Assembly: GCA_016874095.1 (NCBI GenBank) | Contig: VGVH01000017.1 | Span: forward strand, 1-49,615 | Length of the DNA: 49,615 nucleotides | Reading direction: 5' to 3' | Source: Gammaproteobacteria bacterium | GTDB taxonomy: Bacteria > Pseudomonadota > Gammaproteobacteria > Steroidobacterales > GCA-2729495 | Shown here: piece after piece, positions 1 through 49,615 of the stretch | How positions within the stretch are numbered: position 1 is the first letter of the stretch | How the letters are laid out: each line of letters starts with the position of its first letter | Made by a program: the position numbers and the translations under genes | Notes under the pieces: model-generated | What the model was told of the DNA's origin: nothing | Databases searched by the model: none | Seen by the model: the letters and a program-made list of their open reading frames with translations, nothing else

Positions 1-178
1 GCCGCCGTCTCGCGATAGGGCGGATCCTGAACTCGGGACCGAAAGGACCCGCTTCAGTGGATGCGCCAAATGCAGCGCCATGTGCCACGGCAGCGGGTTT
101 TCGCCGGCTCCGTCGTGGTTGCTGTCGCCGCTGCTGCGCACGGCGCCGACGGCGTCACCGCACCCCTGCCCCGCCGGC
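1..178. other. Non-coding edge downstream of the tRNA operon
   Basis: No convincing gene lies here. The only reading frame of note begins near 57 and runs straight through both tRNA genes, so it is not a protein gene. On the tRNA-transcribed strand, 51 to 34 can fold into a seven-pair hairpin with one A-A mismatch closed by a four-base loop. It lies about 130 bases past the 3' end of tRNA-Glu and has no T-run after it, so it is at best a processing or weak termination signal. Confidence 0.3.
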
Positions 179-254
179 TGGCGTCCCCACGGGGATTCGA
201 ACCCCGGTTACCGCCGTGAAAGGGCGATGTCCTAGGCCTCTAGACGATGGGGAC
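179..254 (-). tRNA. tRNA-Glu (anticodon UUC)
   Basis: A complete 76-base cloverleaf on the minus strand. The acceptor stem pairs GTCCCCA with TGGGGAC, followed by discriminator G and an encoded CCA end. The anticodon loop reads CTTTCAC, giving anticodon TTC, and the T loop TTCGAAT is canonical. It lies 26 bases downstream of tRNA-Ala on the same strand, so the two are probably cut from one transcript. The enzyme that charges it, glutamyl-tRNA synthetase, is encoded about 180 bases upstream on the same strand. Confidence 0.97.
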
Positions 255-280
255 GTGGATCACAACAGCGCGGCGAGGTC

Positions 281-356
<76 letters not shown>

Positions 357-368
357 ACGCGGAGGCGG

Positions 369-397
369 ACTCTACGCAAGGCACCCTAGGGTGTCAA
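369..397 (-). promoter_or_regulatory. Sigma70 promoter of the tRNA-Ala/tRNA-Glu operon
   Basis: On the minus strand there is a perfect -35 box TTGACA (397-392), a 17-base spacer and a -10 box TAGAGT (374-369). Transcription would start around 362, six bases before the mature tRNA-Ala end. The stretch between the -10 box and the tRNA is almost all G/C (ccgcctccgcg), the type of discriminator that in gammaproteobacteria makes stable-RNA promoters sensitive to ppGpp. A perfect 12-base palindrome (382-393) overlaps the spacer and -35 box. Confidence 0.85.
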
Positions 398-434
398 TCA
401 AGTGGCGGTGATATCGGCGAAAAAAAACAACAGC

Positions 435-1841
435 TTACGCATTACCCGCGGTGATTCGACGAAGCGCCGCATCCAGCCTCTGCAATGAGCGATCCCGGCC
501 GACGAGTTCAAGGGTCACGTCGATGGGCGGCGACACGGTGCCGCCAGTCACCGCGACACGCAGCGGCTGACCGAGCTTCCCGAATCCGAGCCCCTGCTCC
601 GCCGCCACCCGGCTCACAGCATCGTGAATCGCCGCAGGAGTCCACTGAGGCAAGGCAGCCAGCGCGGTCCGCAGGGCAGCCAGCGGTTGTGCAATCGCCG
701 GCTTGAGGTGCTGGGCGACAGCCTTCGCATCCGACAGCGCCGGGTCGTCGAACGCAAAACGGCTGGCTTGCACGATGTCGTCGAGTGTCACCGACCGCTC
801 GCGCCACGCTTCGACCACTCGCTCGAGCGGCGGTCCGTTCGCCGGGTCCACTCCGCGACGTCGCATGTGCTCGCGCAGTGCGAGCGTAACCCTGCCGGTT
901 TCGGCAGTCTTCAGGTACTGCTGATTGAGCCAGTTGAGCTTTTCAGGATCGAACCGGGCGGGAGCGCCATTGACGGTCGATACATCGAACAGGCTGATCA
1001 TTTCCTCGCGTGAGAAAACTTCCTGATCGCCATGTGCCCAACCGAGACGCACGAGGTAATTGAGCAGCGCCTCCGGCAGAAACCCGCGGTCGCGGTACTC
1101 GAGAACGTTCACGGCACCATGGCGTTTGGAAAGCCGCGCGCCATCGGCGCCGAGAATCATGGGCAGGTGCGCATAGACCGGAACGGGCATGCCGATGGCC
1201 TTGAGGATGTTGATCTGTCGCGGCGTGTTGGTGAGATGATCATCGCCGCGGATCACGTGCGTGATACCCATGTCGGCGTCGTCCACGACTACGCCGAAAT
1301 GGAAAGTCGGCATCCCGTCAGATCGAACCAGGATCAGGTCATCGAGTTCCGAATTGCTGAACGTAACATCACCACGCACGAGGTCATGAACCGTGACGCT
1401 GCCTTCATGGGGATTACGCAGCCGAAGCACCGGCTCCACGCCGGCGACCGCGGCCTTGCGGTCGCGACAACGGCCGTTGTAGCGCGGATTCTCGCCACGC
1501 GCAGTCTGCGCCTGCCGCATGGCCTCGAGTTCCTCGCGGGAACAATAGCAATGGTAGGCGTCGCCCCGCGCAAGCAGGCCCGCCGCCACTTCCGCATAGC
1601 GCCCACGCCGCTCTGTCTGTCGGTACGGCCCCTCGTCCCAATCGATCCCCACCCAGCGCAGGCCCACGAGGATCGCCTCGATGGACTCCTCCGTGGAGCG
1701 CTCCAGGTCTGTATCCTCGATGCGCAGCACGAAACTGCCGCCGTGGTGACGGGCATAGAGCCAGGAAAACAGGGCCGTGCGCACCCCGCCGATGTGCAGG
1801 AAGCCCGTCGGGCTGGGAGCGAATCTGGTTTTGACGGTCAT
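435..1841 (-). CDS. gltX: Glutamyl-tRNA synthetase
   Basis: Cytoplasmic class I aminoacyl-tRNA synthetase that charges tRNA-Glu. The 468-residue product has the HIGH-type motif in PSPTGFLHIGG (residues 9-19) and the KMSKS-type motif LSKRH near 237-241. Cys98, Cys100 and Cys125 match three zinc ligands of E. coli GltX, while the fourth (His127 there) is Asp. I chose the ATG at 1841 because family members begin MTVKTRFAPSPTG; the frame stays open 14 codons further up without family similarity. It ends just before the tRNA operon, with a run of eight T on its strand right after the stop (427-420). It is divergent from the phosphopantetheinyl transferase, with 51 bases between starts. Confidence 0.96.
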   Translation of the reverse strand: MTVKTRFAPSPTGFLHIGGVRTALFSWLYARHHGGSFVLRIEDTDLERSTEESIEAILVGLRWVGIDWDEGPYRQTERRGRYAEVAAGLLARGDAYHCYCSREELEAMRQAQTARGENPRYNGRCRDRKAAVAGVEPVLRLRNPHEGSVTVHDLVRGDVTFSNSELDDLILVRSDGMPTFHFGVVVDDADMGITHVIRGDDHLTNTPRQINILKAIGMPVPVYAHLPMILGADGARLSKRHGAVNVLEYRDRGFLPEALLNYLVRLGWAHGDQEVFSREEMISLFDVSTVNGAPARFDPEKLNWLNQQYLKTAETGRVTLALREHMRRRGVDPANGPPLERVVEAWRERSVTLDDIVQASRFAFDDPALSDAKAVAQHLKPAIAQPLAALRTALAALPQWTPAAIHDAVSRVAAEQGLGFGKLGQPLRVAVTGGTVSPPIDVTLELVGRDRSLQRLDAALRRITAGNA

Positions 1842-1892
1842 GGCGGCGAGTCCGGCGTGGGGAGCGCGGATTCTACCTGTCACAATGAGCCG

Positions 1893-2591
1893 ATGGCTCC
1901 GCCTCGGTCAGATACGCTGCATGCACGGGTGGCCGCGCTGTTTCCACCGGGCGTGATCACCTGTGTCTCGCTCGATCCCGCTGCACTGGCGGACCTCTCT
2001 CCCCGGGAAGCGGAGGCCACCCTGCGCTTCGCGACCGCCCGGCTCACCGAGTTCCGCCGCGGCCGCTATTGCGCACGCGAGGCGTTGCGCGGCCTCGCAG
2101 TCCCGGAACACGAGGTGCCGGTCGGATCGAACCGCGAACCGCTTTGGCCGGACGGCGTGGTCGGCAGCATCAGCCACACCCGGGGCATGGCCGCTGCGGT
2201 AGTTGGGCGTCGCAGCGAATTCGCATCGCTTGGACTCGACATCGAGGATGCCGGCGCGCTGGAGCCGTCCCTCGTGGCGCGCATCTGCCGTGACGACGAA
2301 CTCGCCCAACTCGATGCGCTTGGCCTCGGCACCGGCGAAGCCGCGCTCCTTGTGTTCAGCATAAAGGAGGCCGCTTACAAGGCGTTATGGCCGGTCATCC
2401 GCCACTTCCTCAACTTCCATGACATCGCGACCGTGATCGATACGGCTACGCAGCAGTTTCGAGTGCAGTCGCATGCGCCATACTGCGCCCGGTCAGTGTG
2501 CGATGCGATCAGTGGCCGCTACTGGGTCGAAGAGCACTGGCTCGCCGCGGGGGCGACACTGGCACAACCTAGCGCGGCTTCGAAGTACTGA
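1893..2591 (+). CDS. 4'-phosphopantetheinyl transferase (EntD/Sfp-like)
   Basis: Transfers phosphopantetheine from CoA onto the serine of carrier proteins. The 232-residue product shows the signature blocks in order: LWPDGVVGSISHT (84-96), the Mg-binding LGLDIED (113-119, Asp116 and Glu118) and FSIKEAAYK (155-163, Glu159 and Lys163). These match the EntD branch. An open frame extends far upstream, but that stretch is antisense to gltX; ATG at 1893 is the first start outside it. Its 3' end overlaps the convergent WecA-like gene by 23 bases. A likely client is the acyl carrier protein at 24761 in the same locus, but fatty-acid ACP or other carriers elsewhere are equally possible. Confidence 0.88.
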   Translation: MAPPRSDTLHARVAALFPPGVITCVSLDPAALADLSPREAEATLRFATARLTEFRRGRYCAREALRGLAVPEHEVPVGSNREPLWPDGVVGSISHTRGMAAAVVGRRSEFASLGLDIEDAGALEPSLVARICRDDELAQLDALGLGTGEAALLVFSIKEAAYKALWPVIRHFLNFHDIATVIDTATQQFRVQSHAPYCARSVCDAISGRYWVEEHWLAAGATLAQPSAASKY

Positions 2592-3894
2592 CCGCTGCCT
2601 GGCCCGTTGCCGCTGGCAAAGCGCCGCGATCCGCCTGTAGACGTTCATCGAAGCTCGGCTGGAATGATTCGCTGCGCGGAACCGCACGATCGCTGGCCCG
2701 TCGCGGAGCGTGAGCGTGCCGGCGCTCGAGCCAGGAACGCCGCTCCGGACCGCTGAAATTCGCACAAGTCGCCATCCGACGATCGGTCAACACGCGCCGG
2801 TCCGGCTCAGCGCTGCGGCGCCGGCAGATCGGCCAGCCGAGAAGCCGCATCACGCGCCATGCGTGCATGATCATGATGAGATACAGCAGGCCGGCCCCGA
2901 GGAATGCCCCGGCAATCACCATATCCGGCCAATCCAGCCAGGTGCTGATCAGTCCGACGGCGACACCGAAAGCGCCGATACCCGCCATGATCGCAACCGT
3001 CTGACTGACCGAGAAGCCTGCCAGCAGAAAAATATGATGCAGATGCTCGCGATCCGGGTAAAACGGCGAGCGCCGCTTGAGGATTCGCCGCAACATCATC
3101 GCAACAGCGTCGATGGTCGGCACCAACACGAACCACAACGCTGCCGCGGGACTCAACGCGGCGTCAGGCCCCTGCGAAAAGGCAATCGCGCACCAGGCCA
3201 ATGCAAGGCCAAGGAACATGCTGCCGGCGTCGCCGAGGAAAACTACGGCCTTGCCCAGCCCCGGAAGTCTCAAGTTGAAGAGCAGGAACCCTGCAGTGGC
3301 GCCGGCAAGCAAAGCCAGGAGCGCTCCATGAGTGGGTTCACCCCATATCCCGACGGCGACCGCGAATCCGGTCAGCGAGATCATCGTCTGCGTGCCGCTC
3401 AGGCCGTCGAGACCATCGCACATGTTCAGCGCATTGATGACACCGACGGTGGCGAAGACTGTGAATGGGACAGCGAGGATGCCGAGACCGAGGTGGCCAG
3501 CACCGGGCGCCAGCTGGCCCAGATCCTGTAGCACAGCCCCGCTGGCGTAGACCAAGACCAGAGCAGCGGCGATCTGGGCGATGAAACGAAAGCCGATAGA
3601 CAGCTCAAACAAATCGTCCGCAAGACCGACCACGACCAGGACCAGGCCACTCAGCAGGAACCCGGTTGCCGTCGGGTCGTAGACCGGCAGCTTATCGATC
3701 TCCGGCAGCGAGTGCACGAGGACGGCTGTCAGGAAAATCGCGAGTCCGCCGATCAGCGGAACGGGACCGCTGTGGCGCTTGCGGCTATCCGGCACATCCA
3801 CCAGACCTACCCGCACAGCGAGCGGTCGCAGCACCAACACCAAGGCGACGCAAATCCCGAATGCGAGCGCGAATACGGTGTGGAACTGGAGCAA
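2569..3894 (-). CDS. WecA/MraY-type undecaprenyl-phosphate sugar-1-P transferase (GT4-like)
   Basis: A polytopic inner-membrane enzyme that starts lipid-linked glycans by moving a sugar-1-phosphate (usually HexNAc-1-P) to undecaprenyl phosphate. The 441-residue protein has about ten hydrophobic segments and the family motifs VGLADDLF (Asp pair, about residue 90), NALNMCDGLDGL, FLGDAGSMFLG and the HLHHIF box. The start is a TTG, since an in-frame stop lies a few codons upstream and no ATG is available. The last roughly 85 residues form a hydrophilic cytoplasmic tail with four (D/E)RR tripeptides. It overlaps the phosphopantetheinyl transferase tail to tail. A second, unrelated initiator (PHPT type) sits at 9268. 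Confidence 0.9.
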   Translation of the reverse strand: MLQFHTVFALAFGICVALVLVLRPLAVRVGLVDVPDSRKRHSGPVPLIGGLAIFLTAVLVHSLPEIDKLPVYDPTATGFLLSGLVLVVVGLADDLFELSIGFRFIAQIAAALVLVYASGAVLQDLGQLAPGAGHLGLGILAVPFTVFATVGVINALNMCDGLDGLSGTQTMISLTGFAVAVGIWGEPTHGALLALLAGATAGFLLFNLRLPGLGKAVVFLGDAGSMFLGLALAWCAIAFSQGPDAALSPAAALWFVLVPTIDAVAMMLRRILKRRSPFYPDREHLHHIFLLAGFSVSQTVAIMAGIGAFGVAVGLISTWLDWPDMVIAGAFLGAGLLYLIMIMHAWRVMRLLGWPICRRRSAEPDRRVLTDRRMATCANFSGPERRSWLERRHAHAPRRASDRAVPRSESFQPSFDERLQADRGALPAATGQAAVSTSKPR

Positions 3895-4231
3895 GAGGCG
3901 GAACCCCGGTCTTTATCTAGGCGTGCTATTCAATCAGTGTCGTAAAACACTGTATCCCTGACAAAATTATCGGTTAATAATATCCGCTGTTCTGCGATTT
4001 GGCGCACATCCGCAAGGGCATCGGGAGAGCCAGAATACGTCGAGAGAATTATCGGCTGGCCATGGACGGGCAGCGGGTGTACTGAACCAGTTGGGATAAT
4101 TTTACCCTAATCTTAACAAGCACTTAAGTGACCGACCCAAGAATTCTAATCTGATCCCTCGAAGTCCGGCGGCGCACTGTTCCCGCGCCGCCTGCCTCTT
4201 GGGTCGCAGCGTCAACCTCTGGAGTTTCCCT
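3895..4231. promoter_or_regulatory. Divergent AT-rich intergenic region with repeated AATTATC motifs
   Basis: This 337-base gap separates the WecA-like gene (minus) from the export gene (plus) and is clearly richer in A/T than its surroundings. The heptamer AATTATC occurs at 3965-3971 and 4047-4053 on the plus strand and again at 4101-4095 on the minus strand; the first two share AATTATCGG. There is an inverted repeat ATTAT/ATAAT (3966-3981), the separate dyad at 3935-3952 and a perfect 10-base palindrome cacttaagtg (4121-4130). TTAAGT (4124-4129), 17 bases, TAATCT (4147-4152) is a weak sigma70-like pair pointing at the export gene. Likely a shared control region; the binding proteins are unknown. 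Confidence 0.5.
3935..3952. repeat. Inverted repeat, 6-6-6 dyad
   Basis: CAGTGT, a six-base spacer and ACACTG form a perfect dyad, 41 to 58 bases upstream of the TTG start of the WecA-like gene. The size and symmetry fit a dimeric regulator's operator. As RNA on the minus strand it would be a small leader hairpin. It is not followed by a T-run, so it is not a normal terminator. Confidence 0.45.
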
Positions 4232-4822
4232 ATGTTCACTGCTTCGCTCCTCCGCCGCTCACGGCACTGCGCCGTCGGGCTGCTGCTCGTCCTCTTCGCC
4301 ACCGGCGTGTCTGCGGCGGATACCACGGCTGTGAGAGATCCCTACCTGATCAATCCCGGCGACATCCTGACCATCAGCGTCTGGAAAGAACCTGACCTGC
4401 TCCGGGAAGTGCAGGTGAACCCCGATGGCCTAATGTCCTTCCCGCTGGCTGGCGACATGCTGGCCGCTGGCCGCACGGTCTCTCAGCTGCAAGCCGAATT
4501 GACCGAGAAGCTCGGTCGCCTCATCCCCGATGCGTCGGTCAGCGTGGGCACGAAATTTCTCAATGGCAACACCATCTACGTGCTCGGCCAGGTCAACCGC
4601 CCGAACATCTACCAGATGTTCCGCCCGACCGACGTCATGCAGGCGATTTCCATGGCCGGCGGCGTCACGTCGTTCGCCGACCTCAATGGCATCCGCGTCC
4701 TGCGCCGCGACGAAAACGGCAAGCAGGTTTCGATCCGGTTCCGGTACGACGACATCCGGGACGGCGACAAGCTGGCACAGAACATCGTGCTGCGGGCCGG
4801 CGACACGATCGTCGTGCCCTGA
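4232..4822 (+). CDS. Polysaccharide export protein (Wza/OPX-like, SLBB)
   Basis: Periplasmic/outer-membrane export component of capsule and EPS systems. The 196-residue product has a signal peptide (cut predicted after VSA, residues 26-28), then the Poly_export domain starting at YLINPGDILTISVWKEPDL and an SLBB domain (VLGQVNRPN onward), ending in a typical AGDTIVVP. Unlike the second export gene at 43214 it has no lipobox Cys. ATG at 4232 is favoured over an open frame 11 codons longer because GGAG lies seven bases upstream. It opens a plus-strand operon with the barrel and algD genes. It is short for the family, as in XrtA-associated members, which lack the C-terminal barrel helix of Wza. 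Confidence 0.9.
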   Translation: MFTASLLRRSRHCAVGLLLVLFATGVSAADTTAVRDPYLINPGDILTISVWKEPDLLREVQVNPDGLMSFPLAGDMLAAGRTVSQLQAELTEKLGRLIPDASVSVGTKFLNGNTIYVLGQVNRPNIYQMFRPTDVMQAISMAGGVTSFADLNGIRVLRRDENGKQVSIRFRYDDIRDGDKLAQNIVLRAGDTIVVP

Positions 4823-4842
4823 AGCGCCCGGGCCGCGCTGCC

Positions 4843-6258
4843 ATGATTAGCACTCGCGCTGCCGGGCGACCGGGCTGTCGTCTGCCGCTCGCGGCAACGC
4901 TGCTGGCGCTGCTTCCGGGTCTGGCTCACGGTGACCTCGAGTGGAAAGTGACGCCTGTCATCTCGGCCGACCTCATCTACGAATTCAATCCCGACGGCGT
5001 TCCCGACGAGTCGCCGGAGCCGAAGGACGACGCCTACATCAGCGCGACTTATGCCAAGTTGAATTTCGTCGGTCGCGGCCAGGACAGTCTCTATGAGATC
5101 GAGCCCAGCGTGCGATTTCGCGAGTCATGGGCCAACGACAGCAACCGTCAGCTCGATGGGAGGGACTACGGGCTGCGTGCCAGTTCGGCATGGTTGCTCG
5201 AAAACACCCGGTTCGCCCTTTATGGCAGCTATTCCCGTTTGCCGAGCCGTGACACCGACTACCCGATCGCCAACCCGAATACCGAACAGGTGAGCGGCGG
5301 CGGGCTGGGCTGCACCGAGGAAATTGCGATCCAGGGCCGCTGCACGGTAGATGAGCGTCAGGATCACTGGTACATCCAGCCGGAGCTTTCCCGCAGCATT
5401 ACCCCATTGCTGGCATGGGACGCCAATGCCAATTTATCCCGGACGAGCTACAGCGAAGCCGAGATTACCGGCCGCCTCGACTATGACTATTATGCCATTG
5501 GCAGCGGCCTGACCCGGATATTCGCCGAACGTCACCAGCTGTACGTGCGCGGCTCGTTCAGTTACTTCAACTCCGAGCAGCCTGTGAGCGCCGTGGAAGA
5601 TGACGAGCGTTACCGGTTCAACAATCGCACCTATAACGAAGGCATCCAGGTAGGCTACTTCTACAGCTTCAGCCCCCAGCTGACATTCTCCGCCAATGCC
5701 GGCGCATCGTTCAGCCAGGTTCGATTTTCGGGCCTGGAAACGCTGAATGGCCTGCCGTGCCTCACTGACAACGACGAGGACGGATTCGACAGCGTTCCCT
5801 GCACCCTGCGCTCGGACGACACGAATTTCGTCGGGAACGTCATCCTTCGCCGCCAGATCGGCGACCGCATTTCCGCGCAGCTGAATGCAGGTCGCGAAAT
5901 CCAGCCGGGGGGCGATGGGGCGCAGGTGGTGTCGGATATATTCGGCGCGCACCTCGATCGGGAATTCAGCACGAAGTTGCGCGGTTCGGTGAGTCTCCTC
6001 TACAGCTCCCAGACAGCTCTTGGCGCCCGAACGGAGGGCGTCCTCAGGCGACGATTCGACCGCGATTACCTCAATGCTGCAACCTCGATCAACTGGAAAT
6101 TCGTTCGCGACTTCGAGCTGCAGATACAGTTCAGTTATCAACTGGACAAGCAGAAGAGCCCTCTCGACTCGGAAACCACGTTTTCGCTGGACAAGGACAA
6201 CAGCGTCATCGTGCTCAGTATACGGTACAGCAAAGCGTTCCTCCTGAACGGCTTCTAG
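4843..6258 (+). CDS. Outer-membrane beta-barrel protein, EPS-associated
   Basis: A 471-residue protein with a signal peptide (cut near AHG, residue 30) followed by many alternating amphipathic strands rich in Tyr, Arg and Ser, ending in a C-terminal Phe as expected for a BAM substrate. A Cys pair (CTEEIAIQGRC, about residues 166-176) and another near 305 could form loop disulphides. It starts 20 bases after the export gene and four bases before algD, so it probably supplies the outer-membrane pore for the exported polymer. It resembles the barrel at 39232 in type but is not an obvious close copy. No enzymatic residues are apparent. Confidence 0.75.
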   Translation: MISTRAAGRPGCRLPLAATLLALLPGLAHGDLEWKVTPVISADLIYEFNPDGVPDESPEPKDDAYISATYAKLNFVGRGQDSLYEIEPSVRFRESWANDSNRQLDGRDYGLRASSAWLLENTRFALYGSYSRLPSRDTDYPIANPNTEQVSGGGLGCTEEIAIQGRCTVDERQDHWYIQPELSRSITPLLAWDANANLSRTSYSEAEITGRLDYDYYAIGSGLTRIFAERHQLYVRGSFSYFNSEQPVSAVEDDERYRFNNRTYNEGIQVGYFYSFSPQLTFSANAGASFSQVRFSGLETLNGLPCLTDNDEDGFDSVPCTLRSDDTNFVGNVILRRQIGDRISAQLNAGREIQPGGDGAQVVSDIFGAHLDREFSTKLRGSVSLLYSSQTALGARTEGVLRRRFDRDYLNAATSINWKFVRDFELQIQFSYQLDKQKSPLDSETTFSLDKDNSVIVLSIRYSKAFLLNGF

Positions 6259-6262
6259 CAGC

Positions 6263-7576
6263 ATGCGCATAAGCGTTTTCGGCCTCGGCTACGTCGGCGC
6301 GGTCTCGGCAGTCTGTCTCGCACGGGACGGGCACGAAGTGATCGGCGTGGACCCCAATCAGACAAAGGTCGACCTGATCAACGGCGGCCACTCGCCCATC
6401 GTCGAGAAGGGCCTCGAAGACCTCATTTCGGCGGCTGTCGGTCGCGGCCTGCTGCGGGCGGTCACGGATGCCGGGCCGGCAGTCGATGGATCCGATCTGT
6501 CGCTGGTCTGCGTGGGCACACCGTCGGAAGCGAACGGAAGTCTCAACCTGCGCTACGTACGCGCGGTGTGCGAACAGATCGGCCGCTGCCTCGCGAAGAA
6601 GGGCAGTTACCACACCGTCGTCATGCGCAGCACCATCCTGCCTGGCACGATGCGGGGAACGGTCATTCCGGCACTCGAGCAGGCCTCGAGCCTCAAGGCC
6701 GGCCGGGACTTCGGTGTCTGCAACAACCCCGAGTTCCTGCGCGAAGGAACGGCCATCCACGACTACGATCATCCGCCCAAGACCGTCATCGGTACGGTCG
6801 ATCAGCGCAGCGGCGACCTGCTGGCCAGCCTCTACGAGCGCCTCGAGGCACCGATGATCCGCACGGCCGTCGAGACGGCCGAGATGGTCAAGTACGTCGA
6901 CAACGTGTGGCATGCCGTAAAAGTCGCGTTCGCCAACGAAGTCGGCTCGGTCTGCAAGAAGATCGGCATAGACAGCCACTCGGTCATGGACATCTTCTGC
7001 CAGGACCGCAAGCTCAATATTTCCCCGCATTACCTGAAACCTGGATTCGCCTTCGGCGGCTCCTGTCTGCCGAAGGACGTGTCGGCCCTGTCGTACGAGG
7101 CCGCGCGGCTGGACCTGCGGTTGCCGCTGCTCGAATCGATCATGGAAAGCAACCGGCTGCATGTCGAGCGCGGTCTGGAAATGATCATGGCGCATGGTCG
7201 CAAGCGCATTGGCGTACTCGGACTCAGCTTCAAGGCAGGCACGGATGACCTGCGCCACAGCCCGATGGTCGATGTCACCGAACGGCTTATCGGCAAGGGC
7301 TATGACGTGCGCCTGTACGATCGCAACGTCAGCCTGTCACGACTGATCGGTGCCAACCGCGAGTACATCCTGAGCCACATCCCGCACATCGCCCGGCTCA
7401 TGGTCGAGTCGCTGGATAAAGTCCTCGCTTTTGCCGAGGTCATCGTCATCGGCAACGGCAGTGAAGAATTCGGCGCAGCGCTGCACCGGCTGCGTGACGA
7501 CCAGCAGGTAATCGACCTGGTCCGGTTGAAACCTTCCGGCCCGATCAATGCGCGCTATGAAGGGATCGCCTGGTAA
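6263..7576 (+). CDS. algD: GDP-mannose 6-dehydrogenase
   Basis: Oxidises GDP-mannose to GDP-mannuronic acid with NAD. The 437-residue protein follows Pseudomonas AlgD along its whole length: the N-terminal Rossmann motif FGLGYVGAV, NPEFLRE, the EMVKYVDNVWHAVKV helix, catalytic Cys268 in FAFGGSCLPKD, and GLSFKAGTDDLR in the C-terminal domain. The length and catalytic residue number equal those of AlgD, which argues for GDP-mannose rather than UDP-glucose as substrate. It starts four bases after the barrel gene. No other alginate gene (alg8, alg44, epimerase) is in the window, so the mannuronate probably goes into a different polymer. Confidence 0.9.
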   Translation: MRISVFGLGYVGAVSAVCLARDGHEVIGVDPNQTKVDLINGGHSPIVEKGLEDLISAAVGRGLLRAVTDAGPAVDGSDLSLVCVGTPSEANGSLNLRYVRAVCEQIGRCLAKKGSYHTVVMRSTILPGTMRGTVIPALEQASSLKAGRDFGVCNNPEFLREGTAIHDYDHPPKTVIGTVDQRSGDLLASLYERLEAPMIRTAVETAEMVKYVDNVWHAVKVAFANEVGSVCKKIGIDSHSVMDIFCQDRKLNISPHYLKPGFAFGGSCLPKDVSALSYEAARLDLRLPLLESIMESNRLHVERGLEMIMAHGRKRIGVLGLSFKAGTDDLRHSPMVDVTERLIGKGYDVRLYDRNVSLSRLIGANREYILSHIPHIARLMVESLDKVLAFAEVIVIGNGSEEFGAALHRLRDDQQVIDLVRLKPSGPINARYEGIAW

Positions 7577-7590
7577 GGCAGGCGGGAGTC

Positions 7591-7665
7591 TGGTGGGCGA
7601 TGTAGGGATTGAACCTACGACCTCTCCCGTGTGAAGGGAGCGCTCTCCCGCTGAGCTAATCGCCC
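7591..7665 (-). tRNA. tRNA-Val (anticodon CAC)
   Basis: A complete 75-base cloverleaf on the minus strand: acceptor GGGCGAT/ATCGCCC, discriminator A and encoded CCA, D stem GCTC/GAGC, anticodon stem CTCCC/GGGAG around loop TTCACAC, giving anticodon CAC (Val GUG). The T stem GTAGG/CCTAC is fully paired. It lies 14 bases after algD, facing it, and 152 bases before the ATPase gene. I found no convincing -35/-10 pair upstream of it. Confidence 0.96.
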
Positions 7666-7817
7666 GCCGCCCACGGATACAGGACCGCCAGGGGTTGCCG
7701 GTGCCGCGAACCGTGAATAGCTGCACATAATAAGGCAAGGCGAATCGCGCCGGAAGCCGACAGCCTGTAATACCATAGTCCAGCCATTGAGAACCACGAA
7801 CGGGCCGGCCTGAAACC

Positions 7818-9140
7818 ATGTACGAGCAGCACTTCGGTCTGACCTGCCGGCCTTTCGATCTTGCGCCGGATCCCCGGTTTCTCTACATGACTGCCCAACA
7901 CTCCAGGGCGGTGGCGAACATGAAGTTCGCGTTGCTGAACCGCGACAGCTTCCTGTTCATCACCGGCGAGATCGGCATCGGCAAGACCACGATCCTCAAC
8001 ACGGTCATGCAGGAACTGGGCGACGACTTCGTAACCGCCCGACTGACCCACACGACGCTGTCGCATATCGAGCTGCTGCAGGCGCTGCTTTCCGAGTTCG
8101 GCATGCCGAACTACAAGAAAAAGAAGGTCCTGCTGCTCGACACCCTGCGCAGCTTCTTCCTCCAGCAGCACCAGGAAGGCAAGCACGTTGTCATCATTGT
8201 CGACGAAGCGCAGAACCTGAGCGGCCCGGCCCTCGAGGAACTGCGCCTGCTCTCGTGCATCGACACGGCGGACCGTAAGATCATCACGATCGTCCTGACG
8301 GGGCAGCCGAACCTGGACGACCTGCTTGATTCACCTTCGCTCACCCAGTTGCGCCAGCGGGCACGCCTTCGCCAGCGCCTAGAGGCGCTGAACGAGGACG
8401 AGACCGTCGATTACCTGCGCCATCGCCTTTCGATAGCCGGTGGCGAGCTCGATCGCATTTTCGAACCGGAGGCGGTGGCTGACATCCACCGCCTGACCCT
8501 GGGAATTCCACGCCTGATCAATACGCTTTGTGACACCGCGCTGACCGCCTGCATGGTCGAGAACCTGGACAAGGTAACGACCGAGGTGATCGACGAGGTC
8601 GTACACGAACTTCGTTGGCAGTGGTTCGAGGAGCGCAAGGAGCATGGCGAACCGGCGCCAGCGCCGACTGGCCTGCCAGCACCAGGACCGAAGAACGCAC
8701 GCCAGCCGCGCGTCATGCTGATGGTCTACAAGTCCGGTCAGCTCCTCGAGCAGGTCCAGGCCGCCCAGTTTCCGTTCGTGATCGGTCGCGGCAACGCCAA
8801 CGATCTCGTCATCCTCGACAAGGAAGTCAGCCGGCGCCACGCCCTGATCGACTGCATCAGCGGCATCTACGTGGTTGAGGACCTGAACAGCAAGAACGGC
8901 ATCCTCGTCAACAGGAAGCGCCGGCCCCGGGCGCTGCTGCGATCAGGCGATGTGATCAGCTTCGGTCTTATAGATGTCGTCTTCTACAGTGATCGCGCAG
9001 CCGCCAAGGATGGGACCGGGAAGCATCTTGCCGCGGCAACCAACTCGTCTTCGACGGGAGAAGCCCTCGCGCTCGAACACTCAAACGAGGCGGATCAGAC
9101 AGCCCGGCGCAAGGCGCGCGGCGTCGTAGAACTGCCCTGA
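7818..9140 (+). CDS. XrtA-associated AAA ATPase (ExeA-like) fused to an FHA domain
   Basis: A 440-residue cytoplasmic protein. Residues 1-275 are an ExeA/GspA-type AAA ATPase as found in XrtA loci (TIGR03015 type): Walker A GEIGIGKTT (50-58), Walker B VVIIVDEAQ (124-132), sensor region TGQPNL (161-166). After a Pro/Ala linker, residues 318-390 form an FHA phosphothreonine-binding domain with IGRG (322-325), SRRH (338-341) and LNSKNG (356-361). The remaining 50 residues look disordered. In typical XrtA operons the ATPase sits between the barrel and deacetylase genes; here that slot (39200-39232) is empty and the gene stands 30 kb away between two tRNA loci. The FHA domain suggests control by a Ser/Thr kinase not seen here. 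Confidence 0.87.
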   Translation: MYEQHFGLTCRPFDLAPDPRFLYMTAQHSRAVANMKFALLNRDSFLFITGEIGIGKTTILNTVMQELGDDFVTARLTHTTLSHIELLQALLSEFGMPNYKKKKVLLLDTLRSFFLQQHQEGKHVVIIVDEAQNLSGPALEELRLLSCIDTADRKIITIVLTGQPNLDDLLDSPSLTQLRQRARLRQRLEALNEDETVDYLRHRLSIAGGELDRIFEPEAVADIHRLTLGIPRLINTLCDTALTACMVENLDKVTTEVIDEVVHELRWQWFEERKEHGEPAPAPTGLPAPGPKNARQPRVMLMVYKSGQLLEQVQAAQFPFVIGRGNANDLVILDKEVSRRHALIDCISGIYVVEDLNSKNGILVNRKRRPRALLRSGDVISFGLIDVVFYSDRAAAKDGTGKHLAAATNSSSTGEALALEHSNEADQTARRKARGVVELP

Positions 9141-9165
9141 GCGCAGGGATCTCCACATTTCGGAG

Positions 9166-9241
9166 TGGTAGACGCGGGTAGCACTTGAACTTCCGACCTC
9201 TGCCGTGTTGTAGCAGTGCTCTACCGCTGAGCTACGCGCCT
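9166..9241 (-). pseudogene. Decayed tRNA-Val-like gene
   Basis: A tRNA-shaped 76-base element on the minus strand. The acceptor stem AGGCGCG/CGCGTCT pairs fully (one G-T), and the D stem, discriminator A and CCA end are intact. But the anticodon loop is ACAACAC: the otherwise invariant U33 is C and the anticodon reads AAC, which would still mean Val. The T stem GGAAG/CTACC has an A-A mismatch and the T loop has eight bases instead of seven. Compared with tRNA-Val at 7591, the three loop changes are consecutive. It is most likely a pseudo-tRNA from another Val-type gene. A functional isoacceptor is unlikely but not excluded. Confidence 0.7.
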
Positions 9242-9267
9242 AAGACTTACCTGACTCCACTCCAGTC

Positions 9268-10788
9268 TCAGGCAACATCCCCCTCGCCCGTTCCGGGCAA
9301 TGGCAGTTGTTGCTGCATCGTGGTCGTGTCGCTATTAGGCCGACCCCCCCTCGCCACACGAGGCTGGGGCTGCGGGGAACCTGCCATGCTGACTGCCCGG
9401 CCCCAGATCACGACCTCCAGGGTCTGCAGCAGGATCAGCAGGTCGAGAACGATGCCCGCGTTTTTGATGTAAAACAGATCGAATTTGAGCTTTTCGGCCG
9501 CATCCTCGACGGATGCGCCATACGGAAAGTTCAGTTGGGCCCATCCCGTGAGGCCGGGCTGCATGCAATGTCTATAGTGATACAGCGGGACCGCGCGATT
9601 TAGCTGCCCCACGAATTCCGGGCGTTCCGGCCGCGGCCCTACGATGCTCATTTCTCCCGCAAGCACGTTCAGCAGCTGCGGCAGTTCATCGACGCGGAAA
9701 CGACGGATCAGATTGCCGACCCGGGTAACGCGTGAATCGTTTTTGCGGGCCGCCCACTGCGGACCATCCGACTCGGCGCCGACGTCCATACTCCTGAACT
9801 TGACGAGTTCAAACACCTGGCCGTCGCGCCCGACGCGACGCTGTCGGTATAAAAGCGGCGTGTGCAGCCCCCCCTCGATGCGGACGCTGATTGCCGTGAC
9901 TAACAGCAAAGGCGACATGACCGTGAGCATCACGAGGCTGACGCTGACGTCGAACGCCCGCTTGGCAATTCGAAGCGCCCAGTTGCTGTGACAGCTTTGG
10001 GAAAAAATCAGCCAGCCAGGATGCAGGATATCCAGTTCGATCTTGCCGGTTTCATCCTCGAGAAACTCGACGATGTCACGTACGGGAACACCGGCATAGT
10101 GGTGCTGCAACAGCCATTGCGTCGGGAAAGTTCCGCGGCGGTCATCCAGAGCCACGACTAATTCGTCGATGTCGAGATCATCCAGCGGGTCGCTGACGTC
10201 GTGCAGCGGGCCGAGGCCGTGCTCCTCGGCGTAGCGACGTTCCGCAACGCTCCCGGGAATGAAGCCAACGATTTCGAAGCGACGTCGGTCAGATCGGCGT
10301 CGAAGCAAACCAACTTTCGCGGCTACACGACCCGAACCGAAAAGCAGCACTTTGCGCTTGGCTGGATTGCGATCCAGCCAGCGCAGGAGCACAACTCGCA
10401 TGCCGCTCAATACGAAGAAACTCAGCACCATGCCCCAGGCCAGCGTCAGGCGCCCCGTATTGAGGGCCGGCACCAGGTAGAACAGCATGGCGTGAGTGAC
10501 ACCTCCGATGAGGACGCCCGCGAGGATCCGGGTGATGCCTTCGAATAGTCTCGGCCGCTGGCGGGCGCGGTAAAGACCCATCGTCGCGAGTCCCAAGACG
10601 ATGCATAGCGCAAAACTGGCGGCGCGTTGCGGGAGCGGGCCCAGCGCTTCCACGGCTGCGCCGAGATCGAAGCCGAACCGGAGCCAGGCACCGGCGTACA
10701 GGGCCGCGAAAGCCGCCAATACGTCAGCGGGCAGCAGCGTCAGCAGCGGGCTCGAGAAGCGTCGCGTGATTCGCCGAATGGAAGTCAC
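9268..10788 (-). CDS. Polyprenyl-phosphate sugar-1-P transferase (PHPT family, EpsB/WcaJ-like)
   Basis: Inner-membrane initiator that puts hexose-1-phosphate on undecaprenyl phosphate. The 506-residue protein has about four or five N-terminal membrane helices, a CoA-binding-like Rossmann region (VLLFGSGRVA) and a C-terminal catalytic domain: KRAFDVSVSL membrane hairpin, FRSMDVGAES, DELPQLLNVL, GPRPERPEF, and GLTGWAQLNFPYGAS as in the XrtA-associated EpsB type (TIGR03013). The frame is open to 10944, but the extra 52 residues are low-quality. I prefer the GTG at 10788, preceded by AGAGGAA ten bases upstream and followed by TSIRRITRRF. It ends a minus-strand operon coming from 16437, after a 177-base gap. 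Confidence 0.88.
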   Translation of the reverse strand: MTSIRRITRRFSSPLLTLLPADVLAAFAALYAGAWLRFGFDLGAAVEALGPLPQRAASFALCIVLGLATMGLYRARQRPRLFEGITRILAGVLIGGVTHAMLFYLVPALNTGRLTLAWGMVLSFFVLSGMRVVLLRWLDRNPAKRKVLLFGSGRVAAKVGLLRRRSDRRRFEIVGFIPGSVAERRYAEEHGLGPLHDVSDPLDDLDIDELVVALDDRRGTFPTQWLLQHHYAGVPVRDIVEFLEDETGKIELDILHPGWLIFSQSCHSNWALRIAKRAFDVSVSLVMLTVMSPLLLVTAISVRIEGGLHTPLLYRQRRVGRDGQVFELVKFRSMDVGAESDGPQWAARKNDSRVTRVGNLIRRFRVDELPQLLNVLAGEMSIVGPRPERPEFVGQLNRAVPLYHYRHCMQPGLTGWAQLNFPYGASVEDAAEKLKFDLFYIKNAGIVLDLLILLQTLEVVIWGRAVSMAGSPQPQPRVARGGRPNSDTTTMQQQLPLPGTGEGDVA

Positions 10789-10965
10789 TTCAAGCGATTC
10801 CTCTGGTCCTTGGTGCAGACCTTGGATTTTATAGTGTTTGGCTGACCAGATGGGTGCCCGTGCAGCACCCTGTGGAATTCTGGCTTCGCACGGCGGGCGG
10901 CACCAGTAATTGGTTCTCACAACGACTGGACCTGCGGGTTTCACATAAACCGGCAGTCCCGGCGA

Positions 10966-11856
10966 CTACCGCAATGCCGCAACGGTACGCCTGAGTCCCT
11001 CGTCCAGCGATACGAGTGGCGACCAGCCGATCTGCCTCGCGGTACCCGCCAGATCGGCAGCCTGCGGCTCTATGCTCCCCCGGGGCGTGCCCACGCCGTA
11101 TCGGGGCTCGACGGCGGGGTTCACCAATCGGCCGAGTTTGCCGACGATTTCACGAACACTCGTCAGGCCTCCGGACCCGAGGTCCACGCGCCCGCCATCG
11201 ATCCCAGGGGCGGTAAGGATTTTCACCAGGCCAGCGACCACGTCGTCCACATAGACCCAATCCATCAGCCTGTCGGGGCTCTCGACCGTAGGCGGTTCCC
11301 CGCGCGAGAAGCAGGCGATGGTCGAAGGAATCAACTTCCATGCGGGCTGTCCGGGACCGTAGGCCATCATTACCCGCGCGGTGACGACCGGCGTGCGGTA
11401 CAGGTTCCAGAAAAGCTGCGCGTATCCGCGCGTAGCCCCCTTGGCGGCTCCGTATGGCGATGCCGGAGCCGCACCCGACAACGGTTCATCGAGTGACCCG
11501 GGCAGCACAAGACGCTTTACGCCGTGCTCGGCCGCAGCCGTCAACATGTTCACGGCGGCCACGGTCTCGGCGTGCAAGGTGGCCACGACCAGTGCCAGAT
11601 CCCGCCGGCCGTCGGCCTGGGAGCTGAGGTGCGCTACGTAGTCTGGCCGCACCGCCCGATGCAAGGCTTGTACGGCGGCCAGGTCAGCAGGATCGCAGCT
11701 AAGCCACTCAACGCCACCGCCGGCAACATCGACCTGGCCGCGGCTCGTAGCGACTACGCGCGCGCCCGCTAGCCGCAGCGCACGCACAAGATGAGCCCCG
11801 AGAAAGCCGCGGGCGCCGGTGACCAACACCACGCTGTCGGGAAGATCTGGGTTCAT
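10966..11856 (-). CDS. NAD(P)-dependent sugar epimerase/dehydratase/reductase (extended SDR)
   Basis: A 296-residue Rossmann enzyme with the nucleotide motif TGARGFLG near residue 14, catalytic YGAAK (Tyr-x3-Lys) and MAYGPGQ and DWVYVDD motifs typical of nucleotide-sugar SDRs. It probably reduces or epimerises a 4-keto sugar nucleotide. The company of a C-methyltransferase of the TylCIII type and a cytidylyltransferase supports a deoxy- or branched-sugar pathway. The substrate cannot be told from sequence. It starts 36 bases after the DUF4910 gene and is in the same minus-strand operon. Confidence 0.8.
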   Translation of the reverse strand: MNPDLPDSVVLVTGARGFLGAHLVRALRLAGARVVATSRGQVDVAGGGVEWLSCDPADLAAVQALHRAVRPDYVAHLSSQADGRRDLALVVATLHAETVAAVNMLTAAAEHGVKRLVLPGSLDEPLSGAAPASPYGAAKGATRGYAQLFWNLYRTPVVTARVMMAYGPGQPAWKLIPSTIACFSRGEPPTVESPDRLMDWVYVDDVVAGLVKILTAPGIDGGRVDLGSGGLTSVREIVGKLGRLVNPAVEPRYGVGTPRGSIEPQAADLAGTARQIGWSPLVSLDEGLRRTVAALR

Positions 11857-11892
11857 GGGATCTGATCTGTTCGCCGGTCCGGCACGAATCGC

Positions 11893-13212
11893 TCAGGCTG
11901 AAACATCGGCCGGCAGCTCCAGCAGTCCTGCGCCGGTCAGCAACCCCACAGCCCGCTCTATGTCGGCGAAAGGCAGGCCCGAGCGGGCGTAGATGCCGGC
12001 CAGATCCTCGGTGCCATCCGACAGGCTCAGCACCCAGAGCATCGCCTTCTGCAAGTTCCCGCTGGCCGGCCCACCGATGCTGCGATAGATACCTCGCCGG
12101 CCGAGCTGCGGCTCACCGTAGGGAGACGTATTGCGGTAATGGGCGTTCGACTCGAGCGCCGCTACGATGGTCTGGCACGCACGCAGACTGCCCGACAGTG
12201 CGTCTGCGTCGAGAATCGACAGATCGTCGGCCGAACTGTGGTACTCGGGATAGCCCTCTTCGGCCGAACGTGTCAGCCGGCCCACTGGCAACGCGAATCC
12301 CGGCGAGCCGAACTGTCGTTCGTCGTACCCCCAGGCCGAGAAGGGTATTACCGTGCCGCCGGGCTCTTCATTGGCGATATAGGCCCTTGCGATGCGGTCA
12401 ATGTCCGCCTGCCCGGTCCGTGTTGCCTTGTATGTCAGTGGTGCTCGATTGCCCGCGAGAACAACCACGAGCCCATGGCGGATGCGTGGCCAGACATCGC
12501 GGCGCATCGCCAACCATGCGAGCGATCCGATCGTGCCCGGCCCGAACACGAGCCGGTAACTGAAGCGGTTGCGCCGGGCCCGCAACCAGCGCGCCAGCTC
12601 GACACAGACAGCCATACCGGAAAGATTGTCGTTGGCAAGGGATGGGTGACAGGTATGGGTGTAGAAAAGCGTTTCGGCATCCGTTTCACCCGGAACGAAA
12701 ATCTCCCCGAGCGTCATCGAACCCGGCGCAAGATTCGCATCGATAACTACTTCGTACTGACCGTCAGCGAGCGTGTCTATTTCCGCCTGCGGCAGGCAAA
12801 ATCCCCAGTTATCGGCGTAATAACTCGTCCGGTACGGGATGACCGTCGGCCGCGCAGGGTCGCCATGCAGGTGGGGCCGCAATTCGCCGAGCGTCATTCG
12901 CGCCCGAACAGGGCCGCTATAACCCATGACGTGCAGATTGTGGACGGCTGCATCGGCGATGCGTCGCCCGTCGGGGGTGACTATGTAAGCCTGGCGCAGT
13001 GACCACTCACGAGGAATCTCCCAGTCGAACACGCGGGTGCCTGTCGGCACCTCGATCACGTCCAGCGGGATCTCCCGGGCTATGCGCCGCAGCGTGGCGC
13101 GCACACCCTCGCCGGTGAGGCTCCTGTTAAGGGGGAACAGGTCGCGCGCAAGCGCGATCATCGCCGCGCTCCGTTCGCCAAACTGTCCGGTCGTCGGGTC
13201 CAGTGGAGCCAC
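11893..13212 (-). CDS. DUF4910 aminopeptidase-like zinc protein
   Basis: A 439-residue protein of the DUF4910/DUF2172 family, recurrent in surface-polysaccharide clusters. It has an M28-like fold with the metal-site signature HTCHPSLANDN (His186 to Asn196), NLHVMGYSGP near 92-101, an inserted DUF2172 region, a later STAxE-like part that is degenerate here (ERQFGSPGFALPVG), and a winged-helix C-terminus (GLPFADIERAV onward). No signal peptide, so cytoplasmic. The role in polysaccharide synthesis is not established; amide hydrolysis on an amino-sugar substituent is a reasonable guess. It lies nine bases after the methyltransferase gene. Confidence 0.78.
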   Translation of the reverse strand: MAPLDPTTGQFGERSAAMIALARDLFPLNRSLTGEGVRATLRRIAREIPLDVIEVPTGTRVFDWEIPREWSLRQAYIVTPDGRRIADAAVHNLHVMGYSGPVRARMTLGELRPHLHGDPARPTVIPYRTSYYADNWGFCLPQAEIDTLADGQYEVVIDANLAPGSMTLGEIFVPGETDAETLFYTHTCHPSLANDNLSGMAVCVELARWLRARRNRFSYRLVFGPGTIGSLAWLAMRRDVWPRIRHGLVVVLAGNRAPLTYKATRTGQADIDRIARAYIANEEPGGTVIPFSAWGYDERQFGSPGFALPVGRLTRSAEEGYPEYHSSADDLSILDADALSGSLRACQTIVAALESNAHYRNTSPYGEPQLGRRGIYRSIGGPASGNLQKAMLWVLSLSDGTEDLAGIYARSGLPFADIERAVGLLTGAGLLELPADVSA

Positions 13213-13221
13213 GGCTCGTCC

Positions 13222-14475
13222 CTAGGAAATTTCCACGGCAGGGATCGGCACCACGAATTTTCCGCCCCATTCGCGAACGAACGCCATCTTCCGCTCAATC
13301 TCCTCTCGCAGATTCCACGGCAGGATAAGGACATAGTCGGGTCGGGTTCGCGCGATCTCATCCGGATCGAGAATGGGAATGCGTGTCCCTGGCGTCCACG
13401 TGCCTTTTTTCACCGGGTTTCTATCGACGGTGTAGCTCAGGAAATCGGTGCCGATGCCACAGTAATTGAGCAGCGTATTGCCCTTGCCTGGCGCACCGTA
13501 TCCAACGACTGTCTTGCTGGCCTCGCGGGCCCCGATGAGAAAACGGAGCAGCCCTCGCTTGGTAGCGTGAACACGGCCCTGGAATCGGTCGTATGTGGCC
13601 AGGTCGCGCACACCTTCAGACTCTTCCCTGTCGATCAGGCCGGCTACACGCGGAGTCAGCGCCCGCCTGCCACTGACCGCCAGCTGCGCGTAAATCCTGA
13701 GTGATCCGCCGTGCGTGGGCAATTCCTCGACGTCAAACATGGTGAGTCCATGTCGGGCGAGTACCGCCGATACGGCCGTCAACGAGAAGTAGCTGAAGTG
13801 TTCATGGTAGATCGTGTCGAATTGATTGAACTCCATGAGCCGCATGAGATGCGGGAATTCGAACGTGCAGAAACCCTGCGGCCCGAGGAGCCGCGCCACC
13901 CCACCTACGAAATCGTTCAGATCTGGCACGTGCGCCAGCACATTGTTGCCCAGAACGAGATCAGCCGCGCCTTTTTCCGCTCTCAGACGTTCGGCCAGCG
14001 CGGTGCCAAAGAACTTGACTTCGGTCGGAATGCCCTTGCCGATCGCAGCCTGGGCCGTGCCGGCAGTGGGCTCTACTCCAAGACAGCGAACCCCGGCCGC
14101 AACGAAATGCTGCAGTAGGTAGCCATCATTACTCGCGAGTTCGACCACGAAAGAATTGGGACCGATACCCTGCTCGCGCTGCATCTGGTCGACATAGCGA
14201 CGCGCGTGATCGACCCATGAATCGGAGAAGCTCGAGAAATATGGGTAACTCTCACTGAAGATGACGGAAGGCGAAACGTACTCCTCAAGCTGCACGAGCC
14301 AGCACGCGGTGCAAAGGTAGGCATGAAGAGGATAGAAAATCTCGCCGTGATTCAGGTCCTTCGCATGTATCTGCGTCTGACAGAGTGGCGACATGCCGAG
14401 ATCGACAAAAGTTCGGGAGAGAGAGGCGCCACAAGCCCGGCAGGATGGGGCTGCTGCGGTCAACGTATTTGCCAT
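13222..14475 (-). CDS. NDP-hexose C-methyltransferase (TylCIII-like)
   Basis: SAM-dependent enzyme that adds a methyl group to a carbon of a keto-sugar nucleotide. The 417-residue protein has the three-part family layout: an N-terminal zinc module (Cys12, Cys15, Cys55, Cys58), the SAM domain with VELASNDGYLLQ (111-122) and YHEHFSYFS (likely catalytic His-Glu-His), and a C-terminal domain with YGAPGKGNTLLNY. GGGAGGAT lies eight bases before the ATG at 14475. With the cytidylyltransferase and RmlC-like epimerase on the other arm it indicates a C-methyl-branched sugar. Confidence 0.87.
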   Translation of the reverse strand: MANTLTAAAPSCRACGASLSRTFVDLGMSPLCQTQIHAKDLNHGEIFYPLHAYLCTACWLVQLEEYVSPSVIFSESYPYFSSFSDSWVDHARRYVDQMQREQGIGPNSFVVELASNDGYLLQHFVAAGVRCLGVEPTAGTAQAAIGKGIPTEVKFFGTALAERLRAEKGAADLVLGNNVLAHVPDLNDFVGGVARLLGPQGFCTFEFPHLMRLMEFNQFDTIYHEHFSYFSLTAVSAVLARHGLTMFDVEELPTHGGSLRIYAQLAVSGRRALTPRVAGLIDREESEGVRDLATYDRFQGRVHATKRGLLRFLIGAREASKTVVGYGAPGKGNTLLNYCGIGTDFLSYTVDRNPVKKGTWTPGTRIPILDPDEIARTRPDYVLILPWNLREEIERKMAFVREWGGKFVVPIPAVEIS

Positions 14476-14495
14476 GCGTCACTATCCTCCCGGAA

Positions 14496-15401
14496 TCAAG
14501 GGCCGCCCGGAGCGGCTCGACGGAGGTAACACCACAGTTCGCTCTTGCTCCACCAAACATGGCGAACCATGTACCGCCACGCGCGGGCACTGGTGGTAAT
14601 CGGCAAAGGCGCCGTGTAGATGGCCCGTGCGAGATGCAGAATGCGGTATGCGGCTGGAGTGCGTTCTACGTCTCTTGAGGTACCGACGAAGAACTGGCGC
14701 CTGGCGGCCGAATCTCTGGCAGCCCCCGCGGCTCCAGGCGTCATGCGGCGTAGAAAAAAACGCTGCGGCAACAGGGCTATATGCCCGCGGAGCGCCATCG
14801 CGGCTACCACGGCGACATCCGACCCGCGGTACTCGCGATTGAGACCGGTAAGTCGTAACCAGTCGCTGCGATAGACGCCATTGAAGGCATTATTCAGTCG
14901 CGTCTCACCGATGACTCTGCTGAACCGCTTGACCGGATCCGCATCCCGAAAGTCAAGGTCAAATCTGTACGGCTCGCCGCGGGACGGATCCTCCTCGAAC
15001 AACATGGTCGAGGGACAGGACAATCCGATCCGCGAATCTGCCTCCATCGCTGACACGCAAGCCTCAAGGAACTCCGGGTGGCACAGATCATTGCCGGACG
15101 CCCATTTGAAATATTTCGAATCGGTCCGGCTGAACGCAAGGTCGTAGTTTCGAAACACGCCAAGGTTGACCGCGTTCCGGAAATATCTGACGCGCGAGTC
15201 AGCCCGCGCAAATGCGCTGGCGATTTCCGGAGTCGCATCGGTCGACGCGTTGTCTGAGATGACAAGATCGAACTCCCGAAAGGTCTGCGCCAGCAGCGAC
15301 TCCAACGTTTCGCGCAAGTAGCGCTCACCATTGTAGACCGGCACGCCAATGGCCAGCAGCCTCCCGGCGGGCTTTGCACTGGAAGTGTCGGGCAGTGCCA
15401 T
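14496..15401 (-). CDS. Glycosyltransferase family 2
   Basis: A 301-residue GT-A fold enzyme starting at GVPVYNGERYLRETLESL, with VISDNASTDAT (nucleotide-binding Asp) and, in place of a plain DxD, the KWASGND segment near 100. It would transfer one sugar onto the lipid-linked repeat unit. It has no clear transmembrane helix, though the C-terminus is basic and aromatic and could be membrane-peripheral. It lies between the unknown Cys-rich gene (10-base gap) and the methyltransferase gene (20-base gap). Donor and acceptor are not predictable. Confidence 0.85.
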   Translation of the reverse strand: MALPDTSSAKPAGRLLAIGVPVYNGERYLRETLESLLAQTFREFDLVISDNASTDATPEIASAFARADSRVRYFRNAVNLGVFRNYDLAFSRTDSKYFKWASGNDLCHPEFLEACVSAMEADSRIGLSCPSTMLFEEDPSRGEPYRFDLDFRDADPVKRFSRVIGETRLNNAFNGVYRSDWLRLTGLNREYRGSDVAVVAAMALRGHIALLPQRFFLRRMTPGAAGAARDSAARRQFFVGTSRDVERTPAAYRILHLARAIYTAPLPITTSARAWRYMVRHVWWSKSELWCYLRRAAPGGP

Positions 15402-15411
15402 GGCCGTAACG

Positions 15412-16437
15412 TCAGTTCACAGCCGTCGGCGGTGGTAAAACACGCTCAAGCCAGATTTCGCGAAAATACGGGTAGATCGCACGGGGACAAAAAACGCGGT
15501 GCTTGCTCATCTCGCCGCCGCACCAAACCTGCTCGAGAACGATGCAAGGGTTTTTGAAATTGAGCATCTCCCCGGTCCTCTCGTCGAGAATCCGTGTCAC
15601 CCGACTCAGGACCCGGAAAGTCCTGCCACAAAACTTGGTTGCTTCGACGTCAAAGAAGAGCCCGCGATTGCGATTGTTCGCATCGAGCGTCGCCAGAATC
15701 TCCTGCCATGGCTTTACACGCACCCATTCACCCGGCTGCAGACCAAGTTCCAGCGTTGGCGTCGGCTTCTGGCTACCGAGCGCCAACGGAAACGAAGAGA
15801 TTCCGACCAGACGCGCAAATCCATCGTATAGACCGACCAGTATTCGGTATCCGATACCGATCTCGATGAGCCGCCGGAAAATCGAAAACGAGGCGCCCCG
15901 CAACAGTGCGGCCGGACCGATATTTCGCGAAACGAGATCTTCGACATACTGGCGCATGTCCCACCAGGGCAAGGGGCTCGAAGCCCGGAACAACTCGTTC
16001 GCCTGGCAGCGCCACCTGATCGAATCTTCTGGACCGCCCTCGCCGCTGTAGTATGCACCCCGACGAACAACGTCGGGCACCGCGCCATCTCCGCCAACCC
16101 GCTGCGAAGGCGTATCGCGAGGTGGTTCGACCCGGCGCAGCCAGGCACTTTTCCAGAAGATCATGCAGCCAGCCTGGCACCCACCATGGGTGGATCCATC
16201 GCAGCGAACCCCGGCGAGGTGCACGGTGTCGGGCACTGATCTGCCGCCCGTTTTCTCCGCCGTGTCGCAGGTCTTGTGAGCCCGCTTGAATACCTGGAGA
16301 CGCCGCCCGCAGTGGCGGAGCATCTCGGGCATGAACGGCATACCCTCGAGACTGCCCTGGGCATCGAGTGTGGTAAGAATCTCCTCGCGACTACGGATTT
16401 CGACCCAGTCCCCCGCCTTCAATCCCAGAGAGTTCAT
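15412..16437 (-). CDS. Unknown protein with a duplicated Cys-rich domain
   Basis: I do not recognise a named family. The 341-residue protein contains the same roughly 105-residue domain twice, at 4-106 and 231-336, joined by a linker with an amphipathic/hydrophobic part (about 165-220). Shared landmarks: L-G-L-x2-G-[DE]-W-V at the start, EIL-x-TLD, C-G-R-x3-V (Cys43/Cys270), V-x-C (Cys79/Cys306), a later Cys (87 or 91/317), and W-L-x-R-V at the end. The first copy has the denser set (Cys43, 57, 79, 87, 91; HGGCQAGC). This suggests a metal- or cofactor-binding fold whose second copy has partly lost ligands. It heads the minus-strand sugar operon. No strong ribosome site precedes the ATG. Confidence 0.8.
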   Translation of the reverse strand: MNSLGLKAGDWVEIRSREEILTTLDAQGSLEGMPFMPEMLRHCGRRLQVFKRAHKTCDTAEKTGGRSVPDTVHLAGVRCDGSTHGGCQAGCMIFWKSAWLRRVEPPRDTPSQRVGGDGAVPDVVRRGAYYSGEGGPEDSIRWRCQANELFRASSPLPWWDMRQYVEDLVSRNIGPAALLRGASFSIFRRLIEIGIGYRILVGLYDGFARLVGISSFPLALGSQKPTPTLELGLQPGEWVRVKPWQEILATLDANNRNRGLFFDVEATKFCGRTFRVLSRVTRILDERTGEMLNFKNPCIVLEQVWCGGEMSKHRVFCPRAIYPYFREIWLERVLPPPTAVN

Positions 16438-16608
16438 ATTCGGTGGCTATTTCACGGTTGGACAAAGGATTTTCGCCTATTCTGCCCTGTGTTGCAGGGA
16501 ACCAGATCACTAACGGACCCATGCTAGACTGCCGTTGACTTCGCCCGGTCGGCAGGCTCCGCCATGCGGTCCCCGGATTGCAGGCAAAGAAACCAGGGCT
16601 CGCCCGCC

Positions 16609-17643
16609 ATGAAAGTACTCGTCACCGGAACCGAGGGCTATATCGGCGCCATCCTGGCGCCCTACCTCATGCGCGCCAGCATGGAGGTTACGGGACTCGA
16701 TACGGCCTACTATCGCGATGGCTGGCTCTACAGCGATCCATCGTCGCTCGCCGCGGCACCACGCACGATCTACCGTGACATTCGCCAGGTCACCGCAAAG
16801 GACCTCGCGGGTCAGGATGCTGTCGTTCACCTCGCTGAACTCTCCAACGATCCGCTGGGCGAAAACAATCCGGCACTGACTCGACGCATCAACCACGAGG
16901 GCTCCTTGTCACTGGCGCGAGCCGCCCGCGAAGCAGGCATCCGCCGGTTCGTGTACGCGTCCTCCTGCAGCGTCTATGGCGTCGGCAGCGGCGAATTCAT
17001 GACCGAGGACTCGGCAGTCAATCCGCAAACGGCCTACGCCGAGTGCAAGGTCAAAGTCGAGCGTGATGTGGGCGCGATGGCAGGTACAGACTTCGCGCCG
17101 GTCTTGCTGCGCAACGCGACGGCATTCGGCGGATCACCGCGCATGAGGTTCGACATCGTGCTGAACAACCTCGCCGGACTTGCCTGGACCACGCGCAAAA
17201 TCGCCATGGTCAGCGACGGTACGCCGTGGCGGCCCCTGGTGCATGTCCTGGATATCTGCCGGGCTATCCACTGTGCCTTGATTGCACCTGAAGCAGCCAT
17301 CCGCGGACAGGTATTCAACGTCGGTGATGATTCGCAGAATTATCGCGTGCGTGAAATTGCCGCAATCGTGGGAGAGTCGTTCCCGGGCTGCGAGGTCACG
17401 ATGGGCACGAGCAGCGCCGACAACCGCAGTTACCGGGTCTCCTTCGACAAGATCCATCGTGAGCTGCCGGGGTTCCGCTGCGAATGGGATGCCCGCAAAG
17501 GGGCCGAGCAGCTGCGCCGGATATTCGAACGGATCGACATGTCCAGGGATACCTTTGAGTTCCGTGCCTATACGCGTCTGAAGCAGCTCAAGTACCTGCT
17601 CAGTACGCGACAGATCGACGCAGACTTCTTCTGGAGCGTTTGA
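16609..17643 (+). CDS. NAD-dependent sugar epimerase/dehydratase (extended SDR)
   Basis: A 344-residue SDR beginning MKVLVTGTEGYIGAIL (Rossmann GxxGxxG), with ASSCSVYG and the catalytic YAECK (Tyr-x3-Lys) and a PLVHVLDI motif. The open frame extends 15 codons upstream, but Rossmann proteins of this class start at this Met, so I use 16609. It is the first gene of a plus-strand sugar operon and overlaps the next gene by one base. It could be the 4,6-dehydratase that the neighbouring cytidylyltransferase would need, but its motifs fit an epimerase or reductase better. The activity is uncertain. Confidence 0.8.
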   Translation: MKVLVTGTEGYIGAILAPYLMRASMEVTGLDTAYYRDGWLYSDPSSLAAAPRTIYRDIRQVTAKDLAGQDAVVHLAELSNDPLGENNPALTRRINHEGSLSLARAAREAGIRRFVYASSCSVYGVGSGEFMTEDSAVNPQTAYAECKVKVERDVGAMAGTDFAPVLLRNATAFGGSPRMRFDIVLNNLAGLAWTTRKIAMVSDGTPWRPLVHVLDICRAIHCALIAPEAAIRGQVFNVGDDSQNYRVREIAAIVGESFPGCEVTMGTSSADNRSYRVSFDKIHRELPGFRCEWDARKGAEQLRRIFERIDMSRDTFEFRAYTRLKQLKYLLSTRQIDADFFWSV

Positions 17644-18212
17644 TGCGATTCGCGGAGACAGGCATCCCTGGCGCATGGATCGTCGAGCCGGAGCGACTTG
17701 CCGATTCACGTGGCTGGTTCACGCGCACCTGGTGCAGCCGGGAATTCGCGGCGCGAGGTATTCCCGCCGCGTTCCCGCAGGGCAACGAGTCGTTTAACCG
17801 AAGCCGTGGGACGCTGCGCGGACTGCACTTCCAGCGCAGTCCGAGCCGCGAGGGCAAGCTGGTTCGATGCACAACCGGAGAGATCTACGACGTCGTCGTG
17901 GATCTGCGCCCTCGCTCACCCGCCTTCCTTCGGCATTTCGGTATGGTATTGTCCCCGGCGAATGGCGTGGCCCTATACATTCCACCCGGATGTGCCCACG
18001 GGTTCATGACGCTGTCCGACGACAGCACCGTAATCTACGCCATGGGCGACTCGTACGACGCCGCTCTGGCCGGTGGAGCGCGCTGGAACGACACCGCGTT
18101 CGGGATCCGTTGGCCAATGCACCAACCGTCAGTAATTTCTGAACGGGACCGGGACTACCCGGATTTTGATCGCGGCAGCTGGAGCGAATTTTCGAGTCTG
18201 GGCAACGATTGA
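17643..18212 (+). CDS. dTDP-4-dehydrorhamnose 3,5-epimerase-like (RmlC family)
   Basis: A 189-residue cupin of the RmlC family. His62 in LRGLHFQ is the conserved catalytic base, Lys72 and the IPPGCAHGF strand (113-121) match the substrate site, and Tyr132 matches the expected acid. It would epimerise C3 and/or C5 of a 4-keto-6-deoxy sugar nucleotide. The genes rmlA, rmlB and rmlD are not adjacent, and the next gene is a CTP-type nucleotidyltransferase, so the substrate may be a CDP- rather than a dTDP-sugar. ATG at 17643 shares its A with the previous stop codon. Confidence 0.85.
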   Translation: MRFAETGIPGAWIVEPERLADSRGWFTRTWCSREFAARGIPAAFPQGNESFNRSRGTLRGLHFQRSPSREGKLVRCTTGEIYDVVVDLRPRSPAFLRHFGMVLSPANGVALYIPPGCAHGFMTLSDDSTVIYAMGDSYDAALAGGARWNDTAFGIRWPMHQPSVISERDRDYPDFDRGSWSEFSSLGND

Positions 18213-18243
18213 CTCGCAAGGCAACGGACAGGAAGAAACCAGA

Positions 18244-19020
18244 ATGAAGGTCGTCATCTTCTGCGGCGGGCTCGGCACCAGACTGCGTGAGCACTCCGAC
18301 ACGATTCCAAAGCCGTTGGTCAACATTGGTTACCGGCCGATCCTGTGGCACCTGATGAAATTCTACGCTCACCACGGGCACAAGGATTTCATCCTGTGTC
18401 TTGGATACCGCGGTGATCTCATCAAGGATTACTTCCGCCATTACGACCCCTACCAGTCGATGAGCTTCACCATGCGCCGCGGCGGCAGAGAAATGGATCC
18501 GCCTGAGAGTGACATCGCCGATTGGAACATCACCTTCGCCGAAACCGCGTTGCACTCGAATATAGGCCAACGTCTCTGCGCCGTGCGCCAATACCTCGGG
18601 GACGACGAAATGTTCCTGGCGAACTACGGTGACCAGTTGTCGGACCTCCCCTTGGCCGAATACCTGGCTCGATTCACCGCAAGCAGCGCATTGGCCGGCT
18701 TCGTTGCGGTCCGGCCGTCGCAGAGTTTTCATACGGTAAGCATCGAAGCGGATGGCAATGTCGCGGCAATGGGGACGGTCGACGACGCTGAAGTCTGGAT
18801 AAACGGTGGCTATCTGGCGCTGCGAAAAACGGTATTCGACTACATCCGCGAGAAAGACGATCTGGTCGAAGCACCGTTCCAGCGCCTCATTGCCGAGCGC
18901 AAGCTGTTCGCCTGGAAATACCGCGGGTTCTGGAAGTCCATGGACACGTTCAAGGACAAAATCACCTACGATCGCATGCACAGCCAGGGCCAGACGCCGT
19001 GGGAAGTCTGGCGACGCTGA
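18244..19020 (+). CDS. rfbF: Glucose-1-phosphate cytidylyltransferase-like
   Basis: Makes CDP-glucose from CTP and glucose-1-phosphate, the entry to CDP-deoxysugars. The 258-residue protein has the GGLGTRL nucleotide motif (8-14), IPKPLVNIG, and the RfbF hallmark region LCLGYRGDLIKDYF. The later ANYGDQLSDL and WINGGYLALR segments match the metal and sugar sites. GGAAG lies nine bases upstream of the ATG, and upstream in-frame sequence overlaps the epimerase gene, so 18244 is used. CDP-glucose 4,6-dehydratase (rfbG), its usual partner, is not recognisable here. Confidence 0.87.
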   Translation: MKVVIFCGGLGTRLREHSDTIPKPLVNIGYRPILWHLMKFYAHHGHKDFILCLGYRGDLIKDYFRHYDPYQSMSFTMRRGGREMDPPESDIADWNITFAETALHSNIGQRLCAVRQYLGDDEMFLANYGDQLSDLPLAEYLARFTASSALAGFVAVRPSQSFHTVSIEADGNVAAMGTVDDAEVWINGGYLALRKTVFDYIREKDDLVEAPFQRLIAERKLFAWKYRGFWKSMDTFKDKITYDRMHSQGQTPWEVWRR

Positions 19021-19040
19021 GTCGGCACCGGAACCCGATC

Positions 19041-19697
19041 ATGCTGGATCTCGGTATCGCGAACGTACAAGGCCTGCAGAGGCTCCTCTGCATCGGGGCC
19101 CATTGCGATGACATCGAGATCGGCTGCGGCGGCACGGTTCTGACGCTGCTTGAACATCGACCCGAACTTGAGATCGACTGGGTCGTGTTCAGCTCGGATG
19201 CGGTTCGTGCCCGCGAAGCCGCGGCCAGCGCAGCGGATTTTCTCGGGCCGGGAAGCCACCGGCGCGTACGTGTTCTGGACTACCGCAACGGCTACTTCCC
19301 GAGCATGGTCGACTCGATCAAGGACTACTTCGAGCGACTAAAGCACGATGTCAGCCCGGATCTGGTGCTGACTCACCATCGCGGTGATTTCCATCAGGAT
19401 CACAGAACCCTCGCGGAGCTGAGCTGGAACACTTTTCGCAACCACTGCATTCTCGAGTACGAGATTCCCAAATTCGACGGCGATCTGGGGAGGCCGAATG
19501 CGTACGTCGCGCTCAGCGATGCGGTAATGCGCCGCAAAGTGGATCTCATCCTGCGTCACTTCGGTTCGCAGGCAGGCAAGCAATGGTGGACGGCCAGCAC
19601 GTTTGAAGCACTGATGCGGCTGCGTGGCGTGGAGTGCAACTCGCCCGGCGGTTACGCAGAGGCGTTTTTCGGACAGAAACTGCTGCTGCTTCGCTGA
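19041..19697 (+). CDS. PIG-L/LmbE family deacetylase
   Basis: A 218-residue zinc amidase of the PIG-L family, which removes acetyl groups from N-acetyl sugars or related compounds. Zinc motif AHCDDIEIGCGG (20-31; the usual AHPDD with Cys for Pro) and the second ligand motif HQDH (118-121) are present. ATG at 19041 starts the conserved domain; a frame starting 14 codons earlier overlaps the cytidylyltransferase. It is the last gene of the plus-strand operon and faces the TPR gene with 26 bases between. Together with the other genes it suggests a free-amine or C-methylated sugar. Confidence 0.85.
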   Translation: MLDLGIANVQGLQRLLCIGAHCDDIEIGCGGTVLTLLEHRPELEIDWVVFSSDAVRAREAAASAADFLGPGSHRRVRVLDYRNGYFPSMVDSIKDYFERLKHDVSPDLVLTHHRGDFHQDHRTLAELSWNTFRNHCILEYEIPKFDGDLGRPNAYVALSDAVMRRKVDLILRHFGSQAGKQWWTASTFEALMRLRGVECNSPGGYAEAFFGQKLLLLR

Positions 19698-19723
19698 AGA
19701 ACGGGCGCGCGCTTCGCAACCGC

Positions 19724-20383
19724 TTAATCGACGCTGAGCCCTTTTTCCTCGAGCTTGCGGCGAAGGCCTGGCAGCGGGTAATCCGCAGCGTACGCAACTC
19801 GGGCTCGTTCCAGTGCCTTGTCGTACTGCCCCATCCGGACGTACAACAGACCCAGGTTATAGTCGATCTCCACGCGATCGGGCGCGATTGCCTTGGCTTG
19901 CTCGTAGGCGTCCAGAGCCTCCTCGTGGCGATCCTTGCGCGACAGGTAGTTGGCGTAGATCTGCCAGACGGTAGAGTCCTGAGGCCGGAACCGGATTGCG
20001 CGCTCGAACCAGCAGTCGACCGAACGGCGGCGCGTGGAAATGCCGCGCTCTATGTCGAACCTCGCGATCGCGTTCAGCGCGCGCGGATGATTCGGAACGG
20101 CGCGCAACGTATAGTCCAGATTGTTGAGGATAACGCCGTCTCGAACCAGGAACGCCTCGATTTCAGTCGTGAAATGGGCGCGTTCGACAATGGGAATCCC
20201 CGCGCTTGACTTGCGGGTCCAGTCGTCCGGGTTGTTGTAATCGAACGGTCCGACCGCATTCTGGAACACGTCGCCGCAGATCTCTCCGAATTGTGGAGCG
20301 GAATCCTGCGCGGCGGCGACCGCCGGCCATGCAACTGCAGCCAGCAGCGATGCGATCGCGATCCAGTTACACATTTTTTTCAT
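19724..20383 (-). CDS. Exported TPR-repeat protein
   Basis: A 219-residue protein with a clear signal peptide (MKKMCNW..., cut near AVAAA, residue 25), so periplasmic. From about residue 85 on it has three to four tetratricopeptide repeats (for example ALDAYEQAKAIAPDRVEIDYN). The first mature part contains two Cys. GGAGAG six bases before the ATG at 20383 decides the start over a frame 14 codons longer. It follows the GT4 gene after 55 bases on the same strand. Such proteins usually scaffold envelope assemblies; a link to EPS export is inferred from position only. Confidence 0.75.
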   Translation of the reverse strand: MKKMCNWIAIASLLAAVAWPAVAAAQDSAPQFGEICGDVFQNAVGPFDYNNPDDWTRKSSAGIPIVERAHFTTEIEAFLVRDGVILNNLDYTLRAVPNHPRALNAIARFDIERGISTRRRSVDCWFERAIRFRPQDSTVWQIYANYLSRKDRHEEALDAYEQAKAIAPDRVEIDYNLGLLYVRMGQYDKALERARVAYAADYPLPGLRRKLEEKGLSVD

Positions 20384-20438
20384 CGGATACTCTCCGTGCT
20401 GACTGGCGGGTCCGCACATGGCCAATGATAGCGCTGCG

Positions 20439-21695
20439 CTACGCGGCTGCCGTGACTGCGCTGCCGGCTACTGCTGCAAGCAAGTCGGCCAGTTCCGCCG
20501 TCTGATGGCGACGCGAATACCGAGCGGCTGTTACCTCGGAGGCTACCGCGGCCGTGCCGCTGGCAACCGCGGCTAGGTAGCTCGGCAGTGCCGTTGCGAT
20601 CTCGTCGGCAGAACGGATGTCCATGACTGCCCCTGAGCCAGACTCCCGCAGCAAATCCGCGGTTTCGCCGGCATGATCGGTCAGCGCCAGAATCGGCCGT
20701 TGCGCCCGAATACACTCGTACAGCTTTGCGGGGACTAAGTGATTGCACCCCGCGTCCTGGAATATCAGCAACGCATCGGCATCGGCCATTTCCTGAAGGG
20801 CCTCGCCATAGGGTATTCGCGGCAGGATGCGCACGACACCGTCCAGACCTGCCTCGGCGACGAGGCGCTGGTGCAGGTTTTCGTCACCCGGCGCCCGAAA
20901 GACGACGTCGACGTCGCCTCGGCGTACGCCGCCAGCGCCAATGGCACGGGCGAGCCCGGCAAGAAATGGCCTGGGATCGCGCTCATTGAGTTTCAGCAAT
21001 CCGCTGTGAACGAGGCGCAAGGGTAAATTGTTCTGGCGTCGTGCAGTGGCCGGCATGGCGGCAAAGTCAGTCTCGTCGTATCCGTTGCGGATACAGACAA
21101 GGCGGCTCGTGGGATGTTCCGGATACCGCAATCTGTAAAGTTCGCGACTGGCGGGAGTCGTGAACACCGCGGCGCTGGCACTGGCGATGATTCGGGGCTC
21201 GATGCGCTCGAACCGCCGTCGCTGCGAAGGATCCTCGGGAAAATCATCGAACACCATCGCATCGCGGAAGTCGGCGACGTAGGGCAGCCCGGAAAGGCGG
21301 GACAGGCTCGCCGCGATGAGCAAGGCACTGGCGATCGGATAGGTCGCCCAGATGACCTCGGGCCGATGCCGACGGATCATCGAAAGGCCGCGAATGACCC
21401 CGAAAAGCCACCAACTGGCCCAGCGATCCGGCAGCGCCGTCAAGCCGAAATAACGGCCACGGTAGGCGAGATGGCGGCCGGCATCGATCGCAAAGGCGCG
21501 CTCCACGATGGCTTCTGACGGCACTTCCGCATTCTGATCCTCGCTTGTCTCGATGTAGGCATGGCGCGCGACGGTCAACACAAGAGGTCGCCATCCGTGC
21601 TCCGGAAGGTATTTGACGAACTTCAGCGGCCGCAGCAGGCCACTGCTCCCGCTGAAAGGCGGGAACTGGAACGACACCATGAGTACATTGCGCAT
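20439..21695 (-). CDS. Glycosyltransferase family 4 (GT-B)
   Basis: A 418-residue retaining GT-B glycosyltransferase. The N-terminal domain starts SFQFPPFSGSSGLLR, the central linker has RNGYDE, and the C-terminal nucleotide-sugar site shows LVPAKLYECI (the E-x7-E region) and RPILALTD. It is three bases downstream of the PLP-decarboxylase gene and in its operon. That pairing with the decarboxylase, ligase and ACP suggests it may add the sugar that is modified by the carrier-protein module, but this is inference. Confidence 0.85.
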   Translation of the reverse strand: MRNVLMVSFQFPPFSGSSGLLRPLKFVKYLPEHGWRPLVLTVARHAYIETSEDQNAEVPSEAIVERAFAIDAGRHLAYRGRYFGLTALPDRWASWWLFGVIRGLSMIRRHRPEVIWATYPIASALLIAASLSRLSGLPYVADFRDAMVFDDFPEDPSQRRRFERIEPRIIASASAAVFTTPASRELYRLRYPEHPTSRLVCIRNGYDETDFAAMPATARRQNNLPLRLVHSGLLKLNERDPRPFLAGLARAIGAGGVRRGDVDVVFRAPGDENLHQRLVAEAGLDGVVRILPRIPYGEALQEMADADALLIFQDAGCNHLVPAKLYECIRAQRPILALTDHAGETADLLRESGSGAVMDIRSADEIATALPSYLAAVASGTAAVASEVTAARYSRRHQTAELADLLAAVAGSAVTAAA

Positions 21696-21698
21696 GGA

Positions 21699-22937
21699 TC
21701 AGACGACGATCTGCTGCGGGGGTGGATGGCTCAGGAATCCCAACGGACTGGCGCTGTAGCCGTAGGCTCCGGACTGCAGGACCACCACGAGATCGCCGGG
21801 AGCCGCAACCGGCAGAAGCATGCCGTCCGCAAGCAGATCCAGTGGAGTACACAAGGGACCTACCACGGAGGCCACCTCGATTTCCGACTGAGCCATTCGA
21901 GTCCCTATGACGACCGGGTAATTCTTGCGAATGACCTGGCCGAAGTTGCCGCTCGCTGCGAGGTGATGGTGCAATCCACCGTCCGTCACGAGAAACACGC
22001 GACCCCGGGAAACCTTGCGGTCGACTACCTGGCAGACATAGAAACCGGCCTCGCCGACGAGGTAGCGGCCGAGCTCGATGACGAGCTGTGCCTGCGGCAG
22101 CGTCGTACGGCAGCGCGCTGCCAGCCTTTCCAGGCCTGCTCCGACAGACCTGGGGTCGAGCGGTTGCTCACCCGGAAAATAGGGAATGCCGAGACCGCCA
22201 CCGATGTTGAGGACCCGGACGGGTGCTGGAGCATCGGCGGCCAGGCGTTCTGCCAGAGCGACGCTGAGTTCCTGCGCCTCGCAGATGGCGCTCGCGCTCA
22301 AGTTCTGCGAGCCCGCGAAGATATGGAAGCCGTGGAAATCGACTGGCAGGCTGTTGATCCCCCGGAGCACGGCAGGTATCCGCTCCGCGTCGATGCCGAA
22401 AGGCGCCGCCCCGCCGCCCATCTTCATGCCGGCCGTCTTCAACTGGAAGTCCGGATTGACGCGCAGGGCTACGGCTGGCCGGCATCCCTCGCGCCGAGCC
22501 ATCGCTGCGAGCAGCCCAAGCTCGCGCTCCGACTCCACGTGGATCGTGATGCCGGCGCGCACCGCCCGAAACAACTCGTCCTCGCTCTTGCCCGGCCCGG
22601 CGAAGCTGATCCGCCCGGGCGCCATGCCCGCTGCCAGCGCGACCTGCAGTTCCCCCGCCGAAGCAACGTCGAAGCCATCGACCAGACCAGCAAAATGCTT
22701 GACCACGGCCGGCAGCGGATTCGCCTTGATTGCATAGTGCAAATGCAGGGACTGCGGTAGCGCCTCGCGCAGCTCCGCGACGCGCCGGGTCATCCGGGCG
22801 GTGTCGTACACATAGAGGGGTGATCGGCCGGCGGCAGCGTGGATGTCCCCTACCTTCCGCCCGCCGATCAGGAGCTGCCCGTCACGGATGTCGAGGCCAT
22901 CTATCGCGGCGTGAGGTAGCGACGCGCTATGACGCAC
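21699..22937 (-). CDS. PLP-dependent decarboxylase, XrtA-associated
   Basis: A 412-residue fold-type III (alanine-racemase-like) decarboxylase related to diaminopimelate and ornithine decarboxylases, of the XrtA-linked type (TIGR03099). PLP lysine Lys71 in HYAIKANP, HIFAGSQ, the phosphate-binding NIGGGLGIPY, and the C-terminal VVGPLCTPLD with the catalytic-type Cys are all present. It would decarboxylate an amino acid or an amino-acyl carrier. Its start overlaps the ligase gene by 11 bases, so translation is probably coupled. It is not a housekeeping lysA: the neighbourhood is the ACP module. Confidence 0.88.
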   Translation of the reverse strand: MRHSASLPHAAIDGLDIRDGQLLIGGRKVGDIHAAAGRSPLYVYDTARMTRRVAELREALPQSLHLHYAIKANPLPAVVKHFAGLVDGFDVASAGELQVALAAGMAPGRISFAGPGKSEDELFRAVRAGITIHVESERELGLLAAMARREGCRPAVALRVNPDFQLKTAGMKMGGGAAPFGIDAERIPAVLRGINSLPVDFHGFHIFAGSQNLSASAICEAQELSVALAERLAADAPAPVRVLNIGGGLGIPYFPGEQPLDPRSVGAGLERLAARCRTTLPQAQLVIELGRYLVGEAGFYVCQVVDRKVSRGRVFLVTDGGLHHHLAASGNFGQVIRKNYPVVIGTRMAQSEIEVASVVGPLCTPLDLLADGMLLPVAAPGDLVVVLQSGAYGYSASPLGFLSHPPPQQIVV

Positions 22938-24519
22938 GGCCTGCCGCCTCGATAAGGGGCCGAAATCGACCGATGATGCCGCTGCGATCGAGCTTCCCGT
23001 TCGGATTGCGTGGCAGATCGGCCTGCCACTCGACGACTGCAGGCACCATGAACGGCGGCACCTGGCGCCGGACAGCTTCGAGCAAATTCGGCGTATGGCC
23101 GACGCTGCCTGGCACGGGCTCGACTACGACAGCAATACTCTGACCGAGCTGCTCGTTCGTTACGCCGAACGCGACAGCTCCCACAACGAGTTGCGTGGAA
23201 TAGAGTGCTTCCTCCACCTCCGTCGGACTGACGCGGTAACCCGAAGTCTTGATCATCTCGTCGTTGCGCGCCACGAAATAAAGGAACCCCTCTTCGTCTC
23301 GCGTAACCAGGTCGCCCGACCAGACGGCAATTTCCGGCAACGGCAGCCCGGGAAAACGCTCTGGCATCGGTCGAAATCGTTGCCGCGTCTGCTCCTCGTC
23401 GCGCCAATAACCTTTCGCGACGAGCGGGCCCCGATGGACGAGCTCGCCTGCTTCGTTCGGCGCGCACTCCGTTCCGTCGGGTCGGACGACCAGCACTTCG
23501 GCGTGCGGAATCGCCTTGCCGATGGACGTCGGCCGCGAATCAGCGAGCTCGGGCGGAAGAAAGGTGGAGCGGAAGGCCTCGGTAAGGCCATACATGAGAA
23601 ATACCCGCGTTGCAGGACTTTTCTGCCGAAGCGTGCGCAGCGTCGCCTCGGGCATCTTGCCACCCGAGTTGGTGATGTAGCGCAGCGTCGATCGAACCTC
23701 CTCGGGCCAGTCGAGTGCGGCGAGCTGAATCCACAGTGGTGGGACGCCGGCCAGACCGGTAATCCGTTCACGCGCGGCAGATCGGACGACATCGCCGGGA
23801 ACCAGATAATTGAGGAGCACTACCCGTGCCCCCACGCGAAAAGCCGTACTGAGCTGGCTGAAGCCATAGTCGAAGCTGAACGGCAGAACGGACAGGATGC
23901 TGTCGTCTGCAGTGTTCCCCAAGTAGTCGGACACGCTGATGGCACCGGTGACCATGTTGCGATGGGTCAGCACCACTCCCTTCGGACGGCCCGTGCTGCC
24001 CGATGTGTAGAAGATGGACACCATGTCTTCGTCGATCGTCGCCGGCCTGACCAACGCCTGGCCGCGGGCCCGTATTTCCGGCAGTGCCACCACCGGGACA
24101 CGCAGGCGCAAATCCGCGGGCGGGGTATCCACCGTGACGACCAGAATCAAATCGTCCAGCGGCTGGAGAACTTCGGCGATTGCAGCCAGGCGACCTGCCG
24201 AGGTCACCAGGATGCAGGCAGCCGAGTCGGACAGTATGTGTGCGACCTGGGCGGCTTTGAGCGACGGATTAACCGGTACGAAGACACCACCGGCCGCCGC
24301 GGCAGCGAACATGGCAGTGACGTTTTCGGCGCTCTTAGGCAGGTAGATGGCGACGCGGTCGAAGCGGCACAGACCTGAGGCCTGGAATCCCGCAGCCAGC
24401 GTTGCCACATCCTGCGCCAGCGCGCCATAGGTCAGGAACCGGGCTGCATCGCGGAGCGCCTCGGCTTCCGGCCGCCGTTCCGCTGAGGACATAATCAGAT
24501 CGTGCAGGAGCTGCGTCAC
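22927..24519 (-). CDS. Acyl-CoA ligase / adenylating enzyme, XrtA-associated
   Basis: A 530-residue ANL-superfamily enzyme (TIGR03098 type). ATP-binding YTSGSTGRPKG (171-181), A5 motif MYGLTEAFRSTF, A7 WSGDLVTRDEEGF, A8-type NDEMIKTSGYRV and the catalytic Lys in NPNGKLDR are all intact, so it should be active. It activates a carboxylic acid as an adenylate and loads it to CoA or, more likely here, to the ACP encoded divergently at 24761. The substrate is unknown. First gene of a minus-strand operon with the decarboxylase, GT4 and TPR genes. Confidence 0.9.
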   Translation of the reverse strand: MTQLLHDLIMSSAERRPEAEALRDAARFLTYGALAQDVATLAAGFQASGLCRFDRVAIYLPKSAENVTAMFAAAAAGGVFVPVNPSLKAAQVAHILSDSAACILVTSAGRLAAIAEVLQPLDDLILVVTVDTPPADLRLRVPVVALPEIRARGQALVRPATIDEDMVSIFYTSGSTGRPKGVVLTHRNMVTGAISVSDYLGNTADDSILSVLPFSFDYGFSQLSTAFRVGARVVLLNYLVPGDVVRSAARERITGLAGVPPLWIQLAALDWPEEVRSTLRYITNSGGKMPEATLRTLRQKSPATRVFLMYGLTEAFRSTFLPPELADSRPTSIGKAIPHAEVLVVRPDGTECAPNEAGELVHRGPLVAKGYWRDEEQTRQRFRPMPERFPGLPLPEIAVWSGDLVTRDEEGFLYFVARNDEMIKTSGYRVSPTEVEEALYSTQLVVGAVAFGVTNEQLGQSIAVVVEPVPGSVGHTPNLLEAVRRQVPPFMVPAVVEWQADLPRNPNGKLDRSGIIGRFRPLIEAAGRAS

Positions 24520-24760
24520 GGGAGTGGTCCTGGGTTCTTGCTCGCCCTCATCGCCCGAGCCGACGGCACTGACGGCCGGCGGACAGGATCGAAGTCGCGA
24601 CTGGCGGGCATTCTAAACAAGGGCGCCGCCAGTCGCTGAGAACTGCGGCATGGTTACTCTGCGTGGCTGGCGCCTTGTTTTAAAATAGAATTTTAGCCCT
24701 ATCCGCCCTGGACACACCGTCTGATTGGCGAACCACGGGCAACATCCGGAGCTACGCGGC
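24520..24760. promoter_or_regulatory. Divergent control region with a TAAAAT/ATTTTA inverted repeat
   Basis: This 241-base gap between the ligase (minus) and ACP (plus) genes is the presumed promoter region for both arms of the carrier-protein module. An AT-rich island at 24676-24696 contains TAAAAT (24681-24686), three bases and ATTTTA (24690-24695), a perfect dyad. Each half reads TAAAAT on its own strand and could act as a -10 box, so the two promoters may overlap. No good -35 hexamer stands 16-18 bases away on either side, which suggests an activator or another sigma factor. GGAG at 24748 is the ACP ribosome site. Confidence 0.4.
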
Positions 24761-25012
24761 ATGGTCGAACAGCAGGTCCGCAGCATTCTGAGAGATACCC
24801 TCCAGCTGGGGGCTCGCGCCGACCGCCTGGGGCCGGATTCGGCACTCATGGGTGCAATTGCCGAACTGGATTCTATGGCGGTCGTCACCGTCATCGCCGC
24901 AATCGAAGAACAGTGTGGAATCGTCGTCGAGGACGACGAAATCTCGGCGGAAACCTTTGCGACGTTCGGATCACTTGTCGCATTCGTCACCAGCAAAGCG
25001 CCGCACCCGTGA
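24761..25012 (+). CDS. Acyl carrier protein, XrtA-associated
   Basis: An 83-residue carrier protein. Ser38 in AELDSMAVVTVIAAIE is the phosphopantetheine site (consensus DSL/DSM), within the usual four-helix length and acidic composition. ATG at 24761 is chosen because GGAG lies nine bases upstream; a TTG-started frame adds 12 poor residues. The stop overlaps the GTG of the next gene, so the two are translationally coupled. It presumably carries the acyl or aminoacyl group made by the divergent ligase and must be activated by a phosphopantetheinyl transferase, such as the one at 1893. Too divergent to be the fatty-acid ACP. Confidence 0.9.
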   Translation: MVEQQVRSILRDTLQLGARADRLGPDSALMGAIAELDSMAVVTVIAAIEEQCGIVVEDDEISAETFATFGSLVAFVTSKAPHP

Positions 25013-25845
25013 CGAAAGCCGGCGGCGCCGCCCTCCGGCCCTTTTTCTTCGGCACGGCGCGCCACAGGCTTTTCGGCCTGGCAGGCGAGCCCGTCGGGAA
25101 TGACACCGGGAGGGGGCTCCTGATCTGCCCTCCATTCGCCGACGAGATGAACCGGGCGCGTTCGACGTTGCGTCTGCTGGCAGCATGTGCAGCGCAAGCC
25201 GGATTCCGACCACTGCTCTGCGATCTGTACGGTACAGGCGACAGTGACGGTGATTTGGCAGACGCCTCATGGGGCGGCTGGCTGGATGACCTGACCGCAG
25301 CCGCCGCCTGGCTGAGCGAAAGGGGCAACCGAAAGCTGGCGGTCGTCGCCTTGCGCAGCGGCGCGTTGCTGGCGAACGATCTTTTTCCCGGCCGGCTGCC
25401 CCGCCCGGACAAGCTGGTGCTCTGGCAGCCCCATCTGGCAGGAAAATACGTGCTCCAGGACCTGCTGCGCACCAGAGTTGCTGCCGCAGCGGCCGCCGGT
25501 GGTCGGGAGTCCGTTTCGGGCCTGAGGGATCAGCTTTCTCGGGGAACCGCCCTAGAAGCATCAGGCTATGCCATCACTCCATCGCTTGCTGCGTCGCTCG
25601 ATCAGGCGATGCTCGAACCTGCCATCGCTTCAGCCGCGAAGACCGCTGTCTGGATCGAGGTGGTGAGCGAGCCGAACATCCCACTGAGACCAGCCGCCGC
25701 GCAGTTTTTGGAGCACTGTCTGCAACACACCGCCCCGGTTGCCGCAAAAATGGTCGTGGATCCGCCTTTCTGGGCCACGACCGAAACCACCGTCGGCGCG
25801 GCGAGTGTCAGCGCCATCATGAACTGCTTGCAGGACAATCCGTGA
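25009..25845 (+). CDS. Alpha/beta hydrolase, XrtA-associated (hydrolase 2 type)
   Basis: A 278-residue alpha/beta-hydrolase-fold protein resembling the XrtA hydrolase 2 family (TIGR03101): LLICPPFADEMNRAR (37-51) and LLCDLYGTGDSDGD (69-82) mark the core. At the nucleophile elbow the sequence is VALRSGALLA: the position expected for Ser is Arg116, with Ser117 one place off, so the classical G-x-S-x-G is absent. It may therefore be a binding or transferase-like protein. The GTG start overlaps the ACP stop codon; coupling to the ACP gene suggests it acts on the ACP-bound intermediate. Confidence 0.82.
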   Translation: MTKAGGAALRPFFFGTARHRLFGLAGEPVGNDTGRGLLICPPFADEMNRARSTLRLLAACAAQAGFRPLLCDLYGTGDSDGDLADASWGGWLDDLTAAAAWLSERGNRKLAVVALRSGALLANDLFPGRLPRPDKLVLWQPHLAGKYVLQDLLRTRVAAAAAAGGRESVSGLRDQLSRGTALEASGYAITPSLAASLDQAMLEPAIASAAKTAVWIEVVSEPNIPLRPAAAQFLEHCLQHTAPVAAKMVVDPPFWATTETTVGAASVSAIMNCLQDNP

Positions 25846-26702
25846 CTTCCGTAGAAGCAATCGAGTTCGATTGCGACGGCGACGGTCTCGTCGGTATCCT
25901 GCACCGACCCGAAACGCCTGCCGCGACCGGAGTCATCATCGTCGTCGGCGGACCGCAGTATCGTGTCGGCAGCCACCGGCAGTACGTGCTTCTGGCCCGC
26001 CAACTGAGCGCAAACGGATTCGCCGTGCTGCGATTCGATTGCCGCGGCATGGGCGACAGCGAAGGCAGGTTTCCAGGCTTCGAGCACATTGGTCCGGACA
26101 TCCGTGCAGCCGTCGACACAATGTGCCGACGCGTGCCCGTCATCTCGCGAGTCGTCCTCTGGGGCCTGTGCGACGCGGCATCCGCCTGCATGATCCACGG
26201 ATGGCGGGATGAGCGTATTGCCGGCCTCGTAGCGCTGAACCCCTGGGTGCGGAGCGACCAGACCCTGGCGCGCGCCTACCTGCGCGGTTACTACGTGCGG
26301 CGGCTTCTCAGCCGCGACTTCTGGATCGGGCTGCTCAGCGGCAGGATGCAGGCAGCCGCTGCGGCGCGTGATCTCCGTCAACAGCTCGCAGCAGTGACAT
26401 CGGATGGGTCAGGTGCTGATTTCGTTGCAGACATGCTAGGCGGGCTCGATCGTATCAAGGGTCCCGTGGCGATCATTCTGAGTGGGAACGATCTCGTCGC
26501 AGTTGAGTTCTCGACCGTAGCCGCACGCGCGGACTGGCAACGGCTGCTGGCCGAGCCAAGATTCCTCCAGCATACGGTGAAAGCCGCCACCCACACTTTC
26601 TCGAGCGCCGCATGGCGCGCCGAAGTGGAGCGGGAAACATTGGCCGTCGTTACCATGGTGGATCGAGACCTCACGGCTGAGAACTGCCGACGCTTGCCAT
26701 GA
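25842..26702 (+). CDS. Alpha/beta hydrolase, XrtA-associated (hydrolase 1 type)
   Basis: A 286-residue alpha/beta-hydrolase protein of the XrtA hydrolase 1 type (TIGR03100). GGPQYRVGSHRQ (36-47) and FDCRGMGDSEG (65-75) are typical. The nucleophile elbow is WGLCDAAS, with Cys110 where hydrolases usually have Ser; Asp in LSGNDLVA and His in KAATHTFSS could complete a Cys-His-Asp triad. A Cys nucleophile suits thioester chemistry, for example acyl transfer from the ACP. GTG start overlaps the previous stop, and its stop overlaps the next ATG, so four genes are coupled. Confidence 0.83.
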   Translation: MTSVEAIEFDCDGDGLVGILHRPETPAATGVIIVVGGPQYRVGSHRQYVLLARQLSANGFAVLRFDCRGMGDSEGRFPGFEHIGPDIRAAVDTMCRRVPVISRVVLWGLCDAASACMIHGWRDERIAGLVALNPWVRSDQTLARAYLRGYYVRRLLSRDFWIGLLSGRMQAAAAARDLRQQLAAVTSDGSGADFVADMLGGLDRIKGPVAIILSGNDLVAVEFSTVAARADWQRLLAEPRFLQHTVKAATHTFSSAAWRAEVERETLAVVTMVDRDLTAENCRRLP

Positions 26703-28444
26703 ACAGGCTTCTGGGTATTGCAGGCGACATCGGTTCGATGTCTAGCCCTGCCGGGGAGTTCGATGACGGTCTCGCGCTGGCCGAACTGACCGGGTCAGGC
26801 CTCTCGGCCGTCGCCCGTGGCGATCCCGGCCTTGCTGCGATGGGAGTACTCGCCACCGGCCGTCCGCTCGCCGTTACCGGCGCACTGACTACCGCCCGGG
26901 CGTGGCTCGCCGCACTGCCTGCACTAGGCGGATCCTTTGTGCTCGTCACCTGGGACGAGGGCCAGCGATTACTTAGCGTGGCAACCGACCGCTTCGCGAG
27001 CCTCCCTGTCTACTACAGCTTCGCGCAGCGGCGGCTCGCGTTCGGGACCGATGCCGCCTGGGTGCTGCGAAACGGCCGCCTGGACGGGCGCCTGGACCCG
27101 CAGGCCCTGTACGACTATCTGTTCTTTTCGGTGGTGCCTTCGAACCGGGGCATCGTCAGTGGCCTGATGAAAATCCCGCCCGCCAGCATCCTGACACTGC
27201 GTGACGGGCGGATCACGGTACAACGCTACTGGACCCCTGATTTTCGTCGGGGCCCGCTTGACCGCCGGCAGCTCGCGAAAGATATGGTCGAGCGCGTACG
27301 CGCTGCGGTCACCGGCGCTGCGCAACTGCCTGATACCGGGTGCTTTCTGAGCGGCGGCCTCGACAGCTCTACTGTCTGCGGCATGGCGAGTCAGGCGCGT
27401 GGCGGGGCGGTGCCAGCGTTCACTATCGGCTATGACGTGCCTGAATTCGATGAAAGTCGCTATGCGCGTATCACCGCAGCGCACTTCGGCCTGGATCTTC
27501 ATGAGCACTGCGTCAGATCGACCGACGTCGCTCATTGCATGTCGAAGGTGATCAACGCGTTCGATGAACCCTTCGGCAACCCATCGGCACTATCGGCATA
27601 CCTGTGCGCACAGTTTGCGCGTGAGGCAGGTGTCAGCAACCTCCTCGCCGGCGACGGCGGCGATGAGTTGTTCGGCGGTAACGAACGCTACCGGAAACAA
27701 GCCGTGTTCGAGCTCTACGGTCGCCTGCCTGGCCTGTTGCGCGCGGGTTTCGTCGATCCGCTGTCCAGATTGCTGCGGCATGCTCCGGGTCCTCTTCCGA
27801 AGCTGATGAGCTACGTCCGGCAGGCGCGCGTACCGCTACCGGACAGGCTCTACAGCTACAACCTGCTTGTACGCCACGACGTACGCAACGTACTTACGCC
27901 GGCGTTCCTCGCCGACGTCGATGTCGAATCACCCTACGAATATGCGAGAAACCTGTACCGCGTGCCGCCGTCAGGCGACTCCCTGGACCGCATGCTGTAC
28001 CTGGATTGGACCACGACGCTGACCGACAACGACCTGCCGAAGGTCACCGTGGCCTGCCGTCTCGCCGGCGTGCAGCCGCATTTTCCGTTGCTCGACCCGG
28101 GAATCGTCGACGTCTCGCTGCAGATACCCAGCCGGGAAAAGCTGGACCTGCGCGTACTGCGCAAGTTCTACAAGTCCGCTTTCCGCGATTTCCTGCCCGG
28201 TGAGATCATCCGCAAGCCAAAGCACGGATTCGGGGTACCGGTGGGTATCTGGGTCAACCGGGACGAATCGCTCCGGGCCAGTATGCGCGAGCGCCTGGCG
28301 AGTCTGGCACGCCGCGATATCGTCTTGCCTGGGCTGCTGGATCAGTTGCTCGACCTCCAGACGAGCGAGTACCCGTCCTATTACGGGTCGCTGCTCTGGC
28401 CCCTGTTCGCACTCGAGGAGTGGTTACAGGGCCACGGCTATTGA
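26699..28444 (+). CDS. Asparagine-synthetase-like amidotransferase lacking the glutaminase site
   Basis: A 581-residue AsnB-family protein. The synthetase half is intact: PP-loop FLSGGLDSSTV (216-226), GDGGDELFGG, and KPKHGFGVPVG near the end. The N-terminal half keeps remnants of the Ntn fold (LSVATDRFASLPVYY) but begins MNRLLGIAGD: the catalytic Cys2 is absent and the usual RGPD, NGEIYN and related Gln-binding motifs cannot be found. It therefore cannot use glutamine; it may use free ammonia or another amine, as beta-lactam-synthetase-like relatives do intramolecularly. It ends the ACP operon and overlaps the convergent GT4 gene by seven bases. Confidence 0.85.
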   Translation: MNRLLGIAGDIGSMSSPAGEFDDGLALAELTGSGLSAVARGDPGLAAMGVLATGRPLAVTGALTTARAWLAALPALGGSFVLVTWDEGQRLLSVATDRFASLPVYYSFAQRRLAFGTDAAWVLRNGRLDGRLDPQALYDYLFFSVVPSNRGIVSGLMKIPPASILTLRDGRITVQRYWTPDFRRGPLDRRQLAKDMVERVRAAVTGAAQLPDTGCFLSGGLDSSTVCGMASQARGGAVPAFTIGYDVPEFDESRYARITAAHFGLDLHEHCVRSTDVAHCMSKVINAFDEPFGNPSALSAYLCAQFAREAGVSNLLAGDGGDELFGGNERYRKQAVFELYGRLPGLLRAGFVDPLSRLLRHAPGPLPKLMSYVRQARVPLPDRLYSYNLLVRHDVRNVLTPAFLADVDVESPYEYARNLYRVPPSGDSLDRMLYLDWTTTLTDNDLPKVTVACRLAGVQPHFPLLDPGIVDVSLQIPSREKLDLRVLRKFYKSAFRDFLPGEIIRKPKHGFGVPVGIWVNRDESLRASMRERLASLARRDIVLPGLLDQLLDLQTSEYPSYYGSLLWPLFALEEWLQGHGY

Positions 28445-29634
28445 GCGCTGTTGGTGAGCCGCGCAGCGGTCACGGCATGCGTCAGGACCGCTTCGATTCC
28501 CGCTGCAGTGTCAGCCCAGGAAAAACGCTCGGCGTGGCGGCGCACGGTCGCGCGATCCGGCGGGGCAGCTAGCAGCGACCGAATACCCTCGGCCAGCCCC
28601 GCCGGGCTGCGCTCCTGCACGAGACGGCCGGCGTCGGTGCTATTGACCACCTCCGGCGTACCTCCCACGGCAGTCGCCACCACCGGCGTTCCGCAGGCCA
28701 GCGACTCCAGGAGTACGTTTGCCATGCCCTCGCTCCGTGACGCCAGCACGAGCGCATCACAAGCGCCATACCACCGCCGCAGAACCGACTGAGAGAGCCG
28801 GCCAAGAAATCGCACGCGCGAGCCGACACCGCAATCCGCCGCCAGACGGCGTAATCTCGCCTCCTCCGGGCCTTGACCAGCCACGACGAGGTGTACCCCC
28901 TCGCAGGTCCGGAGCGCCTCCAGGACCAGTTCAAGGCCCTTGAGCGGCACCAGGTTTCCTACCGCCAATAATGTGACGGTCGTCACACCAAGCTCGCGCC
29001 GCAGCGCCAGGCGGTCCGCAGGCGGCGAGAAGAAGTCGAGGTCGACGCCATTGCGCAGGACGTGGATCGAGTCCCGAGAGAGCCCCCAGCCCGCCAGCAC
29101 GTCGCGCAAAGCGCCGGACACGGTGATTCGCGCCGCCGCATTCAGCGCGGCCCAGCGGATCATGCGACGTGGCAGCGCGTAGCCGCCGATTACGTTGAGA
29201 TCCGATCCTAACGCCGTGATCGCAACGGGCCGATCGAACCATCGACCGAGGATCGCCGCAGCCACCCCATCCGGGTAGAAATACTGAGCATCGATGACGT
29301 CGAAGTCGAATCCCTCTTCCCGCACACGCTGCAGCGCCGGCCGGGCGCCGAGCGCCAGAAGCATCGGCGCCACCGACATTCCGAACTTCGGCACGACGAT
29401 AAATCGCGGGTGGTCAATGGTTACCCCGTCACGTACTTCTCGCGCGGCAACCCTAGGGAATGACCCCCACTCGCCGAAAACAGCACGCTTCGACGGAAAC
29501 CACGGGACCGGCGCGACGACACGGGCTGTGGCGTTTCCACGGCGTAGCACCGGTCGGAGCCGATGCTCGACGAAGATCCCGTGCTGAGGGCGCGTCGCGT
29601 CTGGATAGAGGGTGCCGAAAGTCAGTATCCGCAT
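28438..29634 (-). CDS. Glycosyltransferase family 4 (GT-B)
   Basis: A 398-residue retaining GT-B enzyme: N-terminal FGTLYPDATRPQHGIFVEHR, RNGVDLDFF, VGNLVPLKGLELVLEAL, and the C-terminal SRSEGMANVLLESLACGTPVVAT with the E-x7-E donor site. It is the last gene of the long XrtA operon, one base after the O-ligase gene. The N-terminus and gene position match glycosyltransferases often found at this end of XrtA loci. It acts at the cytoplasmic face on the growing lipid-linked chain. No terminator is possible before the convergent gene. Confidence 0.87.
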   Translation of the reverse strand: MRILTFGTLYPDATRPQHGIFVEHRLRPVLRRGNATARVVAPVPWFPSKRAVFGEWGSFPRVAAREVRDGVTIDHPRFIVVPKFGMSVAPMLLALGARPALQRVREEGFDFDVIDAQYFYPDGVAAAILGRWFDRPVAITALGSDLNVIGGYALPRRMIRWAALNAAARITVSGALRDVLAGWGLSRDSIHVLRNGVDLDFFSPPADRLALRRELGVTTVTLLAVGNLVPLKGLELVLEALRTCEGVHLVVAGQGPEEARLRRLAADCGVGSRVRFLGRLSQSVLRRWYGACDALVLASRSEGMANVLLESLACGTPVVATAVGGTPEVVNSTDAGRLVQERSPAGLAEGIRSLLAAPPDRATVRRHAERFSWADTAAGIEAVLTHAVTAARLTNSAQ

Positions 29635-29635
29635 A

Positions 29636-30961
29636 TCAGGCGGCCGGGCGCGGCACCGCGTCCGCTGGCCGGCTGTCGGCAGTGACGCCCTCGCTCGAGC
29701 TGGCGAGCGCGTCCCGTACGTAGATCTGCAGCGTAACCACGATCGCTACGAGACAGTAGAAGTAGTCGAAATAGGACAGCGACAGAAATGCGCCACCGAT
29801 CGCGAACCCGGCCATACTGACCTGGAGCATGGCCCCCAGCGATCCGGCCCACTGCAGGTCCTCGCGATTTCCCGTCTGTGCGCGAACCCTGCCGGCCGCG
29901 TCATAGCTCAACCATCCGAAAAGCAGGTAGACGGCCAATCCCACGAAGCCGTGATCTCCCAGCACCTTGAAGTAGATGCTGTGTGCATCGGAGAAATGGC
30001 CTGGTGAGAACTGATCTACCTCTTGCGCAACTTGCGGTGCGAATCGGCGATAGTTTTCCTCGACGACGCTGTTGAAACCCGCGCCGACCACAGGCCGCTG
30101 GATGGCAATTTCGATCGCCACCCGCCATGCGCGCAGGCGGCCCAGCGCCGAACCGTCCTGTTCGAAGCTGGTGATGCTCTCGATACGATCGAAGTACTTC
30201 TCCGGCATGACCGACAGCAGTACCGGAAAGACAAGGAGGATCGCGAGACCTAGGCGCAAGCGTTGTGCGCTTTTCAGCCAGAGGACGGCCAGCATTCCTG
30301 TGCCGGCGAGCGCTGCGCCACGTGAGTGCGAGCCCAGGACCGCCGCAGCCGTCAGCACGATCATGCCGAGGAGGCCCCAGCGGACCGACCGACGGGTCGC
30401 CTGCGTGTAGAGGTGCCACATCAAGGGAATCGTCATGATCAGGGCCAACGCCAGCGCGTTGTTTTCGTGAATGAAGCTTCCCGGCGGCCCCCACACTAGG
30501 TTCTCACCGGCGGTACGCAGCACGAACAGCCCGCCTTTGACGCCGAAAAATCCGAGCGACAACACGATCACCCAGATCAGGGTCTCGATGCGCTCCCTGG
30601 TCGATACAAGCATGACGGTGAGCGCAGTGAACAGTTGTATCTTCATCATCTTCTCCCAACTGTCCCACCCTGACTCCTGATCCAGAGCGAAGAAGGTGGT
30701 AACGGTCACCCATATACACAGCATCGCCCACGCGAGAACCACGCCGTTGCCGATGTAGCGACGCTCCGTCGTGAAAAAAAAACCGAAAATAGTCGCGATC
30801 GCGACGACTTGGGCGAACGGAAAATCGAAGGCGAATCCCCAGCTCAGGCGATGTGGGTTCATATAGGCCAGCCAGTTCCACATCATGATCCCGATCCAAG
30901 GTCGACGCAGGATGAACGGCAAAGAGCCGAAGACAATCAATGTGACGAGGATGTCGCGCAT
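29636..30961 (-). CDS. O-glycosylation ligase / Wzy-like polymerase, XrtA-associated
   Basis: A 441-residue polytopic membrane protein with about ten helices and a large periplasmic loop, in the Wzy_C (O-antigen ligase) superfamily and resembling the XrtA O-ligase type (TIGR03097). The conserved loop has VVGAGFNSVVEENYRRF and SPGHFSDAHSIYFKVLGDHG with the expected His and Arg residues. ATG at 30961 is the first residue of the conserved MRDILVTLIVFG; a 31-codon longer frame overlaps the deacetylase gene and is discarded. It could polymerise the repeat unit or attach glycan to a protein; sequence alone does not decide. Two-base gap to the deacetylase gene. Confidence 0.87.
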   Translation of the reverse strand: MRDILVTLIVFGSLPFILRRPWIGIMMWNWLAYMNPHRLSWGFAFDFPFAQVVAIATIFGFFFTTERRYIGNGVVLAWAMLCIWVTVTTFFALDQESGWDSWEKMMKIQLFTALTVMLVSTRERIETLIWVIVLSLGFFGVKGGLFVLRTAGENLVWGPPGSFIHENNALALALIMTIPLMWHLYTQATRRSVRWGLLGMIVLTAAAVLGSHSRGAALAGTGMLAVLWLKSAQRLRLGLAILLVFPVLLSVMPEKYFDRIESITSFEQDGSALGRLRAWRVAIEIAIQRPVVGAGFNSVVEENYRRFAPQVAQEVDQFSPGHFSDAHSIYFKVLGDHGFVGLAVYLLFGWLSYDAAGRVRAQTGNREDLQWAGSLGAMLQVSMAGFAIGGAFLSLSYFDYFYCLVAIVVTLQIYVRDALASSSEGVTADSRPADAVPRPAA

Positions 30962-30963
30962 CT

Positions 30964-31971
30964 TCAGAACCGCCCTGCCGCCTGCTCTGGCGCCAGACAA
31001 CTGCCGCCGCGCTCGTTGAGACGCGCCGACAACAAGCGCATCGAGAACCGCCACCGGCTGTTCCCGCAGGACCCGACGCGTGGGATCTCGTAGCGATCAG
31101 TAGCAGGGTCGGAATATCCCCACACAGTCGTCATGGCGGCCGCGAATCCAGCTTCCCTCACCAGCATCATCTCACGCGGACCATAGTCGTCCCCGGGCCT
31201 GCCGTTCGGATAGGCGAACAGACGCACCGGCTCGCCGATGATTGCCTCGAGATCCACCTTGCCTCCAACGATGTCGTTGCGCGCTTCTTCGAGCGACTGC
31301 CGGGCCAATATGGGGTGCGTACGTGTATGGCTGCCGATGTGCATACCCGCGCGATGCAGGCGCAGCACGTCCTCGCTGCGCATCATCACGTTGGCGGGAA
31401 CCTCTTGCCTGACGGAAGCCAGCAATCGCTCAGCGCACTCCATACGGCGCGCCCGGTCAAAATACTTGACCTTGAGATTGATCTGTTGCGCGAGGGCGTG
31501 GCGCTCGGGCAGTGGGCCCGGCTGCAGCACACCAAGTTCGGCGATACCGGTATCCCAGTTGGCGGCAGGCGCATGGCGGCATGCCTCGATGACGGCAGTG
31601 TGGAACATGCAGCCGCCGTCGAGATAGCCTGTCGAGACGAAAAAAGTCGCGTGCAGACCGAGCGACGACAGTACACCCAGCGCTTCTTTCGCGTTGTCGG
31701 CGAAGCCGTCGTCGAACGTAATGGCGACGGTACCGGGTGGCAACCGTTTCGCACCCTGAAGACGCAATGCGTCGGCGAGGGGCATCACGTTGAAATCGCT
31801 TTGCAGGACTTCCATGAGACGCCGGAAAGATTCCCGGTCGGGCGTCTCCGGATCCAAGGGATCCGGCACCGGCGAGACACGATGGTAGGTCAGCACCAGC
31901 AGCCGATTAGACGCACCAAGAAACTGGGTTGCCCGTTCTAAGCTGCGAACTGTGGCAGAGCGCAGACTCAT
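30964..31971 (-). CDS. Polysaccharide deacetylase (NodB domain)
   Basis: A 335-residue carbohydrate esterase family 4 protein. LTYHRVSP opens the domain; VAITFDDGFADN carries the Asp-Asp pair and SHTRTHP the two zinc His. AYPNGRPGDDYG is the later motif. No signal peptide is evident; the first 25 residues are only mildly hydrophobic. It would remove N-acetyl groups from the polymer or precursor. It overlaps the GT4 gene upstream by four bases (ATGA). It differs from the DUF3473 deacetylase at 38289, so the operon has two. Confidence 0.86.
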   Translation of the reverse strand: MSLRSATVRSLERATQFLGASNRLLVLTYHRVSPVPDPLDPETPDRESFRRLMEVLQSDFNVMPLADALRLQGAKRLPPGTVAITFDDGFADNAKEALGVLSSLGLHATFFVSTGYLDGGCMFHTAVIEACRHAPAANWDTGIAELGVLQPGPLPERHALAQQINLKVKYFDRARRMECAERLLASVRQEVPANVMMRSEDVLRLHRAGMHIGSHTRTHPILARQSLEEARNDIVGGKVDLEAIIGEPVRLFAYPNGRPGDDYGPREMMLVREAGFAAAMTTVWGYSDPATDRYEIPRVGSCGNSRWRFSMRLLSARLNERGGSCLAPEQAAGRF

Positions 31972-33239
31972 GATGCCGCCCGCACCGCTGCCGCGCGCGC
32001 GGCGAGCCCTCGCAACGAGCCATATACTGGTCCGTACCCGGACACCGCCCGTTCCCAGGTTCGCTCGGTCTCGACGTAGGACCTTGCCCGGTTACGGATC
32101 GCATCGAGATCGCCACGCGCCAGGACATCCACCACGGTATTCGCCAGGGCTTCCGGATCGTCGGGTTTGAACAGAAATCCGGTCTCACCATGCCTGATGA
32201 GCTCCCGATGACCGCCGACGTCGGAGGCCGCCAGAACCCGACGCTGCGCCATGGCCTCCAAAGGCTTGAGGGGGGTAACCGTTTCGGTCAGTCGGACTCC
32301 CACTCTCGGGTAAACCAGCAGGTCGGTAATCGCGTAATAGGCTGGCACCTCGCGTTGCGCGATTCGCCCCGGCATGGAAACCAGATCGCCGATTCCCAGC
32401 TCCGCTACCAGTCCACGCAGCCGCTCCTCCTCCGGGCCGCCACCTACGAGCAACAAGTGCACTGGACGACGGTCACGCAGCAGCGCCACGGCGCGAAGCA
32501 GGACATGCAGCCCTTCGTAGGCATAGAACGAGCCGAGGAATCCGAGGAGCGGCAATCCAGCCGGACAGTACCGGCGGCGAAGCTCGCTATCGACTGACAC
32601 GGCGGCACCGAAATGCTCGGCATCAACCGCATTCACTATGACTGTAACACGCTCCGCGGCGATACCGCGCGAACGTATGTCATTGCGCAGGCCTTCGCAG
32701 ATCGTGGTGATCGCATCGGCCTGCGAAAGTACACGTGTCTCCAGCGCGCGCGAAAGCCTGTAACGCAGGCTGCCCTCGGCGGTCGTTCCATGACTGACGG
32801 CCGCATCCTCCCAGGAGGCCCGCATCTCATAGACGAACGGCAACCCGAGCCGCCGCGCCACGGATGCCGCCGCCAGGCCGTTGAGGCAGGGCGAATGGGC
32901 ATGAATGACGTCCGGCCGGAACCACGCGGCGACTTCCGCGATCCGGCGACGAAGCATCCACACGACATCCAACTGATTGACGACCGGCAGTCTGCCGATA
33001 ACCGTCGAACTGTGCCGGGTACGCTGGTAGGTTTGCCCGTCTGCGTCCTCCTCGACTGTGGCGCACGCGTGCTTTGGCCCGGTCACCTGTGCGGTCATCC
33101 AGCCGAGCCTCGCTTGCTCGCGCAGGATCGCGGTGGTGCGAAAAGCGTAGCCGCTGTGCAAGGGCAGCGAGTGATCAAGCGCATGCAGTATGCGCAGGCC
33201 GGAGAAGCTGTCGGATCCTGTCGGAAAACTGGCCGTCAT
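31968..33239 (-). CDS. XrtA-associated glycosyltransferase family 4
   Basis: A 423-residue GT-B glycosyltransferase whose N-terminus (RILHALDHSLPLHSGYAFRT) is characteristic of a GT4 family restricted to exosortase A loci (TIGR04063 type). HAHSPCLNGLAA, VNAVDAEHF, LGFLGSFYAYEGLHVLL and the donor-site region LKPLEAMAQRRVLAASDVGG follow. It overlaps both neighbours by four bases. Donor and linkage are unknown. Confidence 0.9.
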   Translation of the reverse strand: MTASFPTGSDSFSGLRILHALDHSLPLHSGYAFRTTAILREQARLGWMTAQVTGPKHACATVEEDADGQTYQRTRHSSTVIGRLPVVNQLDVVWMLRRRIAEVAAWFRPDVIHAHSPCLNGLAAASVARRLGLPFVYEMRASWEDAAVSHGTTAEGSLRYRLSRALETRVLSQADAITTICEGLRNDIRSRGIAAERVTVIVNAVDAEHFGAAVSVDSELRRRYCPAGLPLLGFLGSFYAYEGLHVLLRAVALLRDRRPVHLLLVGGGPEEERLRGLVAELGIGDLVSMPGRIAQREVPAYYAITDLLVYPRVGVRLTETVTPLKPLEAMAQRRVLAASDVGGHRELIRHGETGFLFKPDDPEALANTVVDVLARGDLDAIRNRARSYVETERTWERAVSGYGPVYGSLRGLAARAAAVRAAS

Positions 33240-34432
33240 CCAGGGCCCCCGGACGGATGGAGCCCGTCCAGCAGCGCGTCCATCCGGCGCATGGAGTGCG
33301 CCCAGCTATGATGACTCAATACGCGCTCGCGGCCGGCCGACGCCAAGGCACGCCGGCGCTGTCGGTCTGCAAGTACCTCGATTACCGTACTGGCACACTC
33401 GGCGGGGGAGTCAGCTGTCAGCAGGTGTTCGCCAGGCCGCGCATCGACTCCGCGTGACGCCAGCGTGGAACAGACCACCGGCACGCCCAACGCCATGGAC
33501 TCCAGAATCTTGTTCTGGGTGCCACGCGCCACGTCGAGTGGCGCGACACTGACGGCCGCTCCACGCACGTGCGGGCGGATGTCCGGCACGGTGCCGGTGA
33601 CCGTGATGCCCGGCCGCTCGGCAAGAGCGCGTATGAATCCGGGCGGTTCGGCGCCGACTATCACGAGCCGAGCGGCCGGCCTTTGTTTGCGAATGAGCCC
33701 GAAGGTGCTGCCGCAAAAACGCATTACCGCCTGTTGATTGGGAAAATAGTCCATGCGGCCTGAAAAGCAGATCAGGTCGGGATCGTAGTCGTCACCGGCC
33801 GGGGAAAAGTACTCGGCGTCCACACCGTTGGGAAACCAGCCCGTGCGCGGCGAGGATTCAAGCGAACAGAGGGTGTCGTGCTCGGCAGCCGTCGTACAGG
33901 TCGACAGGTCGAAACGCCGCGCCAGCTCCCTTTCCACCCGCCGGAGCTTGAGGGCCTCGAGCCAATACCCTGCCGACAGCGGAAAGGGCCGGTGCCTGGA
34001 GTACGTCGACCACTTCTCCGAGTCCATGTCGCCGAAGTCGAGCACCTTCGGGCAACCCCGATGGGCAACGACATAGGGCGCCACCGAAGAACAGTGCACG
34101 AAGACCAGGTCGTAACGACCATCACGCAACTCCCTCTGCACCCGGGCCGCGAGCCTGGGTGACCAGAAATTACCGAACGACGAGGGCGAGGTGAGCGGCA
34201 GTCGGGCCACCATCCGTACGTTCGCCGCCAGCTGACTCACTGGCTCCGCCAGAATGCGGCTGCAATGCTTAGCGAGCCCCTCACCGGCGATCCGCTCCTC
34301 TTCTGACCGCCACAGGGAGGCAACGGTCACTTCGGCATATCTGGACAGGTGCCTGATGATGTTGAATGGGCGAATCTTTCCGCCGCGAGCCGGCGGATAG
34401 GGGAAGCGATGGCAGATGAAAAAGATTCTCAT
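33236..34432 (-). CDS. XrtA-associated glycosyltransferase (TIGR03087 type)
   Basis: A 398-residue GT-B enzyme starting FICHRFPYPPARGGKIR, the signature of the PEP-CTERM/XrtA sugar transferase family. Further landmarks are KVLDFGDMDSEKW, FSGRMDYFPNQQAV and LDVARGTQNKILESMALGVP with the donor-site Glu. ATGA overlaps join it to the AsnB gene upstream and the GT4 gene downstream, so the three are translated as a unit. It probably adds an early, conserved sugar, as it is one of the most constant GTs in such loci. Confidence 0.9.
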   Translation of the reverse strand: MRIFFICHRFPYPPARGGKIRPFNIIRHLSRYAEVTVASLWRSEEERIAGEGLAKHCSRILAEPVSQLAANVRMVARLPLTSPSSFGNFWSPRLAARVQRELRDGRYDLVFVHCSSVAPYVVAHRGCPKVLDFGDMDSEKWSTYSRHRPFPLSAGYWLEALKLRRVERELARRFDLSTCTTAAEHDTLCSLESSPRTGWFPNGVDAEYFSPAGDDYDPDLICFSGRMDYFPNQQAVMRFCGSTFGLIRKQRPAARLVIVGAEPPGFIRALAERPGITVTGTVPDIRPHVRGAAVSVAPLDVARGTQNKILESMALGVPVVCSTLASRGVDARPGEHLLTADSPAECASTVIEVLADRQRRRALASAGRERVLSHHSWAHSMRRMDALLDGLHPSGGPG

Positions 34433-36375
34433 GCGACCCTTGCTACCTGCGTTTTCTCAGCAATCTCGGCAGCAACATCTTCAGGCGAGCGCCGGTCGAG
34501 GAATATCCGGCACCATATCTCGAGATTCATCAGGCACTGCAAATTATCGGAAAAGTCGTGACGCGCAGACTCATGCATGGCCATCGTCTCGGCAACGACA
34601 GCCGGATCGAACAGACCTCGCCGATCCATGGACTCAGGGGACAGGGTCGCGTGCATGAGCGGTCGCAATTCCTGCTTGAGCCATACGCCCATCGGCGCGC
34701 CGAAGCCGCGCTTCGCCTTTTTCAGCACTTGCGGCGGCAGGCTGTCTCGCAGTGCAGTCTTGAACAAGTGCTTGAGTCCGGCGCCATGAATCTTCATGGA
34801 TGATGGCACGCGGGCCGCAAGATCGACCATCGTGTTGCTCAGCAAAGGCACGCGGCACTCCAGGGACGTTGCCATCGTCGTCTTGTCCGTCAGCAGCAGG
34901 AGATCGTCTGGCAGCTGCGTGACCATATCGACCTGCATCAGGCGATTGACGAAATCCGTCCCCGGGAAACGCCGGAAAGCGTCGGCCAGGGGATCGCGAC
35001 CCGCAGGCGGAATTCCGCCTCTTACGAGCCGCATGCGCGCCGCAGAATCGAACAGCCGCACGTAGGCGATATATTGCTCTTCCACAGGCAGCGTGGAGTG
35101 ACTCACGAACTCCCGGGCGTATCGCAACAGATTGGATACCGGATCATGGCGATCGCTGGGCAGTCGCGCGGCCAGCGGCACCAGCCATCTTTCGCGGACC
35201 CAGCGAGGGACGTATTCGAAACGGCTGAGATAGTGCGGACCCAGGTACCGACGATACCCGCCCAGCAGTTCGTCCCCCCCGACGCCCGAAAGGATTACGG
35301 TCACGTCCCGCCTCGCGAACTCGGCAACAAGAAAGGTCGTCATGATGGCCGAGTCGGCAATCGGCTCGTCCATGTGCCAGAGAAGCCGCGGCAGCAATTC
35401 GACGACATCAGGGCGGACGATGATCTCGCGATGCTCTGTTGCGAAGTGCTGCGCCACCCTGCGGGCATCGGGCAACTCGTTGTAGTAGGTGCCTGCCCGA
35501 CCCAGGTCGAAACCGATCGAGTAGGTCTTCGTCGGCCCGCTGCCCGCTCCGGCCATCATGGCGACGACTGCACTGGAATCGATGCCGCCGCTGAGAAACG
35601 CTCCGAGCGGCACATCTGCGACCATCTGCTGGCGAACGGAGCGCCGCACGGCTGCGAGCAGCTCCTCGCGCGCCTCCTCTTCGCTCCCGAACGGATCAGC
35701 GGTCACCGGCGACCAATAGGACTTGACGGATATCTGACCGTCCTCAGCCACCAGGAGATGGCCCGGTGGCAGCTTCTTTATCCCTTGGAACAGCGTACGT
35801 GGTGCGGTCACGTAGCCCAGGTACAGCAGCTCATCAAGGGCATCGCGATCGATCTCCCGCGGCATGCGCGCCACGGCCAGGATGGACTTGATCTCCGATG
35901 CGAATATCAGCCGGCCGCCGTCGATACTGTAGTACACCGGCTTGATGCCGAGGCGATCACGACCGATGAGGAGGCGATGCTTGTACTCGTCCCATAGAGC
36001 GAAACCGAACATCCCATCCAGGCGGCCAACCATCGCATCGCCCTGCTCGGCATACAACTGCACGAGAACTTCGCAGTCGCTTCCAGTCGCAAATCGCCGG
36101 CCTTGGGCCTGCAGCTCACGACGAAGTTCGCGAAAGTTGTAAATCTCGCCGTTGCAGACCAGTTGCACTTTGCCGTCGGCCGTGTGCAGCGGCTGATGCC
36201 CTCCGGCGATATCGATAATGGACAGCCGCCGCATGCCCAGCAGCAAACCAGGGCGCTCGAACAGGCCAGAGTCATCCGGCCCCCGGTGCCGGCTGATGTC
36301 GCCCATCCGGTCGGCGAGAGCGCGGTCCAGCGTTTCATCGCCGCGCAACGAGAGGATGCCGTGAATCCCGCACAT
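34429..36375 (-). CDS. asnB: Asparagine synthase-type amidotransferase (glutamine-hydrolysing)
   Basis: A 648-residue AsnB-family enzyme with a complete glutaminase half: Cys2 nucleophile in MCGIHG, RHRGPDDSG, VCNGEIYNF, and a synthetase half with PP-loop AFLSGGIDSSA and GVGGDELLGGYRRYLG. It uses glutamine-derived ammonia and ATP to amidate a carboxyl. In EPS loci the target is often a uronic-acid or amino-acid substituent; the GDP-mannuronate from algD is a possible origin, but this is inference. It lies six bases after the next amidotransferase in the same operon; together with the 26699 gene there are three paralogues. Confidence 0.88.
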   Translation of the reverse strand: MCGIHGILSLRGDETLDRALADRMGDISRHRGPDDSGLFERPGLLLGMRRLSIIDIAGGHQPLHTADGKVQLVCNGEIYNFRELRRELQAQGRRFATGSDCEVLVQLYAEQGDAMVGRLDGMFGFALWDEYKHRLLIGRDRLGIKPVYYSIDGGRLIFASEIKSILAVARMPREIDRDALDELLYLGYVTAPRTLFQGIKKLPPGHLLVAEDGQISVKSYWSPVTADPFGSEEEAREELLAAVRRSVRQQMVADVPLGAFLSGGIDSSAVVAMMAGAGSGPTKTYSIGFDLGRAGTYYNELPDARRVAQHFATEHREIIVRPDVVELLPRLLWHMDEPIADSAIMTTFLVAEFARRDVTVILSGVGGDELLGGYRRYLGPHYLSRFEYVPRWVRERWLVPLAARLPSDRHDPVSNLLRYAREFVSHSTLPVEEQYIAYVRLFDSAARMRLVRGGIPPAGRDPLADAFRRFPGTDFVNRLMQVDMVTQLPDDLLLLTDKTTMATSLECRVPLLSNTMVDLAARVPSSMKIHGAGLKHLFKTALRDSLPPQVLKKAKRGFGAPMGVWLKQELRPLMHATLSPESMDRRGLFDPAVVAETMAMHESARHDFSDNLQCLMNLEIWCRIFLDRRSPEDVAAEIAEKTQVARVA

Positions 36376-36381
36376 GCCGAG

Positions 36382-38286
36382 CTATCGCCCCGTCGCTCCC
36401 AGCACCTGACGCTGGAAGCTCTCATAGAGCAGCAATGACCAAAGCATCGCGCTGTGATCGCGCAGGCCGGCCTGGTGCTCGGTCACCAGCGTGTCGACTG
36501 CGACCATGTCGAAGACCCCCGAGTCGCCGAGCGAACCGCGCGTAAGCCGATCTCGCAGCGTCTGGCGAAGCTCATGCCTGAACCAGCGACCGAGCGGCAC
36601 GGCAAATCCCATTTTCGGGCGATAGATCACCTCGGCCGGAACGTGCCTGGCCACTGCCTTCTTGAACACGTATTTCCCCTCCGAGCCACGCAATTTCAGG
36701 TCGCGGGGCAAGCCCGCCGCCCATTCGACGAATTCGTGGTCGAGCAGCGGGGCGCGCACTTCGAGGCTGTTAGCCATGCTGGCGCGATCGACCTTGGTGA
36801 GGATGTCCCCCACCAGGTTCGTCTTGATATCGATGTACTGCACCTTTGAGAGCGCGTCGAGACCATCGAGGTTGCGCTCGACGGCGCGAAATACGTCGAT
36901 CGCCTTGTAGCCCTGGAGATTCGCCTTGTGCTCACGGGAAAACAGCATCGAGCGTACCTTCTCGCTGGCGATCGACACGCTGTCGAAATAGGCGTCGAGG
37001 CCCGACCGCGACATTGCGCCGAGCGTCGCCTTCGCGCGGAACATCCGCGGGGCCCAATCGGCTCGCGGATAAAGCCTCGCAAGAGTGCCGAACAACGGCC
37101 GACGTAATCCGAGCGGCAACAGGCGGCGGAACGTTTCCTCGTTCATGTGCCAGAGATAGCGTCGGTACCCGCCCAACACTTCATCGCCGCCGTCACCGGA
37201 CAGAGCGACCTTGACGTGCTTTCTCGCCAGTTCGCACACACGAAAAGTGGGCAGCGCGGAACTGTCGGCAAACGGCTCGTCGTAGATACCTGCGAGACGG
37301 TCCACGAGACCGATGTCGTTCGGGTCGACTGACTCCACGAAATGCCTGGTGGCCAGGACTTCCGCCACGCGCCGCGCATGCCGGGACTCGTCGAACGCGG
37401 TTTCTCCGAAGGATATCGAACAGGTATTCACGGGCTGCGCCGAACTTCGCGCCATCATGGCCACAACGCCGCTGGAATCCACCCCGCCGGACAGGAATGC
37501 TCCAACAGGTACATCAGCGATCATCCGGATCCGCACAGCCTCCTCGAATCGTTCGAGCAGCAGCTGTATCGCAGTTTCCTCGTCCTGCGCGCGCACCGGA
37601 CTGAAACTCACGTCCCAATAGGACTGCGGTTCAGGAACTGGCCGCCCCCGAGCAGCGACCAGCGTCGATGCCGGCGGCAATTTCCGTACCGACCTGAGGA
37701 TGCAGCGCGGATCGGCCACGTAGCCGAGGGCAAAGTACTCTTCGATGGCGCATGGGTCGATGGCCCTCGACACTCCCGGATAACGAAGCAGTGCTTTCAG
37801 CTCCGAAGCGAAGACGATCTCGCCGGCCGGGAGTACCGCGTAATAAAGAGGCTTCTTGCCAAGGCGATCGCGGGCGAGAAAAAGCTCGCCGCGATTGCGG
37901 TCCCAGATGGCGAACGCAAACATGCCGCGGAACCGCTTGACGCAGTCCCTTCCCCACTCCTCCCAACCGTGGACGATGACTTCGGTATCGGTTCGCGTAC
38001 GGAAGCGATGACCCAGCGCTTCGAGTTCCTGGCGCAGACCCTGGAAATTGTAGATCTCGCCATTGAATACGATAACGACCGAATCGTCCTCGTTGCAGAG
38101 CGGCTGTTTGCCGGTGGACAGATCGATGATCGAGAGGCGGCGGTGTCCGAGACCGACGCCGGGTTCGACGTGGAAACCCTCATCGTCGGGGCCCCGATGC
38201 ACCTGTGTGTCGTTCATCGCGCGCAACAGGTTGCGGTCGATCGGTCGCTCACCCGACATGTCGATGATGCCAGTTATCCCGCACAT
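36382..38286 (-). CDS. XrtA-associated amidotransferase (TIGR03108 type)
   Basis: A 634-residue glutamine-dependent AsnB-family enzyme with MCGITGIIDMSG (Cys2), HRGPDDEG, VFNGEIYNFQ, RLGKKPLYY and the synthetase PP-loop AFLSGGVDSSG, then SGDGGDEVLGGYRRYLWH. This sequence type is a regular member of exosortase A loci. All glutaminase and ATP-pyrophosphatase residues are present. It follows the deacetylase gene after two bases. It may amidate a uronic acid in the exported polymer. Confidence 0.9.
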   Translation of the reverse strand: MCGITGIIDMSGERPIDRNLLRAMNDTQVHRGPDDEGFHVEPGVGLGHRRLSIIDLSTGKQPLCNEDDSVVIVFNGEIYNFQGLRQELEALGHRFRTRTDTEVIVHGWEEWGRDCVKRFRGMFAFAIWDRNRGELFLARDRLGKKPLYYAVLPAGEIVFASELKALLRYPGVSRAIDPCAIEEYFALGYVADPRCILRSVRKLPPASTLVAARGRPVPEPQSYWDVSFSPVRAQDEETAIQLLLERFEEAVRIRMIADVPVGAFLSGGVDSSGVVAMMARSSAQPVNTCSISFGETAFDESRHARRVAEVLATRHFVESVDPNDIGLVDRLAGIYDEPFADSSALPTFRVCELARKHVKVALSGDGGDEVLGGYRRYLWHMNEETFRRLLPLGLRRPLFGTLARLYPRADWAPRMFRAKATLGAMSRSGLDAYFDSVSIASEKVRSMLFSREHKANLQGYKAIDVFRAVERNLDGLDALSKVQYIDIKTNLVGDILTKVDRASMANSLEVRAPLLDHEFVEWAAGLPRDLKLRGSEGKYVFKKAVARHVPAEVIYRPKMGFAVPLGRWFRHELRQTLRDRLTRGSLGDSGVFDMVAVDTLVTEHQAGLRDHSAMLWSLLLYESFQRQVLGATGR

Positions 38287-38288
38287 GT

Positions 38289-39200
38289 CTAACGCATCGC
38301 CCGGACATCACCGCTGCCGGACGGCCCGGCTGGCGAAGCGATCGCGTCGGCAAAAACCTCGCGGACCGGACCCCAGCGGAAATCGGCAAGGGTCCGGCGG
38401 AGTTTCCCTTCGAAACGCGGCAGGTTGACGTAGTGGCGAAAGCGCGTCTTCAGGTCGATGCCGGCGACGCGTGGCTGCTCAGGATCGATCTCCCACGGAT
38501 GGAAATAGAAAACGACAGGCCGCCCCTCGCCTTGCGAAACGCGCCGGATGGCGGTACGACTGAGCCAGTATGGGATCAGCCGGAAGAAACCCCCGCCACT
38601 ACACGGGAAGCGTCGCGAGCCGATTTCGATCGTCGTGATCGGGATCTCCAGCAGCGGATGGCCGGGCATTCGACAGGCGAACCGCGGCGCGTCGGGCATT
38701 CCGTAATGGTCGTGCCGTATCGGGTTGATACTTGAACTGTAGAGATGCCCGGACTCCAGAAGGATGTCCAGCGCCCAGAGATTGCGGGCGTCAATGGAAA
38801 AGCTGGCCGCTCGATAACCTGCCACATGCTGTCCGGAGATGTCCTCCAGCAGCCGTTTGGTCCGCTGAACGTCGGCACGGAATTCCTCTGGTGACTGCTC
38901 GTATGCCCGGACGTGACTGTAACCGTGGCTTGCGATCTCGTGGCCTGCTGCAGCGGTCGCCTGCAGCAGGGCGGGCAGCCGCTCGGCAAGCCAGCCGAGC
39001 CAGAAAAACGTCGCCCGTACGCCTGCCTGCCCGAAAAGGTCCAGCAGCCGGTGAACGTTGCGCTCGACGCGCAGAGGATGGTTGCCCCAGTCGCGGGGAT
39101 CAATGTAGGGACGAAACGCCGAGACCTGGAAATAGTCCTCCACGTCCACCGACATCGCGTTGGTCACGCCGCCGGAGGCAGCGCCGGTACGTGCTTCCAT
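38289..39200 (-). CDS. XrtA-associated polysaccharide deacetylase with DUF3473
   Basis: A 303-residue carbohydrate-esterase-4 protein: MSVDVEDYFQVSAF (catalytic Asp-x-Glu variant), FFWLGWLAER, ASHGYSHVRAY (zinc His), GYRAASFSI, and a C-terminal DUF3473 extension (FYFHPWEIDPEQPR, FRHYVNLPRF). This layout is the TIGR03006 family of XrtA loci. The true start may be the Met at residue 16, where family similarity begins. It has no signal peptide. The XrtA ATPase gene that usually precedes it is missing from this spot. Confidence 0.9.
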   Translation of the reverse strand: MEARTGAASGGVTNAMSVDVEDYFQVSAFRPYIDPRDWGNHPLRVERNVHRLLDLFGQAGVRATFFWLGWLAERLPALLQATAAAGHEIASHGYSHVRAYEQSPEEFRADVQRTKRLLEDISGQHVAGYRAASFSIDARNLWALDILLESGHLYSSSINPIRHDHYGMPDAPRFACRMPGHPLLEIPITTIEIGSRRFPCSGGGFFRLIPYWLSRTAIRRVSQGEGRPVVFYFHPWEIDPEQPRVAGIDLKTRFRHYVNLPRFEGKLRRTLADFRWGPVREVFADAIASPAGPSGSGDVRAMR

Positions 39201-39231
39201 GGATCAGCACGGGGTCCGCGGAGACGCCGCC

Positions 39232-40764
39232 CTAGAATCGCCGCTCTAGGTCGATGCCCACCCAGATTTCGTCGTAGTCCGCGACGACGAATTGCGACTC
39301 ACCGACCTGCCGGTTGGCTGCACCACTGCGTTTCTGGAAGCCCGTGCGGAAGCTCAGGCTCGTAAGCTCGCCGAGTTCGTAGCCGTAGCTGGCGGAAACA
39401 GTCAGCGTCTGATCCTTGTCCAACTGTGGTCCGGTGAAATCGCTGTCGGTGACGAGCTCGCGACTGCGCCATGAAACGGCTGCACCCAGCCTACTGCGGG
39501 TTCCTGGATTCCACGAGAATCTCGCCGAGGCGCCGATCGACGACTCGTCGTCACGTTCCCCGAACTCCACAGGCTCGCCGGTCTCGTCGTCGAACTCGAC
39601 CTGCAGCTGGTTCGTACGCTCGTCCCAAAAGACCGCGAGGCCGACCGAGCTGCGATCGCCGCGCCAGGTGACGGAGGCATCGGCCCTGTCCTGCACGAAG
39701 CGGGTCAAGAGACCAGGTTCCTCGATGCCTGTGTCCGGAGGAACTTCCTGCTCGCTATCCTCGCCGGGTTGCCCCAACATGATCTGCGACAAACTCATGC
39801 GATCCGAGGTATTCGGCACGGTCGAATACGACAGCCGGAGCGTAACCGACTCCGACTCGTGCGTCAGCGCGAAACGCTGAGTCGCTCCGAAGAATCGATG
39901 CCCAATGGCTGCCTCCAGACGCAGCCGGCCAACCGCAGCCGTTGCGCCGGCCTCCCAGCGACTTTCTTCAAGCGAAGAATCCTCGAAGTCCTCGAAGTCG
40001 CTGTCGAGGCCGCCCAGTCCGAAGACGCTGAATCCGTCACTCAGCCGGTAGTCGACCCGCAAGTACGCGGACTGCTGCTCAGCCTCGTAGCTGGTGGCGT
40101 CGTACGCGAGTTGTTCGAAATCGTAGACCAGGGCATAACCAATCTGTCGAGTCGGATCTTCGGACGACCGGATCGATGCCGATCCCTCGATGCGGTCCGC
40201 ATCGGCAATCTGTGCTGTTGCCGCGGTCGTCGAGTCGTCCGTGCGGAGCGAGTCGTCATAATCGACTCGGCCAAAGCGCGCGAAGCCCCCGAATATGGCA
40301 TTCCCGAAGACTTCCACACCCCACTCCGGGCCCAGGTCCCAGGTCAAAGAGTCGGTGCGATTGCCTGTAACGCTGAGATTGGTACTGGTAACGGAGAGCT
40401 GCGGCGAGACGTTCACCTGCCTGATCGCCGCGCGCGCATGGAGCTGGAGCGCGTCACCGATCACGTCCAGGAGCGAATTCGCGCTCAGCTGGTGGAATAC
40501 TTCGTTCCGGTCGGACTCCTCGGCGTAGAAGAGCGCTTCAAGCGAGTAATCAAGGTTGAGCTCAAGGCCTGCGCCCTGGTACTCGACGGCAACGGACGGG
40601 ATGACACTTGTAACCCACTCGTTTTCTTCTTCGGCATCGAGGTTGACGTTCGACGTGTACGCCTCACCGACGCGGATGGCGGACTCTATCTCGATCGCGC
40701 CAGAAACCACCGGCAGCATAAGCAGGACGAGGCTGCCGGCGGCAAGTCGCATGATGGTCTGCAC
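39232..40764 (-). CDS. XrtA-associated outer-membrane beta-barrel protein
   Basis: A 510-residue protein with a signal peptide (cut near VSG, residue 22) and about 16 or more alternating barrel strands with acidic loops, ending in RRF as expected for outer-membrane insertion. It fits the TIGR03016-type protein always found next to the XrtA tyrosine kinase. It probably forms or supports the outer-membrane export channel along with the lipoprotein at 43214. Ten bases separate it from the kinase gene. Confidence 0.87.
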   Translation of the reverse strand: MQTIMRLAAGSLVLLMLPVVSGAIEIESAIRVGEAYTSNVNLDAEEENEWVTSVIPSVAVEYQGAGLELNLDYSLEALFYAEESDRNEVFHQLSANSLLDVIGDALQLHARAAIRQVNVSPQLSVTSTNLSVTGNRTDSLTWDLGPEWGVEVFGNAIFGGFARFGRVDYDDSLRTDDSTTAATAQIADADRIEGSASIRSSEDPTRQIGYALVYDFEQLAYDATSYEAEQQSAYLRVDYRLSDGFSVFGLGGLDSDFEDFEDSSLEESRWEAGATAAVGRLRLEAAIGHRFFGATQRFALTHESESVTLRLSYSTVPNTSDRMSLSQIMLGQPGEDSEQEVPPDTGIEEPGLLTRFVQDRADASVTWRGDRSSVGLAVFWDERTNQLQVEFDDETGEPVEFGERDDESSIGASARFSWNPGTRSRLGAAVSWRSRELVTDSDFTGPQLDKDQTLTVSASYGYELGELTSLSFRTGFQKRSGAANRQVGESQFVVADYDEIWVGIDLERRF

Positions 40765-40774
40765 GTTTGCCCTC

Positions 40775-41602
40775 TCAGTACGAATAGTAGTAGTCCCTGT
40801 AGCGCGGCGAATTCCGCATCGGCGACTTGTTCAGCACTATATTCAGGCCGGCTGGCGTGCTTTTCAGAAGTTCGACGGTGGCGGCGATATCACTGACCGT
40901 CGAGCGGCCCGCTTCCACGACTACGAGGGTGTGGTGGGCGAGGTCGGCCAGTACCCGACCTTCGCTGGTGAGGAGCAAAGGAGGTGCATCGAGCAGCACA
41001 ACCAGGTCAGGGTCAGCGAGCAGCCCGAGAAACTCCGCCATGCGGGGGCTGGAGAAAAGCTCTGTCGCATCGGGCCTCGACTTCCCCGCCGGCAGGACGA
41101 ACAGGGAAGGCAGGTCCGTTGGCATCACGACTTCCGACAGACCGGCAACCTCGCCGGCGAGCAACTCCAGTAGTCCCGGACGCGCATCGACGCCAAGGCG
41201 AGTGGACTGCGTACGCCTGACCGGGTCGGCATCCACCAGAAGGACGCGGGTCATCTGCTCGCTGGCAAGGCTGCCGCCGAGATTCAGCGAGATGAATGAC
41301 TTGCCAGTTTGGGGCGTGTCGCTCGTGATCATGACCAGGTTTCCCGACCTGCTAGTCGATCTGGACATACCGAAGACACGCGCAAGTACGGGACGCTTGA
41401 GGAAGCGGATATCGCGCGCAAGCGCAGGATACTGCTCGATGGCAAGCAACGCTTTCACCGCGACCGGCGCAACATCGGCAACCGGCAGCGTCTTACCACC
41501 GCCCATGCGAACAGGCAGTGGTCGCCTCGGTGGCTGCGGCCCAGCGGCCTCCGGCTTTTCCTGCTGCGGCAATCGCCCGATGGCTTTCTCGATGATACCC
41601 AT
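40775..41602 (-). CDS. BY-kinase cytoplasmic domain (XrtA tyrosine autokinase)
   Basis: A 275-residue bacterial tyrosine kinase ATPase domain without its own membrane part, as in CpsD/CapB. Walker A SDTPQTGKS (94-102), Walker A' LLVDADPVRR (121-130) and a C-terminal Tyr cluster, YRDYYYSY (268-275), that is autophosphorylated in this family. ATG at 41602 shares its A with the stop of the Wzz gene; a 17-codon longer frame is discarded. It pairs with the Wzz protein to control chain length by cycles of phosphorylation. Confidence 0.92.
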   Translation of the reverse strand: MGIIEKAIGRLPQQEKPEAAGPQPPRRPLPVRMGGGKTLPVADVAPVAVKALLAIEQYPALARDIRFLKRPVLARVFGMSRSTSRSGNLVMITSDTPQTGKSFISLNLGGSLASEQMTRVLLVDADPVRRTQSTRLGVDARPGLLELLAGEVAGLSEVVMPTDLPSLFVLPAGKSRPDATELFSSPRMAEFLGLLADPDLVVLLDAPPLLLTSEGRVLADLAHHTLVVVEAGRSTVSDIAATVELLKSTPAGLNIVLNKSPMRNSPRYRDYYYSY

Positions 41603-43203
41603 CAGCCGCCACCCGGCAGTCCGCCGACCGTTCCACCGGTCGTCGCATTCCAAAAGGCCAGCACAATCAGGTATGCAACGACGATCCCGCCCAGTCCGCC
41701 GACGACCAGATATCCGGACTTGCGTTCGACTGCCTGCTCCGCTCCAGTCCTGGCGATACGCACCGTACCAATTACCTGTATGGCGAAACGGCGTTGCAAT
41801 TCACTGCCGAGATAGAACACCGGCTGCGTCACGTTCAGAGCCAGCGCAACCCCGATGGCGGCTGCGAACGCCAACACAAGCACGCCAGTCAGAAGCAGCG
41901 GCCGGTTCGGCCCGATGGGCAATGCAGGCACGGTCGGCGGATCGAAGACGCGAAACGTGACGTCATCCTTGCTCTGCTCGGCATCTTCGGACAGGCGCGC
42001 GGACTCCACTCGCTGCAGGAGCTCGTCGTACTGGTTCTTGGTCACGTCGTAGTCACGAGTGAGGCGTTTGAGCTCGGCCTCGATGGCTGGAATCGTATCG
42101 ACTCGCCGGCGCAGTCCGCTGACGATCGCCGCCTGGTCGCTGTATTCGGACTGCAGCTGAACGACCTCCACCTCTGTGGCCGAAAGCTCGATTTTCATCT
42201 TCTGGTAGACGGGATTGAGGTCGAGTGGCGAGTACGCCCTGGACGACGTAACGGCGGGCAATCGTGTGGCAGAACGCTCCGCCTGCAACGCCTCGATCGT
42301 GCGCTTGATCTGCACGATATCCGGATGGGTATCCGTGTACTTGAGGCGCAGCTCGGCCAGTTCGGCCTCGAGCTGGGCGATGCGACCATCCTGCGAACCG
42401 GTCGGACCACCGGGCTTGGCACCTTCGCCCACCAGCCCGAATACGGGCTCCTCGCCTTCGATCTGGCGCAACAGCTCGGCACGACGATTGCGGGCGATGC
42501 GCAGACTTGCTTCTATTGCCTCCAGTCTGGCCTGCGCATCCTGCATGCGGCTGTAGTAATCGAGGCCGTCTCCGGGCATCTGGCCGACGTTCTTGCGCTT
42601 GAACTCGGCAAGATTCGCCTCCGCTTCATTGAGTCTGGCCGCGTATTCCTTCAGCTTCTGCAGCAGGAAGCGCTGTGCAGCAGAGGCGTCCGAACGATTT
42701 TCGCCCAGCGACCCTTCAATGAAACTGTTCAGCAGGCCAGTAACGACCGCCAGTGCCTGGCGCGGATCGTTGTCCTCGTAGGTAATGCCGATGATGCTGG
42801 CCCCCTCCTTGCGCAGCTCGATGGATGCCTGCAGGCGATTGATCATTGCCTCGAACGCCGCCGGGTCCTTCGCCTCAATATCGAGGTCGGTCTCGCGCGC
42901 CAGCCGCTCGAGATTCGGCCGACTCATCACAGCCATCTCCATCAGGCTTACGTCGCTCATCACGTCTGTATTGACCGCGAGTCCCTGCAACAACGGCCGA
43001 AGAGTGCTTTGAGTGTCGACGTAGACCCGAGCGCTGGCCCGGTGTACGTCTGGCATACGCAGCACAAGAAAGGTACCGGCGATGGCGACAACCCATGCGG
43101 CGGCGCAAGCATACCAACGGAATCGCCAGCACCCCCACGCGATGCCGCGGGCGATATCCGCAACGTCGGCGAGTTCGTAACGCTCGTTGGCAGTCAAGGC
43201 CAC
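41602..43203 (-). CDS. XrtA-associated chain-length determinant (Wzz-like)
   Basis: A 533-residue inner-membrane co-polymerase: membrane helix near 29-49, a large periplasmic part with long coiled coils (about 165-250 and 275-400), and C-terminal helices at about 438-460 and 498-520. The RPLLQGLAVNTDV region and the YSPLDLNPVYQKMK segment are typical of the XrtA type (TIGR03007). It sits between the export lipoprotein and its kinase, the usual order Wza-Wzz-Wzc split over three genes. There is a ten-base gap to the export gene. Confidence 0.92.
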   Translation of the reverse strand: MALTANERYELADVADIARGIAWGCWRFRWYACAAAWVVAIAGTFLVLRMPDVHRASARVYVDTQSTLRPLLQGLAVNTDVMSDVSLMEMAVMSRPNLERLARETDLDIEAKDPAAFEAMINRLQASIELRKEGASIIGITYEDNDPRQALAVVTGLLNSFIEGSLGENRSDASAAQRFLLQKLKEYAARLNEAEANLAEFKRKNVGQMPGDGLDYYSRMQDAQARLEAIEASLRIARNRRAELLRQIEGEEPVFGLVGEGAKPGGPTGSQDGRIAQLEAELAELRLKYTDTHPDIVQIKRTIEALQAERSATRLPAVTSSRAYSPLDLNPVYQKMKIELSATEVEVVQLQSEYSDQAAIVSGLRRRVDTIPAIEAELKRLTRDYDVTKNQYDELLQRVESARLSEDAEQSKDDVTFRVFDPPTVPALPIGPNRPLLLTGVLVLAFAAAIGVALALNVTQPVFYLGSELQRRFAIQVIGTVRIARTGAEQAVERKSGYLVVGGLGGIVVAYLIVLAFWNATTGGTVGGLPGGG

Positions 43204-43213
43204 GGGACGAGCC

Positions 43214-43819
43214 TCATAGCCGGGACTCGGGTATCAACAGCATGTCGCCAGGCAGCATTTCGACGTTCTCCGACATACGAGCGTCATTCAGCAGGTCGTC
43301 GAGCCGCACCCGAATTTCCAAGGTAGTACCGTCGGCGCGGCGGATGATGCGGGCCCGATTGCCGGCGGCACCAGGTGCCAACCCACCGACTTCGATCATG
43401 ACGTCAAGCACCGTCATGCTGCGTCGGTATGGCAGTGCTTTTGGGGTCGTCGCCTTGCCAACGACACGGATCTGCTCCGAAAAAGCGCCGACGAAGCCGT
43501 GGACGATGACGTTGACCTGTGGCGACTTGACGTACGCGCCGAGTGCAGTCTCCATGTCGCGAGCCAGCTGCGTTGGCGTCTTGCCAACCGCCTGCATATC
43601 TTCCACCAGCGGCGTGGATATACGCCCATCAGGACGCACCGGCACAGTCACAGTCAATTCCGGGTTCCGCCAGACGAATATCTGAATTTCGTCGCCCGGG
43701 CCAATGAGGTACTGCGTCGCAGCTCCGCCTCCACCGGCCGCCGATGCCGGCTGCCCCGGCGTACTGCAGGCGGCCGAGCCCAGTGCGGCCAATGCGATCA
43801 GTGCGAATCGTGCGAGCAT
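43214..43819 (-). CDS. XrtA-associated polysaccharide export lipoprotein
   Basis: A 201-residue Wza-like protein with a lipobox (LGSAAC, Cys18), so an outer-membrane lipoprotein. Poly_export domain begins YLIGPGDEIQIFVWRNPEL (about 37-55) and the SLBB domain covers VHGFVGAFSEQIRVVGKATTP onward, with the PGDMLLIPESR end. It is the XrtA type (TIGR03027). Although similar in size to the export protein at 4232, it is lipidated while the other is not. It follows xrtA after 73 bases, the largest gap in this operon, where a secondary promoter could lie. Confidence 0.92.
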   Translation of the reverse strand: MLARFALIALAALGSAACSTPGQPASAAGGGGAATQYLIGPGDEIQIFVWRNPELTVTVPVRPDGRISTPLVEDMQAVGKTPTQLARDMETALGAYVKSPQVNVIVHGFVGAFSEQIRVVGKATTPKALPYRRSMTVLDVMIEVGGLAPGAAGNRARIIRRADGTTLEIRVRLDDLLNDARMSENVEMLPGDMLLIPESRL

Positions 43820-43892
43820 TTGTGTTATCCCTTCACCCTGTTGCCTGGGCCCGTGCTACTCAGCACGAAAACCCGGATTCTTGCCGTTCTGG

Positions 43893-45389
43893 TCAGCCAG
43901 ACAGTTCTGCCATCACTGCAGCGACAAGCTGCCGCATGGCCTCTTCGGATCCGTCAGCATCGCCGTCATCAAGCACCACCGCCACGAGCGCGGGCGTCCG
44001 ATGTGCGCCGGCCAGTATTGTGACGGATTCCATAATCTTGGCATTGACCGGGTTCGCAATTTGCCTGCCGTCCAGCGTGAACCAGTAGCCGATCAACCAC
44101 CGATCCGATCCGCTCTGCAGGCGCATCTGGCGAAAGGCGTTGCGAGTACCGTGGGCAGCCACCAGGTCGTCGGCCACCAGCGTGACGCTCTTCGCGTCGA
44201 GGTACTCCCGCAGGACTCTGATATCCGGGCCACCCGGCCGGGACCGAAGCAGGTGCAACTGAAATGGATGGTCACCGTCATAGCGAACATGCCTTGTCTC
44301 GAAGCGGGAACCCAGCTTTAGCCACACCGGGGGAGCCACCAGTCCAGTCAGCCGCCAACCAGCGAACCGCGCCGGCAGATCAACCGATTCGTCATCGCCG
44401 GCGTCGCGGACTGCGGAACTTTCCAGCGCAGCAGCCCCACCGAGTAGCCCCATGACGACCGCGGCAGTTAGGCCGTGTGAGCGAGGGCTCTGTCGGAGCT
44501 TGTCGCCAAACACCGGCATGGCGCCCGCTGCCGGTGCAAGCCGCGGCGGATCGGCGTACCGCAGTCCGACCACGAATACAACGACCAGGAGGACGGAGAA
44601 CAGAAACCACCCGTAAATGAAATGATCCACGCCGACCGCGATCCGCATATCTGACCAGCGTGCCAGCAGGATGATTATATAAGCGCGCGTTACATTAGCT
44701 AGCACTGTAAATACGGCGGAAAAGGCTATGAAAAGAAAGCGCTTTTTCATGGAATCGAAAAATTGCCAGGCGAAAAGCACGGTGGTGGCCAGGCAGGCGA
44801 TGAGGTAGCGGATTCCGCTACAGGCTTCCGCGACCTGGAAGTGCCCCTCGGGAATACTGATCAGCCAGCTATCGTGGAAGACAGGCACGCCCGACAGCTG
44901 CAGCAGCGCCACGGCACCGCTGGCAGTGATATCCATCATCGCAGGAAGCAGAATTTCCCCGGCAGGCACGGCGAACATCGCGAAGAACAGTGGATAAGCG
45001 GCCACCCGCAGGCAGTCCGGACCGAAGATGGCCAGTACGGCCGAGGGAATCACCAGCATCATCGCGGCCTGTGCGATCACATCGGCGCGCACGGCACTCC
45101 CAAAGTACCAGGCCGCCGCGAATAGCAGGACCCAGGCAAGGCCCGCCCACGACACACGCGGTGCAATCCCGGCCAATGCCGTTCGGCGCTGCATAAGGAG
45201 CCAGACCACGATCGGGAACACCACAAACCCGTGGATAAAACTGTCAGACCTGGCCCAGGTCGAGACCATGGACAAAAACGTCGAATTGAAGGTCCCCAGG
45301 ACGACGACTACCACCGCAAGGATTGCGGTGACCGGCAGCCAGCTGCCATCCTGGTCAGCGTGCGTCGCCAATCGGGTCTGGGCGCCCAC
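43893..45389 (-). CDS. xrtA: Exosortase A with C-terminal EpsI domain
   Basis: Inner-membrane transpeptidase-like protease that recognises PEP-CTERM proteins. Residues 1-300 (from GTG at 45389) form about eight helices with the catalytic set Cys190 (AEACSGIR), Arg235 (NVTRAYIII) and His256 (VDHFIYGWFLF). The C-terminal 190 residues are an EpsI domain (DLPARFAGWRL, GYWFTLDGRQI). The frame is open to 45806, but that part overlaps the FemAB gene and has no family similarity; GTG at 45389 lies five bases after its stop. Length of about 500 residues is normal for XrtA-EpsI fusions. Confidence 0.92.
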   Translation of the reverse strand: MGAQTRLATHADQDGSWLPVTAILAVVVVVLGTFNSTFLSMVSTWARSDSFIHGFVVFPIVVWLLMQRRTALAGIAPRVSWAGLAWVLLFAAAWYFGSAVRADVIAQAAMMLVIPSAVLAIFGPDCLRVAAYPLFFAMFAVPAGEILLPAMMDITASGAVALLQLSGVPVFHDSWLISIPEGHFQVAEACSGIRYLIACLATTVLFAWQFFDSMKKRFLFIAFSAVFTVLANVTRAYIIILLARWSDMRIAVGVDHFIYGWFLFSVLLVVVFVVGLRYADPPRLAPAAGAMPVFGDKLRQSPRSHGLTAAVVMGLLGGAAALESSAVRDAGDDESVDLPARFAGWRLTGLVAPPVWLKLGSRFETRHVRYDGDHPFQLHLLRSRPGGPDIRVLREYLDAKSVTLVADDLVAAHGTRNAFRQMRLQSGSDRWLIGYWFTLDGRQIANPVNAKIMESVTILAGAHRTPALVAVVLDDGDADGSEEAMRQLVAAVMAELSG

Positions 45390-45394
45390 CGGCG

Positions 45395-46423
45395 TCAGCC
45401 GAGATCCCGCGCAATCCAGGGTCCGATTGCGGTAGTCACGGCCAGCGGCAGCCGGCGCCAGACGTTGATCAGCGTGCCGTAACGCGGGTTGTCCGGTGAG
45501 ATATTCGGCAACGCCTTCGATCGCACGAGGTCGTATTGATAATGAAGTGGTTCCGGCTCGAATCCCCAGTGCGTCTTGAATCGGTATGAACCGGTACCCT
45601 GCCGGCTGCGTCCGAAGTCGAAGAGCTTGCAACCGCGCCCCAACGCATTCAACAGCAACTCCCAATACATGAAATCGTAGGCGTGCAGATCTCGTGCCGC
45701 CGCCGTTCCGCCGCCATAGTAGGGCAGGACTTCGTCGCGAAAGTAGAAACTCATCACCGCCGCGACAGGTTCCTCGCCCGGCAGACCGACGGTAAGGGTC
45801 TGGCAACGCTCGCCGAAGACGCGCTCGAGCGCTGCAAAGTAGCGCAACGGCAAAACGGGCGTGCCGAGGCTGCGCAGGCTCTCGGCGTAAATCCGGAAGA
45901 ACGCGCGCACCGTAGAGCCGAATACGGGCCGTAGCCCCTTGGCCCCACCCTTTCGGATCATTGCCCGCTGCTTACGCGGAATCGCTCGCATATTTGCCTC
46001 GGAGTCACCGTCCAAACGTCTGCGGAACGTGACGTAGCGGTCCACGGTCGGCATGGCAGAGAGGGCTTGCCGCTGCCGCAATTCCAGGTAATCCACCCCG
46101 AGCCTGCGGGCCAGCGCACCAGCTTCGGTTACCAGCGCTGCCTCGTCGTCCGCTGTCGACCCCAGCACGCCGCCGTAGACGCAAAAAGGGAGGGAGACCA
46201 GCTTGTGCCCGAACAACAAACTGCGCACCTCCGCGAGTGGCAGCACGCCGCTGATCTGGCCGGCTGCGCGCGTAAACAGGAAATGAGTGCGATGAGGAAA
46301 GACCTGACGGATGACGTCTCGCCACCCGGAAAGATGGAAAAAGCTGCCGTGCGGATGAGACAGGACGAACTGATCCCACTCCGCCTGATCGTTCGTCGAC
46401 TCGAGACTGTATAACGCCTCCAT
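45395..46423 (-). CDS. FemAB-family protein, XrtA/PEP-CTERM-associated
   Basis: A 342-residue double-GNAT (FemAB-like) protein of the TIGR03019 type. FFHLSGWRDVIRQVFPH opens the first half; IPRKQRAMIRKGGAKGL and FDFGRSRQGTGSYRFKTHWGF are the characteristic segments. FemAB proteins transfer aminoacyl groups, in Gram-positives from tRNA to peptidoglycan; the acceptor here is unknown. An aminoacyl step would tie in with the ACP/ligase module, which is speculation. The ATG shares its A with the prsT stop codon. Confidence 0.9.
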   Translation of the reverse strand: MEALYSLESTNDQAEWDQFVLSHPHGSFFHLSGWRDVIRQVFPHRTHFLFTRAAGQISGVLPLAEVRSLLFGHKLVSLPFCVYGGVLGSTADDEAALVTEAGALARRLGVDYLELRQRQALSAMPTVDRYVTFRRRLDGDSEANMRAIPRKQRAMIRKGGAKGLRPVFGSTVRAFFRIYAESLRSLGTPVLPLRYFAALERVFGERCQTLTVGLPGEEPVAAVMSFYFRDEVLPYYGGGTAAARDLHAYDFMYWELLLNALGRGCKLFDFGRSRQGTGSYRFKTHWGFEPEPLHYQYDLVRSKALPNISPDNPRYGTLINVWRRLPLAVTTAIGPWIARDLG

Positions 46424-49026
46424 CAGCCTCCGCCCGCCTCCAGCTGTCTCTGCAACGACTCGGCATCTGCACGACTCGGAAAAGCCTCGCTTCGTGCAAG
46501 CAGAATTTGCAATGTCCGCCGGGCGTCGGCCAGCTGGCCAGTCTTGGCCAGGCCGTAGGCCAGGTGATACTGCAACTCCGGATCAGCCGGTGCTCGCTTT
46601 GCCGCGCTTGCCACCAGCTTTACGCCGCTCTGGACGTCTCCGCTTCGCAGACGAATCCAGCCAAGCGTATCCATCACTGACGCAGAATCGGGCTGCAGCT
46701 CCAGGGCACGCTCAGCCATGCCTTCTGCTCGGCCATCACCGGCTTGGAAATAAAGCCAGGCGAGATTGTTGATGGCCTGGACCTGCCGCCGATCCGCGCC
46801 TATCACGCTCTCGTAATCCGCGATTGCCTCACGCGATTCGCCACGCGCCTGATGGAGCGTCGCCTTGAACAGGTGCGGGCCGATATCGCGCGGATTCAAC
46901 CGCACCCATTGCAGCAGCTCGCTGCAGGCGCTGCCAGGCTTTTCCACATTGCGGGCCTGACAGAGCCGGACAGAGAGATCGCCAGTCGCCTCGATGGCGT
47001 AGGCCTTGCGGTAACTGTCCAGCGCCACGCCGACCTGGCCCAGCTCCATGTACAGGTCCCCGGCCGTCTGCAGCACGACTGGATCGTCCGGCGCCAGACT
47101 CATCGCGTTCGTCATGCTGGTCGGCATTTGTTTCGCACGGCCATTGGCGACGGTCGCGCGCGCGAGATTCAGCCAAGCCCGAGCATTGCGTGGATCGAGA
47201 ACCGTGATCCGGTTGAAGCTGTCGCGCGCAATGTCCCAACGACCGTTGGCGGCCGCAGAGCGGGCCAGGAAATTGAGTGCGGCCGGAGTATCGGGCGAGA
47301 GCTGAATGGCCGCGCGTGCCTGATCCAGCGCCTGGTTGTAACGGCGTGCGGCCAGGTGGGCCTCGCCAATGAGCAGACGCGGGCGAAAGTCCGCTGGATC
47401 GGCTTCGATTACGCGTTGCAGCCGCGCCTCGCCACCGTTCTGATCGCCTGATTGGAAGTCCAACAGGGCCAGATTTATCAGCGCTTCCTTGTTGGTCGGC
47501 TCTATCGCGAGCACCCGCTCGAACTCGCGGCGGGCATCGGCGATATCATTTCGATAGAGGTTGACGGTCGCGAGCAGGAGGTGTGACCAGGCAACCCCCG
47601 GATTTTCCGTCGCAAGACGTCGCGCAAGGGAAAAGGCGGCCTCGAAACGGCGGTCGGCCAGGTCAGCGACGACCGCAAGGTAATCGATTGCAAGACGGTT
47701 CGACGTTGAGGCGCGCAGACCCTCTAGCATCAGACGTGCGGTGGCGACATCGCCGCTTGCAAGCCTTGCGCTGATTTCACCCAGACGGAATCGTTCGTCT
47801 GCGGGGAACTGCTCTGCGCCGCGGCGGAAAAATTCTCCGGCCTCGTCGGTATTGCCCAAGCTCAGACTCGCCTGTCCCGCCAGAATCAGCAGGCCTTCAT
47901 CGAAGACGGCACCGGGGCTTTCTCGAATCATCGGCAGCAGGGTCTGCATCGCCCGCTCCGGCCGGTTCTGGCGCAGCCGCAAGTCCGCCAGCATGCGGAC
48001 CAGGAACGCATCGGGCCGACGGGCGACGACCCGCTGGATGTGCATTGCGGCTTGTTCGAAATTGCCGTTCAGGTACTGCACGGTACCTAACAGCCTCTCC
48101 GCAGGTTCGAATTCAGAATCGACCTTCAATATCTGCTGAAGACTGGCAATCGCCGCGGCGTAATCGCCGGATTGGGCCAGGAAACGGCTGCGCATGTAGA
48201 ACGCCAGCAGCCCGCCCGGCGTCAGGTTTTCGAGCTGGCCGATGCTCGCATCGGCGTCAGCCAGCGCACCCCGCTGCAATTGCAGTTCTGCCAGCCCGAT
48301 GAGTACTTCTGCTTTTTCCTCCGCCTCATCCGCCAGATCAAGCAGTCGCCGGAAATGAGGTTCGGCGACCGCGGGACCCCGGGTGTCCACGATCCGCCGC
48401 CCCTGCAGCACGAGCAGCGAGATGTTCTGTGGATTGCTGACCAGCGCATCGGCAATGAGCCGATCGCCCTCCTCGTCGCGGCGGCCACGGAACAAAAGAT
48501 TGATGAGCCTAACCTTCGGGGCAGGCTCAGCGGGTGCTGCAGCCATTGCGGCGCGGAACAAGCGCTCGGCCTCCGCATCGTCGCCGAGCCCCTCGTATGC
48601 CCGCGCAGAGAGCATGCGCGCGTCGAGCTGTTCCTCGGGCGTCCGCGCACTGACTTCGGCCAGGGTGGCATGCACCTCGGCAAACTTCTCTTGACCCAGC
48701 AGCGCCTTGCCGAGCAACAGACGGCGAGCATCAGTATCGGCGTCAGGCTGGAGGGACAAGGCTCGTCGGATCTCTTTCTCGGCGGAGACCGCATCGCCCA
48801 ACTCGAGTGAAGCCTGAGCAAGCGCAGCGCGCGCTTCGGCGTTCGCTGGCTGCCGCTGAAGGAGCGACTTGAGGTCGATGCTGGCGGCTGCGTAGTCGCC
48901 TGAGTCTGCGGCCGCTTCCGCGCGAGCCCAGAGCTGCTCAGGTGACCTCTGACAGCCCGCCAGACTGAAAAGTAGCGCGAGTACCACAGTCCATGGCGCT
49001 CCATGTCCCAGCGCTGTCGCTTTCAT
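46423..49026 (-). CDS. prsT: PrsT-like TPR lipoprotein, XrtA/PEP-CTERM system
   Basis: An 867-residue exported lipoprotein (lipobox SLAGC, Cys25) made almost entirely of tetratricopeptide repeats, about 20 by eye, from residue 30 to the end. This is the TIGR02917 family, required for EPS and floc formation in Zoogloea-type bacteria. ATG at 49026 starts the signal peptide; a frame 30 codons longer is discarded. It is the first gene of the 15-gene XrtA operon. The PrsK/PrsR two-component genes that accompany prsT in many genomes are not in the window. Confidence 0.92.
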   Translation of the reverse strand: MKATALGHGAPWTVVLALLFSLAGCQRSPEQLWARAEAAADSGDYAAASIDLKSLLQRQPANAEARAALAQASLELGDAVSAEKEIRRALSLQPDADTDARRLLLGKALLGQEKFAEVHATLAEVSARTPEEQLDARMLSARAYEGLGDDAEAERLFRAAMAAAPAEPAPKVRLINLLFRGRRDEEGDRLIADALVSNPQNISLLVLQGRRIVDTRGPAVAEPHFRRLLDLADEAEEKAEVLIGLAELQLQRGALADADASIGQLENLTPGGLLAFYMRSRFLAQSGDYAAAIASLQQILKVDSEFEPAERLLGTVQYLNGNFEQAAMHIQRVVARRPDAFLVRMLADLRLRQNRPERAMQTLLPMIRESPGAVFDEGLLILAGQASLSLGNTDEAGEFFRRGAEQFPADERFRLGEISARLASGDVATARLMLEGLRASTSNRLAIDYLAVVADLADRRFEAAFSLARRLATENPGVAWSHLLLATVNLYRNDIADARREFERVLAIEPTNKEALINLALLDFQSGDQNGGEARLQRVIEADPADFRPRLLIGEAHLAARRYNQALDQARAAIQLSPDTPAALNFLARSAAANGRWDIARDSFNRITVLDPRNARAWLNLARATVANGRAKQMPTSMTNAMSLAPDDPVVLQTAGDLYMELGQVGVALDSYRKAYAIEATGDLSVRLCQARNVEKPGSACSELLQWVRLNPRDIGPHLFKATLHQARGESREAIADYESVIGADRRQVQAINNLAWLYFQAGDGRAEGMAERALELQPDSASVMDTLGWIRLRSGDVQSGVKLVASAAKRAPADPELQYHLAYGLAKTGQLADARRTLQILLARSEAFPSRADAESLQRQLEAGGG

Positions 49027-49351
49027 ATATGCCCGTGTCCTGACGATCGGCCGAGTGGGCCCGGCTGAACATCCAATTTTAGAAAACACTCCCGGCGGGG
49101 CGTTGCGCAACGTCACAACCCCAAGGGGTACGGCGCAGGACGCCGAATTGCTGAGACGGCAAACCGTTATGTTACTCTGCGCCGCGGTTCGGGTGGGTAA
49201 TGTGCGCGATTCTCGTGGCTGCCGTTTGGGCGCCGGTTTCCTTTTAGCTCCCGCCTGCCGGATTCGCTGAGCAGCAACTGCAGCCCAAGCCCTTCATGCC
49301 GCTTGGCCCGGTCGCTTCCGGGGCTGCGGTGTTTACAGGAATCGATCCAAC
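49027..49351. promoter_or_regulatory. Divergent control region between prsT and the Kelch-like gene
   Basis: This 325-base gap must contain the promoter of the XrtA operon. On the minus strand TAAAAT (49081-49076) lies about 50 bases before prsT and is a fair -10 box, but no -35 hexamer stands at the right distance. The palindrome at 49101-49112 lies about 25 bases farther up, where an activator would bind. I found no sigma54-type TGGCAC-N5-TTGC site. On the plus strand, AGGA about ten bases before the ATG at 49352 is the only weak ribosome site. Confidence 0.4.
49101..49112. repeat. Perfect 12-base palindrome CGTTGCGCAACG
   Basis: A perfect dyad with no spacer in the prsT promoter region, centred about 80 bases upstream of the prsT start and about 28 bases from the candidate -10 box. 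The position fits an operator or activator site overlapping a missing -35. It could also be a chance event in GC-rich DNA. Confidence 0.4.
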
Positions 49352-49615
49352 ATGGGACATGGACGTTTTTTCGTGGGGGTATGGAGCCTTGCCTGCAGTG
49401 CGTCAGGGTTTGCGCAGGTAGCAGCCATCGATGCACTTCGCCCTGGTGAATGGCATGAGTTTCCAGATTCGACTCTGAGCGCCGTACTGCCGAGTCCGGT
49501 GCCGACCGGTAATCCGCGCAACATCATGGCGGCGTGGAGCGGTGGGACGTATGACACGCGGCGCAACCGGTTGATTGTGTGGGGTGGTGGCCACGCTGAT
49601 TACGCGGGCAACGAG
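49352..49615 (+). CDS. Exported Kelch-like protein, N-terminal part
   Basis: An open frame of 88 codons that runs off the window. It starts with a probable signal peptide (MGHGRFFVGVWSLAC..., cut near GFA, about residue 21) and then reads EWHEFPDSTLSAVLP and a Kelch-type blade with GGTYDTRRNRLIVWGGGH, the Gly-Gly plus Trp pattern of beta-propellers. It is divergent from the XrtA operon. Because exported repeat proteins with PEP-CTERM tails are the substrates of XrtA, it is a candidate substrate; the C-terminus that would show this is outside the window. Confidence 0.65.
   Translation, partial: MGHGRFFVGVWSLACSASGFAQVAAIDALRPGEWHEFPDSTLSAVLPSPVPTGNPRNIMAAWSGGTYDTRRNRLIVWGGGHADYAGNE

Follow-up and report, generated by a model that had tools for sequence, protein, structure and literature searches.

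We propose that the six genes at 21699-28444 of the window (the whole stretch of 49,615 nucleotides analysed here, 1-49,615 of VGVH01000017.1, Gammaproteobacteria bacterium GCA_016874095.1) probably form, all steps taken together, a supply line of carrier-protein-bound beta-amino acid for a surface polysaccharide. They encode a ligase, a decarboxylase, an acyl carrier protein (ACP), hydrolase 1, hydrolase 2 and an AsnB-like protein, closely packed on two divergent arms (Table 1), and four of these families are typed by NCBIfam as hypothetical equivalogs. The original prediction had described the two arms as translationally coupled and the motifs of ligase, decarboxylase and ACP as intact, and every part was found in its place: the ligase and decarboxylase coordinates overlap by 11 bp, and 4-bp overlaps connect the ACP to hydrolase 2, hydrolase 2 to hydrolase 1, and hydrolase 1 to the AsnB-like gene, the hydrolase 2 start being taken as the GTG at 25009 and not as the first in-frame start at 24913.

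Table 1. Features of the carrier-protein module and its neighbours, in window coordinates.
Feature	Coordinates	Strand	Family or motif
PLP-dependent decarboxylase, BtrK-like, predicted aspartyl-S-ACP to beta-alanyl-S-ACP	21699..22937	-	TIGR03099
Stand-alone adenylating ligase, VinN/AfcQ-type, predicted L-Asp loader	22927..24519	-	TIGR03098
Intergenic region separating the ligase arm and the ACP arm, divergent	24520..24760	.	
Acyl carrier protein, phosphopantetheine Ser38	24761..25012	+	PF00550
Hydrolase 2, alpha/beta-hydrolase-like, lacking nucleophile and His, probable non-catalytic partner	25009..25845	+	TIGR03101
Hydrolase 1, alpha/beta hydrolase, Cys110-Asp217-His251, candidate off-loading acyltransferase	25842..26702	+	TIGR03100
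AsnB-like synthetase lacking the N-terminal glutaminase Cys, accessory	26699..28444	+	SGGxDSS kept
GT4-like glycosyltransferase adjoining the decarboxylase, recurrent neighbour	20439..21695	-	PF13579
Phosphopantetheinyl transferase domain of Sfp type, forming the C-terminal portion of ORF 1032-2591	about 1893..2591	+	PF17837, PF01648

The grouping of ligase, decarboxylase, ACP and hydrolase 1 is more than chance. Clustering of neighbouring open reading frames recovered the ligase, the decarboxylase, both hydrolases and the glycosyltransferase (represented at 8 of 40 loci when the window is counted) as recurrent, the other clusters being only frames antisense to or inside the ligase and decarboxylase, and the one-strand order ACP-hydrolase 2-hydrolase 1 is kept in 15 of the 17 loci having hydrolase 1, window counted. 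Among 185 genomes, the ACP (E<=1e-20, a limit set post hoc, after the match list had been seen) is encoded in 18 of 21 genomes with the decarboxylase and in none of the remaining 164 (Fisher p 3e-22). This limit leaves five weaker matches uncounted (G045, G059, G005, G049, and G080; 4e-15 to 9e-10), all outside the decarboxylase set. When the 11 genomes that fed the ACP model (A2, built, at a threshold of 40 bits, from 27 of 30 aligned ACP sequences) are excluded from the analysis, these numbers become 7 of 10 versus 0 of 164 (p 1e-10). The set of 21 takes in two genomes not above the decarboxylase cut-off, G158 (455.8 bits) and G094 (two pieces), and the three members without the ACP are 75-87% complete. 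Hydrolase 1 is encoded in 15 of the 185 genomes, every one with the decarboxylase, and is absent from 6 of the 21; ACP, ligase and decarboxylase co-occur even when located at separate places in a genome. The divergent region also contains a sigma-54-like pair, which did not recur in four relatives and was dropped.

The ACP itself (PF00550, 31.8 bits) carries an intact DS motif, as originally noted, and the phosphopantetheine serine is present in 30/30 aligned ACPs; among solved structures, 2lki alone is related to it at E<=1e-8. The phosphopantetheinyl transferase (PPTase) previously pointed out in the window does contain an Sfp-type domain, located more than 20 kb from the module. It is one of two ACPS-family matches in the genome and could prime the ACP, a link that is not specific, as the genome also possesses very long multi-carrier-domain frames that would likewise require a PPTase of the Sfp type.

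As to the ligase, its former description as divergent does not hold, since it scores 738.9 bits against TIGR03098, by a wide margin above the NCBIfam cut-off of 592.35. In alignment, its D217, S285, and R317 coincide with D230, S299, and R331 of VinN, the residues with which VinN grips an amino-dicarboxylate via the alpha-carboxylate. The full D-[ST]-R set is found in 44 of 45 sequences of the ligase family versus 1 of 51 control adenylating enzymes (those of the 54 loci L090-L143 with >380 aligned residues), and the arginine in 45/45, window counted, versus 1/51. The weight of this signature is on R317, because Asp217 also occurs in 46 of the 51 controls and is non-discriminating, and Ser/Thr at 285 occurs in 8. 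Rows below 300 bits (L086-L089), excluded from family and controls alike, are devoid of the full set, with the arginine present in two of the four. By whole-sequence match the ligase is closer to the LgrA synthetase (251 bits) than to VinN (213), and the family profile scores LgrA at 388 versus 260 for VinN, with 210 for the best single LgrA domain.

A further member of the family is a Burkholderia arboris ligase (locus L144; 630.8 bits against TIGR03098, again above 592.35), which we identify, by comparison, as the probable AfcQ. At its locus, a weakly KAS III-like gene is followed by a decarboxylase and then the ligase, matching the afcO-P-Q order, and the spacing of 192 between Arg and Lys equals that of AfcQ R311/K503; a second AMP-binding ligase is also encoded there. 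Of ten pocket positions, seven are equal between this enzyme and the window ligase, including 239, 301, 322, 330, and 331, and three differ (236, 299, and 302, the last by Ser/Thr). In the pathway as reconstituted in vitro, AfcQ charges AfcK with L-Asp, the group is decarboxylated by AfcP while bound, and repeated addition of beta-alanine is observed; the authors deduce side-chain attachment from homology, docking and the nature of the product, a beta-amino acid (PMC12186527). The decarboxylase of the afc pathway lies at a distance from TIGR03099: it matches the window decarboxylase at 54 bits, has no match at 1e-30 in an NCBIfam search, and obtained no position in the decarboxylase tree. The demonstrated chemistry is therefore transferred here by way of the ligase and of BtrK, and AfcP is no part of this link.

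The window decarboxylase scores 593 bits against TIGR03099 (NCBIfam cut-off 478.45), and its closest PDB entry is BtrK (260 bits; runner-up 169), whose substrate is carrier-bound glutamate (PMC7857480, available in part). F207 replaces the histidine of LysA (diaminopimelate decarboxylase), and the HHH motif resembles that of BtrK. The position is Phe or Tyr in BtrK and in 42/42 TIGR03099-family rows (rows below 330 bits were dropped, i.e., L082 at 254 bits, also with Tyr), versus His in 9/9 controls. In the tree, BtrK tentatively groups with TIGR03099 against the controls, with a support of only 91/77 and on long branches. A LysA identity was rejected: the C-H-I-GSQ histidine is absent, the RP-x-LY loop is replaced by HHHLAASGNFGQ, and the score against TIGR01048 is 249.6 bits, below the cut-off of 297.9. 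Synthesis of a free diamine is likewise made unlikely by the missing LysA signature.

From these comparisons, the following path may be envisaged. The ACP would be armed at Ser38 by a PPTase; the ligase would adenylate an amino-dicarboxylate, most likely L-Asp, at the side-chain carboxylate and place it as a thioester on the ACP, as suggested by the pocket residues and the AfcQ and VinN precedents; and the decarboxylase would strip the alpha-carboxylate on the ACP, producing beta-alanyl-S-ACP, as suggested by its kinship with BtrK and the similar AfcP and VinO reactions. The latter two steps may recur and build a short chain of beta-alanine units, in the manner of the afc route. The original proposal, of an amino or carboxylic acid loaded and decarboxylated, is thus upheld for the amino acid and sharpened, by comparison, to an amino-dicarboxylate. 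That an amino acid is charged onto the ACP and decarboxylated in place appears well supported by comparison, and L-Asp and beta-alanyl-ACP are the most likely substrate and product.

The same machinery could act on L-Glu, yielding GABA-S-ACP as in butirosin, or on a substituted aspartate such as 3-methylaspartate, an option that we consider rather unlikely. It draws on BtrK, the best solved relative, being a glutamyl-ACP enzyme, and on VinN, with the same D/S/R residues, taking 3-methylaspartate (PMC11284099, available in part), while the five shared pocket positions listed above are those of an L-Asp enzyme. With BtrK using Glu, the choice between Asp and Glu is a matter of the ligase pocket. 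Still less probable is a decarboxylase acting on free lysine, ornithine or DAP, alongside a ligase that activates an unrelated acid and an ACP arm of a third function. While the wider fold family of the decarboxylase does include LysA and diamine-forming enzymes, the aromatic residue in place of the LysA histidine, the BtrK-like HHH motif, the VinN-type arginine of the ligase, and the co-occurrence of ACP and decarboxylase across whole genomes all argue for chemistry on the carrier.

Two hydrolases had been listed in the original prediction, and one of them retains a catalytic apparatus. Hydrolase 1 (328.5 bits against TIGR03100, cut-off 168.45) has Cys110-Asp217-His251 invariant in 17/17, and its AF2 model (pLDDT 88.6) matches the fold of PET46 and feruloyl esterases; examination of the rhizobial and Burkholderia loci did not reveal it there. 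Hydrolase 2 (197.1 bits against TIGR03101, cut-off 202.75, as translated from the over-long start 24913; AF2 pLDDT 89.7, fold match PET46) shows an arginine (Arg116) where a nucleophile would be expected and F254-W255 at the aligned place of the histidine, in 13/13, and is a probable non-catalytic partner. Hydrolase 1 is a likely candidate for the off-loading acyltransferase: aided by hydrolase 2, its Cys110 might pass the carrier-bound load on to a cytoplasmic exopolysaccharide precursor, at an amine or a hydroxyl. Alternatively, hydrolase 1 may act as a thioesterase, in editing or in release, and set beta-alanine free, the final bond being made by a glycosyltransferase, a FemAB-like or the AsnB-like protein. 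This we view as possible, if the less probable course. By fold, hydrolase 1 comes closest to esterases and lipases, the locus does encode a FemAB-family protein, and the AsnB-like protein keeps an ATP-site motif with no ammonia source of its own; the invariant nucleophile, however, is Cys and not Ser, and this, together with the overlap with the ACP operon, suggests transfer over hydrolysis, while a carrier-bound path would seem wasteful if free beta-alanine were the product.

The AsnB-like protein scores 228.8 bits against TIGR03108 (cut-off 816.9). Its N-terminus reads MNRLLG, and Cys2 is absent in 5/5 sequences (window plus four relatives), while the two other AsnB-like proteins of the window both carry MCG. 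The amidation formerly suggested is weakened by the loss of this cysteine, which makes glutamine-dependent amidation via this neighbour unlikely. With the SGGxDSS ATP-site motif kept, the protein is predicted to retain the ATP-dependent amide-forming part and an accessory role; speculatively, having lost its own ammonia source, it may join an amine to a uronate or a similar acid.

As to the recipient, the original prediction had also considered the PEP-CTERM anchor, and the service of the module to this anchor or to an exosortase step, in place of the polymer, now seems improbable. The decarboxylase is associated with XrtA above chance (13 of 21 decarboxylase genomes versus 21 of 164 others, p 2e-6), and three (G008, G044, and G068) of the eight decarboxylase genomes without XrtA above cut-off have a weaker exosortase match. 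However, in the other five of the 21 no exosortase reaches E<=1e-30, 21 of the 34 XrtA genomes do not encode the decarboxylase, and in three rhizobial polysaccharide loci that possess the core no exosortase was annotated or detected within 17.5-21.5 kb of each locus (a neighbour protein there gave no match in Pfam and PDB searches). The module is thus not confined to exosortase A systems, and, with the core present in polysaccharide loci without a detected exosortase, the polymer would be the likelier recipient. A literature search found no report of beta-alanine in exopolysaccharides, and the available part of PMC9850573 holds no mention of ACP, decarboxylase, asparagine synthase or amidotransferase.

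Several known systems combine similar parts. The closest is the afc system (AFC-BC11), with a ligase of the same NCBIfam family, if L144 is AfcQ as we identify it, and L-Asp bound to and decarboxylated on a carrier protein; it differs in its lipopeptide product, other off-loading enzymes and diverged decarboxylase, as opposed to the polysaccharide setting of the window (PMC12186527). VinN/VinL/VinO of vicenistatin and the FlvN-type systems that provide beta-amino acids share a stand-alone adenylating enzyme, a stand-alone ACP and a PLP decarboxylase, but the VinN route feeds a polyketide synthase following an added alanine (PMC11284099), and VinN has Tyr at pocket position 239 where the window ligase has Ser. 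In the BolO/BolC/BolN system of bolagladin, a VinN-like and a BtrK-like enzyme are proposed to load and decarboxylate Asp on a free ACP, the product being nonribosomal (NRPS) and not a polysaccharide (PMC7756342, available in part). BtrI/BtrK share the kindred decarboxylase with its aromatic residue and an aminoacyl group built on an ACP, with Glu as the substrate (PMC7857480). The Dlt system is analogous in charging a small carrier protein with an amino acid that ends up decorating a polymer of the envelope, the window ACP matching DltC at 30 bits, which speaks for no kinship past the carrier-protein fold. In Dlt, D-Ala is activated, put on the carrier and used to decorate teichoic acid, with a membrane transferase and no decarboxylase; in butirosin, the loading enzyme is of a different kind, and an unrelated transferase serves the sugar.

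The families of this module, found beside exopolysaccharide genes, have long been labelled "function unknown," and the predicted conversion of L-Asp to beta-alanyl-S-ACP gives the question of exosortase-associated polysaccharides a concrete chemistry, checkable by mass spectrometry. Quite tentatively, many Gram-negatives might decorate exopolysaccharide with carrier-made beta-alanyl, possibly oligo-beta-alanyl, groups, via a Cys-type alpha/beta-fold acyltransferase and its dead paralogue, a Dlt-like charge switch on biofilm polysaccharide that would give the ligase, decarboxylase and hydrolase families associated with exosortase A the function they have lacked. The predicted conversion of L-Asp would explain why one ligase family turns up both in a lipopeptide cluster and at polysaccharide loci of rhizobia, and positively charged groups would be predicted on flocs and biofilms.

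The module region (20439-28444) is made up of two divergently transcribed arms within an exopolysaccharide locus of the exosortase A (XrtA) kind, where deacetylase, chain-length, export, exosortase, FemAB-family and PrsT genes occupy 38-49 kb of the window, and every junction of the right arm, from the ACP gene to the AsnB-like gene, is a 4-bp overlap. The 241-bp divergent region carries two TGGC-N7-TTG sites with alike flanks, at 24618-24631 (minus strand) and 24664-24677 (plus strand), one facing each arm; as 10 such sites are found in the window versus 6.5 expected, the pair is notable for its position alone, and no such pair was found in four relatives.

Features of the module and associated genes in the window
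Feature	Coordinates	Strand	Family or remark
Sfp-type PPTase domain	~1.9-2.6 kb		
PIG-L-type deacetylase gene	18999-19697		
Glycosyltransferase	20439-21695	-	Left arm
Decarboxylase	21699-22937	-	TIGR03099; 11 bp shared with ligase
Ligase	22927-24519	-	TIGR03098
ACP	24761-25012	+	PF00550
Hydrolase 2	25009-25845	+	TIGR03101, score slightly below cut-off
Hydrolase 1	25842-26702	+	TIGR03100
AsnB-like	26699-28444	+	AsnB-like protein, far under TIGR03108
Polysacc_deac_1 deacetylase gene	30964-31971		

As to the substrate of the ligase, its residues D217, S285 and R317 align with D230, S299 and R331 of VinN (PDB 3wv4, whose chain numbering, deduced from these three residues matching up, is native + 16), which contact the amino group and the alpha-carboxylate of the VinN substrate (PMC7756342). 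Across the ligase family (n = 45, window and the Burkholderia arboris locus L144 counted), Arg is present in 45/45, Asp in 44/45 and Ser/Thr in 44/45, versus 1/51, 46/51 and 8/51, respectively, in control adenylating enzymes, and thus it is the Arg that carries the weight of the VinN-type signature. The full set is missing from the four distant ligases scoring below 300 bits (L086-L089). With positions named as is usual for the phenylalanine-activating enzyme and assigned by its motifs, the ten pocket residues of the window ligase are D Y S G I N S M R S, those of VinN D F Y I F N S M R I and those of the L144 ligase D A S G F N T M R S, the latter pocket being identical in members from Sinorhizobium, Rhizobium, B. 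cenocepacia and Paraburkholderia.

By its anatomy, L144, located on a 1.26-Mb replicon, is identified as the probable afc cluster, and its ligase as AfcQ. A weakly KAS III-like gene is followed by the decarboxylase and then the ligase, a trio to which afcO-afcP-afcQ correspond in order and functions (PMC12186527). Another AMP-binding ligase of the locus ends in a DIP2-like domain, which would be expected for AfcA, and the Arg-to-Lys distance in the L144 ligase is 192, equal to R311-K503 of AfcQ; this ligase scores 630.8 against TIGR03098, above the cut-off of 592.35. In vitro, AfcQ is described to activate L-Asp and to put it onto AfcK, the loading being repeatable, and semi-pure AfcP to turn the carrier-bound group into beta-alanine by decarboxylation, while attachment through the side chain of L-Asp is deduced in that paper from product logic, homology and docking (PMC12186527).

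The closest solved relative of the window decarboxylase is BtrK (259.9 bits; best LysA, 168.7), which is described to decarboxylate glutamate on the carrier protein BtrI (PMC7857480). The His position of the LysA motif C-H-I-GSQ is occupied by Phe (35) or Tyr (7) in all 42 family rows (window counted), by Tyr in BtrK and by Phe in the L144 decarboxylase, and by His in 9/9 control decarboxylases. Six of the nine controls possess the LysA loop RP-x-LY, and in this region the window decarboxylase reads HHHLAASGNFGQ...NYP, near the HHHAAST...NYP of BtrK. The PLP lysine is kept in 40/40 rows covering that site. In the tree, BtrK groups with the family versus the controls, with a support of only 91/77, and the very long L144 branch is left unplaced. 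Two observations count against reading the window enzyme as a decarboxylase of carrier-bound aspartate: the L144 decarboxylase matches it at 54 bits and has no NCBIfam match at 1e-30.

In an evenly drawn sample of 185 genomes of the class, the decarboxylase is present in 21 (19 over the cut-off, one at 455.8 bits and one split) and the ligase, over the cut-off, also in 21, with 19 common to both; G077 (contig C87) and G120 (contig C118) carry such a ligase without a decarboxylase over the cut-off. The ACP (E <= 1e-20; 18 genomes) and hydrolase 1 (15 genomes) occur exclusively among the 21 decarboxylase genomes, the three that are ACP-less being 75, 81 and 87% complete, and five weaker ACP matches (4e-15 to 9e-10) all fall in decarboxylase-free genomes. 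The ACP model drew sequences from 11 of the 18 ACP genomes; if these are excluded, the ACP is present in 7/10 decarboxylase genomes versus 0/164 others (p 1.4e-10). Six of the seven genomes have ACP and decarboxylase on separate contigs, and one (G124) has the ACP ~9 kb away from the ligase and decarboxylase genes; five of the seven have hydrolase 1 no more than ~1 kb from the ACP. XrtA over the cut-off is found in 34/185 genomes, 13 of which have the decarboxylase, and is absent in 8/21 decarboxylase genomes, three of these showing a weaker exosortase match. The exosortase A link is real, yet looser than the linkage among the four genes. The genome of the window (G000) encodes two exosortases above the XrtA cut-off, that of the window (contig C17) and one on contig C28, along with two weaker matches on C6. 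On its contig C18 (loci L001, L002 and L004-L007), five of six carrier-domain matches lie inside very long reading frames (2124 and 3290 residues) that probably encode NRPS/PKS proteins.

The trio of ligase, decarboxylase and ACP recurs in loci of Sinorhizobium, Aureimonas and Rhizobium. The Sinorhizobium and Aureimonas annotations place glycosyltransferases and polysaccharide deacetylases next to it, and similar ORFs are present in the Rhizobium stretch, which is unannotated; by similarity to the window proteins, no hydrolase 1 or 2 or exosortase was detected in the three. Two Burkholderiaceae loci possess ligase and decarboxylase with an ACP ~2 kb off, and the surroundings of locus L043 include KAS III-like and acyl-CoA-dehydrogenase-like genes. 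Across these settings the core is thus constant, and the neighbors that are possible off-loaders vary. Directly 5' of the rhizobial ligases is a protein, 55-59% identical among loci L041 (8988-9887), L042 (9101-9970) and L044 (6852-7955), that has no match in Pfam or PDB; a resemblance to GNAT acyltransferases is visible by eye, and the protein is a candidate for the off-loading role in these loci. In L041, from Sinorhizobium meliloti, the decarboxylase frame (11500-12712) is split, by pseudogenization or sequencing error, and is not in the incomplete gene table of that record. More distant ligases in loci L083, L084 and L088 have an AsnB-like gene and an ACP-like ORF in their vicinity, with no decarboxylase detected in these loci, perhaps representing a version without the decarboxylation step.

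In the window, hydrolase 1 has a confidently predicted alpha/beta-hydrolase fold (pLDDT 88.6), with Cys110, Asp217 and His251 kept in 17/17 sequences. The nearest folds are PET46 and feruloyl esterases, with DcsB at rank 30 and GrgF, which works through a Cys, at rank 49. GrgF is an alpha/beta-fold enzyme joining two polyketide chains (PMC8902786). The model of hydrolase 2 has the same fold, with Arg116 at the nucleophile position and F-W at the aligned His position (13/13). The order ACP-hydrolase 2-hydrolase 1 on one strand is found in 15/17 hydrolase 1 loci (window counted), and this pairing of an ACP gene with a Cys nucleophile favors acyl transfer as the probable role of hydrolase 1. The AsnB-like protein of the module, like its four aligned relatives, has SGGxDSS intact and lacks Cys2, which rules it out as an ordinary glutamine-dependent amidotransferase, and it is considered accessory, having been seen in few of the loci. 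Both remaining AsnB-like proteins of the window, encoded by adjoining genes (34429-36375 and 36382-38286), begin with an intact MCG; the second passes TIGR03108 (984.5) and the first fails (537 of 817).

Overall, family membership, residues, co-occurrence and gene order have been established computationally, and carrier-protein reactions have been demonstrated by others for relatives of the module enzymes. By analogy, the same reactions would occur in the window module with L-Asp, yielding beta-alanyl-S-ACP. The one ACP relative with a solved structure at E <= 1e-8, 2lki, is entered as a putative uncharacterized protein. Beta-amino-acyl carrier-protein lines are already known for macrolactams and lipopeptides, and the butirosin line is likewise carrier-protein based, but gamma-amino-acyl; none was found for exopolysaccharide loci in the open-licence papers searched. 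Hydrolase 1 may transfer the group to the polysaccharide, and a cytoplasmic acceptor is plausible, because genes for PIG-L-type and Polysacc_deac_1 deacetylases are present in the window.
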